Assembly: GCF_028290625.1 (NCBI RefSeq)
Contig: NZ_JAQGJM010000001.1
Coordinates: forward strand, 186,001 to 250,000
DNA from: Devosia sp.
GTDB taxonomy: Bacteria > Pseudomonadota > Alphaproteobacteria > Rhizobiales > Devosiaceae
Length of the DNA stretch: 64,000 nt
Direction: 5' to 3'
Below, piece after piece: positions 1 through 64,000 of this stretch (its first letter is position 1; each line of letters starts with the position of its first letter). The translations under genes were made by a program, and so were the position numbers. A model generated the notes under the pieces. That model was not told the origin of the DNA. It did no database searches and worked only from the letters and a program-made list of their open reading frames with translations.

Positions 1-1
1 T

Positions 2-3000
2 GCGCGCTTTGCATCTCAGTCGGGCGGCCGCGCCGAAGCCACCGCCCAAGGCCTGGCATTGGGCGGCCTGCTTGCCGCGGGCGGCTCGCTCGCCAAGGCC
101 AAGGTCGCCGAGGCCGTCTCCACCACGATTTCCGGCGGTAGCCTGATCGACGCAGGCAGTGTCGATCTTGCCGCCTCGGTGGCGCCAATTCTCAGCACCC
201 CCGGCGTGTCCGCTTCGGCCTCGGGGTCGTCTGGCGCCTTTGTGGGCCTCACCGCGACCGAAGCCGAAGCCACCAACAATTCCAGCGCCAATGTCCTCGC
301 GACCGGCAGCACCCTGCGCGCCTCTGGGCTCATTCGTGCGGCGACGCAGACCAACACCGCTCAGCTTGCCGACGCCTCAGGATTTGCCTTCGGCATCCTG
401 GCTGTCGGTGCCAATACCTCGCTGGCGCGCTCCGCCACCGTGTCCCAGGCGATCCTGCGCGACATGATCAGTGTCCAGGGCGGCGATGTGCGGATCGTGG
501 CCGAGGGCCAGGACCGCAACGAGGCCAATACTACGTCGGGTAGCGGCGGCTTGATCGCCGGTGCGGCGGCCAATGCCCGCACCATTTCGCTCAACATCAC
601 GCGCGCCCTCGCCGAAACCACGGCTTCCGCCGCGCAATACACCATCCAGGCCAGCGGCCAGCTCGAGCTTCGGGCCGACCACACCACAACTTTTGCGGGC
701 AAGGTCGATAGCGTCCAGGCTGCAGTGGTGGGCGCCAGCGGAGCGACCATTTCCCACACCGCAAACAGCACGGTCGAGGCCATCTTGGACGACCGTGCTC
801 GGGTTCGCTCGGCCAGCCTCGCCATCAAGGCGCTGAGCGCGGTCAAGAACTTCTTCCTCAACGAGTCGGCATTCAGCCTGCGTCCAGGCGCCGCTACGCC
901 AGTGGCCTACAACCCCGATACCGCCGCCTGGAATGTGGATTCTGGTTCCGGCGGCTTGGTCAATCTGCCCGCCGGCAGCAGCACCGTCACTGTGACCCAC
1001 GCCACCACTGCCGCGATTGGCGCCAATGGCGACATCCTGGTGGTCCCTGCCGGATCGAACCTCGGCAATGTGCAGATCGAAGCCTTCAACGAAACCATCG
1101 TGCACCAGAAGGCCAAGCTGGATTCCGGCGGTGCCATTGCGCTCGCCGACTCCGACGTCCGCGCCACAGTGGTCTCCAATGCCACGGCGGCGATCGGCGC
1201 TGGCACCAATGCCATCGTTTCGCTCGGCGACATCGCCATGGCCGCCTGGGGCAGCACCCATATCGACTTGCGCTCGGCCGCCACCACCTACGGTCTGGCC
1301 GGCGCTCCTTCGGGCACGGCCGACGCCACCTATACGGGCAACAACACCGTCAGCATCGGTACCGGCGCGACGCTGATGGCCGCCAAGGGTACTTTCCCGA
1401 CCACTGTTGGCGCCATTCCCACCAGCGGCACTATATCCCTCTCGGCCGGCACGGGCCTACTTGGCGAAGCCGCGCGGCTCAGCGTTCGCACCACGGTCGA
1501 TCTGTTCAACAAGACCGCGATCCCGATTTCGACGACGCCCGACGCGCGCAGCACCGTCGTGGTCAATTCCAACCTCACCGTCGCCGACTCGCAGAATCCC
1601 GCCAATCCAACGACGCTCAAGGGCGTGCTGGCGGCCGGCGACATCACCCTGCGCGCCGTGCGCGGCACCATCGATGCGTCGGCAGTTGGCACCGGCAAGG
1701 ACATTTATCGCGAAGCCCTCGCGGCCGCCGCCAGCGCCATCTCCAATGCCTTCGGCGGCGGCGATGTGACCTTCGACTATCACGGAGGCACCGTCAGCAC
1801 GACCGGCATGGGCACCGCCACCATCAATGGCCTCGTTGCCACCGGCATCGAGCGTTACCAGACGCTGGTTCTCAATTACCAGTCGAACTGCTCGATCTCG
1901 ACCCAGGCCTGCACTGTCTCCTCGGGCAATATCAACTACACCATCGGCGGACCGGATCCGGTGGGCACAGATATCCTCAAGCGCCTGAGCGAGCTGAAGG
2001 ATCTGCAGGCCCAGTACAAGGACGATCCGATCGCCGTCGGCGCCTACGGCAATGAAATCCGCTTCCTGCAGGACAAGCTCGTGGCGCTTGGCCTGGGCAG
2101 CTACAATACCAGCGGCGTGTTCGTGCCGGGCACCTTTGCCGGCCCGTCGCCGCGCGATGCCGCGCTGGCTCTCGCGCAGCAGAATACTACCGATATTGGC
2201 GGCTTGAAGACCCAGTTGAGTACCGCCACCCAGGCGGTCGTGATTGCCGACCTCGACGACTGGGGCACCAGCCTCAAGGGCACCATAACGGATCCGACCA
2301 ACGGGCTCGATGCGAACGCCCGAGCCACGCTGATGACGATCGCTGGCTTCTCCAAGCATTCGACCTTGATTGGGACCGGGCAGGGGTCGAGCGCTATCTA
2401 TAAAACGACCTATGATTCCGTTGGCGGCCTGATTACCGCAGCCACTGACGCAGCCAACCAGGTCGCGCTCAGGACTGCCGACAACACCCTGCAGCAGGCG
2501 ACGATCCAGCTGCAGGTCATCGAGATCCAGAGTGCCCAACTGGCCCGCCAGCAAGCTCTCATCGATGGTCGCCTGGGTGACGCAGCCACGGCGGGCACCA
2601 GGATTGGTGCCGCGCAGGGGATAATCGATCAGGCGCTGGGAACGATCTCCCTCAATAACACGGCCATCGACACCCAAGCGGCGCTGGCCAAGTCCAAGTC
2701 CACGGACGTTCTCAACGCCCTGAACAATCTCATTATTCTTGCATCGACGGGGGCAGGCGCCGACGCCCAGCGTCTCGACGATCTGAATGGTACCACCCAA
2801 AGCCCGGGAACCTTGGCCAAGGTCGGCCGCGGCTTGAACGGTTTCACGACGGCTGACGGATACATTGCCGGCGTGATTTCACTGCAAGGCAGCCTGAGCG
2901 GCGCCGCAACGACGGCAAATGCGGCAGTCACTGTCCTTACCGCCGACGCGTCCAGCACCGGCTCGGTTGCCAAGTTCATCACGCAGATCAACTCACTGAC

Positions 3001-6000
3001 ATCCGACCTTGCCAACAACACCCGTACCGCCGCGACCGCTGCCACCACAAGCGGCACGCCGATGGCCTATACGATCAATGTGGCCGATACGCTGGCACGC
3101 CTGGGCAATATCTCGGTCGTGACCGATCGCCTGGTCGGCTCCGCCACGGGCTCGCTGAGCGCACCGGGCGACGCCAAGATCGAGATCATCAACAATACCG
3201 CCAATACCCTGCGGGTCGGCAACCTGCTGATCCCCACCTATGACGCCGGCCGCCTTCGTCTCAACGGCGCGCTGGTGACCTCCAACAGTGAAATCAACGC
3301 GCTGCAGGGCGGCGCCTACTCCAATTTCAGCACCGTAACGACGGCCCTCGGCTCCAGTCGGCCCCTGGTCAGCATCACCTCGAACTACAATCCCGACTCG
3401 CTGCTCTCCTACAATCCGTCGAGCAGCGATTCCTCGCTCAGTACGCCCCGCATCGCGCCTGATATCATCCTCAAGCAGGGCTCGACGATCGACAACCTGG
3501 CCGGCGCGGTGAAGATCATCAGCGCCGCGGGCAATATCTATATCAACGGGACGGTCAATGCCGGCTCGGTGGAAGTGCTGGCCAAGAATGGCGATTTCGT
3601 TTCGAGCTATGTGAACGGCTTCAACCATATCGGCGGCGATCCCGCGAGCTTCAACTCCGCCACCCGCGCCGGCGAAGCCGGCAAGGGCATCACCGCCAAC
3701 GGCGCCATTACCATCGCGGCCCGCTTCATCAACATCAACAGCACCATCCAGAGCGGCATCGCCGACTGGACGCTCAACCTCAATGGCTCGCCGACGCTGA
3801 CGACCACCACGCCGTCGACGATCGGGCTCAGCCAGTCACAGATCGACACGGCGATACAGGGCTACAAGACCGCCATGGCGGCGGCCGCCAGCAATCCGGC
3901 CAACGTGCCGTCGTCGACGATCACGCTGACCAACAGCAATGGCCAGACGATCACGCTCAACATGGCGCCGGCCGGTATGTCGAGCACAGAGATCACGGCG
4001 CTGAACACGGCGATCAGGACTTACCTGTCCACCAACAGCACCAATAGTCCGGCCAACCCGCTGGCGTCACTGAGCGTTGGCGGCGTGACCAAGCTCATCA
4101 ATCTCAAGGATTTCCTGTCGGCCGAAATCTCCGGCCGGCTTGAGTTCACCATGGCAGAGGCCACGGCCTACAATACGGCTGCCCACGCGCAAGGCCTGTT
4201 CGGCGTCATCAGCCCGACCAGCAATATCGGCGTCGCCTATGACACAGTGAACAACCGCTATGTCGTCGATGGCACCAGCGTGCGTGGCGGCTTTATCCAG
4301 CTCTATGGCCAGATCATGAACACGGCGTCGAGCGGTGGCCAGCTCAACGTGCTGGACGGCTTCGGCACCATTAACATCACCAATACCAGCAACATTCCCG
4401 TCGTGTTGCAGACGCTGAGCGCCGGCGCCGACAGTTCGGGCAATGGCCGCGGCACGGCCGGCATCATCGACATCACCGATATTGTCGGCGTCAACACGAG
4501 CAATGCGGCCAATCCGGTCATCAGCGTCAAGCGCACCGTCTATAGCCGCGACTACGACCCGGCCAATGCCAGCGGCAACATTCGTGTCCTGACCCAGAAC
4601 GGCAGGCTCGATAATGAAACTGGCGATTTGCTGATCGCCAATCAAAACACGACCTTCACCGGCACGGACCGCACGGCGTCCTACGCGACGACGGCCAACC
4701 AGCGCTACGTCTGGAGCACGGGCGAGTATTTCGACCGCACCACCAATTTCAACGTCAAGCAGACCCAACTGTTCGGCTCATCGGCCCTCACCATCAGTTC
4801 GGCAACCGTCCTGCAGGACGTTCAGGGACGCACGCTCAATACCTACCGCCTGGCGGACGGTACTTACGTCACCACCGATAGGACCCAGACCGGCACCTTC
4901 AACGCTGCGCAGACCAACCAGGGCATCGTGCTGTCCAATTCGCCGACCAGCGCGAGCAATACGGACATTGCAAGCACCGAGTTGGCCACCTCGTCGCATG
5001 CCTATATGAATTCCCAGGACGGCCCGACCAAGACTGGGCAGCGCCGTGACTGCAACTGGTGGACCCTGTGCATCGCGTCCAACGTCACGCTCTATTACAC
5101 GATCAACCAGAAATACACGGTGGTCACCACCAACTCGCTCAAGGCCGATAATCCGATCGGCATCAACTTCATCGGCTCCAATACCGGGGCGATCAACGTC
5201 ACTTCGGCCAGCGATGTCGTGCTGACCGGCAACATCAACGCCAGCAATGGCACTGTGGCGATCACCAGCCAGGGTTCCAGCTCAATCGTGCAGGGGGACC
5301 TGGCGGCACAGATCACCGCCCGCAACGTGACCCTGACGGCCGGCGGCTCGGCTGGCGGCGTGACCTACTCCGTCAATCCAGCGGCACCGGTTCAGGCGGC
5401 TGTGGCGATCGATTTGCGCGGCGGCGTGCTCAACGCCAGCGCGGCCAATGGCAACGTCTCCATCAGCACGCGGGGCAATCTGGTCATCGGCCAGGTGACT
5501 TCAGCCGGCAACGTTCATGCCGGCAAGGGCAGCGTCAATCTGTTCGCCTCCGGCTCCATTTCGGCCGCCAACGCCTCCTCGCTGATCCAGGGTCCGCGCG
5601 TGTCGCTGACCGCTGTCAACGGCTCTATCGGCTCGACCGCCGCCAACGGCCAGCTTCACGTCAACACCGGCTACTCAACCACGGCGGGCGATCGCGTCTT
5701 CGGCGATCCGGCCACCGACCCGACCCTCAATACCAATCCCTATCTGGGTCTCAGCGCATCGGCTGCCGGCGATATCGGGATCACGTCCACCGCCTGGGCA
5801 AGCAATGTCGATGGTACGATGCTGCTCGATAAGGTCATTTCCACCGGCGGCAATATCCGTCTTACCTCGACCGGCCACATCCTCGACAACAATCCCGCCG
5901 AGTCGATCGACCAACGCACCTATAGCCAGCTGCTGGGCTACTGGAACTCGCTGGGCCTTGTCGACGCCACGGCGCAGAACGACCAAAAGCAGTTGGCCAA

Positions 6001-8947
6001 TATCGCTGCGTTCAAACGGGCCACAGAGCAGTCCTATAACCAGTATTGGCAGATCCGTTCTAGCCAGGCAGATGGCGGCACCAGCTACGACGCATCCTTC
6101 ACCTATCACGTGGCAGCGGGCACGGCACAAAACGCCGCGCTCACCCTGCAGTTTGGCAATGAACTGCGCGACGCGAACCCGACCTGGACCGACACGCAGA
6201 TCTCTGACGGGATCGCCCAGCGCATTGCCGACTACGAAACCGCGCAGACCAGCCTGTACCGCGATCTCAACAGCAAGGTCGGTGCTCTGACCGCCGCCTA
6301 CGATGTCAATTTCAAATATGTTGTTAGCACCACTGAGAAAGCCGCGCTGTCCGCGGGGTCAAGCTGGACCCAGCGCGAATTGGCGTTCTCGCTGTCGCCC
6401 GGCGCCCTCAAGGCCGTCACCGCCACCAATCCGGTGATCAAGGAAGCCAACGTCTCGGGCCGCTCGATCACCATCGAGGCCCAGACCGGCATCGGCGAAA
6501 CCGTCGGCGCCGGCACCGCCAATGTCGGCGTCAGCATCGCCGGTGGCATGGATCCGAGCCTACTCACCATGGACCAGCGCGTCGCCCTGGCTTCGGCGGA
6601 GCGGTCCGACCTGCTGCTGACCGTCCTCTACAACGGCGCCAGCGTCGCCATCCCCCTGGGCACCGATTACTCTGCGCTCACCCCCACACAACGCTCCGCG
6701 CTCGATGCCGCTGCCTCCAAGCAGATCGCCGCCACCGATATGACCATCACGGTGCTCAGCAAGCGGCCGCTGAACTTCAATGCCGTGGAAGCGCTCAACG
6801 TTACCGTCGCCGCGGTCCCCAATGGCACGCTGGACACCGGCACCGCCCACCTCGCCTCCCGCGCCGATGCCCCACTGGGCAACATCAATGTCCAGGGCGA
6901 GACGCGCATCAAGACCAGCGGCAATATCTTCAACGCCGCCAGCTCCCTCATCACCACCGGCAACCTCATCCTGGAGGCCTCGCAGGGCAGCATCGGCTCG
7001 TCGGGCCTGGCGCTCAATCTGGCAACCGGCACCTCGACTTTCACCGGCCGCGCCCAAGGCGGGGTCTATGTCAACTTCAACGGCAATGGCGTGATCGACA
7101 CCGTCTATTCGCCCGGCGCAGTGAGCCTCAGCGCCACCGGCGCGCTGACCAATGCCAACAATGATGGCCTGATCAACGTCCTCGGCAAGCAGATTGCGCT
7201 GAACGCCGGCACGACCATCGGTACGGCCGGTCGCGCCCTCAATGTCGGCAACAGCCTTGGCGGCGGCATCACCGCCAGCGCCGGTGGCCTGATCAACCTG
7301 TTTGGCCCCGCCACCAATCTCTTCGTGATCAAGAGCGCCATCAGCACTACTGGCGGCATTACCCTGACCGCCGCCAGCAATGGCACCATCGATGGCGCCG
7401 TCCGCGCTCCTGGCCGTGTCACACTCACCTCCGGCACGGGCCGGTTCGTCCTGTCCAGTGCGGCCGCCGTCCGCTCCATTGCCGACGACGTCAGCGTCGA
7501 CGGCAATAGCATCGTCATGCGCGATGGCGCCACGCTGGTGGCCGATGCCGGTCGTGTCCTGATCAACGTGACCGGCGACGCCCAACTGACGGGCGTGAGC
7601 AGCGGCTCCAGCCACGCTCAGGCGGTCGATATCCGCGCCGGCGGGCGGGTTTATGCCGGCAACGCCGCTGGCCGCGCCTATGACATCGCAGCCCTGAATG
7701 GCGGCGTCTCGATCATCGCGCTCGGCGTCGCCGACAAGACGCTGACCGCCACCGATACCGTGCTCAATATCGCCAACCCGCTCCGCATCCTGTCGAGCTC
7801 GCTGGCCCTCAATGCAAGCGGCGGGTCCATCCACGTGGACGCCCTGGCGGCCGCTACGGAACTTGCCGCCACGGTTACCGGCAGCCTTGTCGTCACCGCG
7901 GCCGGAACGCTGACTCTGAAGCCCGTCACCACCGCTGGTTTCCAGAACTACCTCGCACAGGGTGACATCACCTTCGGCCAGCTCACCGCGACCGGCCCGA
8001 CCGGCCACATCACGCTGGCGTCGATCAATGGCGCGCTGACGGGCACCAATATCACCGCCAGCGGCTCTACCGACCTGTCGGGCAACGGCGTCTCGTTCGG
8101 CACCATCCTGTCTGGTGTGAATTCCCGCATCGTCTCGACCCGTGATATCATCGGCACGGCACAGATCGCCGGCAATGCCATCGACGACCGGGCCGGCAGC
8201 GATACCTTCGCGGGTTCGATCCGGATTGGCACAATTCGGGCCAAGACGATGACATTCGATGCCACTGGCAGCTTGATCCTGCCGAACCTGGAAGTTGGCG
8301 AAACCATCTCTCTGGCTGGCGGCGAACTGCAGGTCGGCCTCACCCAAGTGCCATCAGGTCCCAACCCGCTGACCGTCAATCTCACAGGCGGCAAAGGCTC
8401 CGTTGGCAACTTCGCAAGCGTCAAGATCAACGCGCCGGCTGGTGTGATCATCCCGACATTGCGTTTCGTCGATGCCGACATCACCACCACGGCGAACAAC
8501 GTCACGATTCTCAGCGCCTATGTACCTGGTCAGTTGCGGCTGACCTCGCCGCTCCAGACCATCGTCGCCAACAACCGCACGCCGGGTCCGCAACAGGGCA
8601 ATAATATCCAGTTGTATCAACCCGGCTATGCCTTTGGTCTGGCGCTGCAGAACTACCACACCTCGACCAACGCCTTCGTGGTCAAGTATGACGCCAGCTC
8701 ACAGGCAACCGTCCTCGTGAACGGTCTCGCCTTCGACGGCATTAGCCTCGTGCGCGACTCGGTCCGGGCCATGTTCAATGGCGATCCCATCCAGCAAATG
8801 CTGTTTGCGATTTTCGGACCCAAGGACGAGAAGGACCACGATGTCGAGTTCGACGCGCTGCAGAATGTCGTGGTGATCGATGGCGTGACCTATCCCATCA
8901 GCCGCATTGGCGACGGCCCGGCAGTCCAGCTCAGCTTGCTCAACTGA
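2..8947 (+). CDS. Giant two-partner-secretion filamentous adhesin, C-terminal part (LktA/FHA type)
   Basis: The reading frame is open from the first bases of the window, so the true start, signal peptide and TPS secretion domain lie upstream; at least 2980 residues are present. The protein is rich in Gly, Ala, Ser, Thr and Asn with short repeats of the type G-x-I-x-L-x-A and N-G-x-V, typical of a right-handed beta-helix exoprotein. The beta pattern is broken twice by helical, Gln/Lys/Asp-rich stretches (about nt 1960-3060 and 5920-6420), a layout I associate with the leukotoxin LktA family of filamentous adhesins. Two close cysteine pairs occur (near nt 1890-1915 and 5049-5071). The gene for a TpsB transporter follows after 128 bp, supporting export to the cell surface by the TPS route. 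Likely role: adhesion or cell-cell contact. The family is confident; the exact subfamily is less so. Confidence 0.85.
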   Translation, partial: ARFASQSGGRAEATAQGLALGGLLAAGGSLAKAKVAEAVSTTISGGSLIDAGSVDLAASVAPILSTPGVSASASGSSGAFVGLTATEAEATNNSSANVLATGSTLRASGLIRAATQTNTAQLADASGFAFGILAVGANTSLARSATVSQAILRDMISVQGGDVRIVAEGQDRNEANTTSGSGGLIAGAAANARTISLNITRALAETTASAAQYTIQASGQLELRADHTTTFAGKVDSVQAAVVGASGATISHTANSTVEAILDDRARVRSASLAIKALSAVKNFFLNESAFSLRPGAATPVAYNPDTAAWNVDSGSGGLVNLPAGSSTVTVTHATTAAIGANGDILVVPAGSNLGNVQIEAFNETIVHQKAKLDSGGAIALADSDVRATVVSNATAAIGAGTNAIVSLGDIAMAAWGSTHIDLRSAATTYGLAGAPSGTADATYTGNNTVSIGTGATLMAAKGTFPTTVGAIPTSGTISLSAGTGLLGEAARLSVRTTVDLFNKTAIPISTTPDARSTVVVNSNLTVADSQNPANPTTLKGVLAAGDITLRAVRGTIDASAVGTGKDIYREALAAAASAISNAFGGGDVTFDYHGGTVSTTGMGTATINGLVATGIERYQTLVLNYQSNCSISTQACTVSSGNINYTIGGPDPVGTDILKRLSELKDLQAQYKDDPIAVGAYGNEIRFLQDKLVALGLGSYNTSGVFVPGTFAGPSPRDAALALAQQNTTDIGGLKTQLSTATQAVVIADLDDWGTSLKGTITDPTNGLDANARATLMTIAGFSKHSTLIGTGQGSSAIYKTTYDSVGGLITAATDAANQVALRTADNTLQQATIQLQVIEIQSAQLARQQALIDGRLGDAATAGTRIGAAQGIIDQALGTISLNNTAIDTQAALAKSKSTDVLNALNNLIILASTGAGADAQRLDDLNGTTQSPGTLAKVGRGLNGFTTADGYIAGVISLQGSLSGAATTANAAVTVLTADASSTGSVAKFITQINSLTSDLANNTRTAATAATTSGTPMAYTINVADTLARLGNISVVTDRLVGSATGSLSAPGDAKIEIINNTANTLRVGNLLIPTYDAGRLRLNGALVTSNSEINALQGGAYSNFSTVTTALGSSRPLVSITSNYNPDSLLSYNPSSSDSSLSTPRIAPDIILKQGSTIDNLAGAVKIISAAGNIYINGTVNAGSVEVLAKNGDFVSSYVNGFNHIGGDPASFNSATRAGEAGKGITANGAITIAARFININSTIQSGIADWTLNLNGSPTLTTTTPSTIGLSQSQIDTAIQGYKTAMAAAASNPANVPSSTITLTNSNGQTITLNMAPAGMSSTEITALNTAIRTYLSTNSTNSPANPLASLSVGGVTKLINLKDFLSAEISGRLEFTMAEATAYNTAAHAQGLFGVISPTSNIGVAYDTVNNRYVVDGTSVRGGFIQLYGQIMNTASSGGQLNVLDGFGTINITNTSNIPVVLQTLSAGADSSGNGRGTAGIIDITDIVGVNTSNAANPVISVKRTVYSRDYDPANASGNIRVLTQNGRLDNETGDLLIANQNTTFTGTDRTASYATTANQRYVWSTGEYFDRTTNFNVKQTQLFGSSALTISSATVLQDVQGRTLNTYRLADGTYVTTDRTQTGTFNAAQTNQGIVLSNSPTSASNTDIASTELATSSHAYMNSQDGPTKTGQRRDCNWWTLCIASNVTLYYTINQKYTVVTTNSLKADNPIGINFIGSNTGAINVTSASDVVLTGNINASNGTVAITSQGSSSIVQGDLAAQITARNVTLTAGGSAGGVTYSVNPAAPVQAAVAIDLRGGVLNASAANGNVSISTRGNLVIGQVTSAGNVHAGKGSVNLFASGSISAANASSLIQGPRVSLTAVNGSIGSTAANGQLHVNTGYSTTAGDRVFGDPATDPTLNTNPYLGLSASAAGDIGITSTAWASNVDGTMLLDKVISTGGNIRLTSTGHILDNNPAESIDQRTYSQLLGYWNSLGLVDATAQNDQKQLANIAAFKRATEQSYNQYWQIRSSQADGGTSYDASFTYHVAAGTAQNAALTLQFGNELRDANPTWTDTQISDGIAQRIADYETAQTSLYRDLNSKVGALTAAYDVNFKYVVSTTEKAALSAGSSWTQRELAFSLSPGALKAVTATNPVIKEANVSGRSITIEAQTGIGETVGAGTANVGVSIAGGMDPSLLTMDQRVALASAERSDLLLTVLYNGASVAIPLGTDYSALTPTQRSALDAAASKQIAATDMTITVLSKRPLNFNAVEALNVTVAAVPNGTLDTGTAHLASRADAPLGNINVQGETRIKTSGNIFNAASSLITTGNLILEASQGSIGSSGLALNLATGTSTFTGRAQGGVYVNFNGNGVIDTVYSPGAVSLSATGALTNANNDGLINVLGKQIALNAGTTIGTAGRALNVGNSLGGGITASAGGLINLFGPATNLFVIKSAISTTGGITLTAASNGTIDGAVRAPGRVTLTSGTGRFVLSSAAAVRSIADDVSVDGNSIVMRDGATLVADAGRVLINVTGDAQLTGVSSGSSHAQAVDIRAGGRVYAGNAAGRAYDIAALNGGVSIIALGVADKTLTATDTVLNIANPLRILSSSLALNASGGSIHVDALAAATELAATVTGSLVVTAAGTLTLKPVTTAGFQNYLAQGDITFGQLTATGPTGHITLASINGALTGTNITASGSTDLSGNGVSFGTILSGVNSRIVSTRDIIGTAQIAGNAIDDRAGSDTFAGSIRIGTIRAKTMTFDATGSLILPNLEVGETISLAGGELQVGLTQVPSGPNPLTVNLTGGKGSVGNFASVKINAPAGVIIPTLRFVDADITTTANNVTILSAYVPGQLRLTSPLQTIVANNRTPGPQQGNNIQLYQPGYAFGLALQNYHTSTNAFVVKYDASSQATVLVNGLAFDGISLVRDSVRAMFNGDPIQQMLFAIFGPKDEKDHDVEFDALQNVVVIDGVTYPISRIGDGPAVQLSLLN

Positions 8948-9075
8948 GGGTGTTTACGTAACAATAACGCCAACCCCATTGTGTCAGTGTTAAAGTTAGC
9001 AGTTTGTTAACCGAACACAGCAACAGGTAGCACAGCCAGTTCTGTTCTTGGCTGTACTGCGGGGCTTGCAAGACG

Positions 9076-10710
9076 ATGGTGACGTGGAGCCAACATTTCC
9101 GTCTGGCCGGTCTGATCATGCTTGTCGCGGCCTGTGCGGCGCCCGGCATTGCGATGGCACAGACCGATCCGGCTGCCGACGCCATCCGCCAGAATGAACA
9201 GCGGGCCCTAGATATCGACGCCGCCACGAGCCCGGCACCCCAGACTGACCCGATCCTGACCGTAACCACTCCGGCGGGCGACCTGCCGGCACCAGGCGGA
9301 CCCACGGTGCACCTCAAGAGTGTGGTTTTCGAGCCTGCCTCGGCGTTCCTGACCGCCGAGGAGCTCAACGCCATCGCGGCGCCTTATGTGGGTCGGCGTC
9401 TCGATTTCGCCGCGATCGCCAAGCTCGTGCGCGCCGTCAACGATCTCTATGCCGAGCGCGGCATCGTCACCGCCGGTGCCGTCCTGCCGCCGCAAACGCT
9501 GGCTTCCGGTGTGCTGAAAATCCAGCTCGTTGAAGGACGCCAGGGCGTCGTCAGCATCGTGGGCGACCGCAAGTCCAGCGATGCCTATATCTTCAATCGC
9601 ATCCAACTGACGCGCGGCGATGGCATCGTCGATGTCCCTGCGGCGGCCGACGACATCGCCTTCTTCAACAAAACCAACCGCGCGCAGATTCGGCTCCTGC
9701 TGCAGCCGGGTGCCGCTTTCGGCTTCACCGACCTCACCCTCGGTATCGTCGAGCCGCCGCCCCATACCCTGCAGTTTTTCCTCGACAACCACGGCGTCCG
9801 CTCCACCGGCGAAGTGCAGACTGGTCTTACCTATCAGGCCTATGGGCTCATGGGCATGGATGACACCCTGGTGGCGTCGCTCACGGCGTCGCTGGGCAGC
9901 ATCGCGGGCACGATCAGTTACGATATTCCCATCACCACCGCCGGCACGCGTATTTCGTTGGGCTATTCGCGGTCCCAGATTCGTGTCGTGGATGGGCCGA
10001 GCGAGCCCTTGGACATTAACGGCGGCTCCCAGGTCGCCTCCCTTACTGCCTCCCAGCCGGTTTTCGCCACCACGGATTGGTCGCTGATCGCGCTCGCCTC
10101 GACCTCATATGGCGACTCCATTTCGCGGGCCGGCGTGGTCTCGCTGGTGGAATCGACAACCACTAAAGCCAGTGCCGGACTGGCCCTCAGCTATACCGGC
10201 ACGACTGGCTCATTCTCCATCCAGCCGCAAATCGTCTTCGCTGCCGCCCAGGACAAGCTGGCCCAGTCGTGGCGCGACCTGACTATCGGCACGATCAGCG
10301 GTAGCGGTCGCCTCCAACTGGGTGACAGTTTTGCTTTCGTCGTACAGGGCGCCGGCCAGTATGCCGGACACCAGACCCTGCTTCCGGGCGATCTACTCTT
10401 CAAGATCGGCGGCCCCAACACCGTTCGGGGCTATCCCTCCGACGGCGTCGCCGGCGACAGCGGCTATTTCGTGCAAAGCGAACTGCATTGGAATGTCGCG
10501 CCAAGCGTCGACCTTTTTGCCCTTACCGATTTCGGGCAGGCTTTCTCGACTTTCCCGGCGCGCACGACGATGATGTCCATCGGTGCCGGCGTGTCCTATA
10601 CGGCCGAGCATTTCGGGGCTGAGCTGGCTGTCGCCGCACCCGTGCTTGACGCCGTCGCAGACCAGCAGAACGTCGCCCTATATGCGAAGATGACCGGCAC
10701 GTTTTACTAG
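9076..10710 (+). CDS. TpsB outer-membrane transporter (ShlB/FhaC/HecB family)
   Basis: This 544-residue protein is predicted to form the outer-membrane pore that exports the preceding giant adhesin. A signal peptide covers about residues 1-29, ending AMA-Q. A POTRA-like region (about residues 78-155) precedes a long C-terminal beta-barrel of alternating polar and hydrophobic strands. The family signature VRGY, on the barrel loop that folds into the pore, is at residues 450-453. The length matches FhaC/ShlB proteins (about 550). The ATG at 9076 is chosen because it gives a complete signal peptide; its ribosome binding site is weak. A small perfect hairpin (9032-9055, 7-bp arms) lies in the 128-bp gap after the adhesin gene, without a T-run, so the pair may still be cotranscribed. 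Confidence 0.93.
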   Translation: MVTWSQHFRLAGLIMLVAACAAPGIAMAQTDPAADAIRQNEQRALDIDAATSPAPQTDPILTVTTPAGDLPAPGGPTVHLKSVVFEPASAFLTAEELNAIAAPYVGRRLDFAAIAKLVRAVNDLYAERGIVTAGAVLPPQTLASGVLKIQLVEGRQGVVSIVGDRKSSDAYIFNRIQLTRGDGIVDVPAAADDIAFFNKTNRAQIRLLLQPGAAFGFTDLTLGIVEPPPHTLQFFLDNHGVRSTGEVQTGLTYQAYGLMGMDDTLVASLTASLGSIAGTISYDIPITTAGTRISLGYSRSQIRVVDGPSEPLDINGGSQVASLTASQPVFATTDWSLIALASTSYGDSISRAGVVSLVESTTTKASAGLALSYTGTTGSFSIQPQIVFAAAQDKLAQSWRDLTIGTISGSGRLQLGDSFAFVVQGAGQYAGHQTLLPGDLLFKIGGPNTVRGYPSDGVAGDSGYFVQSELHWNVAPSVDLFALTDFGQAFSTFPARTTMMSIGAGVSYTAEHFGAELAVAAPVLDAVADQQNVALYAKMTGTFY

Positions 10711-11244
10711 CCTCCGTTAGCTAGGCCTCCAGGCCAGTGCGGAGGCAGTGACCGCTGATACCTGGCTTGCCCGTGACGGTGCGGCTCCAGGGCCATCACT
10801 GCTTCAGTCCTTGAGTCAATCGCTACTTCGAGCTGTCGCACTAGTCCGATTGTTGCAAATTTACCCTTTGGTGGAGAGAAGCGTGGCATGGTGGCGGCTC
10901 TACTTGTATGCTTCAGCGATTGTCAGTAGAAAGCAACGCCGGTATTGTTGGGGGAAATAGATGCCGCCGGGCATCGATTCTGAAGGGTCTGAGGCGCTGC
11001 GAGTTGGCGACTGACATATTCAGGGTGCATGTTCTGGAAGTTCTCGTGATCCCTTGATGTGTGAACTGGAATGACTTCGTGCGTGGGAGCGCGCGAAACC
11101 GGCGAGATGACGGTGTTGAGCGGTAGTGGTCGTGGGTGGAAAAATGTGTTCATTGCCGCTATTGTTCTGATGAAGACGAGACGTGCCCGTCCGCAATTGT
11201 TGCGGTTATTCTGCGTGTTGATTTTGGATAGGCTTGGGGGCTAT
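10711..11244 (+). other. 534-bp intergenic region upstream of the type I secretion genes
   Basis: No convincing gene is seen. The composition is more AT-rich than neighbouring genes. A hairpin GATGCC-gccg-GGCATC lies at 10960-10975, and a perfect 15-bp palindrome (CCGCAA-ttg-TTGCGG) lies at 11191-11205, about 40 bp before the tolC-like start, and could be an operator. The reading frame of the next gene extends upstream to 11071 but lacks a signal peptide there, so this stretch is treated as leader and promoter. Confidence 0.5.
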
Positions 11245-12648
11245 ATGTTTTCGAATTTCTTGCGCTTGTTGGCGTTGGGGACTGCACTTTCCACCGCGTT
11301 TATTGTTCCGGCGTCAGCGATGTCGCTGCGAGACGCGACGCAGCTTGCGCTCGAATCCAACCCTGAAATCGGGCAGGCGATCCAGAATCGCGAGGCAATC
11401 GAGTTTGAATTGCGCCAGGCCCTCGGTCTGTATGCGCCTCGTGTTGATCTTGAGGCATCGACCGGGGCGGAAATGTTAAGCAGCCCGTCGCGTCGGGCCG
11501 CAGGCATTGACGACAGCCCGCTGTACCCCTCCCAGGTTGCGCTCGTGGCAACCTTTGATCTTTTGGACGGCGGGTTCCGCGATGCCGAAGTGTCGCGCCA
11601 GGCGGCCCGTATCGATGGCGCCTCGTTCCGCGTGCTCGAGCGCAGCGAATTCATCGCATTGCAGATCGCCCGCGTTTACTACCAGGTCTTGCTGCAGCAG
11701 CGCATCGTCGCGCTCAATCAGCAGAACGTGGACTTTCACCAAGGCATGCTGAAGGATGTTTCCAGCAGCATCGAAAGCGGCCAGTTGACTGAGGCCGATC
11801 GCTTTCAGGTTATCGAGCGCATGGCCGCGGCCCGCGCCCGTCTGACCGAATCGGCTGTCGATCTTGAAGCTGCGCGTATCGAGTTTGATCTGTTTGTCGG
11901 CACGCGTCCGGACACCGTTTCGATGCCGCCGCGCGTTGGTGGGGCACTGCCAAAAACGCTTGCGGCAGCGATTGAAGCCGCGCGCGTCAACAACCCGATG
12001 GTTCGTATCGCCAATGCCGATATCGACGCGTCGACCGCCTTGGTCACCCAGGCCGAAGGCGCCTTCGGTCCCAAGGTTCAGTTTGAAGCGCGTGCCTCGA
12101 CTGGATTTGACGTCGGTGGCACGGAAGAAGTCACCAGCGACCTGAGCGGGCGTTTGTCGCTGCGCTGGAATATTTTTGACGGTGGCATTAAGGACGCTCA
12201 GGTACAGGAGCAGGTGCGCCGCCAGTCTGAAGCTATCTATGCCCAGGACCAGGCCTTCCGCGAAGTCGAAGAGGCAGTCCGCACGTCCTGGCTGCGGTTG
12301 CAGACCCAGGGAACGCTCTACGCGACCTATCGTGATCAACTGGATGCCTCCGCTAAGCTGATTTCGGCATATCGCGAGCAGTTCGGGGTCGGTGACCGTT
12401 CGCTCCTCGATGTGCTGGATGCGCAGAACACACGCGTGAACGTTCAGATTTTGCAGGAGACTTCGGACTTCGGCGTCAAGTTTGCCGAGTACCGGCTCAT
12501 GGCCGCGACGGGCCATCTGCTCGGTTTTATGGGTCTGGATGCTCCCAATCAGGCTGGTGCCTATGCGCGTGACGCCCTCAAGGTTGACACTTGGGACGGC
12601 ACGGAGCCCGAGCGTAAGCCTCTCGACCTGACGTCCTTCGTCAATTGA
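11245..12648 (+). CDS. TolC-family outer-membrane efflux/secretion protein
   Basis: This 467-residue protein is the predicted outer-membrane channel of the type I secretion system encoded downstream. It has a signal peptide (about residues 1-25, ending ASA), then two homologous halves of long helices and short beta strands as in TolC, including the TolC-like phrase SLRDATQLALESNPEI near the start of the mature protein and a second-half stretch around FDGGIKDAQVQEQVRRQSE. The frame is open further upstream, but the ATG at 11245 is preferred because it begins a proper signal peptide and follows a G-rich Shine-Dalgarno-like stretch. The ABC ATPase and adaptor genes follow after a 260-bp gap. The substrate is most likely the RTX adhesin encoded at 18.3-28.7 kb. 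Confidence 0.92.
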   Translation: MFSNFLRLLALGTALSTAFIVPASAMSLRDATQLALESNPEIGQAIQNREAIEFELRQALGLYAPRVDLEASTGAEMLSSPSRRAAGIDDSPLYPSQVALVATFDLLDGGFRDAEVSRQAARIDGASFRVLERSEFIALQIARVYYQVLLQQRIVALNQQNVDFHQGMLKDVSSSIESGQLTEADRFQVIERMAAARARLTESAVDLEAARIEFDLFVGTRPDTVSMPPRVGGALPKTLAAAIEAARVNNPMVRIANADIDASTALVTQAEGAFGPKVQFEARASTGFDVGGTEEVTSDLSGRLSLRWNIFDGGIKDAQVQEQVRRQSEAIYAQDQAFREVEEAVRTSWLRLQTQGTLYATYRDQLDASAKLISAYREQFGVGDRSLLDVLDAQNTRVNVQILQETSDFGVKFAEYRLMAATGHLLGFMGLDAPNQAGAYARDALKVDTWDGTEPERKPLDLTSFVN

Positions 12649-12654
12649 GCTTAA

Positions 12655-12675
12655 GCCACGGCGCAGAGCCGTGGC
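12655..12675 (+). terminator. Hairpin after the tolC-like gene
   Basis: A perfect 8-bp stem, GCCACGGC / GCCGTGGC, with a 5-nt loop begins 6 bases after the tolC-like stop codon. There is no T-run, so it may be a weak terminator or an mRNA 3'-end stabiliser. The rest of the gap (12676-12908) has an AT-rich patch around 12770-12800 that may hold a promoter for the next operon. Confidence 0.4.
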
Positions 12676-12908
12676 GCTACTCCCCGTCGCGATGCGATGA
12701 TGAACAGCAAGCGGCGAACGAGAATGGGCGCAGCGGCGGCGCTGGGCCCAATTCCCGATTGGCGCTCCGGTAGTTTACCGTAACTGTATATTGTCTGCGG
12801 TTGGGGTGCTGCCGGTGATAGTGTTGTGGTGCGTCAAGATCCTAAATTCCGCGTTATTCGCCCACCAGCGTGGGGTTCAGGGCGGCTCGGGGGCATCGTG
12901 TACTTGAG

Positions 12909-15107
12909 ATGAAGTCTGACGACAGTTTGCAGGGCGGCGGCGGGTTGCCGGACGCCCAGCTGGGCATTTCGGGCGCCGAGGCCCCGGAAGTGCCATCCCA
13001 GGGCAGCGATCAAATCCTGGCAGCGATTCAGTATCTCGCCCGCCTCTGGCGCAAACCGGACGCGCGCTCATTCCTGACGGCGGGTCTCCCCCTCGATAAC
13101 GATCGGATGACGGCGGACCTGATCGCACCCGCGATGGCGCGAATTGGTGTGGTCACCACGAGCGCGACACGGTCGCTGCATGGGTTGGCGGACTATGAGA
13201 TGCCCGCCATCATGCAGGGCGCCGATGGCCGTTTTCTGATCTGCCTGGGGCGGGAAGGTCGCAAGGCCTATCGCTGCTATGACGCTTCGCGCGGCGAGGA
13301 ACGGATCGTCGACGCCAAGACGCTTCGCAGCAAGGAGCCAAGAGCCCTGCTGATCCTGACGCCCAATTACGAAATGGTGCAGGAAAATTCCGGCATGCGC
13401 TTTGCCCGTTCGGGGCACTGGCTCTGGTCGGCATTCAGGGGCCACGGGCGCAGCATCGTCTATGTGCTGGCCGCCGCGACATTCATCAATATCTTTGCCA
13501 TCGCGTTCCCGATCTTCACGCTCAACGTCTACGATCGCGTGCTGCCCAATGCGGCGATCTCGACGCTCTGGGTGCTGGCGCTGGGCCTGCTGCTGGTGTT
13601 GATCTTTGACATCGCGCTCAAATTGGCCCGCGGGGCGATCATCGATCATGTCGGCCGCAGCATAGATTTCCGCCTGTCGTCGCTGCTGTTCGATCGCGTG
13701 CTCAATACAACAATGGATGCCAGGCCCGCCTCCACCGGCGCGTTCGTCAACCGCATCGCCCAATATGAAATCCTCCGCGATTTTCTAGCCTCCAGCACGC
13801 TCGTCATGTTCGTCGACCTGCTATTTCTGGGCATTTTCGCTTATGTCATCACCTTGCTGGTGGGATGGCTCGTGCTGTTCCCGCTGAGTGCCGGCGTCAT
13901 TTCCATCGCCTTCACGCTGGGCATCGGTTGGCTGTCTGGCCGCGCAGTATCGTCCGCGCTGAAAGAGTCTTCGGCCCGCAATTCTATTCTGGTCGAGGCC
14001 CTGACGAGTTCGCAATCGGTCAAGGCCTCGCGCGCCGAAGGTCAAATGCTGCGCCGTTGGGAGGCGACTGTGCTTGCCTCGTCCGATACGCAGAACACGA
14101 TCAAATGGCTGCAGTCGATTGCCACCAACATCACAGCGACGCTGACCCAGTTGTCGATGACCGGCATCATCATCGGCGGCACCTTCATGGCCGCCGCCGG
14201 CAATATCACCATGGGCGCCATCGTGGCGGCCATGATGTTGTCGAACCGATTGATCGCGCCGATTTCCATGATTTCGTCGATGTTGCTCCGCACGCGCAGC
14301 ACCATGGAAGCGTATCGCACCATCGATGCCATCATGAAGATGCCCGACGAGCGCAGCGCCAAGGACGGGTTTTCCGCGCGCAGCGTCAATCGGGGCCGCA
14401 TTGTCCTCAACAAGGTGCGCTTCGCCTATCCGGGCAGCAAGAACTACGTGCTCGACGGGATCAGCTTTACCGCAGCAGCAGGCGAGAAAATCGGCATCAT
14501 CGGCCGTATCGGCTCGGGCAAGACGACCCTGGGACGCTTGCTTGTTGGCTTCCACGCGGCCAGCGAAGGCGAAATCCTGATCGATGGCGCCGATATTGCT
14601 CAGTACCACCCGGCCGATTTGCGGCGCGGCGTGGGGCTGGTGCTGCAGGATCCCGAATTGTTCAACGGCAGCGTGCGTGAGAACATCTTGATGGCCGATC
14701 CCAGCGCCAGCGAGCAGCGCATGCTACAGGCCGCGCAACGGGCGGGCGTGGACGATTTCGTCTCGCGGCACCCGCAGGGCTATGACATGCAGGTCGGCGA
14801 GCGCGGCGTCCTGCTCTCTGGAGGACAGCGGCAAGCCGTCGCCCTGGCCCGCACAATGCTGGTCGAACCCAAGATACTGTTCCTCGACGAGCCGTCCAGT
14901 TCCATGGACCTGGCGACCGAACGACAGCTCATCGCCAACCTCGAGGCCAGCCTGACGCCGGACCAGACCGTACTGGTGGCAACCCATCGCTATAGCGTGC
15001 TGTCGCTCGTCAGCCGCCTGATCGTGCTCGACAATGGTCGTATCGTCGCGGACGGTCCGCGCGACGATGTGCTTAATCACCTCAAAACGCGCGGGGGCGT
15101 GTCATGA
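12909..15107 (+). CDS. Type I secretion ABC permease/ATPase (LssB/LapB type)
   Basis: This 732-residue inner-membrane exporter is predicted to power export of the RTX adhesin. An N-terminal C39-peptidase-like domain (about residues 30-150) has no recognisable catalytic Cys-His pair, as in LssB/LapB/HlyB-type proteins that do not cut their substrate. A six-helix membrane domain follows (about residues 165-440). The nucleotide-binding domain has a Walker A GRIGSGKTT at residues 532-540, an ABC signature LSGGQRQ from residue 636 and Walker B LFLDEP with Asp660. The frame also opens with a GTG at 12870; the ATG at 12909 gives a more family-like N-terminus, though its ribosome site is weak. The stop overlaps the adaptor start by 4 bases (ATGA), indicating translational coupling. 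Confidence 0.94.
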   Translation: MKSDDSLQGGGGLPDAQLGISGAEAPEVPSQGSDQILAAIQYLARLWRKPDARSFLTAGLPLDNDRMTADLIAPAMARIGVVTTSATRSLHGLADYEMPAIMQGADGRFLICLGREGRKAYRCYDASRGEERIVDAKTLRSKEPRALLILTPNYEMVQENSGMRFARSGHWLWSAFRGHGRSIVYVLAAATFINIFAIAFPIFTLNVYDRVLPNAAISTLWVLALGLLLVLIFDIALKLARGAIIDHVGRSIDFRLSSLLFDRVLNTTMDARPASTGAFVNRIAQYEILRDFLASSTLVMFVDLLFLGIFAYVITLLVGWLVLFPLSAGVISIAFTLGIGWLSGRAVSSALKESSARNSILVEALTSSQSVKASRAEGQMLRRWEATVLASSDTQNTIKWLQSIATNITATLTQLSMTGIIIGGTFMAAAGNITMGAIVAAMMLSNRLIAPISMISSMLLRTRSTMEAYRTIDAIMKMPDERSAKDGFSARSVNRGRIVLNKVRFAYPGSKNYVLDGISFTAAAGEKIGIIGRIGSGKTTLGRLLVGFHAASEGEILIDGADIAQYHPADLRRGVGLVLQDPELFNGSVRENILMADPSASEQRMLQAAQRAGVDDFVSRHPQGYDMQVGERGVLLSGGQRQAVALARTMLVEPKILFLDEPSSSMDLATERQLIANLEASLTPDQTVLVATHRYSVLSLVSRLIVLDNGRIVADGPRDDVLNHLKTRGGVS

Positions 15108-16432
15108 ACGCTCCATTTCGCACCGAGCGGGGGCAGGGACATAGTGTCCTCAGCACGCAGCCGCCGCCGACCGGCTGGCTCTACGTTGTCGTCATTATCG
15201 GCGTTTTCTTCGTCGTCGCGCTTGCCTGGGCCTCATGGGCAGAGATCGATGAGATCAGCCGGGCGGAGGGGCGCGTTATCCCATCGGGGAAGTCGCAGAT
15301 CATCCAAAGTGCTGAAGCCGGCGTCGTCACCGATATCCTGGTCAGGTCCGGCGAACGCGTGAGCAAGGGCCAGCAACTGATTCAGCTCGACGACACCAAT
15401 ACGGCGTCGAGCGCGGGCGAGGTGCAGGCCCGCGTATTGGCGCTCCTCGCGCAAACGACTCGCCTGGCCGTGGAAAGCCAGGCGCAGGATGCTGGCGCAT
15501 TCATTTGTCCCGCAGAAATTGTTTCATCGGCCCCCCAGATTTGTGACAGCGAAATCCAGTTGCTGACGACCCGCGCGGCCAGTCTGGCGCAGGGCAAGGA
15601 TGTGCTGATCCAGCGCGTCGAGCAACGCAATCGCGAGCTGGGCGAGGTCAATGCCAATCAGAACCGGCTCACCGGCAACCTGGCTCTGGCGCAGGAGCGG
15701 CTTAACCTGATGGCGCCACTTGCCGAGCGCGGGCTGGTCGCCCAAACCACTTATCTGAGCATGCAGAGCGAAGTCAGCGATCTGACTGGCCAGATTGCCG
15801 GCGCCAACGAATCCAAGGCGCGCCTCGAAGCCGCCCTCAAGGAAGCCCAACTCCAGGTTGACCAGGTCACGCTGCAGTTCCGTCAGGATGCGCTGGCGGA
15901 ACTGACGGTCCGCCGTGCGGAACTCGCCAGTGCGCAGCAGCAATTGCGTGGTGCCGAGGACCGCGTGATGCGCACCGATATCCGCTCCCCAGTGGATGGC
16001 GTGGTCAATAGCATAGAGGTCAACACCATCGGTGGCGTCGTTGCTGCGGGCACGCGCCTGCTCGATATCGTGCCGATTTCCGACACGCTGCTGGTTGAGG
16101 CGCATCTCAAGCCATCCGACGTCGCCTTCATCCTTCCGGGGCAGCAAGCGCGCATCAAACTGACCGCCTATGACTATTCAATTTTTGGCGGGTTGACGGG
16201 CGAAGTGACCAATGTGTCGGCCGACAGCATTGTCGATCCCAACACCCGTGAGACCTACTACCTCGTCCAGATCCGGGCCGACAAGGCCGTGCTCGAATAT
16301 CGCGGGCGCGAATTGCCGGTGCTGCCCGGCATGGTCACCAGTGTCGATATTCTGACCGGCAAGCGCACTATTCTGCAGTACCTGCTGAAGCCTATCAACA
16401 AGACCCGGCAGGAGGCGCTCAGTGAGCGATAG
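15104..16432 (+). CDS. HlyD-family type I secretion periplasmic adaptor
   Basis: This 442-residue membrane-fusion protein should bridge the ABC exporter and the TolC-like channel. One transmembrane helix lies at about residues 25-47 after a short cytoplasmic tail. A lipoyl/barrel-sandwich half follows (EGRVIPSGKSQIIQSAEAG), then a long coiled-coil hairpin at about residues 130-275, then the second lipoyl half with RSPVDGVVNSI. The C-terminal RTX-exporter adaptor region ends in LLKPINKTRQEALSER, the usual end of this family. The gene overlaps the ABC gene by 4 bases and the next gene by 11 bases, so it sits in the middle of a tightly packed operon. Confidence 0.94.
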   Translation: MNAPFRTERGQGHSVLSTQPPPTGWLYVVVIIGVFFVVALAWASWAEIDEISRAEGRVIPSGKSQIIQSAEAGVVTDILVRSGERVSKGQQLIQLDDTNTASSAGEVQARVLALLAQTTRLAVESQAQDAGAFICPAEIVSSAPQICDSEIQLLTTRAASLAQGKDVLIQRVEQRNRELGEVNANQNRLTGNLALAQERLNLMAPLAERGLVAQTTYLSMQSEVSDLTGQIAGANESKARLEAALKEAQLQVDQVTLQFRQDALAELTVRRAELASAQQQLRGAEDRVMRTDIRSPVDGVVNSIEVNTIGGVVAAGTRLLDIVPISDTLLVEAHLKPSDVAFILPGQQARIKLTAYDYSIFGGLTGEVTNVSADSIVDPNTRETYYLVQIRADKAVLEYRGRELPVLPGMVTSVDILTGKRTILQYLLKPINKTRQEALSER

Positions 16433-17060
16433 TGCCAGGCTGGTCGCCGAGGACCAAGACGCTACAGCCGGCAGCAGCAGACTTGCTCAATTGACGCGCC
16501 CCGAATTTCGCACGCTAACCACGCCCAGCGGCCGAAAGGGCGTTCGACTGGAGCAGGTGTTCTGGAACGCCTTGAGTATGCTGAGCGCGGGGGCGGGCCA
16601 AAAGCGCTCCCGCTTCGTCGCCAAGATCCTGGAAGAGGCAAACGAGCAAGACATCAATGCCACCGGCGCGATCCGCAGCGCCACCGTGAATCTGTTGATG
16701 GAAGAGCTGCAGCGCCTGCTGCCGCTGGCCAATGCCAGCACAATGATCAGCCTGTTGCAGGCCGGTCCCGCGCCGTCCTTTGCGCTCGACAGGCGCAAGA
16801 GGCTGGTACAGGCCAATGCCGAATTTCTGCGCTATCTGCGCTCGGTCGGTGGCGCCGTCAGCGGCGCAACGCCGGTCGATGCCGCGCAACTGTCATTGGA
16901 GAGACCATTGGAAACGCTGTTCGATGAACTGGTTTCAGGGGGGACGACCGAGTGCGGCATTTCCATTCGCTTCGGCAATCGCGATCGGCGCACGACTGCT
17001 CGATTGCTGCTGGTCCCGCCCGCGCCCGCAAGCGTGATCATTGGCTACGTGCTGGCGTGA
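16422..17060 (+). CDS. Unrecognised protein in the type I secretion operon (possible PAS-like fold)
   Basis: I do not recognise a family for this 212-residue protein. It has no signal peptide or membrane segment, so it is probably cytoplasmic. The N-terminal half is helical and charged. From about residue 115, a stretch beginning PSFALDRRKRLVQANAEFL and ending in hydrophobic beta-strand-like segments resembles the N- and C-terminal strands of PAS sensor domains; this is a pattern judgement only. The GTG start at 16422 is supported by a strong Shine-Dalgarno sequence (CAGGAGG, 6 bases upstream) inside the adaptor gene. The stop overlaps the next gene's GTG start (GTGA). Its position between the adaptor and a lipoprotein gene suggests a role in controlling or assembling the secretion system. 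Confidence 0.8.
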   Translation: MSDSARLVAEDQDATAGSSRLAQLTRPEFRTLTTPSGRKGVRLEQVFWNALSMLSAGAGQKRSRFVAKILEEANEQDINATGAIRSATVNLLMEELQRLLPLANASTMISLLQAGPAPSFALDRRKRLVQANAEFLRYLRSVGGAVSGATPVDAAQLSLERPLETLFDELVSGGTTECGISIRFGNRDRRTTARLLLVPPAPASVIIGYVLA

Positions 17061-18163
17061 AATCCTCGCCAATCCTGCGCCGCCTGATGATCCTGATCCA
17101 GACGATGACATTGGCGGCGCTGCTCGGCGCCTGCTCCTCCACCATGCAACAGGTCGGCATGGCACCCGCGCCGGCGCCCGAAACACCCATGGTTGCTGAA
17201 ACGGTCGGCACCGGCCAATTGGTCATTGGTGTGCTGAGTTTCGCAGAGCCCGTGAACCGGTCCGGCGGGGCCGCGGACGCGACTGCGCTTGCCGCCAAGC
17301 TAGCAGCGCAGTCCATTACCAAACACCCCGTCAGTGTTGTCATTCGTCCGCAGTCGGACGGCGTTGCCCGCGATGCCGAGGCGTTCCAGGCGGCCAACGT
17401 TCGCCTGACAATCGGCGGCAGCGACCCTCGGGCAATTGCGGGCCTGGCCAAGGCAATGGCACCGCGCAAAGTGCCGACGATCGCCCTGGCATCGCTCAGT
17501 GATACCGGCAGCCTTCTCTATGGCGCTGGTCTTGCACCGCGTGAGGAGGCCGCCGCCCTCGTCGGCGAAGCCAAGCGGCTCGGCTACGCCAAGGTCGGCA
17601 TAGTCTTTGGCAGCGATCCGGACAGCGCTAGCTTTGGAACGGCCGTGGCCGACATCGCCGCGGCCCAGGGTATTGCCGTTATCCGCATCGATGTCCTCAA
17701 CCCCGAAACGTTCCAGGCAGGGCTCGCCGCAGCACTTGCCGCTGGCAAGGTCGATGCGTTGGTTTTCGCCATTGACCCCCAGCGCGCTGCGGGATTGATC
17801 GCCGGCAGCGCTCCCGCCGCAATGGCCGGCATCGCCATCGTGGGCAATGCTGGCTGGACCTTGGCGGAACCTCTCCCGGCTGCTGTCCGCAGCTCGTGGT
17901 ATCCATCGCTGCCGCGCGCCGGCATAACGGCTTTCGCCACGCGTTTTCGGGCCGCCTATAATGCGACACCGACTCTGGCCAGCGCCGTGATCTACGATCT
18001 GGTCGTCATGGCGGCGGTGCTGGACCAGGTTGCAGGCGCGGAGGCCTTCAGCGCTGGAACACTGCAAAGCGATCTTGGCTTTACCGGCTTTACTGGTCCC
18101 TTTACTTTTGGCGCCCTCGGCCTTGTGCAGTCCCGCAGCTACGAGATTGTTGCCGGTCGCTGA
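17057..18163 (+). CDS. Lipoprotein with periplasmic-binding-protein fold (LpoA/penicillin-binding-protein-activator-like)
   Basis: This 368-residue predicted lipoprotein has a signal sequence with a lipobox LGAC (Cys26). The mature part has the alternating alpha/beta pattern of a type I periplasmic-binding fold (Leu/Ile/Val-binding type), with phrases such as RLTIGGSDPRAIAGLAKAM and RLGYAKVGIVFGSDPDSASFG. In alphaproteobacteria this combination is usually annotated as a penicillin-binding protein activator, by analogy with LpoA. The frame is open upstream, but the GTG at 17057 overlaps the preceding stop and places the lipobox at the expected position. As the last gene of the secretion operon, just before the giant adhesin, it may couple secretion to peptidoglycan or sense an envelope ligand; both ideas are inference. 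Confidence 0.82.
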   Translation: MKSSPILRRLMILIQTMTLAALLGACSSTMQQVGMAPAPAPETPMVAETVGTGQLVIGVLSFAEPVNRSGGAADATALAAKLAAQSITKHPVSVVIRPQSDGVARDAEAFQAANVRLTIGGSDPRAIAGLAKAMAPRKVPTIALASLSDTGSLLYGAGLAPREEAAALVGEAKRLGYAKVGIVFGSDPDSASFGTAVADIAAAQGIAVIRIDVLNPETFQAGLAAALAAGKVDALVFAIDPQRAAGLIAGSAPAAMAGIAIVGNAGWTLAEPLPAAVRSSWYPSLPRAGITAFATRFRAAYNATPTLASAVIYDLVVMAAVLDQVAGAEAFSAGTLQSDLGFTGFTGPFTFGALGLVQSRSYEIVAGR

Positions 18164-18177
18164 CCCTTTCCATCTTG

Positions 18178-18250
18178 AAGCATATCAGGTTATGCTTGTC
18201 GATTAAGGTTAAGTGCAGCTTAAGCGCAAATGCCATATCAGGTTATGCTT
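18178..18250 (+). promoter_or_regulatory. Paired 17-bp repeats upstream of the RTX adhesin gene, the first palindromic
   Basis: The sequence CATATCAGGTTATGCTT occurs exactly twice, at 18181-18197 and 18234-18250, 53 bp apart (close to five helical turns). The first copy is embedded in a perfect inverted repeat, AAGCATA-N6-TATGCTT (18178-18197). The second copy keeps only the inner part of the left arm. This looks like a pair of binding sites for a dimeric regulator. One CtrA-like box lies between the two copies. Confidence 0.6.
18209..18223 (+). promoter_or_regulatory. CtrA-like box (TTAA-N7-TTAA), distal
   Basis: TTAA at 18209-18212 and TTAA at 18220-18223 are separated by exactly seven bases, matching the consensus of the alphaproteobacterial cell-cycle regulator CtrA. 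The site is 114 bp before the adhesin start codon, between the two 17-bp repeats. It fits a consensus and binding has not been tested. Confidence 0.5.
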
Positions 18251-18301
18251 TGGCTCTATTTGGAATTTGCTGCCGGTTTTACGTCCCCGTATAAGTCTGG
18301 G

Positions 18302-18316
18302 TTAATTAAGCTTTAA
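18302..18316 (+). promoter_or_regulatory. CtrA-like box (TTAA-N7-TTAA), proximal
   Basis: A second exact TTAA-N7-TTAA lies 20 bp before the adhesin ATG and is embedded in a near-palindrome. At this position a bound protein would probably overlap the transcription start or leader, which would favour repression. Two exact matches within 110 bp in a G+C-rich genome are unlikely by chance. Confidence 0.5.
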
Positions 18317-18336
18317 TCCGATTGCCGGGGGCCTCC

Positions 18337-21300
18337 ATGATCGAACGTTCCGACTCAAACTCTGATTTCGTTGTCGATACGACGTTGGATACCAATTCGC
18401 TGCCGACCGCTGAAATCCTGGTGGCTCAAGCGGATACGGGAGCGATCACGGCGACCGATGCGACGCCGCCGGACGCCGCGGCCACGCAGAACCAGGCAAG
18501 CCTGGTGGTCGAAATTGAGAATGGCTCGATACTGCATCTGCCCGAGGGCGCAAGTATTGATGCGCCCCGGATGAATGGCGCCAATCTCGAATTCGTCCAG
18601 CCCGATGGCTCCGTCATCGTGGTGCCGAACGGCGCCATCGAAGGCCTGACCATCGTGCTGGGCAGCGTGGAAATCCCGCCCCTCACCGTGGCCGCATTGT
18701 TTGCTGCAAGTGATATCCAGACCGCGGCTGGCCCCGCCGGAAATGGTCCGCCGAGCTCCGGCGGCAATTTCGACGTGCTGCCCGCTGGCGATATCGGCAG
18801 CGCGTTCACCTATGGCGCTTTGCTCGACGGCACCGACCTGCCGACCACCGAAACCACCGATGAAGAAAGCTTCGACAACAACCTGGCGCCGCGGTTCGAG
18901 CTGGCGATCAGCGAAGCCCGCCTCTCCGAAGAGGGCCTGGCCGGCGGCAATGCGGATCTGGATGGCGACGCCGATACCACTAACAGTTCGGTCTATTCGG
19001 GCAACCTCAACGCATCCGACCCCAATGGCGATCCGCTGGCATTCAGCTTTGGCGAACCCACGACGGCTGTCAGCTCGCAGGGCGTGGCACTGACCTGGAC
19101 CGGCGTTGGTACCTCGGAGCTCTCCGGTTGGGCTGGTGAGACCCTCGTCGTCCAGGCGGTTGTATCGGGCAATTCCGGTGCATACACGGTCACGCTTTTC
19201 CAGCCCGTCGATCACGCCAACGGCGGCGGTGAAAACGAGTTCCGCTTTGACCTGCCCATCACGGCCACCGATGGCCGCGGCGGTAGCGCTTCGACAGCCA
19301 TTCGCATCATCGTGGAGGACGACAGCCCGACCGTCGACGTGACGGCCAAGACCGGCGAAGGCGCTCCCCACCTGGTGATTTCGCTGGATGAGGCCGTCGG
19401 TAATGGTTCGGGCGAAGGCAACCCTTCGGGTGAAGGTAATCCATCGGGTGAAGGCGGCGGCAACACCGGCGACGATGCCCCGGGCGTGCTTGGCCGGGTG
19501 ACGACGTCGTTCGAAGGCGGCCTCGCGGCGCTGTTCACCGTCTCCGGCGGATTTGGTGCCGATGGTGCCGGTTCCAGCACCGCCGTGTTCAGCTTCGCCG
19601 GCATTCCGGCAGAAGGCCTGGCCACGAATCTGTCGGCTACGCATGGCGGATTGATTACGCTGTTCCTCGAAGATGGTGTGGTCTTCGGCCGCGATGCCGC
19701 GGGTGACGATGTTTTCAAGATCGAAATCGTTGGTGCCCCAGGCGCCGAACAGTTGCAGACCACGCTCATCGAAGCGATCGCGCATGGCGGCGGCGAGGGC
19801 AACCAGTTCGATCAGACAGCCTTGCTGCAACTGCTGGGGGCGGGCGCCGCTCAACTGAAGTACGAAGTCACGCGCACGGACTTCGACGGCGACACCACCA
19901 CGCATTCGGCCACGATCGACCTGGTCACGAAAGACTCGTCGGTCATTTCCTTCGAAGATGACAACCCGAGCCTCAGCGCCGTGAAACCGCAGACAGTGGC
20001 GGAACTGACAGCGGACGGTGCATCGAACGCCTTTGTGCCGACCACCATCTCCAACGTATCCCTCAACGTGACCTGGGGCTCCGATGGCCCCCACGCCCAG
20101 AATCTGGCCTTCACCACGGCAAACGGCGATAGCGGCCTGACGTCGAACGGGCAGGCCATCAATTATTCGATCAGCGGCACCCTGCTCACCGCAGCGGCTG
20201 GTGGCCGCGAAGTCTTCACCGTGCAGTTGAACGCCGATGGCTCGTATACCTTTGCCCTCAAGGACAATATCGACCACACGCCCGGCAGCAATAACCAGGA
20301 ACTGACGTTTGGCTTCCAGGCGACCGATGGGGATGGCGATTCCGTCGCGGGCAGCTTCAAGGTCAATGTGACGGACACGGTCCCCACGATCGACACCACC
20401 GAGACCGCGACTGCTTCTGAGTACACCCTGGACGCGGTGCAGCCCGGCAACCTCAACATCGACTGGAACGCCGACGACAATAATAGCGGCACTATCGCCA
20501 ATCGTAGCGTCGCCTTCGCCGATCTCGTGGCGCCGGCCGACCTGACCTCGGACGGCAAGGCCGTCATCTATAGCTATAATTCCGACCATACAGTGCTGAC
20601 GGCAAAAGCCGGCACTGAAACCATCTTCACCGTCTCGCTCAGCGACGCCGGCACGGGCAGCTATGCCTTCCACCTCCACGGCAATATCGACCATGTCGTC
20701 GGCACCGATACCAGGGAACTTTCGTTCGGCTTCCGGGCGACCGACGCAGATGGCGATTCCGTTATCGGCAGCTTCAAGGTCAATGTGACGGACACTGTCC
20801 CCACCATTGGCGCGACCGAGACCGAGACCGTGTCCGAGCAAAACCTGCCGTTTTTCTTTGACGAATCCCACCCAGACGAGAGCGACGCGCTGGTGCAACC
20901 CGGCAAGCTCAACATCGACTGGAATGCCGATGACAATAATGGCAACCCTGCCAATCGCAGCGTCGCCTTTGCGGCCGTCGCAGGGCCCGTCGACCTGACC
21001 TCGGACGGTAAGGCTGTCGTCTATAGCTACAATGCCCAACACACGGTGCTGACCGCAACGGCGGGCGGCCAAATCGTGTTCACCGTGTCGCTGAGCGATA
21101 CCGGGACCGGCACCTACACCTTCCGCCTCTATGGCAATATCGACCATGCCGTCGGCACTGATACCAAGCCGCTGAACTTCGGCTTCGTTGCCACCGACTC
21201 CGATGGCGATCCAGCCTCGTCCAGCTTTACGGTCAACCTGCTCGACGATCAGTTGAGCCTGGATTCGGTTGGCGTGCGCTATGTCGAAGAAGAGGCACTG

Positions 21301-24300
21301 CCGCACGGCAACAATGACGCGAGCCCGTTTGGCGTGGAAGTGGCGGGCGCAGCGGCCAATTTCTTCAGCGGTGTTCTCGGCATCAGCAGCCAGATTGGCG
21401 CCTCCCTCAACATCTCCTGGGGCAATGACAACTTTAACAGCGCCGTCAATGGCGGCTACAACGGCACCCAGGTGATGGGCGACCGCTCGGTCGCCTTCGC
21501 TTCGGGCAATGGCGCGGCACGCGTTCTGACGGTGCCGGAAGTTGCCGGCCTGATCAGCGCAACGGGCGGCAACAATACCCCGGCCTCGCTCACGTCCAAC
21601 GGCCAGCCGCTGGTCTATACACTGTCCGCCAATGGCACCGTGCTCACCGCTTCCGCCGGTGGCCATGATGTGTTTAGCGTCACACTGTCAGATCAGTCCA
21701 ACGGCTCCTACAACTTCAAGCTGCTGGGCACGCTCGACCACCCCGTGGCCGCTAGCGGCGCGGATAATGAAGACGTCCTGTCGCTGCGCTTCAACTTCAC
21801 CGCTCGTGATGGCGATGGCGACGCGGGCACCGGCAACTTCGTCGTTCGCGTCATCGACGACAGCCCCGAAGTCGGCTCAGTTGCCCGCCTGGACGTCAAC
21901 GAGCTGACGCAAGACGGCTTCTCGAACGCCTTCATTCCGCAGACGCCCGCCGCCGAATCGCTGAGCATCGATTGGGGTGCCGATGGCGCCAAGACCGGTG
22001 GTCTGACGTTCACTACCCATAGCGGTGCCGTAAACGGCCTGACCTCCAATGGCACTCAGATTGCCTACACGGTCACCGGCAATGTGCTGACCGCTATGGC
22101 CGGCACGCGCGAAGTCTTCAACGTCACTCTCAATAGCGACGGTACATACTCCTTCGTCCTCAAGGACAATATCGACCACACCCCCGGCAGCAACGACAAG
22201 CTCCTGAGCTTCGGCTTCCAGGCAACCGACGCCGATAATGACACGGCAACGGGCTCGTTCTCGGTCAATATCAAGGACAGCGTTCCGGTCTTGCTGGCTG
22301 GCGTGGCCGATGTCGGCTCGCTTTCCGAAAGCCCGCTGCCAACTGTCAGCTTCACCACCGGCAGCCTCAAGGTCGATCTCAATGCCGATGATGCCAATAC
22401 CCATGTCGAAATTGCCAAGGACGGCAATGGCAACTATATCCTGCCGCAGGGCCTGAAATCGGATGGCGTTGCACTGGACTATGAGGTGCGCGCCACAAAT
22501 GGTGGCGATCAGGAGATCGTCGCTTTCAAGCATGGCGAGAGCGTCAACCAGCCCGTGTTCATCGTGGCAGTCGTACGTCCGGGCGACTTTGCGGCGACGC
22601 TGTTCCAGAACTTGGATCACGCGCCTGGCAGCAACACGCTGGCGATCAACCTGACGGCTCGCGTCTATGACGGCGACGGCGACTACGTGGATCGCGCCTT
22701 CACCGTCAATGTGGCCGATACCGTGCCGGAACTGGTCGGGCAAGCTGACACCGGCACTCTGCAGGAAAGCAGCCTGCCTCAGATCAGCGTCATCACCGGC
22801 AGCCTGCATGTCGATCTCAACGCCGACGATGCCAAGAACCACGTCGAAATCGCCAAGGACGTTAACGGCAACTACATCCTGCCGCAGGGGCTGACCTCGG
22901 ATGGGGTGGCGCTCGATTATGTCGTGCGCACCAGCAATGGCGTCGATCAGGAGATCGTCGCCTTCAAGCACGGCCAGAGCGTCGACCAGCCGGTGTTCAT
23001 CGTGGCTGTGGTCCATCCCGGCAACTTCGTGGCGACGCTGTTCCAGAACCTGGATCATACGCCGGGCAGCGATAACCTGGCGATCAACCTGACCGCGCGC
23101 GTCTATGACGGCGACGGCGACTATGTGGACCGCGCTTTCACCGTCAACGTGGCCGATACGGTACCGGAACTGGTCGGGCAGCCCGACGTTGGCATCCTGG
23201 TGGAATCCAGCCTGCCGAACGTGAGCTCGACCTTCGGCAGCCTGCATGTGGACCTCAACGCCGACGATGCCAAGAACCATGTCGAAATCGCCAAGGACAG
23301 CAACGGCAACTACATCCTGCCGCAGGGGCTGACCTCTGACGGCGTGGCGCTCGATTATGTCGTGCGCACCACCAATGGCGTCGATCAGGAGATCGTCGCC
23401 TTCAAGCACGGCCAGAGCGCCGACCAGCCGGTGTTCATCGTGGCTGTCGTCCATCCCGGCAGCTTCGCCGCGACGCTGTTCCAGAACCTGGATCACGCCC
23501 CCGGCAGCGATACGCTGGCGATCAACCTGACCGCGCGCGTCTATGACGGCGACGGTGATTACGTGGACCGTCCGTTCGCTATCAACGTGGCGGACACAGT
23601 GCCTGAACTGGTTGGGCAGTCGGATGTTGGAACTTTGGTGGAAAGCGGCCTGCCAACTGTCAGCTTCACCTCCGGTAGCCTCAAGGTCGACCTCAATGCC
23701 GATGACAGGAATACCCACGTCGAAATCGCCAAGGACGGCAATGGCAATTACATCCTGCCGCAGGGACTGACCTCCGATGGCGTGACGCTCGACTACGTCG
23801 TGCGCACCACGAACGGTGTCGACCAGGAAGTCGTGGCCTTCAAGCACGGCGAGACCGTCGACCAGCCGGTATTCATCGTGGCCGTCGTCCATCCCGGCAG
23901 CTTCGTGGCAACGCTGTTCCAGAACTTGGATCACGCGCCTGGCAGCAACACGCTGGCGATCAATCTGACGGCACGCGTCTATGACGGTGATGGCGACTAT
24001 GTCGATCGTCCGTTCGTCGTCAATGTGACCGATGACGTGCCCACCCTGAGCGCGCCGGTTGGTGACTTCAACCTGCTGACCAATGGCGATTTCGCCGATG
24101 GTACCTGGACGGGTGCGGGCTGGGGCGGTGGCTTTGCGACCGAAGCGGTCGGCTGGAAGATCACTGGAACCGGGGGCAATGTGCAGCTGGAATTTGTCCA
24201 GGATGGCTATTTGAACATGCACGCCCCCTCGGGTGGCCGCATGGTGGATCTGGGATCTTCGCCGGGCAATACCGCCATCTCGCAGTCCCTTTCGGGCCTG

Positions 24301-27300
24301 ACGGTGGGCCAAGCCTATACCTTGACCTTCGCGATGGGCTCGCCTGATCCTGCCTCCTCGAAGCTTGAAGTGTATTGGAACGGCCAGCTTATTCAGAATT
24401 CGTCTGTGTTGGTGACCAACACGATGACGTCCATCATCATCGACGGCCTGCTGCCCGATGCGCAGGGCAATGGCGTGCTGACCTTCAAGGAAGTGGGCAC
24501 GGCCGACGCCACCGGCACCTATCTGGCCGATATCGGCATCGCGCCGACCGGCGCTGCCGACCTGCCGCTGATCAGCGGTGTAATTGACGAAGACGGTACC
24601 GCGACCATCAACCTCGGCGCTCACTTCAGCTTTGGCGCAGACGGCGCCGGCACGGTTTCCGTCAACCCTGCGACCGTCGTCATCACCACGCCGACAGGCA
24701 CCATCCTTGGCCAGCCCACGATCACGGTCGACCCCGTGACGGGTCAGCTACACGTCAATCCGGGTTGGGGCTTCGGTGGCCTCAGCCAGGGTGAAATTGC
24801 CACCATCACCATTCCCTACACGGTCACCGACCACGACGGCGACAGCAAAACGGGCCTCTATCAACTGACCATTAATGGCCAGAACGATCAGGTCTCGACG
24901 TCCGTGGGCTTCCCCGATGCCGGCACGATCACCGAATATGCCGAGGGTACGCCGAACGCTGGTTCCTCGGATCCTCGCACTGAATTCGACGCTCCCGCGG
25001 GCCATGCCGGCTATAATGGCGGTGGTTTCTGGATCTATGACGACCAGGGCGACACCCACAGCGTGACCGTGACTCCGGGCGCCAATGCGGGCTATCTCGG
25101 TACCCTCGTGGCCAATGTCAGCGAAGAAACTGCCAATGACGGCAACGGTTTTGTGACCTGGCGCTATAGCGTCACCGATGCGGCCCTGAACCCGCTGCAG
25201 GCGGGTGAGACGAAGATCGAGACCTTCACCGTTCGCGTCAGCGACGGGCATGGCACCTTTGCCGATCGGGTCATCACCGTGACGCTCGTAGGCACCAATG
25301 ATGCCCCAGTCATCAGCGTCGGCGATGTCGATCATGTCGTCCTGAACGAGACCGATGCCGGGCTTCAGGCCAGTGGTACGCTCAACGTGGTCGATGTCGA
25401 CGTGAAGGACGTGGTGACCGCAACCGTGACCGGCGCTTCGGCGACCGGACTCGGCGCACACGTCACCGACCAGGACCTGAAGGATTTCTTCAGCATCGGT
25501 TCGGGCGCGGTCATCGATGGCACCCACACGACCGGCAACATCGCCTGGGCCTTCAACTCTGGCAGCGAAGCGTTCAACTTCCTCGCTGCCGGTCAGGAAG
25601 CCGTAATCAAGTACACCATCCAGGTGTCCGACGGGCATGGTGGCACTGACAGCCAGGACATCGAGATCAAGCTGATCGGCACCAATGACCGGCCAGTGGT
25701 TGATCTGAACGGGCTGGATGCCGGCAACAATGGCACCGCGACCGCGGTGGAGCAGTTCCCGCAATATATTCTGAATGCCACCGCCATCACTGCCGCCACG
25801 ATTTCGGATGTCGACTCGTCGCAAATGAGTTCGATGACGGTGAAATTCGTCGGTCGGCCGGATGGTGCGGACGAAGTGCTGTCGCTGAACCCAGCGGCTC
25901 AGACGGCCGCTGCAAATCTTGTGGTGACCTACAACGCCGTATCGGGTGTCCTGACGATCACGGGCGCCGCACCGGTCGGCACCTACCAGACGATCCTGCA
26001 GGGCGTGAGCTACATCAACAACAGCGATAATCCGACCGGGACCGGCCATAGCGTCGAAGTCATCGTCAACGATGGCCTTGACAACAGCACAGCGCAGATC
26101 GTCGACATCAAGGTCGTTCCGCTTAACGACGCGCCGGTTCTCGCCGGCACGCTGCAGGCAACTGTCGTTGAAGGCGGCATGGTCGTTCTGACGGCTGCCG
26201 AACTGGGCTACAGCGATCCAGACGATATCGCTTCCGGGGTCGTGTTCAAGATCTCGGCCCTCAATGGTGGCGAAATCCGCAACGGTGGCGCGCTGGCGAC
26301 CTCCTTTGCAGCAGACGAACTGGCCCATGGCCTTATCACCTTCGTGCACAACGGGTCCGAGGGCAGCGCCGGCTTCAACGTGGCGGTGGAAGACGGCAAC
26401 GAGGATGGCTCCACCAACCCCACCCCGGCGTCCTTTGTTGTCCATGTCACCCCGGTCAACGACGCGCCGGTCGCCGTTGCCGACAGTTATACTGTGGACG
26501 AAGATCAGGTGTTGGCCGGCGGCGTTCTTGTAAACGACACGGATGTCGATGGGCCGGCTTTGACCGCCGCCCTCGTCTCTGGTCCTGCGCATGGCTCCCT
26601 GATGTTTAACCCTGATGGCACCTTCACCTACACGCCTTCGGCCAACTACAATGGTCCCGACAGCTTCACCTATCAGGCGACCGACGGAGCGATTTCTACC
26701 GCTGTAACGACCGTCAATCTGACGGTCACCCCAGTCAACGACGCGCCCACGGCGCCTGTCGATACCAATGGCGCCGTCAATGAAGTGGCAGAAAACGCCG
26801 CTGCGGGTACGGTGGTGGGTCTGACGGCCCATTCGACCGACGTCGACGATGCGACCGTCACCTACAGCCTCACCAATGACGCTAACGGCCGGTTCGCAAT
26901 CGATCAGAACACCGGTGTTGTCACCGTTAAGGCTGGCGCCGTGCTCGACTATGAGACGACGACCCAGCATGTGATCACTGTCCAGGCGTCCGATGGCCAC
27001 GGGGGTGTCACCTCTTCCGACTTCGCCATCGATGTGAAGAACGTGCAGGAAGGCCCGGTGGGCATCGCAAATTCGAGTGCATTCTACGCATTCTCGAACA
27101 ACAATGCCGCCGGCCCGACTTCCATCACGCTCGACATGGCGACCTTGTTCGTCGGTGTGGCCGCCGGTACGACCTACTCGTTCGAAAAGGTGCGAGTGGG
27201 GGAAACCGACGCCTCTAACGGCGACCTTCAACTCAACGGCAGATGGAGCTGGCTGCACCAGACGCTGAACGTGATCAGCGGTAACCCGGATCCGAACGAT

Positions 27301-28695
27301 GCGGACGCTTATATCCTCAAAGTCATTGCGACAGCGCCTGACGGAACGACTGCGTTCACATATGTCGCCCTGACAGCCCTGGCGGACAATGCCACCTCGA
27401 CAGCTGTTGGCAACGAGCGTGATAACGAGATGATCCTGCCCAGCGGGACGGACGCGGGCGCTGATCTGCATGGACAATCTCGCGTCGACGTGCTGGTCGG
27501 CAATGATGGCAATAACACGCTTTATGGCGAGCAAAACCAGGACGCTCTATATGGTGGTGCTGGCGGTGACTATCTGAATGGCGGCTCGCAAAGCGACTTC
27601 GTCGCCGGCGGTGCTGGCAACGACACGATCTATGGCGAAGACGGTAACGACATAATCCTCGGTGAAGACGGCGACGATGCGATCGATTCCGGAGCGGGCA
27701 ATGACATCGTCATGGGCGGGGCCGGCAATGACACCATCTACGGGTCAGACGGCAATGACGTCCTCTATGGCAACGATGGCAATGATCGACTCTATGTCAA
27801 TTCGGGCGATGATAAGATTTACGGCGGAACCGGCGACGATCTGCTCACCGATGACAGCGGCAACGATACGTATTACTTTGGCATGAAGGACGGGCAGGAC
27901 GTCATTGACGAAGGCAGCGGCACTGACAGGATCGTCATTACCGCGGCCGGCGCAAAACTCGACGCGCTCAATGCCTACGACACAGTTGCAGGCAAGAACC
28001 TGGGTAACCTGGTTATCGAGTTCAATGGCCAGTCCGTCAGGGTTGAGAACCATTTCGTTGGCACCAATGACCGCGTCGAGCTGATCAACTTTGATGGGGC
28101 AACCTACAAAGGGTACCACCTTGGGTCTGGCGATTACGCTGTCGGCCGCGACGACGACAGCCCGAGCGTCCGTACGCCACTGAGCACCAATGGCAACGAC
28201 TTCCTCGTCGGAGAGATTGGCGTCAACAACACGTTCTCTGGTGGCGATGGCAATGATCTGATGTTTGGCGCCGACAAGGTCGACACCCTGTCGGGCGGCC
28301 AAGGCAATGACTTGATCATCGGCGGCGGCGGCAACGACATCCTGACCGGCAATGATGGCGACGATATCCTGTGGGGCGGCCTCGGCAACGACACGCTGAC
28401 CGGCGGCACTGGTAACGACACCTTCGTGTTCAGCGAAGCCGGCGCCGCCAATGCCGACACCATCAAGGATTATGTCTTTGGACAGGATGTGATCGATCTG
28501 TCCGACTTGCTGAGCGGCGTTGCCGACGGCCAGAAGGCCAGCCATGTTCAGATCGATGCGGCCGCCAACACGATCTCGGTGGATAGGGGGACCGGCCAGG
28601 GCTGGGAGCTTGTCGCGACGATCGAGCCAGTTAGCGTCGGGCACGTTGACATCAAGATTGGTGACGATCTGCCCCATATCCAGCCGATCATCTAA
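18337..28695 (+). CDS. Giant RTX adhesin with retention module and LapG-type cleavage site
   Basis: This 3452-residue protein is predicted to be exported by the type I system encoded just upstream and held at the cell surface. Residues 1-128 form a retention-type region with phrases such as NGSILHLPEGASI and EGLTIVLGSVEIPP. TAAG follows at residues 129-132. Next come DUF5801/T1SS-143-type repeats (about residues 540-1315), four near-identical 146-residue repeats (to about 1900) and a jelly-roll/carbohydrate-binding-like insert (about 1909-2073). VCBS and cadherin-like domains lead to about residue 2910. RTX nonapeptides (GGxGxDxxx) lie at about 3050-3190 and 3284-3370, and a C-terminal secretion signal closes the protein. 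The ATG at 18337 is preferred over an upstream TTG because GGGGG precedes it at good spacing. The layout matches LapA/BapA-class biofilm adhesins. Confidence 0.95.
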   Translation: MIERSDSNSDFVVDTTLDTNSLPTAEILVAQADTGAITATDATPPDAAATQNQASLVVEIENGSILHLPEGASIDAPRMNGANLEFVQPDGSVIVVPNGAIEGLTIVLGSVEIPPLTVAALFAASDIQTAAGPAGNGPPSSGGNFDVLPAGDIGSAFTYGALLDGTDLPTTETTDEESFDNNLAPRFELAISEARLSEEGLAGGNADLDGDADTTNSSVYSGNLNASDPNGDPLAFSFGEPTTAVSSQGVALTWTGVGTSELSGWAGETLVVQAVVSGNSGAYTVTLFQPVDHANGGGENEFRFDLPITATDGRGGSASTAIRIIVEDDSPTVDVTAKTGEGAPHLVISLDEAVGNGSGEGNPSGEGNPSGEGGGNTGDDAPGVLGRVTTSFEGGLAALFTVSGGFGADGAGSSTAVFSFAGIPAEGLATNLSATHGGLITLFLEDGVVFGRDAAGDDVFKIEIVGAPGAEQLQTTLIEAIAHGGGEGNQFDQTALLQLLGAGAAQLKYEVTRTDFDGDTTTHSATIDLVTKDSSVISFEDDNPSLSAVKPQTVAELTADGASNAFVPTTISNVSLNVTWGSDGPHAQNLAFTTANGDSGLTSNGQAINYSISGTLLTAAAGGREVFTVQLNADGSYTFALKDNIDHTPGSNNQELTFGFQATDGDGDSVAGSFKVNVTDTVPTIDTTETATASEYTLDAVQPGNLNIDWNADDNNSGTIANRSVAFADLVAPADLTSDGKAVIYSYNSDHTVLTAKAGTETIFTVSLSDAGTGSYAFHLHGNIDHVVGTDTRELSFGFRATDADGDSVIGSFKVNVTDTVPTIGATETETVSEQNLPFFFDESHPDESDALVQPGKLNIDWNADDNNGNPANRSVAFAAVAGPVDLTSDGKAVVYSYNAQHTVLTATAGGQIVFTVSLSDTGTGTYTFRLYGNIDHAVGTDTKPLNFGFVATDSDGDPASSSFTVNLLDDQLSLDSVGVRYVEEEALPHGNNDASPFGVEVAGAAANFFSGVLGISSQIGASLNISWGNDNFNSAVNGGYNGTQVMGDRSVAFASGNGAARVLTVPEVAGLISATGGNNTPASLTSNGQPLVYTLSANGTVLTASAGGHDVFSVTLSDQSNGSYNFKLLGTLDHPVAASGADNEDVLSLRFNFTARDGDGDAGTGNFVVRVIDDSPEVGSVARLDVNELTQDGFSNAFIPQTPAAESLSIDWGADGAKTGGLTFTTHSGAVNGLTSNGTQIAYTVTGNVLTAMAGTREVFNVTLNSDGTYSFVLKDNIDHTPGSNDKLLSFGFQATDADNDTATGSFSVNIKDSVPVLLAGVADVGSLSESPLPTVSFTTGSLKVDLNADDANTHVEIAKDGNGNYILPQGLKSDGVALDYEVRATNGGDQEIVAFKHGESVNQPVFIVAVVRPGDFAATLFQNLDHAPGSNTLAINLTARVYDGDGDYVDRAFTVNVADTVPELVGQADTGTLQESSLPQISVITGSLHVDLNADDAKNHVEIAKDVNGNYILPQGLTSDGVALDYVVRTSNGVDQEIVAFKHGQSVDQPVFIVAVVHPGNFVATLFQNLDHTPGSDNLAINLTARVYDGDGDYVDRAFTVNVADTVPELVGQPDVGILVESSLPNVSSTFGSLHVDLNADDAKNHVEIAKDSNGNYILPQGLTSDGVALDYVVRTTNGVDQEIVAFKHGQSADQPVFIVAVVHPGSFAATLFQNLDHAPGSDTLAINLTARVYDGDGDYVDRPFAINVADTVPELVGQSDVGTLVESGLPTVSFTSGSLKVDLNADDRNTHVEIAKDGNGNYILPQGLTSDGVTLDYVVRTTNGVDQEVVAFKHGETVDQPVFIVAVVHPGSFVATLFQNLDHAPGSNTLAINLTARVYDGDGDYVDRPFVVNVTDDVPTLSAPVGDFNLLTNGDFADGTWTGAGWGGGFATEAVGWKITGTGGNVQLEFVQDGYLNMHAPSGGRMVDLGSSPGNTAISQSLSGLTVGQAYTLTFAMGSPDPASSKLEVYWNGQLIQNSSVLVTNTMTSIIIDGLLPDAQGNGVLTFKEVGTADATGTYLADIGIAPTGAADLPLISGVIDEDGTATINLGAHFSFGADGAGTVSVNPATVVITTPTGTILGQPTITVDPVTGQLHVNPGWGFGGLSQGEIATITIPYTVTDHDGDSKTGLYQLTINGQNDQVSTSVGFPDAGTITEYAEGTPNAGSSDPRTEFDAPAGHAGYNGGGFWIYDDQGDTHSVTVTPGANAGYLGTLVANVSEETANDGNGFVTWRYSVTDAALNPLQAGETKIETFTVRVSDGHGTFADRVITVTLVGTNDAPVISVGDVDHVVLNETDAGLQASGTLNVVDVDVKDVVTATVTGASATGLGAHVTDQDLKDFFSIGSGAVIDGTHTTGNIAWAFNSGSEAFNFLAAGQEAVIKYTIQVSDGHGGTDSQDIEIKLIGTNDRPVVDLNGLDAGNNGTATAVEQFPQYILNATAITAATISDVDSSQMSSMTVKFVGRPDGADEVLSLNPAAQTAAANLVVTYNAVSGVLTITGAAPVGTYQTILQGVSYINNSDNPTGTGHSVEVIVNDGLDNSTAQIVDIKVVPLNDAPVLAGTLQATVVEGGMVVLTAAELGYSDPDDIASGVVFKISALNGGEIRNGGALATSFAADELAHGLITFVHNGSEGSAGFNVAVEDGNEDGSTNPTPASFVVHVTPVNDAPVAVADSYTVDEDQVLAGGVLVNDTDVDGPALTAALVSGPAHGSLMFNPDGTFTYTPSANYNGPDSFTYQATDGAISTAVTTVNLTVTPVNDAPTAPVDTNGAVNEVAENAAAGTVVGLTAHSTDVDDATVTYSLTNDANGRFAIDQNTGVVTVKAGAVLDYETTTQHVITVQASDGHGGVTSSDFAIDVKNVQEGPVGIANSSAFYAFSNNNAAGPTSITLDMATLFVGVAAGTTYSFEKVRVGETDASNGDLQLNGRWSWLHQTLNVISGNPDPNDADAYILKVIATAPDGTTAFTYVALTALADNATSTAVGNERDNEMILPSGTDAGADLHGQSRVDVLVGNDGNNTLYGEQNQDALYGGAGGDYLNGGSQSDFVAGGAGNDTIYGEDGNDIILGEDGDDAIDSGAGNDIVMGGAGNDTIYGSDGNDVLYGNDGNDRLYVNSGDDKIYGGTGDDLLTDDSGNDTYYFGMKDGQDVIDEGSGTDRIVITAAGAKLDALNAYDTVAGKNLGNLVIEFNGQSVRVENHFVGTNDRVELINFDGATYKGYHLGSGDYAVGRDDDSPSVRTPLSTNGNDFLVGEIGVNNTFSGGDGNDLMFGADKVDTLSGGQGNDLIIGGGGNDILTGNDGDDILWGGLGNDTLTGGTGNDTFVFSEAGAANADTIKDYVFGQDVIDLSDLLSGVADGQKASHVQIDAAANTISVDRGTGQGWELVATIEPVSVGHVDIKIGDDLPHIQPII
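18721..18732 (+). other. Predicted LapG-type cleavage site (TAAG, residues 129-132)
   Basis: These codons encode Thr-Ala-Ala-Gly at residues 129-132 of the adhesin, at the end of the N-terminal region and before a flexible Gly/Pro/Ser-rich linker. In Pseudomonas fluorescens LapA, the protease LapG cuts between the two alanines of a TAAG motif at a similar depth (residues 108-109). The LapG-like protease is encoded next to this gene. Confidence 0.75.
22282..24036 (+). repeat. Four tandem in-frame repeats of about 438 bp in the adhesin gene
   Basis: Repeat boundaries, at the VP(E/V)L phrase, fall at 22282, 22723, 23161, 23599 and 24037: periods of 441, 438, 438 and 438 bp, that is 147 or 146 residues. 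Each unit contains LKVDLNADD or LHVDLNADD, GNYILPQGL, VAFKHG, ATLFQNLDHAPGS and RVYDGDGDYVDR, which fits the T1SS-143 repeat class. Units two and three are almost identical at DNA level, so recombination could vary copy number without shifting the frame. Confidence 0.9.
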
Positions 28696-28715
28696 CGCCA
28701 GAACCGCCTTTCAGG

Positions 28716-28746
28716 ACGGCCCGCTCACCAGCGGGCCGTTTCTATT
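28716..28746 (+). terminator. Rho-independent terminator between the convergent adhesin and protease genes
   Basis: A perfect 10-bp stem, ACGGCCCGCT / AGCGGGCCGT, with a 4-nt loop is followed by TTCTATT. It lies between the adhesin stop and the stop of the convergent protease gene and can serve the plus strand; the stem could act for both. Confidence 0.85.
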
Positions 28747-29599
28747 AGAGACCCTCGCCGGGCGACACTGCGGAAAGATCCTTGGGCATCGATGCCATTG
28801 CGGTATTGGCGCCCGTAAAGCCGTGGATGTAATTGCGGCCTGCCGAGAAACTCATGATGGGCTGGTATTGCCCATAGGCCGTGTCCAGGTTCAGCCGGCT
28901 GGTGACATTGTCGAGCACGTAGCTGTCGGCGCCCATATGGGCGACCAGAACCGCATGGAATAATTGCCGGCGCGTGTCCTGCAACACGACGAGCTGCAAC
29001 TGTTCCGCCGGCACCCCAAGGCTGCGCAGGAGCCAGAATTTGGCTATCGCGAAGTCCTCGCAATCACCGGCCCCTTTGCGGGCCATTTCGGATGGCGTGG
29101 CCCAATAGTCGCCGACGCCCCAAATCGCGGTGTCCTCGCGATACTTCATCGTCGAATTGACCGACCGATTGACCAGGTTGAGCATCGCCACCTCGGACAA
29201 TCCATTGGCCCGATCGGCGACGCCGCGCAGCGTGTTGGCAAATCGTGTATTGCACCCCGCAAGGCCGCTGCTCGCACAGTCGGGCCCGAACATCGCCCTG
29301 AAGTCTGCCTGGGTCACCTGCTGCCACTTTGCTGCTGCCGGAAGGCGGGCGGCAGAAATCGCGACCGAGCCGAAAACCCCCATATTGACCGTTGGCGCCG
29401 CAACCGGCGCAGGCGTCATGAAGACGCTGGCAGGCTGCAACGCTCTGGCCACGGAAACCCGCGTTTTGGTTATCGTAGGCGATGTGTTGATCAGTTGGGC
29501 GCGGCCCATATCAGGATTGTAGCCGAAGCTTGAGGCAACGGGGACAATAGAGAAAAGTCCCATGGCTGCGGTAAAAACAAATATTGCTTTTCTAAGCAT
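28745..29599 (-). CDS. LapG-like periplasmic transglutaminase-like cysteine protease (BTLCP family)
   Basis: This 284-residue exported protein has a signal peptide at about residues 1-25 and a transglutaminase-like catalytic core. The expected triad is Cys180 in GDCEDFA, His215 in LFHAVLV and Asp230 in YVLDN. Asp179 and Glu181 flank the cysteine, as do the calcium ligands of LapG. In LapG systems this enzyme releases the surface adhesin by cutting its N-terminal TAAG site; that site is present in the adjacent adhesin, and the two genes converge on a shared terminator. The start is fixed by a strong Shine-Dalgarno sequence (AGGAGG, 5 bases upstream). Calcium binding and inhibition by a LapD-type receptor are known for the family; no LapD is encoded in this window. 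Confidence 0.92.
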   Translation of the reverse strand: MLRKAIFVFTAAMGLFSIVPVASSFGYNPDMGRAQLINTSPTITKTRVSVARALQPASVFMTPAPVAAPTVNMGVFGSVAISAARLPAAAKWQQVTQADFRAMFGPDCASSGLAGCNTRFANTLRGVADRANGLSEVAMLNLVNRSVNSTMKYREDTAIWGVGDYWATPSEMARKGAGDCEDFAIAKFWLLRSLGVPAEQLQLVVLQDTRRQLFHAVLVAHMGADSYVLDNVTSRLNLDTAYGQYQPIMSFSAGRNYIHGFTGANTAMASMPKDLSAVSPGEGL

Positions 29600-29685
29600 C
29601 GGCGCCTCCTGATTACTTGCAGGAAGCTATCCGCAATGCCATAAAACTTCACAAAGCGACGTAGTATATTATAGATATACAAATT

Positions 29686-29701
29686 CGATAAAATTTTATC
29701 G
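29686..29701 (+). promoter_or_regulatory. Perfect 16-bp AT-rich palindrome in a divergent promoter region
   Basis: CGATAAAATTTTATCG lies in the 220-bp region between the protease gene and the divergent GGDEF-like gene. A further half-copy, CGATAAAATT, is at 29741-29750, and another lies at 57342-57351. The pattern suggests a regulator that controls both divergent genes. The surrounding stretch, 29640-29760, is unusually AT-rich for this window. Confidence 0.5.
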
Positions 29702-29819
29702 TTTGTTTGCGCCGGCGCTTTGCCCCGTTTTCTGTATGATCGATAAAATTGCACCTAGCCTCATCAGTGATGGTTGAGACCTCGATGGCACGTTGTGGCC
29801 ACAACACTAGGGGCATATA

Positions 29820-30389
29820 ATGGGCACATTCGCGGATTGGCTGAGGGGCTTGATGGGTCGGGGAAATGAGCGCGTTGACAGACGCCGCAAAGAGCGTCCA
29901 CCGGCCATCGCCATTCAGGCGAGCGATCTGGATCCGGTCAGCGGTGCGCTGCGTAGCGATCGTTTCATGGTCATGGTGGCCGCGGAGCAGGCGCAGCGCC
30001 CTGGGGCTCTGCTATTGATCGACTTGGCGGACCGCGCGGAGTTTGTAGCGGCCGGCAATCCCGATGCGCCCCAGGAGACCTTGATTCTCATGGCTCAGGC
30101 CATCCGCCAGGCCGTTCGTTTCGATGATCTAGTGGGCCATGTCGAAGGCTACCGCTTCGCGGTGCTGTTGCGCGGCGCCCCCGAGGATTTGGCGGACGCG
30201 ATCGCCCAGCGCATTTGCGACTCCGTGGATGACACGGTGTTCCTCACGCACGACGGCATCTCGCAGCTTGACGTCGCTGTGGGCGGGGCCGTGTTCGAGC
30301 CAGGAGAAGGGCGAGACTTATACACGGATGCCCAGGCCGCCCTCGATTCCGTGCGCCGCCTGGATAGCCACCGTATCTCGATAAACTGA
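29820..30389 (+). CDS. Small soluble degenerate GGDEF-domain protein with conserved I-site
   Basis: This 189-residue protein has no signal peptide or membrane segment and consists of little more than one GGDEF-like domain. The domain begins at DPVSGALRSDRF (the position of DxLTGLxNRRxF). The active-site loop GG(D/E)EF is replaced by EGYRF at residues 109-113, so diguanylate cyclase activity is not expected. The inhibitory-site motif RxxD is kept as R100-F-D-D103, exactly five residues before the loop, the standard spacing. Proteins with this pattern (for example PopA or PelD) bind c-di-GMP as receptors. AGGGG before the ATG serves as ribosome site. It is divergent from the LapG-like gene and could link c-di-GMP to the adhesin system; the partner is unknown. 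Confidence 0.8.
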   Translation: MGTFADWLRGLMGRGNERVDRRRKERPPAIAIQASDLDPVSGALRSDRFMVMVAAEQAQRPGALLLIDLADRAEFVAAGNPDAPQETLILMAQAIRQAVRFDDLVGHVEGYRFAVLLRGAPEDLADAIAQRICDSVDDTVFLTHDGISQLDVAVGGAVFEPGEGRDLYTDAQAALDSVRRLDSHRISIN

Positions 30390-30418
30390 TCGCAAGCGCG
30401 CCTTGCCCCCACCGGCCG

Positions 30419-31126
30419 TCAGGCCCGCTGGGCAGCAGTGGTGAGGGCCTGCGCCTTGGCGCGGAGCAGCACGATGCCGAGCACCAACGTCCATAGGGCC
30501 CAAAGCGTGTAGCTGATGGAGTTGATAAGCCCGGTCAGCGGCACGCCGAAGGGTTCGAGCATTCCCGAGGCCACGCCGAGTGCGATAACGACGCCGGCCA
30601 CAGCCAGGATACGGCTGGTTTTGAGGATGAGAGTGGCAAGTAGTACCGTCCAGATGGCGGTAAAGAAGTAGCCCAGGTGCTCGCCGACGCCCATGCCGAG
30701 ATAATGGTTGGTGGCGTCGAAGAGCGCGATAGCCATGGACTTGCTGGTCTCGGTTGCGTCAGGCGCCACATACATGGCCGCCAGACTCGGCACCAGCATG
30801 ACCCAGCGGAGCAGGCCGAGGGCCTGGACCAGGCCAGCCAGCACGCCGGCGCCAATCGACAGTGCCGACAGCAGGTTGTTCTGCTCCCAGAAGCGCAATC
30901 CCGTGGCGATCACCGCGCCGATCATCAGCAGCGACGCGAACATCATGGCGTACCAGTAGAGGTGCAAATCCGCGCCCGCGGCGGCAAAGCGGGTCAAAAC
31001 CTCGCCCGCCGGATGACGCAGGATATCGGGATATTCGAATGTCATCTGCAGGCCGGTAAAGCCGGCGGTGAACAGCAGGGGTACGGCGACGAGCAGGCCG
31101 CCGGCGGTGCGGGAGGTGGCGTTCAT
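30419..31126 (-). CDS. DUF4386-like integral membrane protein
   Basis: This 235-residue protein has about six hydrophobic segments and the general pattern of DUF4386 proteins, whose function is unknown. The N-terminus reads TAGGLLVAVPLLFTAGF, and a conserved-looking loop contains YLGMGVGEHLGYFFTAIWT. The start overlaps the stop of the upstream tetR-type gene by 4 bases, so the two are translated from one mRNA and the membrane protein is the likely target or effector of that regulator. It may respond to a hydrophobic compound, but nothing in the sequence identifies one. Confidence 0.8.
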   Translation of the reverse strand: MNATSRTAGGLLVAVPLLFTAGFTGLQMTFEYPDILRHPAGEVLTRFAAAGADLHLYWYAMMFASLLMIGAVIATGLRFWEQNNLLSALSIGAGVLAGLVQALGLLRWVMLVPSLAAMYVAPDATETSKSMAIALFDATNHYLGMGVGEHLGYFFTAIWTVLLATLILKTSRILAVAGVVIALGVASGMLEPFGVPLTGLINSISYTLWALWTLVLGIVLLRAKAQALTTAAQRA

Positions 31127-31719
31127 TTCGATTGTCCTTTGAGATGGGGGGTGAGGATGCGCCGGAACAGCCGGACGCCTTGGTCCATATCGGCCTGGCT
31201 AAACTCAGCCCCGCCGGAGTCCTTGAAGACGAGCCAGAAGTCGCCGACCAGCCAGAGCAATTGCGCCATGTCGTCGAGCGCCTCGCTATCGCCGACAGGC
31301 GCGACAACGCCCGCCTCGGTGAAGAGATTGATGAGAAACTTGGTATTGCCGATGCCGGCCTCGCGGCTGCCGCGATAGGCGGATGCCAGTTCGGCATCGG
31401 CGTTGAGCAACAGAGTCAGGTCGCGAAAGAAAAAGCGATAGCGCGCCTGGATTTCGAAATTGCCGGCCACCATGGCCTCCATCATTGCGATGCTGGGCAT
31501 GGTTGCGGGCGGCACGGCGTAGTTTGTCGCCCAGTCGGCCGTGATGCGGGCAAACAGCCCTCGCACGATCTCGGCCTTGTTGCGGTAGTGGTAATAGAGA
31601 TTGCCGGGGCTCATCCCCAGCGCGTCGGCGATGTGGTTGGTGGTGACGTTGCCCGTACCCCGTTCGTTGAACAGCGCAAGAGCAGTGTCGAGAATGCGAT
31701 TTTTGGTCGTGGGGGTCAC
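31123..31719 (-). CDS. TetR-family regulator of the DUF4386 operon
   Basis: This 198-residue protein has an N-terminal TetR helix-turn-helix (residues about 8-55, with TTNHIADALGMSPGNLYYHYRN) and a helical ligand-binding C-terminal domain. The start is GTG at 31719; a perfect 18-bp-arm inverted repeat lies 9 bases upstream, which points to autorepression. It overlaps the downstream membrane-protein gene by 4 bases. The ligand is not predictable from sequence. Confidence 0.9.
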   Translation of the reverse strand: MTPTTKNRILDTALALFNERGTGNVTTNHIADALGMSPGNLYYHYRNKAEIVRGLFARITADWATNYAVPPATMPSIAMMEAMVAGNFEIQARYRFFFRDLTLLLNADAELASAYRGSREAGIGNTKFLINLFTEAGVVAPVGDSEALDDMAQLLWLVGDFWLVFKDSGGAEFSQADMDQGVRLFRRILTPHLKGQSK

Positions 31720-31728
31720 TGAAACGTC

Positions 31729-31776
31729 CGTTAGAGTATTAGCTCTAACGCGATGAATAGAGCTAATACTCTAACG
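31729..31776 (-). promoter_or_regulatory. Large operator for the TetR/DUF4386 operon
   Basis: Perfect inverted 18-bp arms, CGTTAGAGTATTAGCTCT and its complement, lie at 31729-31746 and 31759-31776 with a 12-bp spacer. The first arm is itself a dyad, TTAGAG-N6-CTCTAA (31731-31748), and the second arm contains a near copy in reverse, so two dimer sites are likely. The operator sits directly upstream of the tetR-type start codon. Confidence 0.8.
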
Positions 31777-31803
31777 TGTCAATGGGCCTTCGGCGGAGCC
31801 GGC

Positions 31804-32380
31804 TCAGACATGCAGAATGGGCCGGTAGGTGAGCTCCAGCGTGCGGCCGTCGAGCGTCCGGCTCTCGATTGGTTCGAGGTCGAAATCGGCCCCGCCACGG
31901 AAGATCGGCTCCTGTCCATTCTGAGGGGTGATGGCGGGGAACAGCGTCACCTGCACGCGGTCGACCAAAGCCGCGGCCATCAGCGCCCGGTTCATCGACA
32001 GGCTGCCATGCGAGCGCAATGGTACATTGGACTCCGCCTTAAGCTTGGCGACGACGTCGACGGCGTTACCGCTGACGAGGGTCGCGTCCGGCCAGTCCAG
32101 GGGGCCTTTTATTATGGTCGACACCACCGTCGTCGGCAGGTTCCTCACCTGGTGACCCATGGGTCACGCACGTCGGACCCCTCGTTGCTCTCGGTCAGCA
32201 TCTGCGCAAATGCCCGATACGTGTTCGCTCCGAAGATCATCCGCTGCTCCGGCTCATACAGGTCGAGCCGGCGCTGCAGCAGCTCCGGGCCCTGCTTGAC
32301 CCAGTAGCCACCCCAGCTTCCACTATGGAGCCGAAGCCATTCAGGCTGGAAAAGAGGTCAACGGTATAGGTCGCAGTCAT
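31804..32380 (-). pseudogene. RibD_C/dihydrofolate-reductase-like protein, two frameshifts
   Basis: Three reading-frame segments together make one protein of the RibD C-terminal/dihydrofolate-reductase-like family. The start reads MTATYTVDLFSSLNGFGS from 32380. The frame then shifts near 32320 (single-base loss) into WGGYWVKQGPELLQRR and EQRMIFGANTYRAFAQML. It shifts again near 32150 (another single-base loss) into NLPTTVVSTIIKGPLDWPDATLVSG and runs to the stop at 31804. Each part aligns with the expected order of the family, so the gene is recently broken, or the assembly has two single-base errors. Intact homologues are NADPH-dependent reductases of unknown substrate. The next gene upstream encodes a TetR-type regulator in the opposite direction. 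Confidence 0.8.
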
Positions 32381-32469
32381 GATGTTCTCCTCAATGCGCT
32401 TGATACAACAACAAACCAGCGCCGCATTTTTCGACACCCCAATGGAGTTTGATCAGGCGCCTTGACTCT

Positions 32470-32487
32470 CTACCTACCAATAGGTAG
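32470..32487 (+). promoter_or_regulatory. Operator-like inverted repeat before the second TetR gene
   Basis: CTACCTA-ccaa-TAGGTAG is a perfect 7-bp-arm inverted repeat ending 9 bases before the ATG of the TetR-type gene. A related sequence stands before the next gene (33113-33130). Confidence 0.7.
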
Positions 32488-32496
32488 ATAAAACCC

Positions 32497-33075
32497 ATGA
32501 CCAACCTGTCCTCAACCGCCGACGACATCCTTGCCTGTGCCCGCTCCCTGATCATTTCGGGCGGCTACAACGGTTTCAGCTATGCGGACATTGCCGCCGT
32601 GGTGGGGATCCGTAAAGCCAGTATCCACCATCATTTCCCCAGCAAGGTCGATCTGGTGCGCGTCCTTGTCAATCGCTACCGCGAGGATGCCCGCGCCGGA
32701 TTTGTCGCGCTTGAACGGACAGCCCCTGGCCCACGCGAGCAACTCGCAAGCTATGTCGGCTATTGGGAGCGCTGCCTCATGGACGCGAGCGCTCCCTTTT
32801 GCGTCTGTGCCCTTCTGGCCAGCGAACTCCCGGCCCTGCCAGCCGAGGTTGCGGCCGAGGTCCGCTATCACTTCGAAACCTTATCGGCGTGGCTAACATC
32901 GGCTTTCGACCGTGGCGCCAAGTCGGGCGTCTTTCAACTCGCGAACACGCCGCAAGTCGAGGCCGAAACCTTCATGGCCACTGTGCATGGCGCAATGCTG
33001 TCTGCCCGGGCCTATGACGATCCGAAGGTGTTTGGGCTAATCACCGCTTCCCTGCTCGATAAACTCTCCGACTAA
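32497..33075 (+). CDS. TetR/AcrR-family transcriptional regulator
   Basis: This 192-residue regulator has an N-terminal helix-turn-helix (residues about 10-55: GGYNGFSYADIAAVVGIRKASIHHHF) and a helical C-terminal domain with a CVCALLASE segment, common in a subgroup of TetR proteins that regulate small membrane-protein or reductase genes. An inverted repeat overlaps its promoter and a similar sequence precedes the following membrane-protein gene, so it probably regulates itself and that neighbour. It is divergent from the broken reductase gene, which may have been another target. Confidence 0.92.
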   Translation: MTNLSSTADDILACARSLIISGGYNGFSYADIAAVVGIRKASIHHHFPSKVDLVRVLVNRYREDARAGFVALERTAPGPREQLASYVGYWERCLMDASAPFCVCALLASELPALPAEVAAEVRYHFETLSAWLTSAFDRGAKSGVFQLANTPQVEAETFMATVHGAMLSARAYDDPKVFGLITASLLDKLSD

Positions 33076-33112
33076 CCTCACCTGGTCCCTCCGACCACAT
33101 CATATTCTCGAT

Positions 33113-33130
33113 CCTACCAACTAGTAGATA
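33113..33130 (+). promoter_or_regulatory. Second copy of the TetR operator-like sequence
   Basis: CCTACCAACTAGTAGATA matches CCTACCAATAGGTAGATA upstream of the tetR-type gene at all but a few positions. It overlaps the region just before the ribosome binding site of the membrane-protein gene at 33139. Confidence 0.6.
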
Positions 33131-33138
33131 GGAATACC

Positions 33139-33708
33139 ATGTCGACCATCGATACAAACCTCGCTCCATCGACCCAGGAACGCTGGCTTACGCGATATTA
33201 CTTCAGCCGCGCGGCGTTCTCGGCCGCTTGGGTGGCAGTCACCCTGACGCTGGGTCAGCAATACCCGCTGTTCGGCGCCGTCTTGCTGGTGATCTACCCG
33301 CTCTGGGACGCGGCGGCCAACTATATGGATGCGGCGCAAAACGGCGGATTGGCCCAGAACCGCACGCAAGCGCTGAACGTCTTCGTCAGCCTGGCCACCA
33401 CACTGGGCGTGCTCGTGACCCTGCAGATGGGCCTGAGCGCCGTCCTCGTGGTCTTCGGCGCCTGGGCCTTTCTGTCGGGCCTGCTTCAGCTCGCGACCGC
33501 CATTCGCCGTTGGAAAACCGGAGCCCAATGGGCGATGATCCTGAGTGGCGGCCAGTCGGCTCTGGCCGGTGCCTTTTTCGTCGTTCAGGCCCAGGCTCCC
33601 GTGTCCGCTGTAATCCCCACGATCGCCGGATATGCGGGCTTCGGCGCCATCTATTTTCTGGTGTCGGCGCTATGGCTGGTCGTCAGCAAGAGATTGCGCA
33701 ACAGGTAA
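33139..33708 (+). CDS. DUF308-like small membrane protein
   Basis: This 189-residue protein has about six hydrophobic segments, and its pairs of short helices with small residues (TLGVLVTLQMGLSAVLVVFGAW) resemble DUF308/HdeD-type proteins, some of which are linked to acid or stress resistance. It follows the TetR-type gene by 63 bp, with an operator-like sequence in between and AGGA as ribosome site. The role is unknown; control by the neighbouring regulator is inferred from the shared motif. Confidence 0.8.
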   Translation: MSTIDTNLAPSTQERWLTRYYFSRAAFSAAWVAVTLTLGQQYPLFGAVLLVIYPLWDAAANYMDAAQNGGLAQNRTQALNVFVSLATTLGVLVTLQMGLSAVLVVFGAWAFLSGLLQLATAIRRWKTGAQWAMILSGGQSALAGAFFVVQAQAPVSAVIPTIAGYAGFGAIYFLVSALWLVVSKRLRNR

Positions 33709-33716
33709 GTGCGTAA

Positions 33717-33744
33717 CCCGGGCCACGCCTCGCCATGGCCCGGG
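33717..33744 (+). terminator. Hairpin after the DUF308-like gene
   Basis: A perfect 9-bp stem, CCCGGGCCA / TGGCCCGGG, with a 10-nt loop begins 8 bases after the stop. No T-run follows, so termination strength is uncertain. I see no gene in the rest of the gap to 33827. Confidence 0.5.
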
Positions 33745-33827
33745 CATAGCCTACCCTGTGGCCGGTGCGCGCCCCGCGGCCACGAGGCAGGCAATGGCCC
33801 CGAAGATGAAGGCCTCCGTGGCTCGTT

Positions 33828-34391
33828 TCAGCGGTTCTGGTCGAGCAGGGCGATGATGTCGGCGGAACTGCCGGTCTCGCCGAGACGGGGGAAGGTGAAT
33901 TTGACGGCGGCGGCGTGGGCTTCGGGGTTGGTGTCCAGCATGGCGTCGAGCGCCAGGGTGACGTTGAAACCGGCCTCATAGGCCTGGCGCGCGGTGGATT
34001 CGACGGCCGAGGTGGTGGAGATGCCGGCCAGCACCACCTGGGTGACGCCTAGGTTACGCAACTTCTGCTCGATATCGGTGGTGGGGAAGGCGCCCCAGCT
34101 CGTCTTGGTGACGACGATGTCGGATGGCTGCTGGCCCAGTTCGGTGACGAAGGTCATCGCCTCGGGCGGAAAGCCGCCGGAGACGCCACGCGGCGTCTCG
34201 GTGCGGCCGGGCGCAGTGCCAGAAACATTGACCAGGATCACCGGCAGGTTGTGCTTGCGGAAGGCGGCGGTGAGGGTGCCGGCGGCCTTGAATACGGCAC
34301 TGGTGGCATCGCCCGGCGCGAAGGCGCGGATCGCCTCCTGCAGGTCGAGCACGACGAGGGCAGTTTTGGGATCGAGGGTGGTGAGGCTCAT
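33828..34391 (-). CDS. Isochorismatase-fold hydrolase with catalytic Cys replaced
   Basis: This 187-residue protein has the isochorismatase-like alpha/beta fold, with the expected Asp16 (VVLDLQEA) and Lys96 (VVTKTSWG). The segment that normally reads G-x-x-T-x-x-C-V-E-S-T-A-R reads GISTTSAVESTAR, so Ala129 stands at the nucleophilic Cys position. Such proteins cannot act as Cys-dependent amidases; members lacking the Cys, such as isochorismatases, use a different mechanism. The gene lies 13 bases downstream of a marR-type gene on the same strand, so the two probably form one operon. The substrate is not predictable. Confidence 0.88.
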   Translation of the reverse strand: MSLTTLDPKTALVVLDLQEAIRAFAPGDATSAVFKAAGTLTAAFRKHNLPVILVNVSGTAPGRTETPRGVSGGFPPEAMTFVTELGQQPSDIVVTKTSWGAFPTTDIEQKLRNLGVTQVVLAGISTTSAVESTARQAYEAGFNVTLALDAMLDTNPEAHAAAVKFTFPRLGETGSSADIIALLDQNR

Positions 34392-34404
34392 TGTTGTCTC
34401 TGGA

Positions 34405-34863
34405 TCAGGGTTCTATCAGGCGGTCGAGCAGGGCGACGGCGCCGGCCAGCCCTTGCTGCTCGGCGGGGGTGAGCTGGTGTTGCAGGGCGCGGAACAGCCA
34501 ATCCTGCTTGGCCGCGCGGGCGGCCGCGACGGTGCGGCGGCAGGTATCGGTCAGGCTGAGGACAGTCTGGCGCCCGTCGCTGGGATCGGGCCTGCCCTCG
34601 ATCATCCCAGCCGCTTTCAGCGCCGACACGATGCCGCTCATCGATTGCGGGCGCATGCCCTCGGCCTCGGCTAGCGCCGTGACCGTCGCCGGCCCGCTGC
34701 GTTCCAGGCGAATGAGCACCTTGGACTGGGAATGTGTGAGATCGCCGAAATTGCCCTCCTCACGGAGGCGGCGATGCAGCTTGCTGACGGTCAGACGCAA
34801 CTGCTCGGCCAGCGCAGCGGCGCGTTCGGTATCGATATCGACGGTAGGGGCAGGTTTGATCAT
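34405..34863 (-). CDS. MarR-family transcriptional regulator
   Basis: This 152-residue protein has the MarR winged helix-turn-helix (residues about 40-110, with TVTALAEAEGMRPQSMSGIVSAL and the wing DPSDGRQTVLSLT). It lies upstream of the isochorismatase-like gene. Two GAAGG-type palindromes directly before its start suggest it represses its own operon until an effector, perhaps an aromatic or oxidising compound, releases it. Confidence 0.92.
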   Translation of the reverse strand: MIKPAPTVDIDTERAAALAEQLRLTVSKLHRRLREEGNFGDLTHSQSKVLIRLERSGPATVTALAEAEGMRPQSMSGIVSALKAAGMIEGRPDPSDGRQTVLSLTDTCRRTVAAARAAKQDWLFRALQHQLTPAEQQGLAGAVALLDRLIEP

Positions 34864-34877
34864 GCCGGCAAATATAT

Positions 34878-34916
34878 GAAGGTTACCTTCTTAGGTCAAC
34901 TACGAAGGTTGCCTTC
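34878..34916 (-). promoter_or_regulatory. Paired MarR operators
   Basis: The palindrome GAAGGTTACCTTC (34878-34890) and its near copy GAAGGTTGCCTTC (34904-34916) have centres 26 bp apart. Flanking TATAT sequences make the whole block an extended inverted repeat. It starts 15 bases upstream of the marR-type start codon. Confidence 0.75.
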
Positions 34917-34985
34917 ATATATCACGATGACGAGATTTCGCGCCCTTGCGAGGACGCCGGAGACGTTCCGGGAAATCCGAGAGTG

Positions 34986-36521
34986 CTACTCCGGCAAACC
35001 CGCCGTCTGCATCGCGTCGGTCAGGTCGCCCATAATACCCGGCGCAATGCCGACGGCGGCGGACCAGCGGCCAATGGAGAAATGCATGTCGAGCGCCATC
35101 AGCCGCGCTGCCGACGCTTTCGCCTCATCGAGCCGCCCCAGCCTTACCAGCGGTGCCGTCAGCCATCCATGCAAAATGCTGAAGCCGGGGTTCAATTCCA
35201 CCGCCCGCCGGCCGGCAGCGACGGCGTCCTCGTGCCGGCCCAGCAGGAAATTGCCGAAGCCGATAATGCCTTGGGGAATACAGCTCATAGTATCCAGCGG
35301 GCTGAGCCGCATGGCGCGCTCGCCCCATTCGATGGCCCGCGCCGCATCGCCTCCATAGGCCACCGGCACGCAGCCGAAGGCATAGACGAAAACGCAGGAT
35401 GCGCTGAGCGCCAGCGCCTGCGCGAATGCCTGTTCGGCCAAGCCCCGGTTATGCTCCACAAGGCCAATGGTAAAGCCGGCCAGCGCCAACGCCATGGCGT
35501 CGCCCTGGCCCAGCTCGATCGCCGCATGGGCATGATGCAGCGCCTTGACGCGATCCGCCCCATCCATGCCGCCCCTTATGAATAGCGTCTGATACGCCCA
35601 GGCCGCAAACCCATGCGCCAGCGCGTAGCTTGGCTCGATGGCCAGCGCCCGCTCCAGCAGCGGCAGGCCCTTGGCGGCACCCGGCGGCATGAAGGTGTAG
35701 ACGTCAGGCAGGGCACGCAGCAGAAAGTCATAAGCGTCCAGGTTGTCGGGCCGCTTGCGCTTGACCCGTTCGATCTCGGCGCGGCGCAGATTGGGCTCGA
35801 TGGCCGCCACGACGCTGATGGTGATCTCGTCCTGCACCGCGAACACGTCGGTAAGGTCGCGGTCATAGCGCTCGGCCCACAGATGACTGCCGTCCTCGGC
35901 GTCGATCAACTGGCCGGTGATGCGGACGCGGTTTCCCACCTTGCGCACGCTGCCCTCCAACACATAGCGCACGCCGAGTTCGCGCCCCACCTGCTTCACG
36001 TCCACTGCGCGGCCCTTGTAGGTGAAGCTGGAATTGCGCGCGATGACGAACAGCCAGCGCACATGGGACAGTCCGGTGATGATGTCCTCCACCATGCCAT
36101 CGGCAAAATAGTCCTGCTCCGGATCCCCGCTCATATTGGCGAATGGCAAGACGGCGATCGATGGGCGGTCGGGCAGGGTCAAGCTGGGCGGCGCCACCGC
36201 CTCGGTACCACCGTCCTCTTGCACATTGCCGACGAAGCGGATGCCGCGTCGCAGCATGGTACGGATGAGACGCTGGTCCACGCCATTGTCACGCAGCGCA
36301 TTGCGGGCAGCGTTGATGCGGCTCGCAAGCGTTGCATCCGAGACGATCCGTCCCTGCCAGATTTCCTCGATCAGGTCGTCCTTGCTGACCACGCGGTCGC
36401 GATTGCGGATCAGGTATTGCAGCAGATCGAACACCTGCGGCTCCACCGCGACCAGCTCGTCTCCGCGCCGAAGTTCACGCCGATTGCCGTCCAACGCGAA
36501 GTCCTCGAAGATATACGGCAA
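34986..36521 (-). CDS. Winged-helix (CadC/OmpR-type) regulator with TolB-like and TPR domains
   Basis: This protein of about 511 residues begins with an OmpR-type winged DNA-binding domain (FEDFALDGNRRELRRG to IRTMLRRGIRFVG). It continues with a TolB/FlgO-like domain (SIAVLPFANMSGDPEQDYFADGMVEDI) and ends in about 250 residues of TPR-like helices. Family members are often fused to adenylate cyclases or act as soluble CadC-type regulators; no cyclase domain or membrane helix is seen here. The frame is open to 36590 through TTG codons. The TTG at 36521 is preferred because GGGAG precedes it and the DNA-binding domain starts right after it, but TTG at 36542 or 36590 is possible. It is divergent from the secreted hydrolase gene and may control it. 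Confidence 0.85.
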   Translation of the reverse strand: MPYIFEDFALDGNRRELRRGDELVAVEPQVFDLLQYLIRNRDRVVSKDDLIEEIWQGRIVSDATLASRINAARNALRDNGVDQRLIRTMLRRGIRFVGNVQEDGGTEAVAPPSLTLPDRPSIAVLPFANMSGDPEQDYFADGMVEDIITGLSHVRWLFVIARNSSFTYKGRAVDVKQVGRELGVRYVLEGSVRKVGNRVRITGQLIDAEDGSHLWAERYDRDLTDVFAVQDEITISVVAAIEPNLRRAEIERVKRKRPDNLDAYDFLLRALPDVYTFMPPGAAKGLPLLERALAIEPSYALAHGFAAWAYQTLFIRGGMDGADRVKALHHAHAAIELGQGDAMALALAGFTIGLVEHNRGLAEQAFAQALALSASCVFVYAFGCVPVAYGGDAARAIEWGERAMRLSPLDTMSCIPQGIIGFGNFLLGRHEDAVAAGRRAVELNPGFSILHGWLTAPLVRLGRLDEAKASAARLMALDMHFSIGRWSAAVGIAPGIMGDLTDAMQTAGLPE

Positions 36522-36708
36522 CGTGTTGGCTCCCGGTCTCGTCAAGAATAGAATGCCGGCATTGTAAGCGCGTCTTGCACGCAAAATCAAAGTCGCCTGA
36601 ATGGAAATACAAGGCGCCCTGAAGGCCGCCTGAAAGCGCGCTCCGAAACCTTACGGCATAGTCCTACTCGCAATAGTGCAACAAACCTGAATGCGAAGGA
36701 GAATTCAA

Positions 36709-37482
36709 ATGTCGAACCCTGTAACAACTCTCGCCGCTGCTGCCCTGGCTCTTGGCGTCGCTGCCACCGGCGTCCAGACCGCAAGTGCCCAGCCTGTGAA
36801 GTCCGTCGTTCTGGTCCATGGCGGCTTTGTCGATGGCTCGGGCTGGGAGGGCGTCTACCAGATCCTCAAGAAGGACGGATATGAGGTCACCATCGTCCAG
36901 AACCCAACGACTTCGCTGGCCGACGATGTGGCCGTGACCAAGCGCGCCATCGCCGCCGCTTCCGGCGACGTCATCCTCGTGGGCCATTCCTATGGCGGCG
37001 TCGTGGTCTCCGAAGCCGGTACCGACCCCAAGGTGGCGGGTGTGGTCTATATCGCGGCCTTTGCCCCCGATGCCGGCGAGTCGGTTTCGAGCCTGATCGC
37101 CAATCCCCCGGCCGGCGCTCCGGTCCCACCGATCCTGCCGCCTGTCGATGGCTTCTTGATGCTCGACAAGGCGCAGTTTGCCGCCTCGTTCGCCGCCGAT
37201 GTCCGCCCCGATCTCGCTTCCTTCATGGCCGACTCGCAGGTTCCGTGGGGCGTCGCGGCGCTTGAGGGCAAGGTCACCGTGCCGGCCTGGAAGGCAACGC
37301 CGAGCTGGTACATGGTCGCCAGCGATGACCACATGATCCCGCCCCCGGCGCAGCGCATGATGGCCGAACGGGCCGGCGCGACGACTGTCGAAGTCCCCGG
37401 CAGCCACGCCGTCTACGTCTCCAATCCCGCCGCCGTAGTCGACCTCATCGAGCAGGCTGCCGTGGCCGTCGCCAAGAAGTAG
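36709..37482 (+). CDS. Secreted alpha/beta hydrolase
   Basis: This 257-residue exported protein has a signal peptide (about residues 1-26, ending ASA) followed by a compact alpha/beta-hydrolase fold. The oxyanion segment HGGFVDGSGW, the nucleophile elbow GHSYGG (Ser94), a probable acid in ASDDHMIPP and His233 in GSHAVYV form a complete catalytic set. It resembles the small salicylate-esterase/chloroperoxidase-like group; the substrate is unknown. The ATG at 36709 has AAGGAGA at proper spacing. The divergent winged-helix/TPR gene is the likely regulator. Confidence 0.88.
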   Translation: MSNPVTTLAAAALALGVAATGVQTASAQPVKSVVLVHGGFVDGSGWEGVYQILKKDGYEVTIVQNPTTSLADDVAVTKRAIAAASGDVILVGHSYGGVVVSEAGTDPKVAGVVYIAAFAPDAGESVSSLIANPPAGAPVPPILPPVDGFLMLDKAQFAASFAADVRPDLASFMADSQVPWGVAALEGKVTVPAWKATPSWYMVASDDHMIPPPAQRMMAERAGATTVEVPGSHAVYVSNPAAVVDLIEQAAVAVAKK

Positions 37483-37508
37483 TGCTCCCAAATGAACGGA
37501 CTGAAGTG

Positions 37509-37540
37509 GCCGGACGCCCCAGGGGCGCCCGGCTCTTTCC
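37509..37540 (+). terminator. Terminator after the alpha/beta hydrolase gene
   Basis: An almost perfect stem, GCCGG-a-CGCCCC against GGGGCG-c-CCGGC, is followed by TCTTTCC. It lies 27 bases after the hydrolase stop. Confidence 0.65.
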
Positions 37541-37666
37541 ATTCTCAGGGCCGGGCACATCATGTATCAATAAAAGACGCATAATGGTATGAAGCGCGTG
37601 TCCGATACAGCCCCCGTTCGGCTTTGGCGTATGGACGACGACCCTCGAACCGGGAGATGCTCACCC

Positions 37667-38122
37667 ATGAGGCAGGACAGCAAGCTATCGCGGATGCTCC
37701 ACGTGCTGCTCCACATGGCGCGCCATGATGGTCCCTTCACCTCCGAGCAGATCGCCGCGATGCTGGGGACCAACGGCGCTGTCGTGCGCCGCACGCTGGC
37801 GGGTCTGCGCGACGCCGGGCTCGTGCGCGCCGAAAAGGGCCACCACGGCGGCTGGACCGTCGGCCGGGACCTGTCGGAGATAACTCTGCTCGATATCTAT
37901 CGATCGCTGGGAACCCAGCGCCTGTTCGGCATCGGCAGCGACAATGAAAATCCGGCCTGCGCCGTCGAGGCCGTGGTCAACGACGCCGTCGCCGATGCTC
38001 TCGCCGCTGCGGAAACCCAACTCATGGCGCGGTTTTCACAGGTGACGCTGGCCCAATTGGCGGCCGAGTTCGACGCCAAATGCCTCGCGGGCGGCCGGGA
38101 CCCCGACCACCAAGCGCACTAG
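37667..38122 (+). CDS. Rrf2-family transcriptional regulator
   Basis: This 151-residue protein has an Rrf2-type winged helix: KLSRMLHVLLHMARHDGPFT at the start, SEQIAAMLGTNGAVVRRTLAGL as recognition region and GHHGGWTVGRDLSEITLLDIYRSLG as the conserved wing and linker. It has a single Cys in the position of the sensor loop (NPACAVEAV), so an iron-sulfur cluster of the IscR/NsrR type is not supported; it is closer to the YwnA-like branch. The frame is open from 37589, but the ATG at 37667, with GGGAG upstream, starts the family pattern. No operator is evident. Confidence 0.88.
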   Translation: MRQDSKLSRMLHVLLHMARHDGPFTSEQIAAMLGTNGAVVRRTLAGLRDAGLVRAEKGHHGGWTVGRDLSEITLLDIYRSLGTQRLFGIGSDNENPACAVEAVVNDAVADALAAAETQLMARFSQVTLAQLAAEFDAKCLAGGRDPDHQAH

Positions 38123-38217
38123 GCTACACAATCGTATCATCCCCGCAATCTTGGTAACGCTTGAGTCGGGCAGACTGCGCTAAGCTGCTGCCAGCGCACG
38201 AATCGAAGTTGCACCCA

Positions 38218-40320
38218 ATGGTTGATACCGCCGTTCAGTCGGGCCACCCGGAGACCGAAACCGCTGGTAATCGTCGCCTATTCGGCCGCCTGCGCGATCG
38301 GATCGCTGCCTCCGATCCGGCATTCTCGCGGCTGCGGATGGCCTCGCGGGCCATGCTCTCCCTGTTGCTGAGCCTGGCGCTGCTCGGCGGCGTGACGCTG
38401 ATCCAGCCCTTGCCGATCGCTGCCTATGGCATGGCGGTCCTGATCTCGTTCCTCGGCTCCATGGCCATTACCGACAAGACCGCCATGGCCCAGCTCGCCA
38501 GCCGCGCCATCGGCTGCGTCGGCGCCACGCTGGCCGTGCTGGCCGCCGCGGTTCTGGCCCCGATGCCGGTGGTGGCCGATATCGTCTTCCTCGTAGTGAT
38601 CTTTGGCGCCGTCTATGTCCGCAAGTTCGGCCAGCGCTGGTTCGCCATGGGCATGATCGCCTTCATGGCCTATTTCATGGGCGATTACCTGCGCCCCCAG
38701 CCGGCCGATATCGGCTGGGTCGCGTTCGCTATCGTGCTGTCATTCGCCGTCACCCATCTGGTCACCAATGTCATCCTGCGCAACGATCCCGAACAGGATT
38801 TCCGCCGCGCCATGATCACCATCGACCGGCGCATCAACGTCATCCTGCGCGACATTATCGCCGCCGCAAGCACCACTGCCGCGCCCGGAAGCGACCGGCG
38901 TTCGCTTCAGGCGCAACTATCGCAACTGCGCGATATCGTGCTGATGGCCGAGGGCTTCATTCCCCAGGGCGAGGTGGGCTCGCTGGCCGCCACTGGCGCC
39001 GCCTCCGACCTGGCGGTGGGTCTGTTCGAACTGCAGCTCTCAGTGGAGCGTATGGTGCGGGCGAGCTATCTGGCCCGACCCTCCGCGGACCTGTTGGCGG
39101 CCGTGCTCTATGGCGATGGCACCGCCGTGTACAAACAGGTCGCCGCGCTGCCCGAAGCCTCCGGCGAAGAGGTAGCGTCGCGCCTGCTGGTGCGGGTTCA
39201 CCGCGCCCGCCAACGGCTTGATGGTTTGCTCAAAGCCAAACCTTCACCGGCCTTTGTGCCGGTGCCCGGCGATGCCACAGCCGCGCCTGCACCAGCCCCG
39301 GCGGCGAGTGCTGCGGCCGGCTTCATTCCCGTTAGCCTGCAGCGGCCGATCCAGATCACCCTGGCCTGCGCCATCGCCATGGGCGTCGGCTTGATGCTGT
39401 CGCCCAATCGCTGGTACTGGGCGGTGATCACCGCATTCATCCTGTTCAACAACACCAAATCGCGTGCCGATACGGCCTTCCGCGCCGTGCAGCGTTCGGG
39501 CGGCACCTTTGCGGGCTTCATCGTCGGCACCGTTATCGCCACGCTCCTGCATGACCAGATGATCGTTTCGGCAATCGCCGTGCCGGTGCTGTTCTTCTTC
39601 GCCTTCTATGTGCTGCAGCGCTCCTATTCGGTGATGATTTTCTTCATCACCGTAGCGTTGGCGCTGCTCTATGGCGTCATGGGCATGTTCACCCCGGAAT
39701 TGCTGCTGCTGCGGCTGGAGGAAACGCTGGTGGGCGCGCTGGCCGGTGTCGGCGTTGCCTTCTTCGTGTTCCCGGCCCGCGCCTCGACCAGTGTCGCCGA
39801 AGCGCTCGACAAATATCTGGCGGCTTTGGGTGCGCTGGTAATTGCCGCGCGCAGCCGTGCCCATGGCGAGACCGACGCTAAAACCCTGCTGCCGCTGTCG
39901 CGCGCGCTCGACCGTGCCTATACCGATCTCGGCAATATGGTGCGTCCGCTCGGTGGCCCCTGGACCGCGGTGACCCATTTCGGCCAGATCCGCGAAAAGC
40001 TGCTGCTGCTCACCGGCGCCGCCCATTGGGGCCGTTCGCTGGCGCGCAGCCTGCAAGCCGAGCGAGCAATCGAGCCGGCGACACTGGCGCGCATCGATGT
40101 TCTGGCCGCCGAAATCGCCACCCGCATCGAGCGCGCCACCAGAGTCAGAACCACCCTCTTCGATCGTCCCCATCCCGGCGATGACGTGATTGACCCGGCC
40201 CGGCCGCCGCTGCCGATCACCGAGGACGAGGACCCGGCCTTCTCGCTCGAAGTCATTTCAGCGCTTCTTGGGCAGGCTACGCCCGAGGTGACGCCTAGCG
40301 CAGCGAGTCCCGCTGCGTAA
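38218..40320 (+). CDS. FUSC-family membrane transporter (aromatic acid exporter type)
   Basis: This 700-residue inner-membrane protein has two blocks of transmembrane helices (about residues 40-190 and 370-530), each followed by a cytoplasmic helical part, the layout of FUSC/AaeB/YccS proteins. Members export aromatic acids such as fusaric or p-hydroxybenzoic acid. The second block contains the typical phrase RAVQRSGGTFAGFIVGTVIATLL. An Ala/Pro-rich linker separates the halves. The ATG at 38218 is used because the upstream TTG part has no family character. No membrane-fusion partner lies adjacent, which is unusual for AaeB-type exporters, so partners may be elsewhere. The 3' end overlaps the convergent next gene by 26 bp. 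Confidence 0.9.
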   Translation: MVDTAVQSGHPETETAGNRRLFGRLRDRIAASDPAFSRLRMASRAMLSLLLSLALLGGVTLIQPLPIAAYGMAVLISFLGSMAITDKTAMAQLASRAIGCVGATLAVLAAAVLAPMPVVADIVFLVVIFGAVYVRKFGQRWFAMGMIAFMAYFMGDYLRPQPADIGWVAFAIVLSFAVTHLVTNVILRNDPEQDFRRAMITIDRRINVILRDIIAAASTTAAPGSDRRSLQAQLSQLRDIVLMAEGFIPQGEVGSLAATGAASDLAVGLFELQLSVERMVRASYLARPSADLLAAVLYGDGTAVYKQVAALPEASGEEVASRLLVRVHRARQRLDGLLKAKPSPAFVPVPGDATAAPAPAPAASAAAGFIPVSLQRPIQITLACAIAMGVGLMLSPNRWYWAVITAFILFNNTKSRADTAFRAVQRSGGTFAGFIVGTVIATLLHDQMIVSAIAVPVLFFFAFYVLQRSYSVMIFFITVALALLYGVMGMFTPELLLLRLEETLVGALAGVGVAFFVFPARASTSVAEALDKYLAALGALVIAARSRAHGETDAKTLLPLSRALDRAYTDLGNMVRPLGGPWTAVTHFGQIREKLLLLTGAAHWGRSLARSLQAERAIEPATLARIDVLAAEIATRIERATRVRTTLFDRPHPGDDVIDPARPPLPITEDEDPAFSLEVISALLGQATPEVTPSAASPAA

Positions 40321-40777
40321 ACACCACGAGGCGCTGGCCAGGATCGACCAGCAGCAGCACGCCGCGCCCGAAACTATAGTAAGCGCCCGGCTTGGTGCCG
40401 ATATGGGCGCTCTTGGCCTGCCACTCGGCGTTCAACCCGCACGCCAGCCCACCCCAAACATAGCCGTCCACGCTCCAGCTTGCCTGCGAATCCGAATCCA
40501 CCGGTGTCTGCTGCCATGGCGCATAGCGCCATTCGCTGCTCTCGATCGGCCCGCTCATGGTGGCGAAGGCGCTGAGCCCGTCTTTTTCGATCGCCAGGGC
40601 GGTCGCCTCATCGAGGGCAAAGACCTGTGATGTGCATTCCTTGAACATGTCCCAGCCCCAACCCAGGCTGTCGCCGACCTTGAGGCCCGCGGGCAATTTC
40701 TCTTGCCCATCCGACCCCTGCACCCATGTGGGCAGGCTCAATAGTAACGACAACATTATCAGGCCAGCTATGCGCAT
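40295..40777 (-). CDS. Exported protein of unknown function
   Basis: I do not recognise a family for this 160-residue protein. A signal peptide (about residues 1-21, MRIAGLIMLSLLLSLPTWVQG) predicts export to the periplasm. The mature part is rich in Trp and Gly, with two Cys (one in MFKECTSQ and one in GGLACGLN) that could form a disulfide. The ATG at 40777 is chosen over the one at 40792 because AAGGAG stands 5 bases upstream of it. It converges on and overlaps the FUSC gene end. Confidence 0.75.
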   Translation of the reverse strand: MRIAGLIMLSLLLSLPTWVQGSDGQEKLPAGLKVGDSLGWGWDMFKECTSQVFALDEATALAIEKDGLSAFATMSGPIESSEWRYAPWQQTPVDSDSQASWSVDGYVWGGLACGLNAEWQAKSAHIGTKPGAYYSFGRGVLLLVDPGQRLVVFTQRDSLR

Positions 40778-41000
40778 GTTGGCTCCTTGCACGAAAGCCT
40801 CGCCTTAGCACCGCGCCGATGAACGCAGACCGACAGCTTTGCGGGCCGCTGCCCCGCCAGGCTCCAAATCGTCAGATCTCCCATCCGATCCGCAGTCGTC
40901 GTCAACTCGGTACAATTAGCATGTAACACAGCACCTTTACCGCTCGCTGCCGGAGCCATAAGGTGCGCTCATGAGCCGGGGGGCTTGCTAGGGGTTAGCT

Positions 41001-44000
41001 ATGCAGCGTCTATTCGCGTCCGCCATGTGGCTTTGTGCGGCCTTTTTTCTTGGCTTGGCCCTGACGGCCCCCGCCTCCGCTCAAAAAATATCGCTGATGC
41101 CGGGCACCGACCTGCCGGGCTTCGACTATTCGATCCTCAAGGATGTCGATCTCGACGCCTGCCAGAGCGCCTGCAAGGACGATCGCATCTGCCGCGCTTT
41201 CACCTTCAACGAACAATCCAACTGGTGCTTCCTCAAGGGCGATGTCGGCACCCAGACCGAGTTTGCGAAGGCCACGTCCGGCCGGGTCGATCGGTCGCCG
41301 ATCCCCGCCGTTACTGCCGCGGAGCGCCAGTCTGAATTGCCGTTCCCGGCGCAGAGCGTGATCGATAGCGCGCGCAGCTTCGCCCAGGCACTGCCGCAGT
41401 CCGACCCGGCGCCCCCCAAAACCACCTATGCCGATCTGCTGGCCACCGGCGACCAAGCGGTCGAGCAGGCAAACACCGCCGCGGCCCTCCTGGCCTATCG
41501 CCAGGCGCTTGGCGTCAACGACAACGATCCAGCCGTGTGGATGAAACTGGCCACGGTTGCGCTGAACCAGGCCGATGCCGTCGCCGGCCAGCCCGAAGGC
41601 GACAACAGCTCCGATCTCGGCCAGCTTGGCCTGACGTCCGCCCTCAACGCCTTCCTGCAGTCGCAGACCCTCGAAGAACGCACGCCGGCTCTCGCCGCTG
41701 TCGCCCATGGTCTCGAATACGCGCAGATGTGGCGCGAGGCCATCGCCACCTACCGCGCGCGCCTGGCCCTGGCGCCCGATGCCGAACTCGATGCCCATCT
41801 CGACAAGGTCGTGGCCGAACACGGTTTCCGCATCACCTCCAACGAGGTCGACGCCGAAGCCACGACGCCGCGCGTCTGCGTCGTGTTCTCCGATCCGCTG
41901 CCGACCAGCAATACCGACCTGTCGAGCTATATCACCGTCGAAAACGCCCCCAAGATCGCGGTTGAAACCGAAGAGAGCCAGATCTGCATCCAGGGCCTGG
42001 AACATGGTGGCCGCTACAATATCAAGGTCCGCGCCGGCCTGCCTTCGGCCGATGATGAGAGCCTGCGCAAGGACGTGGTGCTCAACGTCTATATCCCCGA
42101 CCGCTCGCCCTTCGTGGCCTTCGCCAACAATGCCTATGTGATGCCTGCCGGTCTCGGCGGCGGCCTGCCGATCACCTCGGTCAATGCCGAGCGCGCCGAT
42201 ATCACCATCTACCGCATTGGCGATCGCTCCATCGCGACCGCCGTCCGCAATGGGGTCTTCGCCGGCTCGCTCAGCGATTACTCGGCCAGCGACGTCGCCA
42301 ACGAATATGGCGAGCAGATCTGGGAGGGCCAGGTCGACCTGGCCCAGGGCAAGCCTAACGAATTGACCACCACGGCCATCCCGGTGAGCGAAGCGCTGAC
42401 CGACATCGCTCCCGGCGCCTATGTGGTGACCGGCAAGGTCGCCTCCAGCAAGCCTAACGACGATGAATACTATAGCGATCTCGCCACCCAGTGGTTCATC
42501 GTCACCGATATGGGCCTGACCACCATTTCGGGCGATGACGGCGTGCACGCCTTCGTGCGCTCGCTGAGCACCGCCGAGCCGATCGCCGGCTCCAAGGTCC
42601 GCCTCGTGGCGGTCAACAACGAAATCCTGGGCGAAGCCGTTACCGACGCCGATGGCCAGGCCGTGTTCGCGCCCGGCCTCGCCCGTGGTACCGCCGGCCG
42701 CGCCCCGCAATTGCTGGTCGCCGAAACCACCGATGGCGACTACGCCTTCCTCGATATGTCGAAAACCGCGTTCGACTTGACCGACCGCGGCGTCGAGGGC
42801 CGTCCATCCCCCGGTCCGCTCGATGCCTTTGCCACCACCGAACGCGGCGTCTACCGCCCCGGCGAAACCGTGTTCCTCACCGCGCTGCTGCGCGACGTGC
42901 ACGCCAAGGCCGTGCTCGACCTGCCGCTGACGCTGCAAGTCGAGCGCCCTGACGGCGTCCTCGCCTCCACCGACCTGCTCAAGGACAGCGGCGCCGGTGG
43001 CTACTTCGCCGCCCTGCCTATGGTTTCCGATGCCATGCGCGGCGCCTGGACCCTGCGTCTTTACGCCGATCCAAAAGCCGAGGCGCTGACCAGCACCACC
43101 TTCCTCGTCGAGGACTTTGAGCCCGAACGCCTGGCCTTTGAAATCTCCGCGCCCGACGCGCCGATGCAGATCGGCGAGCCGAACCCGATCAACGTCGCCG
43201 CCAAATATCTCTACGGCGCCACCGCTCCCAACCTGTCGGTCGAAGCCGATGCGGTGCTGCGTCCCGTCACGACCCTCAAGGACTATCCCGGCTATACCTT
43301 CGGACGCCTCGACGACACCATGGAAACCAGCCGCGAGCCCTTGGGCGAAGTCGGCGTCACCGATGAAAGCGGCAATGTCGTCGCCGACGTCACCTTGCCC
43401 GATCCCGGCGTGACCACGCGTCCGCTCGAAGCCCAGGTCATCATGCGCCTGGTCGATAGCAATGGCCGCACGGTCGAGCGCACGCTGTCGCGCCCGGTCC
43501 TCGCCACCGTCGACCGCATCGGCGTCAAGCCGCAGTTTGAAGACGGCAATGGCATTGCCGATGGCAGCCAGGCCGGCTTCGATGTCATCACCGTCGCCCC
43601 GACCGGCGAAACCGTCGCCACCACCGGCCTCAACTGGACCCTGTCGCGCGTCGACAGCAACTACCAATGGTATCGCGACGGCAGCACCTGGAAGTGGGAA
43701 TCCATCACCACCACGCGTGAAGTCGCCAATGGCTCGGTCGATACCTCGGCCACTGGCCCCGTCACCGTCGGCGCCGCCGTCAATTACGGCCTCTATCGGC
43801 TCGAAATCGAGAGCACGGGCGAAAACCCGACCTCGACCAGCTACGAATTCTATGCCGGCTACTATTACCCCGAAGCTGGTTCGGACACGCCAGACACGCT
43901 CAAGGTCGCGCTCGACAAGCCGAGCTACAAGGCCGGCGACACCGCCGTGCTGCGCCTCGATCCGCAATTCGCCGGCACCGCTCTGGTGATGGTGGTCGAT

Positions 44001-46508
44001 GATCGCATCATCGACATGAAGGCCGTCCCGGTTCCCGCCGAAGGCGCCTCCATCGATCTGCCCGTCACCGCCGACTGGGGACCTGGCGCTTACGTGACCG
44101 CCATTCTCTACCGCCCCGCCAGCGTCGCCGAAAAGCGCATGCCGGCCCGCGCGCTGGGCCTGGCCTATGCGGATGTCGATCCCGGCGATGCCAAGCTGAC
44201 CGTCAATCTCGACGTGCCAAAGGTCTCGCTGCCGCGTCAGCCCTTCACCGTCAAGGTCAGCCTCCCCAATGCCACTGCCGGCCAAAAAGCCTATGTGGCG
44301 GTTGCAGCGGTCGACCTGGGCATTCTCAACCTGACCAATTTCCAGACGCCCGATCCGGATGGCTGGTATTTCGGCCAGCGCCAGCTCGGCATGGATGTCC
44401 GCGATCTTTACGGCTCGCTGATCGATCCGACCCAGGGCCTGCCGGGCGCATTGCGCTCCGGCGGTGACGGCGCTGCCGCGCGTCTCGGTACGCCCCCTCC
44501 CACCTCGGTCCTCGTTGCCCTCCATTCGGGCATCGTGGAAGTGGGCGCCGACGGCACCGCGACCGTCAGCTTCGATATGCCGGACTTCTCGGGCACCGTG
44601 CGGGTCATGGCCATGGCCTGGTCCGCCGATGCGGTGGGTCACAGCTCCGCCGACGTCATCGTCCGCGATCCGGTCGTCGTCAATATGAGCCCGCCGCGCT
44701 TCCTGCGGCTGGACGACACTTCGCGCCTGCTGGTCGAGATCAACAATATCTCGGGTCCCGCCGGCGCCTATAAGGTCGCTCTCACCACCGGCGAAGGCCT
44801 CTCCACCGACGCGCCCGAAACCAGCGTCGATCTTGCCGCCGGCGCCCGCACCTCCCTCAATCTGGGACTGACCGGCACCGCCATTGGCGATCAGAAGCTG
44901 ACGCTGACCGTCACCGATCCGACCGGCAAGGCCACCGTCAAGGACCTGACTTTGGGCGTGCGTGCCGCCAGCGGCCCGCGCACCACCAGTAAGCTCCTGA
45001 CCATCGAACCCGGCGCTACCGTCACCATTGACGGCAGCTATTTCGCTGGTCTCGTCGATCATTCGGCGTCCCTCACCCTCGGGATCGGGCCGGTGGCTCG
45101 CCTCGATATCCCCGAACTGCTGCTGGCGCTCGATCGCTACCCCTATGGCTGCTCCGAGCAGATCACCAGCCGCGCCATGCCGCTGCTCTATCTCAACGAG
45201 GTGGCGCAGATGATCGGGATGGGCACCGATGCCGAGCTGGATCAGCGCCTCAAGGATGCCGTCACTTCGCTGCTGTCCAACCAGACCTCAACCGGTGGCT
45301 TCGGCCTCTGGGGTCCGCTGGGCACGTCCGATCTGTGGCTGGACTCCTACGTCACCGACTTCCTGCTCCGCGCCAAGGCGGCGGGTTATGCGGTGCCGGA
45401 CCTGGCCATGAACATGGCGCTGGATAATCTGGGCAACCAGGTCTCCTACGCCGCCGATTTCGACAATGGCGGCCAGGACGTGGCCTATGCGCTCTACGAC
45501 ATGGCCCGCGCCGGCCGTGCCGCCATCGGCGATCTGCGCTACTATCTCGAAGCCCGCCTCGATGCCTTCGGCTCACCCTTGGCCAAGGCCCAGCTCGGTG
45601 CTGCCCTCGCTCTCTACGGCGACGGCACTCGCGCGGCGACTGCCTTCCAGGCGGCTGTCGAGGCGCTGAAAGAGCCCGAAGCGAAGAACGTCTACCGCAC
45701 CGATTACGGTAGCCGCATGCGCGACACCGCCGCCGTCCTGGCGCTGGCGTCGGAGTTCAAGCCGGAGGGCGTCGACATCGCCGTCCTGACGGCGAGCCTC
45801 GCCAAGGCGCGAGACCTCGCCCGCTACACCTCGACCCAGGAAGACGCCTGGACCCTGGTTGCCGCGGCCGCCGTCGCCCAGAATACAGCCGGTAGCGCCA
45901 TCACCGTCGATGGCAAGGACCTGACCGGCTCTGTCTACCAGCGCTTCGATCAGGAGCATTTCGACGGCGCCAGCGTGACCATCGTCAACAACGGCACCGA
46001 GGCCACGCAGGCCAAAGTGTCGGTGACGGGCATCCCGGCGACCCCGCCGGAAGCCAGCAGCGAAGGCTTCACCATCAAGCGGGAATTCTTCCAGGCCGAT
46101 GGCACGCCCTTCGATATCGATGGGGCCCAGGTCAGCCAGAACGACCGCTTCGTCGTGCTGCTGACCATGCGGGCCTCGACCACCGGCTCCGGCCAATATG
46201 TGGTCGCCGATCCGCTGCCGGCCGGGTTCGAAATCGAAAACCCCGACCTCTCCGCGGCCGGTGTTGGCGACCTGTCCTGGCTCCCGGCGCTGGATCAACC
46301 CAGCCACGTGGAATCGCGGACCGATCAATATGTCGCCGCCTTCCAGTACGGCACCGATCAGGCGCCCTTCAAGGTCGCCTATATGGTGCGCGCCACCGCG
46401 CCCGGAACCTTCGTGCTCCCGGGCGCCACGGTCGAGGACATGTACCGTCCTGAACTGCGCGCCAATACCGCGGCGGGCAGCATCGAGATACTCGCAACCG
46501 GGCCATGA
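41001..46508 (+). CDS. Bacterial alpha-2-macroglobulin with N-terminal PAN domain
   Basis: This 1835-residue periplasmic protein is a predicted protease trap. A signal peptide (about residues 1-27, ending ASA-Q) leads to a PAN/Apple-like domain (about 33-95) with Cys54, 58, 64 and 76. A helical, TPR-like part and a series of macroglobulin-type beta domains follow, with YRPGETVFLTALLRD in the A2M_N region. The thioester motif CSEQ is intact (Cys1384 to Gln1387), inside an alpha-alpha-toroid complement-like domain, and the receptor-binding-like C-terminus closes the protein. E. coli YfhM is a lipoprotein; here no lipobox is seen, so the protein may be soluble in the periplasm. The stop overlaps the penicillin-binding protein 1C gene by 4 bases, the usual partnership in which A2M protects the cell while PbpC repairs peptidoglycan. 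Confidence 0.94.
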   Translation: MQRLFASAMWLCAAFFLGLALTAPASAQKISLMPGTDLPGFDYSILKDVDLDACQSACKDDRICRAFTFNEQSNWCFLKGDVGTQTEFAKATSGRVDRSPIPAVTAAERQSELPFPAQSVIDSARSFAQALPQSDPAPPKTTYADLLATGDQAVEQANTAAALLAYRQALGVNDNDPAVWMKLATVALNQADAVAGQPEGDNSSDLGQLGLTSALNAFLQSQTLEERTPALAAVAHGLEYAQMWREAIATYRARLALAPDAELDAHLDKVVAEHGFRITSNEVDAEATTPRVCVVFSDPLPTSNTDLSSYITVENAPKIAVETEESQICIQGLEHGGRYNIKVRAGLPSADDESLRKDVVLNVYIPDRSPFVAFANNAYVMPAGLGGGLPITSVNAERADITIYRIGDRSIATAVRNGVFAGSLSDYSASDVANEYGEQIWEGQVDLAQGKPNELTTTAIPVSEALTDIAPGAYVVTGKVASSKPNDDEYYSDLATQWFIVTDMGLTTISGDDGVHAFVRSLSTAEPIAGSKVRLVAVNNEILGEAVTDADGQAVFAPGLARGTAGRAPQLLVAETTDGDYAFLDMSKTAFDLTDRGVEGRPSPGPLDAFATTERGVYRPGETVFLTALLRDVHAKAVLDLPLTLQVERPDGVLASTDLLKDSGAGGYFAALPMVSDAMRGAWTLRLYADPKAEALTSTTFLVEDFEPERLAFEISAPDAPMQIGEPNPINVAAKYLYGATAPNLSVEADAVLRPVTTLKDYPGYTFGRLDDTMETSREPLGEVGVTDESGNVVADVTLPDPGVTTRPLEAQVIMRLVDSNGRTVERTLSRPVLATVDRIGVKPQFEDGNGIADGSQAGFDVITVAPTGETVATTGLNWTLSRVDSNYQWYRDGSTWKWESITTTREVANGSVDTSATGPVTVGAAVNYGLYRLEIESTGENPTSTSYEFYAGYYYPEAGSDTPDTLKVALDKPSYKAGDTAVLRLDPQFAGTALVMVVDDRIIDMKAVPVPAEGASIDLPVTADWGPGAYVTAILYRPASVAEKRMPARALGLAYADVDPGDAKLTVNLDVPKVSLPRQPFTVKVSLPNATAGQKAYVAVAAVDLGILNLTNFQTPDPDGWYFGQRQLGMDVRDLYGSLIDPTQGLPGALRSGGDGAAARLGTPPPTSVLVALHSGIVEVGADGTATVSFDMPDFSGTVRVMAMAWSADAVGHSSADVIVRDPVVVNMSPPRFLRLDDTSRLLVEINNISGPAGAYKVALTTGEGLSTDAPETSVDLAAGARTSLNLGLTGTAIGDQKLTLTVTDPTGKATVKDLTLGVRAASGPRTTSKLLTIEPGATVTIDGSYFAGLVDHSASLTLGIGPVARLDIPELLLALDRYPYGCSEQITSRAMPLLYLNEVAQMIGMGTDAELDQRLKDAVTSLLSNQTSTGGFGLWGPLGTSDLWLDSYVTDFLLRAKAAGYAVPDLAMNMALDNLGNQVSYAADFDNGGQDVAYALYDMARAGRAAIGDLRYYLEARLDAFGSPLAKAQLGAALALYGDGTRAATAFQAAVEALKEPEAKNVYRTDYGSRMRDTAAVLALASEFKPEGVDIAVLTASLAKARDLARYTSTQEDAWTLVAAAAVAQNTAGSAITVDGKDLTGSVYQRFDQEHFDGASVTIVNNGTEATQAKVSVTGIPATPPEASSEGFTIKREFFQADGTPFDIDGAQVSQNDRFVVLLTMRASTTGSGQYVVADPLPAGFEIENPDLSAAGVGDLSWLPALDQPSHVESRTDQYVAAFQYGTDQAPFKVAYMVRATAPGTFVLPGATVEDMYRPELRANTAAGSIEILATGP

Positions 46509-48658
46509 CCGACGCGACAATCAGCGAAACGACGCCGGAGCTCACCCCCGAGCCCCGGCGTAAACTGCCAATCTGGCGGCTCCTCGCCGCCGGCCTGGTC
46601 GTGTTGCTGTGCCTCGTTGCCGGCGGCGCCTGGTACGGCTTCGGCGTCCTCCGCGACATTCGCGTCGCCCTGCCGGCCACACCCGATATCACCACGCTTC
46701 CAGTCTCGACCGCCGTAGTGGATCGTCAGGGCGATCTGCTGCGTCCTTTCACCACCACTGACGGGCGCTGGCGCCTCCCGGTCACTGTGGCACAGGTTGA
46801 CCGGCATTTTGTCGACATGCTGATCGCCTATGAGGACCAGAATTTCGAGACCAATAATGGCATCGAATGGTCCGCCATGCTGCGCGCTGTCGGCCAGTTC
46901 GTCGGTGCTGGCGGCCACGTCGTGTCCGGCGGCTCCACCCTCACCATGCAGGTGGCGCGGCTGATCGAGGGCGAGCCGACGCGCAATCTCTGGGGCAAGG
47001 TGCGCCAACTGGTGCATGCCGACGCGCTGGCACATCGCCTGAGCAAGGAACAGATCCTCACGCTCTATCTGGCGCTGGCGCCCTATGGCGGCAATATCGA
47101 GGGCATCCGCGCCGCCAGCCTCACCTATTTCGGCAAGGAGCCGACGCGGCTGACCACGGCGGAATCGGCCCTCTTGGTGGCGCTGCCGCAATCGCCCGAA
47201 GCGCGCCGTCCCGACCGCGATCCCAAGGCGGCCGAGGCCGGCCGCAATCGCGTGCTCGACCGCCTGGTCAGCCAAGGCGCCATCGCCCAGGAAGAGGCCG
47301 ACGCCGCCAAGCGCGAGCCCATCCCCACCGCGCGCAAACCCTTCCCCATGCTCGCCGCCCACATGGCGCAGGAAGCCGTCACCGCCCAACCCACCGCACG
47401 GCGCATCGAGCTAACCGTTGATCGCCGCCTGCAATCGGCCCTCGAGCGGCTCGGGGCGGGGCGGGCGACGCAGCTCGGCCCCAAGGTCTCCGTGGCCATC
47501 GTCGTCGCCGATCAGGCAAGCGGCAATATCCTGGCGTCGGTCGGCTCGGCCGGCCTCTTCGCGGAACAAAGCCACGGCTATGTCGACATGACCTCAGCCG
47601 TACGCTCGCCCGGCTCGACGCTGAAGCCGCTGATCTACGGCCTGGCGTTCGAACTGGGCCTCGCCCATCCCGAAAGCTTGATCGAAGATCGTCCCACCGC
47701 CTTTGGCGGCTACGTCCCGGTCAATTTCGACGGCTTCAGCCGCGGCACCGTCACCATCCGCCAGGCCCTGAGCGAGTCCCTCAACATCCCTGCCATCGTA
47801 GTGCTCGACGCCGTCGGCACGGCGCGGCTGGTGTCGCGCATCAAGCGCGCCAACGCCAATCCACTGCTACCCGACAATACTGCGCCCGGCCTGGCCATCG
47901 GGCTAGGCGGTGTCGGCGTCACCCTGCGCGATCTGGTCTCCATCTATGCCGCCATCGCCCGCGGCGGCTCCCCGGTCATGCTCAACGACGGCGTCAAGCC
48001 GCGCGTAACCGAGCCCGCCAATGCCGCTCTGGTGCTCGATCCGGCAGCGGCCTGGTACGTGTCCGATATCCTCGCCGACGTGCCGCCGCCGCTCAATGGC
48101 TCTCCCGGCCGCATCGCCTACAAGACCGGCACCTCCTATGGCTACCGCGACGCCTGGGCCATCGGCTATGACGGCAAGACCGTGATCGGCGTCTGGGTCG
48201 GCCGCCCCGATGGCGAGCCGGTACCCGGTATTTCAGGCATCACCGCCGCCGCCCCGGTGCTGTTCGAAGCCTTCGACCGCCTCGGCACCCCGGCCGTACC
48301 GCTGCGCGCCGCGCCGGCCGGCGTGTTGGTCGCCTCCAATTCGCAATTGCCCGCTCCGCTCAAGCGCTTCCGCCATCCCGATGACAATATGGTCAATCGC
48401 GACGCCGCCCCCGAAATCGCCTTCCCCACCGATGGCGTCGACGTCGATCTGGGCATTGCCTCGGGCGCCGATATTCCGCTCGTGGTCAAGGTTCGCAACG
48501 GTGTGCCGCCCTTCACCTTCTTCGCTAATGGCGCGCCGTTCGGGCGTTCTGCCTTTGCGCGGCAGAATGCCTGGAAGCCGGATGGGCCCGGCTACGTGAC
48601 GCTTTCGGTGGTCGATTCCGAGGGCCGCTCCGACGACGTCACGGTCTTCCTCGACTGA
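46505..48658 (+). CDS. pbpC: Penicillin-binding protein 1C
   Basis: This 717-residue bifunctional peptidoglycan synthase has a short cytoplasmic tail and a membrane anchor (about residues 23-48). The glycosyltransferase-51 domain contains YEDQNF with catalytic Glu110 and GGSTLTMQVARL. The transpeptidase domain carries the three expected motifs: STLK with Ser371, SLN at 425-427 and KTGTS from Lys540. The C-terminal BiPBP_C-type domain ends with DSEGRSDDVTVFLD, typical of PbpC. The start overlaps the alpha-2-macroglobulin stop (ATGA), so the two are translationally coupled. Confidence 0.95.
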   Translation: MTDATISETTPELTPEPRRKLPIWRLLAAGLVVLLCLVAGGAWYGFGVLRDIRVALPATPDITTLPVSTAVVDRQGDLLRPFTTTDGRWRLPVTVAQVDRHFVDMLIAYEDQNFETNNGIEWSAMLRAVGQFVGAGGHVVSGGSTLTMQVARLIEGEPTRNLWGKVRQLVHADALAHRLSKEQILTLYLALAPYGGNIEGIRAASLTYFGKEPTRLTTAESALLVALPQSPEARRPDRDPKAAEAGRNRVLDRLVSQGAIAQEEADAAKREPIPTARKPFPMLAAHMAQEAVTAQPTARRIELTVDRRLQSALERLGAGRATQLGPKVSVAIVVADQASGNILASVGSAGLFAEQSHGYVDMTSAVRSPGSTLKPLIYGLAFELGLAHPESLIEDRPTAFGGYVPVNFDGFSRGTVTIRQALSESLNIPAIVVLDAVGTARLVSRIKRANANPLLPDNTAPGLAIGLGGVGVTLRDLVSIYAAIARGGSPVMLNDGVKPRVTEPANAALVLDPAAAWYVSDILADVPPPLNGSPGRIAYKTGTSYGYRDAWAIGYDGKTVIGVWVGRPDGEPVPGISGITAAAPVLFEAFDRLGTPAVPLRAAPAGVLVASNSQLPAPLKRFRHPDDNMVNRDAAPEIAFPTDGVDVDLGIASGADIPLVVKVRNGVPPFTFFANGAPFGRSAFARQNAWKPDGPGYVTLSVVDSEGRSDDVTVFLD

Positions 48659-48687
48659 CAGCAGCCCCGCTACGGTGGCACTAATGC

Positions 48688-48715
48688 TGTCATCTGGTTG
48701 TCATCTCAGTGTCAT
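48688..48715 (+). promoter_or_regulatory. PHO box: three TGTCAT repeats at 11-bp spacing
   Basis: TGTCAT occurs at 48688-48693, 48699-48704 and 48710-48715, exactly 11 bp apart. This is the direct-repeat pattern bound by PhoB, the phosphate-starvation activator (consensus CTGTCAT plus four bases). It lies 60 bp before the start of the phytase/esterase-like gene and supports phosphate control of that gene. Confidence 0.8.
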
Positions 48716-48775
48716 CCCCCGGTTTTCTTGGGTCCGTATTCGGGACCGGTTCATACCGACCCTGGGGGCCATATC

Positions 48776-50959
48776 ATGCACATTAGAAACCTGTCCGTCG
48801 TTCTGACGGCCGCATTGCTCAGCTCGACCGCGATTCCGGCTTTTGCCGCTCCGGTGTTCAACCGTATTGCCAGCTTCCCCGTCGAGCTCAACGCGCCCGA
48901 CGCCGAAGCCACCTCGTCCGAAATCATCACCGCCACCGATGACGGCATGATGCTGATCTATTCCGATAGCCCCAATGGCGGCATCGGCTTCATCGACCTG
49001 ACCGACGCCAAGGCTCCCAAGCCCGCCGGCTACATGGATATGGGCGGCGAGCCCACTTCGGTGACCGTGATCGGCGCCAAGGCCTACGTGGCCGTCAACA
49101 CCCGCAAGGATTTCGTCGACCAGTCCGGCAAGCTTGTCGTGGTCGATATCGCCACCAAGACCGTCGATGGTGAATTTCAGCTCGGCGGCCAGCCCGATTC
49201 GATCGCCCACAACAAGGCCGGCACCATCCTGGCCATCGCCATCGAAAACGAGCGCGACGAGTCAGTCAATGACGGCGACATCCCGCAGCTTCCTTCCGGT
49301 TACCTCGTGCTGGTCAACCTGGTTGACGGCAAGGTGACCGAAGACGGCATCAAGAAGGTCGAGCTGAGCGGCCTGTCCGACATCGCCCCCGAAGATGCCG
49401 AAGTCGAATTCGTCGCCTTCAACGACAATGACGAAGTCGCCGTGACGCTGCAGGAAAACAACTGGATCGCCATCGTCGATGCCAAAACCGGCACCGTGAC
49501 CGGCGGCTTCACTGCCGGCGCGACGTCGGTCGACGGCATCGACACCAAGAATGACGGCACGATCGACTTCGCCGGCTCCAAGAAAGACCTGCTGCGCGAA
49601 CCCGACGCCATCAAGTGGCTCGATGCCGATCGTCTCGTCGTCGCCAACGAAGGCGACTGGAAGGGTGGCTCGCGCGGCTTCACCATCTTCAATCGCGATG
49701 GTTCGGTGAACTGGGATTCGGGCAATGCGCTCGACGTCATGGCCGCCCAGATGGGCCACTATCCCGATCAGCGCAACAAAAAGGGCGTCGAGCCCGAGGG
49801 CCTGGAAGTCGCCACTATCGGCGATAGCCAGTTCATCTTCGTTGCCGAAGAACGCTCGTCCCTGATCGCCATCTACAAGGATGTCGCTGGTGCCGCGCCG
49901 GAATATTTGCAGTCGGTTGCCTCGGGCATTGGTCCTGAAGGCCTGATCGCCATTCCCGCCCGCAACCTGCTAATCACCGCCAACGAAAACGACCTGCGCG
50001 CCGATAGCCTCGCCGGCTCGCACGTCATGATTTATGAACTGGCTGAAGGCACCCCGGCCTATCCGCAGATCGTCTCCGACATGGACGCCGATGGCCATCC
50101 GATCGGCTGGGCCGCTCTGTCGGGCGCCGTCTCCGATGCCGAAAAGCCGGGTACGCTCTACGTCGTCAGCGACAGCGCGCTCTATAACGCACCGGCAATC
50201 TACACCGTCGATGCGACCCAGACTCCGGCCCACATCACGGCCAAGACCATCGTTACCCGCGACGGCAACCCTGCCCAGAAGCTCGATCTCGAAGGCATCA
50301 CGCTCGACGGTGAAGGCGGTTTCTGGCTGGCGTCGGAAGGCGACACCGCCAAGCTCGTGCCGCACGCGCTCTATCATGTCGATGCCGAAGGCGCGATCAT
50401 GGAGGAAGTGGCTTACCCGGCCGAACTGCTGGCTGGCGAAATCCGCTCGGGCTCCGAAGGCATCACCAGCGTCGGCACCGGCGACGACATGACCCTGTGG
50501 ATCGCCATTCAGCGCGAATGGAAGGACGATCCCAAGGGCCAGCTCAAGCTCGTCTCCTATAAGCCTTCGAGCAAGGAATGGGGCGCCGTACGCTATCCGC
50601 TGGAAACCCCGGCTGAAGGCGCTTGGGTCGGCCTGTCGGAAATCACCGTGCATGGCGACTACGCTTACATCATCGAACGCGACAACCAGGCTTCGCTCAA
50701 GGCCAAGCTCAAGGCAATCTACCGCGTGCCGGTCAGCGAACTGGTCGGTGCTCCGCTCGGCGGCGAACTGCCCGTCGTGACCAAGGAACTGGTGCGGGAC
50801 CTGGTCCCTGACCTGCAGGCCAACAACGGCTATGTCGCCGACAAGGTCGAAAGCTTCACCATCGACGCCGCCGGCAACGGTTTTGTCATCACCGACAATG
50901 ACGGTGTCGACGACAGCTCAGGCGAGACCTTCTTCTGGTCGATCGGCGAAGTGAAGTAA
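48776..50959 (+). CDS. Exported esterase-like phytase-family protein
   Basis: This 727-residue exported protein has a signal peptide (about residues 1-24, ending AFA). The first part resembles a beta-propeller (GGEPTSVTVIGAKAYVAVNTR and similar blade-like repeats). The second part has the features of the esterase-like activity of phytase family, with LDLEGITLDGEGGFWLASEGD and IRSGSEGITSVGTGDDMTLWIA. A perfect PHO-box triplet upstream suggests induction under phosphate limitation, fitting a role in releasing phosphate from organic phosphates in the periplasm or outside the cell. The ATG at 48776, with GGGGG before it, is preferred over the upstream frame start at 48698, which lies in the PHO box. 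Enzyme activity remains unproven for most family members. Confidence 0.88.
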   Translation: MHIRNLSVVLTAALLSSTAIPAFAAPVFNRIASFPVELNAPDAEATSSEIITATDDGMMLIYSDSPNGGIGFIDLTDAKAPKPAGYMDMGGEPTSVTVIGAKAYVAVNTRKDFVDQSGKLVVVDIATKTVDGEFQLGGQPDSIAHNKAGTILAIAIENERDESVNDGDIPQLPSGYLVLVNLVDGKVTEDGIKKVELSGLSDIAPEDAEVEFVAFNDNDEVAVTLQENNWIAIVDAKTGTVTGGFTAGATSVDGIDTKNDGTIDFAGSKKDLLREPDAIKWLDADRLVVANEGDWKGGSRGFTIFNRDGSVNWDSGNALDVMAAQMGHYPDQRNKKGVEPEGLEVATIGDSQFIFVAEERSSLIAIYKDVAGAAPEYLQSVASGIGPEGLIAIPARNLLITANENDLRADSLAGSHVMIYELAEGTPAYPQIVSDMDADGHPIGWAALSGAVSDAEKPGTLYVVSDSALYNAPAIYTVDATQTPAHITAKTIVTRDGNPAQKLDLEGITLDGEGGFWLASEGDTAKLVPHALYHVDAEGAIMEEVAYPAELLAGEIRSGSEGITSVGTGDDMTLWIAIQREWKDDPKGQLKLVSYKPSSKEWGAVRYPLETPAEGAWVGLSEITVHGDYAYIIERDNQASLKAKLKAIYRVPVSELVGAPLGGELPVVTKELVRDLVPDLQANNGYVADKVESFTIDAAGNGFVITDNDGVDDSSGETFFWSIGEVK

Positions 50960-50984
50960 GTCGCTTCCAAACCTCTGAAATGCG

Positions 50985-51019
50985 ATCGGCCGGGCGCAAG
51001 CCCGGCCGATTTCGTTTTT
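50985..51019 (+). terminator. Strong rho-independent terminator
   Basis: A perfect 11-bp stem, ATCGGCCGGGC / GCCCGGCCGAT, with loop GCAA is followed by TTCGTTTTT. It lies between two convergent genes (stops at 50959 and 51027). Confidence 0.92.
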
Positions 51020-51026
51020 GACGAGT

Positions 51027-52067
51027 TTAGGCGACGGCGCGCTGGCTCAGTGCGTCATAGGGCCGGCGGTCGACCCAGGCGTCGAGGTCAAAGTTCTGTT
51101 CGAGGAAGCCCCACTCATAGAGGAAATCCTTGTAGTGGCCGATGGCCGCCACGAGTTCCGGCTCCAGCCCGATGCCCAAATGGTGGTGCAGGTCCGGCCC
51201 ATTGGCCGACGCCACCACTTCCTCCGAAGCGCCTACTTCCTTTGCCACGAAGCGGCGAACGTCATCGGGATGCGCCACCGCCCAGTCGCTGGCGCGCTGC
51301 AGCGTGGCGATCAGCTTGCTCACCAAGTCCGGGCGATCTTCGGCCAGCCGCTCATCGACAGTCAGCACGCGCGGCGATCCCGAATTGATGCGGATTTTTG
51401 GATCGGGATGAAAGCCGAACTCGGCCACCGTATGGGTGGCGAACAGGTTGGCGACGTTGATCCCCGATGTTCCCTTGACGAAGATCGCATCGACCTTGCC
51501 CGCCAGCAGCGCCGCGATTTCCGGCCCATAGGCCTGCCGGTTGCGCAACCCATAGAGCTGCGGTCCCTCGCGTCCATCGAGCACGCTATCGCTCAGCGGA
51601 ATATCGACGATCTCGACTTGGCTATGGTTCAACCCTTCGAGCGATAGCGCCGACGTTAACCCCTTGAGCGCAGTCGCCGCCATGAAGTCGACGATTCCCG
51701 CCGGGCGGCGCGCGATGCCGAAGCGACGCCCCACCAAGTCCTTCGTCGTCTTGATGCCGCTGCCAGGCAGTGTGATGATCGCCTGGAATTCATCGGTCCA
51801 GGTGATACCCACCAGGCGCGTGGTCTTGCCGTCAGAGCGGGCCCGAATGGGGGGCACATTGCCGCCATGGCGGAACGAGTAGCTCAGGTGATGGTCAAAA
51901 TGGCTTGACCGAATGGTGCGGTCCTGGCTGTCGATGATCGACTTGAGGGTGATGCCCTCCTTGGCGAAGGTCTCGTCCAGATAGCCGAGCTGTACCGCCA
52001 GCCCAACCGGGGTTGGCACCGGGCAGCGCGTGTACCAGATTTCCGAAATGCTGTTCTGAAGCGTCAT
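51027..52067 (-). CDS. DszB-like desulfinase homologue (periplasmic-binding fold)
   Basis: This 346-residue protein has a type II periplasmic-binding fold (NMT1/SsuA-like) but no signal peptide. Its N-terminus matches the biphenyl-sulfinate desulfinase DszB: a CPVP segment with Cys15, then His56 and Arg66, where DszB has Cys27, His60 and Arg70, with the ten-residue His-to-Arg spacing kept and FRHGGNVPPI following as in DszB. It is therefore more likely a cytoplasmic C-S-cleaving desulfinase than a transporter subunit. The ATG at 52067 has AGGAG upstream; the frame to 52250 has no supporting signal. It is divergent from an oligopeptide-type importer operon. The natural substrate is unknown, probably a sulfinate or sulfonate. 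Confidence 0.82.
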   Translation of the reverse strand: MTLQNSISEIWYTRCPVPTPVGLAVQLGYLDETFAKEGITLKSIIDSQDRTIRSSHFDHHLSYSFRHGGNVPPIRARSDGKTTRLVGITWTDEFQAIITLPGSGIKTTKDLVGRRFGIARRPAGIVDFMAATALKGLTSALSLEGLNHSQVEIVDIPLSDSVLDGREGPQLYGLRNRQAYGPEIAALLAGKVDAIFVKGTSGINVANLFATHTVAEFGFHPDPKIRINSGSPRVLTVDERLAEDRPDLVSKLIATLQRASDWAVAHPDDVRRFVAKEVGASEEVVASANGPDLHHHLGIGLEPELVAAIGHYKDFLYEWGFLEQNFDLDAWVDRRPYDALSQRAVA

Positions 52068-52240
52068 CGTCCCTCTCCTGTGGATACCAAAACCGTTTTC
52101 CAACCCGCTTGCCTGCCTTGGAGCATTATTGCTCAGGCTCTGTTGGAGTAGACAAAATTTGCTTTTGACCGATCTATTCGTCCAGTTCCGGAACTGAAAA
52201 TCCGGAAACAGCCGAATACCAGGATCAGATTTCCCCAACA

Positions 52241-52253
52241 CGTTTGACAAACG
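52241..52253 (+). promoter_or_regulatory. Perfect 13-bp palindrome in the divergent dszB-like/opp promoter region
   Basis: CGTTTG-a-CAAACG overlaps a TTGACA-like hexamer in the 295-bp region between the desulfinase-like gene and the importer operon. It is a candidate operator for a shared regulator. No well-placed -10 hexamer was found, so the promoter itself is not assigned. Confidence 0.4.
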
Positions 52254-52362
52254 CTATAAACTTAGTCAACATTAATCTGCGAGATCACCCGGCCACTCAG
52301 CACGTGTCCGGCGGATCGCGGCGGCGCCTTCGGGGCGCTCCGTTCAATCGAGAGACGACGTC

Positions 52363-53349
52363 ATGTCCAGTCTGCCCAGGATAGCCCGAGCGCTGCGGCG
52401 CACCGTCTTGCAGGCGATCCCGACCGTCATCGGCATCGTCATCCTCAATTTCTTCCTGCTGCAATTGGCGCCCGGCGATGCTGCCGACGCCATGGCTGCG
52501 GAGGCCGGCTCGGCCACCGAAGAGACCATGGCGGCGATGCGCGAGCGCTTTGGTCTCAATCTGCCGATGCTCGATCAATTGCTGACCTATCTCAACAATC
52601 TCGCCCATTTCAGCCTCGGCTATTCGCCCCGCTACAGCATGCCTGTGTCGGACCTGATCGGCCAGCGGCTGCCCGGCACGCTGACTCTGATGGCCATGGC
52701 ACTGGCCATCGCCCTCCTGATCGGCCTGACGCTGGGCTCGCTCATGGCAGCGTTTGCGGGCCGCCTGCCGGATCGGCTGATCTCGATTTTCTCGCTGCTG
52801 TTCTATTCGGTGCCCGGCTTCTGGATCGGGCTGATGCTGATTGTGCTGTTCTCGGTCACGCTCGGCTGGCTGCCCAGCGGCGGTTCGGGCACCATTGGGT
52901 CGGACCTCAGCGGCTGGGCCGGCATTGTCGACAAGGCGCGCTATATGGTGCTGCCCGCCACCTCCCTCGCGCTGTTCTATGTCGCCATCTATGCCCGCCT
53001 GACCCGCGCCGCCATGCTCGAAGTGCGCAACCAGGATTTCGTGCGCACCGCCTATGCCAAGGGCCTGTCGCCCGCGGTCGTGACCGTCAAGCACATCCTG
53101 CGCAATGCGCTGATCCCCATCACCACCATGGCCGGCATGCATGTCGGCGGCATGCTGGGCGGGGCAGTGGTGGTGGAGACCGTCTATAGCTGGCCCGGCC
53201 TCGGCCGGCTCGCCTTCGAGGCCGTGATGGGCCGCGATTATACAGTTCTGCTGGGCATTCTGTTGCTGTCGTCCTTGCTGGTCATCCTGGCCAATGCGGT
53301 TGTCGACATCCTGCAGACCTGGCTCGATCCCCGCATTGGAGAGCTCTGA
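52363..53349 (+). CDS. ABC importer permease (OppB/DppB type)
   Basis: This 328-residue permease has six predicted transmembrane helices and the family phrase RNALIPITTMAGMHVGGMLGGAVVVETVYSWPGLG, which includes the EAA-type loop contacting the ATPase. It begins the importer operon; its stop overlaps the next gene's start (TGATG). Importers of this type carry peptides, nickel or other organic solutes; the sulfur-related neighbours suggest an organosulfur compound. Confidence 0.93.
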   Translation: MSSLPRIARALRRTVLQAIPTVIGIVILNFFLLQLAPGDAADAMAAEAGSATEETMAAMRERFGLNLPMLDQLLTYLNNLAHFSLGYSPRYSMPVSDLIGQRLPGTLTLMAMALAIALLIGLTLGSLMAAFAGRLPDRLISIFSLLFYSVPGFWIGLMLIVLFSVTLGWLPSGGSGTIGSDLSGWAGIVDKARYMVLPATSLALFYVAIYARLTRAAMLEVRNQDFVRTAYAKGLSPAVVTVKHILRNALIPITTMAGMHVGGMLGGAVVVETVYSWPGLGRLAFEAVMGRDYTVLLGILLLSSLLVILANAVVDILQTWLDPRIGEL

Positions 53350-54337
53350 TGTCCACCACCGACCTCAACGCGCCAGCTATTGCCCTGGCGGGGGCACGAC
53401 AGGGCGCCGCGCGTCCCGAAGCTAGCGCTCTGCCCGAGTGGCACAATGTGCGCGCGCCCGATGCCCGAACCACGCTGACCGCGGCGGTGACGGTGCCGCC
53501 CGGCCGCCGTGAACTGCGCATTTTCTTCAGCAATCCCAATGCGCTGTTCGGCGTCACATTCCTGTCGATCATGGTGTTGATGTCCATCTTCGCCCCGCTG
53601 ATCTCCCCCGGTGACCCGCTCAACATGGTGACGACGCCCTTCCTGTGGCCCGGCCAGGACGCTGCCTATCCGCTCGGCACCGATGCCATGGGCCGCGATG
53701 TTCTCGCCGGCATCGTGCACGGTTCGCGCATTTCGCTGTTTGTTGGCCTCGCAGCCACCGCGCTTGGCCTGACGGTCGGTGTCGTGGTTGGCGCCGTCGC
53801 GGGCTATTTCGGCGGCTGGGTCGATGACGTGCTGGTCCGCATCATCGAAATCTTCCAGACCCTGCCCAATTTCGTGCTGCTCGTGGTGCTGGTGGCGATT
53901 GCCCAGCCTTCGGCGCTCACTGTGACCGTGGCCATCGCCATTGTCAGCTGGCCCATGGTGGCCCGCCTGACCCGCGCCGAATTCCGCGCCATCCGCGCCA
54001 AGGATTACGTTATGGCCGCCCGCAGCCTCGGCTTCGGCTGCGCCCGCATCATCTTCACCGAAATCCTGCCCAATGCGCTGCCGCCGCTGATCGTCACCGC
54101 CTCGGTCATGGTCGCCTCCGCCATCCTGATGGAATCGGCGCTCAGCTTCATGGGCCTGGGTGATCCCAATGTGGTCAGCTGGGGCTCGATGATCGGCAGC
54201 GGCCGCGAACTGGTTCGCACCGCCTGGTATCTGACCGCGCTGCCCGGCCTTGCGATCGTCTTTACTGTGCTCGCCCTCAACCTCATCGGCGATGGCCTCA
54301 ACGACGCGCTGAACCCACGTTTTTCCGAGGAACGGTC

Positions 54338-54341
<4 letters not shown>
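53349..54341 (+). CDS. ABC importer permease (OppC/DppC type)
   Basis: This 330-residue permease has an N-terminal cytoplasmic extension of about 60 residues, an N-terminal membrane helix and five further helices. It has the OppC-type phrase PLGTDAMGRDVLAGIVHGSRISL and the EAA-type loop AARSLGFGCARIIFTEILPNALPP. It pairs with the preceding permease, and its stop overlaps the ATPase start by 4 bases (ATGA). Confidence 0.93.
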
Positions 54342-56095
<1,754 letters not shown>

Positions 56096-56123
56096 TTCCA
56101 CGACCAACTTACGGAGAACAATA

Positions 56124-57179
56124 ATGGCCGATTATCGCTATCTCGGGCGCAGTGCGCTCAAGGTTTCCCCCATCACGCTGGGCAGCATGATGTTCGGCAA
56201 CCAGACCCCCGACGATGTCGCCTTCCGCATCATCGACAAGGCGCGCGAGCGCGGCATCAACTTCATCGATACCGCCGACGTCTATCATGACGGCAAGTCC
56301 GAGCAGGTCGTCGGCGCCGGCATCAAGGCGCATCGCGACGATTGGGTCGTCGCCACCAAGTTCGTCAATTCCCGCGGCACCGTTCCCAACAAGGGCGGCT
56401 ACTCGCGCAAATGGGTCTATGAGACCGTCGAGAACAGCCTGCGCAATCTCAAGACCGATTATATCGACATCCTCTATTTCCACCGCGCCGTCTTCGACGC
56501 CTCGCTGGAAGAGCCCGTGCGCGCCATTGCCGATCTGATCAAGGCCGGCAAGCTGCGCTATTTCGGCGTCTCCAATTTCCGCGGCTGGCGCATTGCCGAA
56601 GTGGCGCATCTGGCCGACCAGCTCGGCATCGATCGCCCGGTCGCCAGCCAGCCGCTCTACAACATCGTCAACCGCACCGCCGAGGCCGAACAGCTTCCGG
56701 CCGCAGTGGCCATGGGCCTGGGTAATGTGTCCTATAGCCCACTGGCACGCGGCATCCTGACCGGCAAATACAATGTGGGCGAAACGCCTGCCGCCGATAC
56801 CCGCGCCGGTCGTGGCGACAAGCGCATGCACGATGTGGAGTTCCGCGAGGAATCCATCGCCATCGCCAAACAGGTCGCCGCCCATGCGCAGGCCAAGGGC
56901 ATCGCCCCCGGCGAGTTCGCGCTGGCCTGGGTGCTCAACAATAAGTTGATCACCTCCGCCATCGCCGGCCCGCGTACCGAAGAGCAGTGGGACAGCAATC
57001 TGCGCGCCCTCGACATTACGCTCGATGCCGATGATGAAGCGCTGGTCGATCGCCTGGTCGCCACCGGCCACCCCTCGACCCCCGGCTTCACCGATCCGGG
57101 TCATCCGGTTGAGGGCCGCGTCGCCCGCTCGTCAGATGCCGCCATCATCCCGCTGACCCGCCCGCAGCGCGTCGCCTGA
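56124..57179 (+). CDS. Aldo/keto reductase (YajO/Kv-beta-like)
   Basis: This 351-residue NADPH-dependent reductase has the expected tetrad: Asp and Tyr in FIDTADVYHDGKSE, Lys in VVATKFVNSRG and His in LYFHRAVF. The NADP-binding end SAIAGPRTEEQWDSNL is present. It lies 28 bp after the ATPase gene with GGAGA as ribosome site, so it is probably in the importer operon. It may reduce an aldehyde or ketone produced from the imported organosulfur compound; this is inference from position. Confidence 0.9.
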   Translation: MADYRYLGRSALKVSPITLGSMMFGNQTPDDVAFRIIDKARERGINFIDTADVYHDGKSEQVVGAGIKAHRDDWVVATKFVNSRGTVPNKGGYSRKWVYETVENSLRNLKTDYIDILYFHRAVFDASLEEPVRAIADLIKAGKLRYFGVSNFRGWRIAEVAHLADQLGIDRPVASQPLYNIVNRTAEAEQLPAAVAMGLGNVSYSPLARGILTGKYNVGETPAADTRAGRGDKRMHDVEFREESIAIAKQVAAHAQAKGIAPGEFALAWVLNNKLITSAIAGPRTEEQWDSNLRALDITLDADDEALVDRLVATGHPSTPGFTDPGHPVEGRVARSSDAAIIPLTRPQRVA

Positions 57180-57190
57180 GCGAGATTTTC

Positions 57191-57214
57191 GGACCGGGCA
57201 ACACTGCCCGGTCC
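57191..57214 (+). terminator. Hairpin after the aldo/keto reductase gene
   Basis: A perfect 10-bp stem, GGACCGGGCA / TGCCCGGTCC, with loop ACAC is followed by AACCCGTCTTGG rather than a T-run. It may partly terminate the importer operon. The gap to 57458 contains a TAGGGT-tTCG-TAGGGT direct repeat near 57354-57369 and a CGATAAAATT copy at 57342. Confidence 0.6.
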
Positions 57215-57458
57215 AACCCGTCTTGGAATGAATTTGCGTACGGAAGCTTCCCTTCGTGCCCACGCAAGATTTTTTGCTTCTATTGGCCTAAAGCGCGCAT
57301 CGGCGTTTCAACAGTCGCCCCAGCTTCGCAATGCAGTATCTCGATAAAATTAGTAGGGTTTCGTAGGGTGATGGCGAGGGTTGGTTTGGACCAGCTCGAC
57401 ATCATTCAGCGGGCATCGGGACTTGGGTCCGTGCAACCGCATATCGGGGACTTTTCGC

Positions 57459-59075
57459 ATGACCACTCACCCTCGCGGCGTTCTGGCGCCAACGCGTCGG
57501 GCCTTCCTGCTCTCGACCGCTGCGCTCGCTTTGATCGGCACGCTGCCCGGCGTCAGCTTTGGCGCCGAGCCGGTGCAGGGGGGCACGCTCACAGTCAATA
57601 TCGGCAATGAGCCCCCGGTCCTGGTCCTCATCGCCCACACCGCCGGCCAGTCGGTCTACCTCTCCAGCAAGGTCACCGAGGGCCTGCTGACCTACGATTT
57701 CGATTTCAATCCCAAGCCGCTACTGGCCACCGAATGGGACGTTGCCGAGGATGGGCTACGCTACCACTTCAAGCTGCGCGAAGGCGTGAAGTGGCATGAC
57801 GGCCAGGATTTCACCGCCGATGACGTGGCCTATTCGATCCAGGCGCTGAAGGACAATCACCCCCGCGGCCGGGCCACCTTCGCCCAGGTCAAGACCATCA
57901 ATGTGCTGGGTCCGCACGAGATCGAACTGCTGCTGGAAAAGCCCTCGCCCTTCTTGATCACTGCGCTGGCCAGCTCGGAATCCCCCATCGTGCCAAAACA
58001 CCTCTATGAGGGCACCGATCCGGCCACCAATCCCAACAACATCGCCCCCGTCGGCACCGGCCCGTTCATCTTCAAGGAATGGGTGCGCGGCAGCCACGTG
58101 CTTTATGAGCGCAATCCCAACTATTGGGACGCGCCAAAGCCCTATCTCGACAAGCTGGTCTACCGCTTCATCACCGATCCCGCAGCCTCCGTCGCCGCCA
58201 TCGAGACCGGCGAAGTGCTGCTGACCGTCGGCGCCAACATTCCCTTCACCGATATCGCCCGCCTTCAGGCCAGCCCCACGCTGGGCTTCGAAACGCGCGG
58301 TTTCGGCTACGGCAATGGCATCACCCGTGCCGAATTCAATTTCGACAACAAATTCCTGGCCGATCCCAAGGTGCGGGTGGCCATCGCCCACGCCGTCGAC
58401 AAGAACTTCATCGCCAATACGGTCTATCTCGGCCACGCCAAGGTGCTGAACGGCCCGGTCAATCCGGCGCTAGCCAAGTTCTTCACCCCCGACCTGCCGG
58501 TCTATGAATTCGATCCCGCCAAGGCCGAGGCAATCCTCGATGAGGCCGGTTACCCGCGCGGTGGCGATGGCACGCGCTTCACGCTCAATATCGACCCGAC
58601 CCAGCCGGCTGGCGCCCCCAGGCAATCGGCCGAATATATCGCCCAGGCGCTCGACAAGGTCGGCATCAAGACCACGGTGCGTACGCAGGACTACGCCGCC
58701 TTCGTCAAGCGCGTCTACACCGATCGCGATTTCGATATCGCGCTCGAAGGCATGAGCAACCTGTTCGATCCCACCGTGGGCATCCAGCGTCTTTACTGGT
58801 CGAAAAACTTCAAGCCCGGCGTGCCCTTCTCCAATGGCGCGCACTATCAGAGCGCCGAAACCGACCGCCTGCTCGAAGCCGCTGCCGTCGAGCCCGATGC
58901 CAAGAAGCGCTTCGACCTGTTCGTCGATTTCCAGAAACAGGTGGTCGCCGATCTGCCTGCGCTCGACCTAGTCGCGCCCGACAGTTTCGTCATCTTCGAC
59001 AAGCGCGTCGTCAATCATACCTTGGGTGCCGAAGGCTTCGGCTCCAACGGCGCCGACATCTACCTCGCCTCCTAA
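57459..59075 (+). CDS. Solute-binding protein, family 5, with Tat-type signal
   Basis: This 538-residue periplasmic binding protein of the peptide/nickel/organic-solute class has a twin-arginine-like signal (TRRAFLLSTAALALIG). It includes the family phrases GLLTYDFDFNPKPLLATEW, LREGVKWHDGQDFTADDVAYSI and RNPNYWDAPKPYLDKLVYRF. Export by Tat suggests folding before export, perhaps with a bound cofactor. The ATG at 57459 has GGGGA upstream; the frame to 57381 lacks a signal. It is the probable binding protein for the two permeases and double ATPase encoded just before it. Confidence 0.92.
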   Translation: MTTHPRGVLAPTRRAFLLSTAALALIGTLPGVSFGAEPVQGGTLTVNIGNEPPVLVLIAHTAGQSVYLSSKVTEGLLTYDFDFNPKPLLATEWDVAEDGLRYHFKLREGVKWHDGQDFTADDVAYSIQALKDNHPRGRATFAQVKTINVLGPHEIELLLEKPSPFLITALASSESPIVPKHLYEGTDPATNPNNIAPVGTGPFIFKEWVRGSHVLYERNPNYWDAPKPYLDKLVYRFITDPAASVAAIETGEVLLTVGANIPFTDIARLQASPTLGFETRGFGYGNGITRAEFNFDNKFLADPKVRVAIAHAVDKNFIANTVYLGHAKVLNGPVNPALAKFFTPDLPVYEFDPAKAEAILDEAGYPRGGDGTRFTLNIDPTQPAGAPRQSAEYIAQALDKVGIKTTVRTQDYAAFVKRVYTDRDFDIALEGMSNLFDPTVGIQRLYWSKNFKPGVPFSNGAHYQSAETDRLLEAAAVEPDAKKRFDLFVDFQKQVVADLPALDLVAPDSFVIFDKRVVNHTLGAEGFGSNGADIYLAS

Positions 59076-59082
59076 CACCCTT

Positions 59083-59123
59083 ACCGGCCGCATTTTCCTC
59101 CCTGGATGCGGCCGGTTTCCTTT
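59083..59123 (+). terminator. Terminator or attenuator between the binding-protein and monooxygenase genes
   Basis: A perfect 11-bp stem, ACCGGCCGCAT / ATGCGGCCGGT, with a 12-nt loop is followed by TTCCTTTC. It lies just after the binding-protein stop and before the monooxygenase start. The ATG at 59106 falls inside the stem, which argues against it as a start codon. Confidence 0.75.
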
Positions 59124-59132
59124 CAGTCAGCG

Positions 59133-60377
59133 ATGAGTGCCATGACCGCAACCGCTCCCAAGCTCGTTCCCGAGACACCCCGATCCCCCGATCTGGCCAC
59201 CTTGCTGGCCCGTGTCCCGGCGCTCGCCGCCGAAATCGCCAAGGGCGCCTCCAAGCGCGATCTCGATCGCGAGCTGCCCTTCGAGGCGTTCCGCTTGTTC
59301 AAGGAATCCGGGCTGGGTGCGTTGCGCATCCCGGTTTCGATGGGCGGCCCCGGCGGTTCGGTCGCCGACTATATCGAACTGATCGTCACCCTCGGCGCCG
59401 CTGATTGCAATGTCGCCCATGCGCTACGCTCGCATTTCAACTATGTCGAAGCCCTTGTGCTCAATGGCCCCTCGCAGCGCGACGAAGGCTCGCTCGAGCG
59501 CGTGCTCGAGGGCAAGCTGTTTGCCGGCGCCCATACCGAGCAGGGCACTGCCAAGCCCGGGCAGGTGACCACTACGCTCACGCGCGATGGCGACGTTTAT
59601 CGCCTCAACGGCCGCAAATGGTACGCCACCGGCAGCGCCTTTGCCGATTTCGTCTCGTTCAGCGCCATGGACGACAATGGCGAATTCACCCATGTACTGC
59701 TTCCGGTCGACCGCAAGGGCATCCAGATTCTCGATGACTGGGACGGCATGGGCCAGCGCTTAACCGCCAGCGGTGGCGTCATCCTCGACAATGTCGAAGT
59801 GTTCCCGCGCGAAGTGGGCAAGCGCAGCATGGAGAACCTGGTCGGCCGCCACACCTCGACCCTGCGCCAGCTCCATCTCGCCGCCGCCGCCGCCGGCGCC
59901 GTGCGCAACGTCCTCTCCGACGCCATCGAGTACGTCCGCAAGCAGGGCCGCGCCGCAGCGCACAGCCCGGCGGCGACGGCCCGCGAGGACCATTTCGTGC
60001 AGCAGATCATCGGCGAAATCGCTGCCAATTCGCTGGCCATCGATGCGCTGCTGATCGAGAGCGCCAAGGCGCTGGACCACACCGTGGCGGCCTTCGCCAC
60101 CGGCAATGAGGTCGCTATCGAAACCTCGCTGGTCGCGAGCGCCTTGACCACGGCCCGCACCCAACTCGTGCTGGGCCAGCTCGGGCCGCGCAGCGCCGAG
60201 CGCATGTTCGAGATCGGCGGCGGTTCGGCCACCTCGCGCAAGTATAATTTCGACCGCCACTGGCGCAATATCCGCACGGTGCTCAACCACAATCCGCTGC
60301 TGCACAAGGCCCGCGTGGTGGGCGATTACTACCTCAACGGCACCACGACGCATCTCAAAGAAGGCAAGGTTTTCTAG
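59133..60377 (+). CDS. DszC/SfnB-type flavin monooxygenase (acyl-CoA dehydrogenase fold)
   Basis: This 414-residue protein has the acyl-CoA dehydrogenase fold of reduced-flavin-dependent monooxygenases such as DszC and the sulfur-acquisition protein SfnB. Recognisable parts are GALRIPVSMGGPGGS, the substrate/flavin-region GRKWYATGSAFADFVSF, DWDGMGQRLTASGGVIL, and the C-terminal RHWRNIRTVLNHNPLLHK, which is typical of this oxidative subgroup and not of fatty-acid dehydrogenases. It is expected to oxidise a sulfur centre using FMNH2 from a separate reductase that is not seen here. With the DszB-like gene and importer it makes an organosulfur-use cluster. The start at 59133 avoids the terminator stem; 59142 is also possible. 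It ends 3 bases from the convergent exporter gene. Confidence 0.88.
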   Translation: MSAMTATAPKLVPETPRSPDLATLLARVPALAAEIAKGASKRDLDRELPFEAFRLFKESGLGALRIPVSMGGPGGSVADYIELIVTLGAADCNVAHALRSHFNYVEALVLNGPSQRDEGSLERVLEGKLFAGAHTEQGTAKPGQVTTTLTRDGDVYRLNGRKWYATGSAFADFVSFSAMDDNGEFTHVLLPVDRKGIQILDDWDGMGQRLTASGGVILDNVEVFPREVGKRSMENLVGRHTSTLRQLHLAAAAAGAVRNVLSDAIEYVRKQGRAAAHSPAATAREDHFVQQIIGEIAANSLAIDALLIESAKALDHTVAAFATGNEVAIETSLVASALTTARTQLVLGQLGPRSAERMFEIGGGSATSRKYNFDRHWRNIRTVLNHNPLLHKARVVGDYYLNGTTTHLKEGKVF

Positions 60378-60380
60378 GGC

Positions 60381-62270
60381 TTAGCGATATCCGGCCGCTT
60401 GCAGTTCAAACAGTTCGGCATAGCGCCCGCCTAGTGCCAGCAGGTCTTCGTGCGAGCCGGCCTCCAGGATTTTGCCGTTCTCCAGCACCAGTATCCGGTC
60501 CGCCATGCGCACCGTCGAGAACCGGTGCGAGATGATCACTGCGGTCTTGGCGGTGGCGAGGCTCTTGAACCGGGCGAAGACTTCGGCCTCGGCCTTGGCG
60601 TCGAGTGCGGCGGTGGGTTCGTCCAAAATGATCAGGTCGGCATCGCGCATGTAGGCGCGGCCGATGGCGATCTTTTGCCATTCCCCGCCGGATAAGTCCC
60701 TGCCTTTGTTGAACAATCGGCCTAGAGGCTGGTCATATTTCTGCGGCAGCTTGGCGATGACGGTATCGGCGAGGCTGCGTTCAGCGGCATCCTCGATCCG
60801 CGGGATATCGGTGCTGTCTTCGATGCGGCCGACGCCAATGTTCTCCGCGGCGGTCAGGCTATAGCGAATGAAATCCTGGAAAATCACGCCGATATGGGCG
60901 TGAATATCCTCGATCAGCATGTCGCGCAGGTCGATGCCGTCGATGGTGATGCGGCCCTCGTCGGGGTCGTAGAGGCGCGTGAGTAGCTTGACGATGGTGG
61001 TCTTACCGGCCCCATTCTCACCCACTAATGCTAGCGTTTCGTGAGCATTGAGCGTGAAACTGAGTCCCCTGATGGCCCACGTTTCGGTGTCGGGATAGCG
61101 AAAGCCCACATTGTCGAACACGATGCCCTGCACGATCGGCGTCGGGAACGGTTTGGGGTGTTCGGGCGGCAGGATGGTGGGCTGGATTTCGAAGAACGAG
61201 AACAGATCGTCGAGATAGAGCGACTGCCCGGCGATCTGGGTGAAGCCGAGCAGGATTTTCTGGAACAACCCGTTCAGCCGCAGGAACGAGCCCGACAAAA
61301 ACGCCAGATCGCCGATGGTGAATTCGCCCGCAATGGTGCGCCAGACGATGAACGCATAGGCGCCATAATAGGTCAGCGTCGAAATCGAGGAGAACAGCGC
61401 GCCCCAGATCGACCGGTCCATGGCGAGCTTGCGATTTTCGAGGAAGATGGTCTGCGCCAGGGTCCGGAACCGCTCGACCAGGAACGCGCCCAGCCCAAAC
61501 AGTTTGATTTCCTTGGCAGTCTCGGCGCTGGCGCCGATCTGGCGGATATATTCCAACTGCCGCCGCTCCGGCGTGCGGCCGCGCGAAATGTAATAGCTGA
61601 GCGTGTTGAACCGCGTCTCGCCCCAGATCGCCGGCACGAAGGACAGCGGCAGCAGCAGGATCAGCCACGGCGCGTAGTAGAACAGGCCGGCCGCCAGCGT
61701 CACCACGGTGATCATGTCCTGCGCCTGGCCCAGCAATTGGGCCAAGAGCCCACTGCGTCCCGCTGCCTGCCGCCGCGCCCGCTCAAGCCGGTCCTGATAT
61801 TCGGCGGATTCGAAATGGCGCAGGTCGAGCCGGGCGGCGTGCTGCATCAGCTCGATGCTGACGGTGTTGGAATGCAGTTCCCCCAGGATCGAATCGACCA
61901 GCGAGGTGAAGCGGTTGAGCAGGTCGGTGCCGATCACCAGCGCGAACTCAATCGTCAGCAGTTCAGCGATGCGGGTTAGCTCGCCACTGGCCCACCATTG
62001 GGCGAAATCGCTGCCCGCAGCCGGCTGCCCGGTCAGCCGCACCACTTCATCGATGATCAGCTTGCCCACATAGAGCATCACCACCGGCTGCAGCGCCCGG
62101 ACCAGGCGCAGGCCGATGCTCAGCCCCGTCAGCCAGCGGCTGGTCCGCCAGATCTGGGCGACCAGGCGGCCGAGATGGCGCAGATTGTCCAACTGCTCGC
62201 GAAAGCTGCCGGTGGGCTCGGATGAGGAGGGCCGCGGGCCGCGGCGGGAGGGAGAGTCGGTGGAGGTCAT
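60381..62270 (-). CDS. ABC exporter, fused membrane and ATPase domains
   Basis: This 629-residue half-transporter has a six-helix membrane domain (about residues 45-350) and a C-terminal ATPase with Walker A GENGAGKTT, signature LSGGEWQ and Walker B LIILDEPTAALD. It resembles the MsbA/multidrug type of bacterial exporters, especially the group with LSGGEWQKIAIGRA. The substrate is unknown. No partner gene is adjacent, so it probably works as a homodimer. The convergent monooxygenase gene ends 3 bases away. Confidence 0.9.
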   Translation of the reverse strand: MTSTDSPSRRGPRPSSSEPTGSFREQLDNLRHLGRLVAQIWRTSRWLTGLSIGLRLVRALQPVVMLYVGKLIIDEVVRLTGQPAAGSDFAQWWASGELTRIAELLTIEFALVIGTDLLNRFTSLVDSILGELHSNTVSIELMQHAARLDLRHFESAEYQDRLERARRQAAGRSGLLAQLLGQAQDMITVVTLAAGLFYYAPWLILLLPLSFVPAIWGETRFNTLSYYISRGRTPERRQLEYIRQIGASAETAKEIKLFGLGAFLVERFRTLAQTIFLENRKLAMDRSIWGALFSSISTLTYYGAYAFIVWRTIAGEFTIGDLAFLSGSFLRLNGLFQKILLGFTQIAGQSLYLDDLFSFFEIQPTILPPEHPKPFPTPIVQGIVFDNVGFRYPDTETWAIRGLSFTLNAHETLALVGENGAGKTTIVKLLTRLYDPDEGRITIDGIDLRDMLIEDIHAHIGVIFQDFIRYSLTAAENIGVGRIEDSTDIPRIEDAAERSLADTVIAKLPQKYDQPLGRLFNKGRDLSGGEWQKIAIGRAYMRDADLIILDEPTAALDAKAEAEVFARFKSLATAKTAVIISHRFSTVRMADRILVLENGKILEAGSHEDLLALGGRYAELFELQAAGYR

Positions 62271-62345
62271 TGCGGGGAATATAGTTGCGGTCGACGGCGA
62301 GTACCACTGGGGTCCGAATGAAGCCCCGCGCCAACCACCACCACT

Positions 62346-62430
62346 ATTCTTCCCGCGGGCTTGATCCGCGGACCTCTCGCCGCTTGTGCCGGTTTGAGAG
62401 TGGCCCGCGGGTCAAGCCCCCGGGAGGAAT
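62346..62430. repeat. REP-like imperfect palindrome in an intergenic region
   Basis: An inverted repeat of about 33 to 35 bases per arm (62346-62378 and 62396-62430) contains CCGCGGGCTTGATCCGCGG and its near-complement CCGCGGGTCAAGCCCCCGGG. The similarity continues some bases outward on both sides. Such GC-rich dispersed palindromes are common between genes in related bacteria and may act in mRNA stability or as mobile REP elements. Confidence 0.6.
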
Positions 62431-62492
62431 GGTGGGTGGGGGTGTTGAGAACCACGATATCGGATCGTGGCCAAACATCCCCCCACCCTTGA

Positions 62493-62516
62493 TCCCTCCC
62501 CGCGAAGGGGGAGGGA
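62493..62516. terminator. G/C-rich hairpin between the exporter and reductase genes
   Basis: A perfect 9-bp stem, TCCCTCCCC / GGGGAGGGA, with a 6-nt loop lies 38 bp beyond the stop of the minus-strand aldo/keto reductase gene. It may end that transcript, although no T-run is present; it may also belong to a dispersed repeat. Confidence 0.4.
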
Positions 62517-62554
62517 GTCGACTGCGGGTTCCGCGGTCCTAGAACCGCGACGGA

Positions 62555-63541
62555 TCAATACCGCTGTGGCGCTGCCGGCTTATTGTCCACGATCGCTTCG
62601 ATCGCCGCGATCACGTCCGGGGTCAGCTTGTCCTTGGACTTGAGCGCATCGAGGTTATCTTCCAACTGGCTTTTCTTGGAAGCCCCCAGGATCACGGTCG
62701 ATACATGGGGGTTCTTGAGGCACCACAGCAGCGCCAGGTGATGGATCGGCAGGCCCACATCCTTGGCCAGCTTGGCCAATGCCTTGACCTTTTCCAGCTT
62801 CGCCTTGCCGGCGTCGCTCTCCCATTCCTTCTTCAACCATTCATAGCCTGGCAAGTTCATGCGGCTATCCTCGGGGATGCCGTCATTGTATTTGCCGGTC
62901 AACACGCCCGAAGCGAGTGGCGACCAGATCGTGGTGCCAAGGCCCATTTCATAGAGCGGCAGGTAGTCGGCTTCGACCTTTTCGCGCACGAACAGGTTGT
63001 ATTGCGGCTGTTCCATGGTCGGCGGGGTCAGGTGCTCGCGGCGGGCGACGGCCCAGGCTTCGGTCAGCTGCTGCGCCGTCCATTCCGAGGTGCCCCAATA
63101 CAGCACCTTGCCCTGGGTGATCAGGTTATGCATCGCCCAGACAGTCTCTTCGATCGGGGTATCGATGTCGGGGCGGTGGCAGAAATAGAGATCGAGGTAG
63201 TCAACGCGCAAGCGCTTGAGGGCAGCGTGCGCAGCCTCGGTCACGTGCTTGCGGCTGAGGCCCTTCTGCGTCGGCTTCTCGCCGCCCCAGAACACTTTTG
63301 ACGACACCGCGTAGCTGTCGCGCGAAAAGCCCAGCTTTTCCAGCGCAGCGCCCATCAGAGCTTCGGATGCGCCGGCTTCATAGCCCTCGGCATTGTCGAA
63401 GAAATTGACGCCCGCATCATAGGCGGTGGTCATCAGCTTGAGCGCCTTGCTCTCATCGACCTGCTTGCTGAACGTGACCCACGAGCCGAGCGAGAGTTCG
63501 CTGACCTTGAGGCCCGATTTGCCCAAACGGCGATATTCCAT
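62555..63541 (-). CDS. Aldo/keto reductase, Kv-beta (KCNAB) type
   Basis: This 328-residue reductase is like the voltage-gated potassium-channel beta subunits and E. coli YghZ. The catalytic tetrad is visible: Asp and Tyr in FFDNAEGYEAG, Lys in VSSKVFWGG and His in YFCHRPDI. Other family phrases are YWGTSEWTAQQ, PQYNLFVREKVE and TTIWSPLASGVLTGKYN. It lies 51 bp downstream of the LacI-family gene on the same strand and may be its target or partner. AAGGA precedes the start. Confidence 0.93.
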   Translation of the reverse strand: MEYRRLGKSGLKVSELSLGSWVTFSKQVDESKALKLMTTAYDAGVNFFDNAEGYEAGASEALMGAALEKLGFSRDSYAVSSKVFWGGEKPTQKGLSRKHVTEAAHAALKRLRVDYLDLYFCHRPDIDTPIEETVWAMHNLITQGKVLYWGTSEWTAQQLTEAWAVARREHLTPPTMEQPQYNLFVREKVEADYLPLYEMGLGTTIWSPLASGVLTGKYNDGIPEDSRMNLPGYEWLKKEWESDAGKAKLEKVKALAKLAKDVGLPIHHLALLWCLKNPHVSTVILGASKKSQLEDNLDALKSKDKLTPDVIAAIEAIVDNKPAAPQRY

Positions 63542-63592
63542 GATTGTAGTCCTTGGTAGAGGCGGCGAGAGGGCCGCGGGGTTGAAATTGTT

Positions 63593-64000
63593 CTACGCGC
63601 CCAGCCGTGTGCTGTCGCGGATGATCAGGTCCGGATCGATCAGGCTGACCCGGGGCTGGGGTAAAAAATCTTTGGCGGCGATCAATTCCATCAAGCGCTC
63701 CACCGCCATTTCGGAGACCTCGCGCGTCGCATAGCGTACGCTGGACAAGGGTACTCCCGCAAAGGCGGCATATTGAATATCGTCATTGCCCATGATCGCC
63801 ATGTCCCGCGGCACCGCCACATCATTGCGCCGGCACCAGTGCAATGCCCCGATGGCCAGCGAATCGTTGACGCAATAGACCGCCGTCGCGCCGCTTTTGC
63901 GGCTCATCAACTCGTCCATCGCCGATATGCCATGCACAGCGGCGTGGCCGGTGACATCGACAGCCAGACCGGTGTCATAGTCAAGCCCGGCCTCGGTCAG
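63593..64000 (-). CDS. LacI-family transcriptional regulator, C-terminal part
   Basis: Only the last 135 residues are in the window; the frame is open to its end, and the helix-turn-helix lies outside. The part present is the sugar-binding-protein-like effector domain: SGATAVYCVNDSLAIGAL, VPRDMAIMGNDDIQYAAF, PLSSVRYATREVSEMAVERL and LIIRDSTRLGA at the end. The effector is probably a sugar or related polyol. The downstream aldo/keto reductase gene on the same strand may be controlled by it. Confidence 0.92.
   Translation of the reverse strand: MTEAGLDYDTGLAVDVTGHAAVHGISAMDELMSRKSGATAVYCVNDSLAIGALHWCRRNDVAVPRDMAIMGNDDIQYAAFAGVPLSSVRYATREVSEMAVERLMELIAAKDFLPQPRVSLIDPDLIIRDSTRLGA

Follow-up and report, generated by a model that had tools for sequence, protein, structure and literature searches.

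The degenerate GGDEF or GGDEF-like domains of PelD, PopA, SgmT and YdaK are said to read c-di-GMP via the I-site, and each of these proteins differs from the one described here in being fused to other domains and in serving other outputs. PelD is entered under I-site structures, and R359, D362 and R390 are named as the I-site residues supplied by one PleD GGDEF domain (PMC7288161). The R390 equivalent of DgcR lies too far off to bind c-di-GMP (PMC8041772), and thus the third arginine is not required everywhere. The typical place of the RxxD motif is five residues ahead of the GGDEF motif, and there it is found in CdgA (Bd3125) of Bdellovibrio bacteriovorus, a protein with a degenerate GGDEF (GVNEF) and no cyclase activity that binds c-di-GMP with an apparent Kd of ~2 uM (PMC3271064). 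LapD of Pseudomonas fluorescens is the catalytically dead c-di-GMP receptor of the LapA/LapG system. It is a transmembrane protein with a LapD_MoxY_N periplasmic domain and a HAMP-GGDEF-EAL arrangement, and its EAL domain retains c-di-GMP binding (PMC13090378, PMC4359373). The DvhD/DvhG system of Desulfovibrio vulgaris combines type I adhesins and a BTLCP protease with a receptor that is not a LapD, and the same 2026 paper describes the control of large adhesins outside the Gammaproteobacteria as much less known (PMC13090378). Among the matches listed in a search of open PMC papers, we found none that describes a GGDEF receptor encoded beside lapG in an alphaproteobacterium.

Here we describe such a candidate in a 64,000-nucleotide stretch, the window, of a Devosia genome (4.96 Mb in 60 contigs, contamination estimate 4.5%). 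The gene at 29820..30389 (+ strand) is predicted to encode a catalytically dead GGDEF protein that would bind c-di-GMP at its I-site and serve the adjoining lap-like adhesin locus; judged from sequence, we give this reading a probability of about one half. The locus includes plus-strand genes for a TolC-like outer membrane channel (11071..12648), a type I secretion ATPase of the LssB/LapB type (12870..15107; TIGR03375, 755.7 bits, cut-off 693.1), an HlyD-family adaptor of the LapC type (15104..16432; TIGR01843, 394.6 bits, cut-off 208.65) and a ribbon-helix-helix (RHH) protein (16422..17060; PF13467, with a PAS-like match below cut-off). All four lie upstream of the gene for a LapA-like giant adhesin of 3457 residues (18322..28695, +), which has T1SS-143 repeats and a type I C-terminal target domain and, scanned in pieces, matched T1SS-143 at 367.9 bits (cut-off 66.05) and T1SS_VCA0849 at 25.4 bits (cut-off 17.6). 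After its N-terminal retention-like module stands a TAAG motif (18721..18732, +), a candidate di-Ala cleavage site for LapG by analogy with the site in LapA; the counterpart is AAAG in the two adhesin relatives examined. Over the first 1193 residues of the adhesin, NCBIfam retention models gave no match. Of the 75 genus genomes, 15 have the RHH gene, among them all 14 that have a lapG of the window's type, and the gene also stands beside LapC in many of the annotated LapG loci elsewhere in the Hyphomicrobiales. The type I adhesin operon is immediately preceded by the region 59-10710, which holds a 2962-residue ORF followed by the gene for a ShlB/FhaC-type transporter (9076-10710). The two resemble a two-partner secretion pair, although the first 1000 residues of the ORF had no match among the NCBIfam models.

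Convergent with the adhesin gene lies a gene for a cysteine protease of the BTLCP class (28745..29599, -; PF06035, 69.7 bits), and head to head with the latter, across 220 bp, lies the GGDEF gene. By its sequence the protease is LapG-like, short of the cut-off of the NCBIfam equivalog CystProtLapG (105.9 bits vs 320). The residues of its Cys-His-Asp triad are aligned in all 14 LapG-like proteins of the genus, and its N-terminal hydrophobic segment was found by hydropathy; we take LapG to be periplasmic. The genome contains a second BTLCP gene (L031, G000:C33:124785-125258), which is closer to the Pfam model, at 214.7 bits vs 70.8 bits for the lapG-like gene in the same search.

The 189-aa product of 29820..30389, with an ATG start, matched the GGDEF model PF00990 over residues 56-179 at 34.8 bits (cut-off 23.8), and GGDEF models were its sole Pfam matches. 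The earlier note on this DNA had claimed that the catalytic loop was replaced, that an I-site motif was kept five residues before it and that the protein was soluble; the first two claims are confirmed, and the sequence fits the third. The domain match and direct reading place E109-G-Y-R-F113 at the catalytic loop position (30144..30158, +) instead of GGDEF, with three of the five positions changed and the second glycine and the phenylalanine kept. The primary I-site motif R100-F-D-D103 (30117..30128, +) is separated from this loop by the spacer LVGHV, of exactly five residues. No stretch of the protein exceeded the membrane-helix threshold in a simple hydropathy test, so that the label soluble fits. 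When aligned to 11 canonical GGDEF domains encoded elsewhere in its genome, the protein matched R100, D103 and R131 (30210..30212, +), the third I-site residue, to PleD R359, D362 and R390, and differed from PleD at K332, N335 and D344; the metal-binding D327 of PleD is still kept, as D68. The loss of GG(D/E)EF and of GTP-contact residues speaks against an active diguanylate cyclase, and the features of a CdgA-type receptor are found: a GGDEF domain, a lost catalytic motif and RxxD at the five-residue spacing. In the N-terminal segment (residues 1-22; 29820..29885, +), W7 is shared by 16 and R21-R22 by all 18 members of the family described below, and a moderate hydrophobic moment is seen in some rows of the alignment only. 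The first ~20 residues could possibly form a peripheral membrane or docking helix. An AlphaFold2 model built from a two-sequence alignment was unusable (pLDDT 43) and was discarded.

To place this protein in its genus, 75 genomes were searched with a profile; the same-genus relative Devosia sp. RYN_494 was not entered a second time in the counts. The search returned 18 copies of the GGDEF family, the window's included, in 16 genomes (E < 1e-58; next match 8e-34). No member has GG(D/E)EF. Within the new loop G110 is found in 14, Y111 and R112 each in 16 and F113 in all 18. The equivalents of PleD K332, N335, the first glycine of GGEEF, E370 and E371 are replaced throughout, and that of D344 is replaced in 14 members, gapped in 2 and kept in 2. 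The equivalent of D327 is kept in 18 of 18, and hence not all catalytic residues are gone. The alignment has 25 invariant columns out of 189, and R100, D103 and R131 are among them; by a crude yardstick, three named positions would all be invariant ~0.2% of the time at this proportion. Nine chosen pairs gave dN/dS values of 0.04-0.33. A convincing membrane helix is lacking in all 18, although three touch the threshold (1.62 vs 1.6) at one position inside the domain. Searched against the PDB, the family profile matched 32 distinct sequences (best 6e-11), and the five alignments inspected were with GGDEF proteins. A search of the order, run to E 1e-22 with eight candidates scored in each genome, yielded only two weaker matches outside the genus, both to active-looking two-helix cyclases. 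The copy in G028 (L068, 9641-10153) stops early with its triad intact, and may be truncated or failing. Elsewhere in the window's genome, L030 (G000:C19:74727-75167) has a degenerate loop, GQASF, and RxxD in a 235-residue frame with no membrane helix by hydropathy.

The earlier note took the pattern of lost loop and kept RxxD as the mark of a c-di-GMP receptor. As a motif alone RxxD is weak, since it is common among the GGDEF domains of this genome: 14 of the 30 others have it, and the full triad occurs in 6 of the 11 canonical ones. The argument therefore rests on conservation, and what stands of the claim is the triad that is invariant in a family whose catalytic loop is lost. Such retention in 18 of 18 members would not be expected of a decaying domain. 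By analogy with CdgA, we infer with fair confidence that the window protein would bind c-di-GMP.

The divergent arrangement with the LapG-like gene, noted earlier for this locus, is real and recurs in the genus. Window-type lapG was found in 14 of the 75 genomes (E < 1e-60; next match 3.6e-21), and in 11 of these the GGDEF gene is its divergent neighbour (G000, G017, G030, G022, G028, G002, G068, G073, G082, G084 and G079), an order maintained at 36-72% protein identity. Eleven genomes have both genes, five the GGDEF gene only, three lapG only and 56 neither; Fisher's test gives p 2.6e-7 with genomes treated as independent and, as the genomes are related, this value overstates the association. 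The three genomes with lapG and no soluble GGDEF gene are G066, G067 and G027. Membrane relatives with a degenerate loop and a kept RxxD occur in G065, G070 and G067 (L119, L120 and L121), and in G067, which has lapG and lacks the soluble form, the membrane relative lies on another contig than lapG. Of the genomes with the GGDEF gene only, G081 and G078 are fragmented, and the gene lies on contigs of 9 and 6 kb with no lapG detected. The other three, G008, G010 and G004 (30-70 contigs), lack window-type lapG and the RHH gene too. Their orphan copies are under constraint (dN/dS 0.12-0.16), so the GGDEF protein has a role outside Lap, be it original or acquired. Second copies are found in G030, ~5 kb from lapG, and in G002, on another contig.

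These orphan and second copies are the evidence for a different explanation, in which another process is served by the protein, as c-di-GMP receptor or regulator, and adjacency to lapG reflects no more than old linkage or shared transcription. We consider this rather unlikely, since the divergent order is kept in 11 of 14 lapG genomes across wide protein divergence, a promoter element is found at some, though not all, of the loci where one of the two genes stands without the other, and a related GGDEF family occurs at LapG loci elsewhere. The earlier note had proposed a small receptor as a link between c-di-GMP and adhesion. That proposal stands in so far as the protein appears to be a dead cyclase with a kept I-site, its link with lapG is conserved and no LapD domain was found in the genome; as a strict link it fails, in G008, G010 and G004, where the gene occurs without lapG, and in G066, G067 and G027, where the reverse holds.

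The promoter element is GATAAAATT, which is repeated in the lapG-GGDEF intergenic regions of the genus (180-223 bp), with copies ~46-52 bp apart in several loci. In the window the element-bearing divergent promoter is 29600-29819; it contains a perfect palindrome, CGATAAAATTTTATCG, comprising two GATAAAATT copies (29686..29701, no strand), and a third copy of CGATAAAATT (29741..29750, +). A promoter/terminator scan gave one promoter-like site vs a shuffle mean of 0.6. Allowing up to one mismatch, the element occurs at 28 sites in the 2,343 bp of the 11 promoters vs 10 sites in the 246,656 bp of the rest of the loci, and none of 150 permuted motifs reached 28 (mean 1.7, largest 27). Exact copies number 15, in nine of the 11 promoters (none in G030 or G079), compared with a mean of 0.1 and a largest count of 3 for 150 permuted motifs. 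Exact copies also occur where only one of the two genes is found, upstream of lapG in L139 and upstream of the GGDEF gene in L141 and L142; there is none in L138 and L140, where lapG stands alone, nor at the orphan copies of G008, G010 and G004. A copy at 57343, upstream of an ABC solute-binding gene, was taken as chance. At 55 other LapG loci, 31 have a site at up to one mismatch near the lapG start. The 41 sites there compare with a permuted mean of 10.4 and a maximum of 37, and the six exact sites are equalled by 3 of 150 permuted motifs, so the signal outside the genus is weaker and partly due to base composition. That the RHH protein binds the element is a guess; in G081 and G078 the element is present without a detected RHH gene.

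The promoter element also bears on the possibility that lapG is controlled chiefly by transcription, and that the GGDEF protein only tunes an active cyclase, through a mixed I-site dimer, or the local c-di-GMP level. HvyA of Caulobacter provides a model: it is a periplasmic BTLCP protein of the same class as the LapG-like neighbour, with LapG as a distant relative, and it differs in acting on capsulation, under cell-cycle transcription and turnover control; controls on both its transcription and its translation confine it to G1 (PMC4241560). The GATAAAATT repeats upstream of lapG, strong in the genus and weaker in the order, point the same way, and the nearest relatives of the window protein in its own genome are, by the tree described below, two-helix cyclases. 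This explanation seems unlikely to us, because it accounts neither for an I-site kept in two families that have lost catalysis nor for the place of the gene at an exporter operon. HvyA-like transcriptional control of lapG nevertheless fits the promoter element, and it may hold alongside a receptor at the same locus.

The earlier note saw no LapD in the window, and this is borne out among the ORFs scanned. The LapD_MoxY_N model (PF16448), which serves as a search for LapD homologues, found no match in the whole genome and none in any of the 75 genus genomes. As a positive control, the same model was run over 299 genomes from across the phylum and matched 83 of them; all matches better than 1e-20 lay outside the class of the window's genome. 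Fifteen of the 299, from its own order or class, had weak matches (best 3.4e-10), which we take to be MoxY-type proteins. Candidates were also sought by layout among the 30 other GGDEF proteins of the genome, judged by hydropathy only on ORFs from stretches with 1.5 kb flanks, the start of L020 being cut. L020, L027, L029 and L030, with degenerate loops, were rejected because the N-terminus has six helices or contains no membrane helix. The order helix, long stretch, helix, GGDEF is found in L006, L009 and L017, but these were rejected for intact GGDEF loops; an EAL motif was matched in L006 only.

At some LapG loci of other Hyphomicrobiales the c-di-GMP gene is a membrane relative, which widens the earlier reading. 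A LapG profile matched 45 of 397 genomes of the order at E up to 1e-30, and the stretches around lapG in 42 non-genus genomes, which are unequal in length and in several cases cut by contig ends, were scanned with GGDEF and EAL profiles built from the window's genome. A two-helix GGDEF protein of 253-270 residues (353 for the frame in G209) is found at lapG in six of them, G334, G318, G154, G401, G258 and G209. The catalytic loop is degenerate in five (GETEF twice, SDHSF, ASNEL and GASMF) and reads GGEEF in G401, and the triad is kept in all six. The GGDEF and EAL scan detected no LapD-like gene at the 42 loci; in G379 a GGDEF-EAL protein is encoded ~15 kb from lapG. In G129, a genome of the same family, a multi-helix EAL protein with intact-looking motifs (L187, 9191-10636) is encoded divergently from lapG, so that another c-di-GMP gene occupies that slot. 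In a midpoint-rooted tree of 44 GGDEF domains, the six two-helix proteins group in a clade of their own (98/91), as do the 18 genus proteins (100/99), and both clades fall inside a larger group of two-helix cyclases (99/98) that includes L016 and L021 of the window's own genome. The joints between the two clades are weak (83/49), and one or two recruitments are therefore both possible.

A profile of the six proteins scored above 260 bits in 12 of the 397 genomes; the next match, a cyclase that looks active, scored 226 bits. Every one of the 12 belongs to the 45 LapG genomes, but six had been chosen for their place at lapG and had supplied the profile, so a fair count takes only the new members, of which six of six are in LapG genomes. 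The hypergeometric value for these is 7e-7, which overstates the association since genomes are related: all six are of one family (f23) and kinship is uncorrected. Across the 12 members the triad is complete in every one and the loop is degenerate in 11. The gene lies on the lapG contig within ~15 kb in seven of the 12 (the six above and G280), which amounts to linkage in seven of the 42 non-genus LapG genomes. In G142, G178, G299 and G376 it lies on another contig, and the lapG contig is short or ends near by; in G459 it is unlinked to lapG. Among the rows listed, eight of the 12 genomes have no LapD_MoxY_N match (G142, G178, G209, G258, G280, G299, G318 and G334).

Some plasmids carry a similar arrangement. 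A plasmid collection held 64 records with a LapG-like match at 1e-10, and 13 Hyphomicrobiales loci were chosen by hand, one of them, in Aminobacter MDW-2, already known to have a GGDEF gene near by. A two-helix GGDEF gene lies within 12 kb in eight of the 13, and all eight have RxxD and the third arginine as read from the motif. Six are degenerate: GPASF in Ensifer adhaerens NER9, E. canadensis T173, Sinorhizobium chiapasense S24 and S. sojae, ATNEL in Rhizobium sp. CCGE532 and SPSEF in Bosea sp. NBC_00550. The loops of Aminobacter MDW-2 and NyZ550 are intact GGEEF and, with G401, they indicate that some two-helix relatives may be active cyclases. None was found within 12 kb of the LapG loci of Rhizobium CB3060, SL42, Q54, Peteryoungia and Martelella.

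These surveys bear on whether another transmembrane receptor in the genome, of the DvhD (HD-GYP) or some other kind, controls LapG and leaves the window protein an accessory. DvhD demonstrates that unrelated architectures can replace LapD (PMC13090378), and L006, L009 and L017 have a suggestive layout, though with intact loops. We nevertheless think such a receptor improbable, because the GGDEF and EAL scan of the 42 other loci turned up no LapD-like gene there and the c-di-GMP gene that recurs at LapG loci is the two-helix GGDEF. The window protein might instead be a relic, a cyclase in decay in which RxxD persists by accident or because the fold requires it. This would suit the frequency of RxxD among the other GGDEF domains of the genome and the early end of the G028 copy, but is very unlikely given dN/dS well below 1 in all nine pairs, a triad invariant in 18 of 18 genus and 12 of 12 two-helix proteins, and a new loop, GYRF, that is itself largely conserved.

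We therefore return to a receptor that serves the adhesin locus. In such a mechanism c-di-GMP would probably be bound as an intercalated dimer that bridges two protomers or a protomer and a partner. Since the window protein appears to be cytoplasmic and LapG periplasmic, the two could not be in direct contact, and the likeliest target, rather than LapG itself, would be either the exporter (LapB/LapC), on its cytoplasmic or inner-membrane side, or the RHH protein encoded in the same operon; of this step we are less sure. In the two-helix relatives the helices are joined by no more than a short loop. The shared geometry of both families would be a domain that reads c-di-GMP on, or close to, the cytoplasmic surface of the inner membrane, with its gene beside exporter genes. 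High c-di-GMP would then promote secretion or retention of the adhesin, and transcriptional control of lapG and the receptor via the GATAAAATT sites would set the balance. As a more tentative generalisation, Lap-type adhesin systems of Hyphomicrobiales might depend for their readout on compact I-site receptors that were recruited, once or perhaps twice, out of a common pool of two-helix cyclases, with a two-helix membrane form at rhizobial and related loci and a soluble form in Devosia, export or retention being gated from the cytoplasm, unlike the inside-out capture of LapG by LapD.

The proposed receptor differs from each described system. It has neither LapD_MoxY_N nor the transmembrane HAMP-GGDEF-EAL layout, only a GGDEF domain in 189 aa, and on both grounds it is not a LapD. 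DvhD has a dCache periplasmic domain, PAS and HD-GYP, and is not a GGDEF protein (PMC13090378); the window protein has no dCache and no HD-GYP match in Pfam. CdgA serves prey invasion at the cell pole, and the passages of PMC3271064 that describe it mention no lapG or type I adhesin locus. The window protein is CdgA-like at the level of the domain and may do LapD's job at the level of the system. It offers a concrete receptor candidate for alphaproteobacterial adhesin systems, with rhizobial relatives, and the GATAAAATT promoter element and the constant RHH companion are further handles. If action from the cytoplasm proves true, the c-di-GMP control of giant adhesins would have been solved in at least three ways round the same kind of protease.
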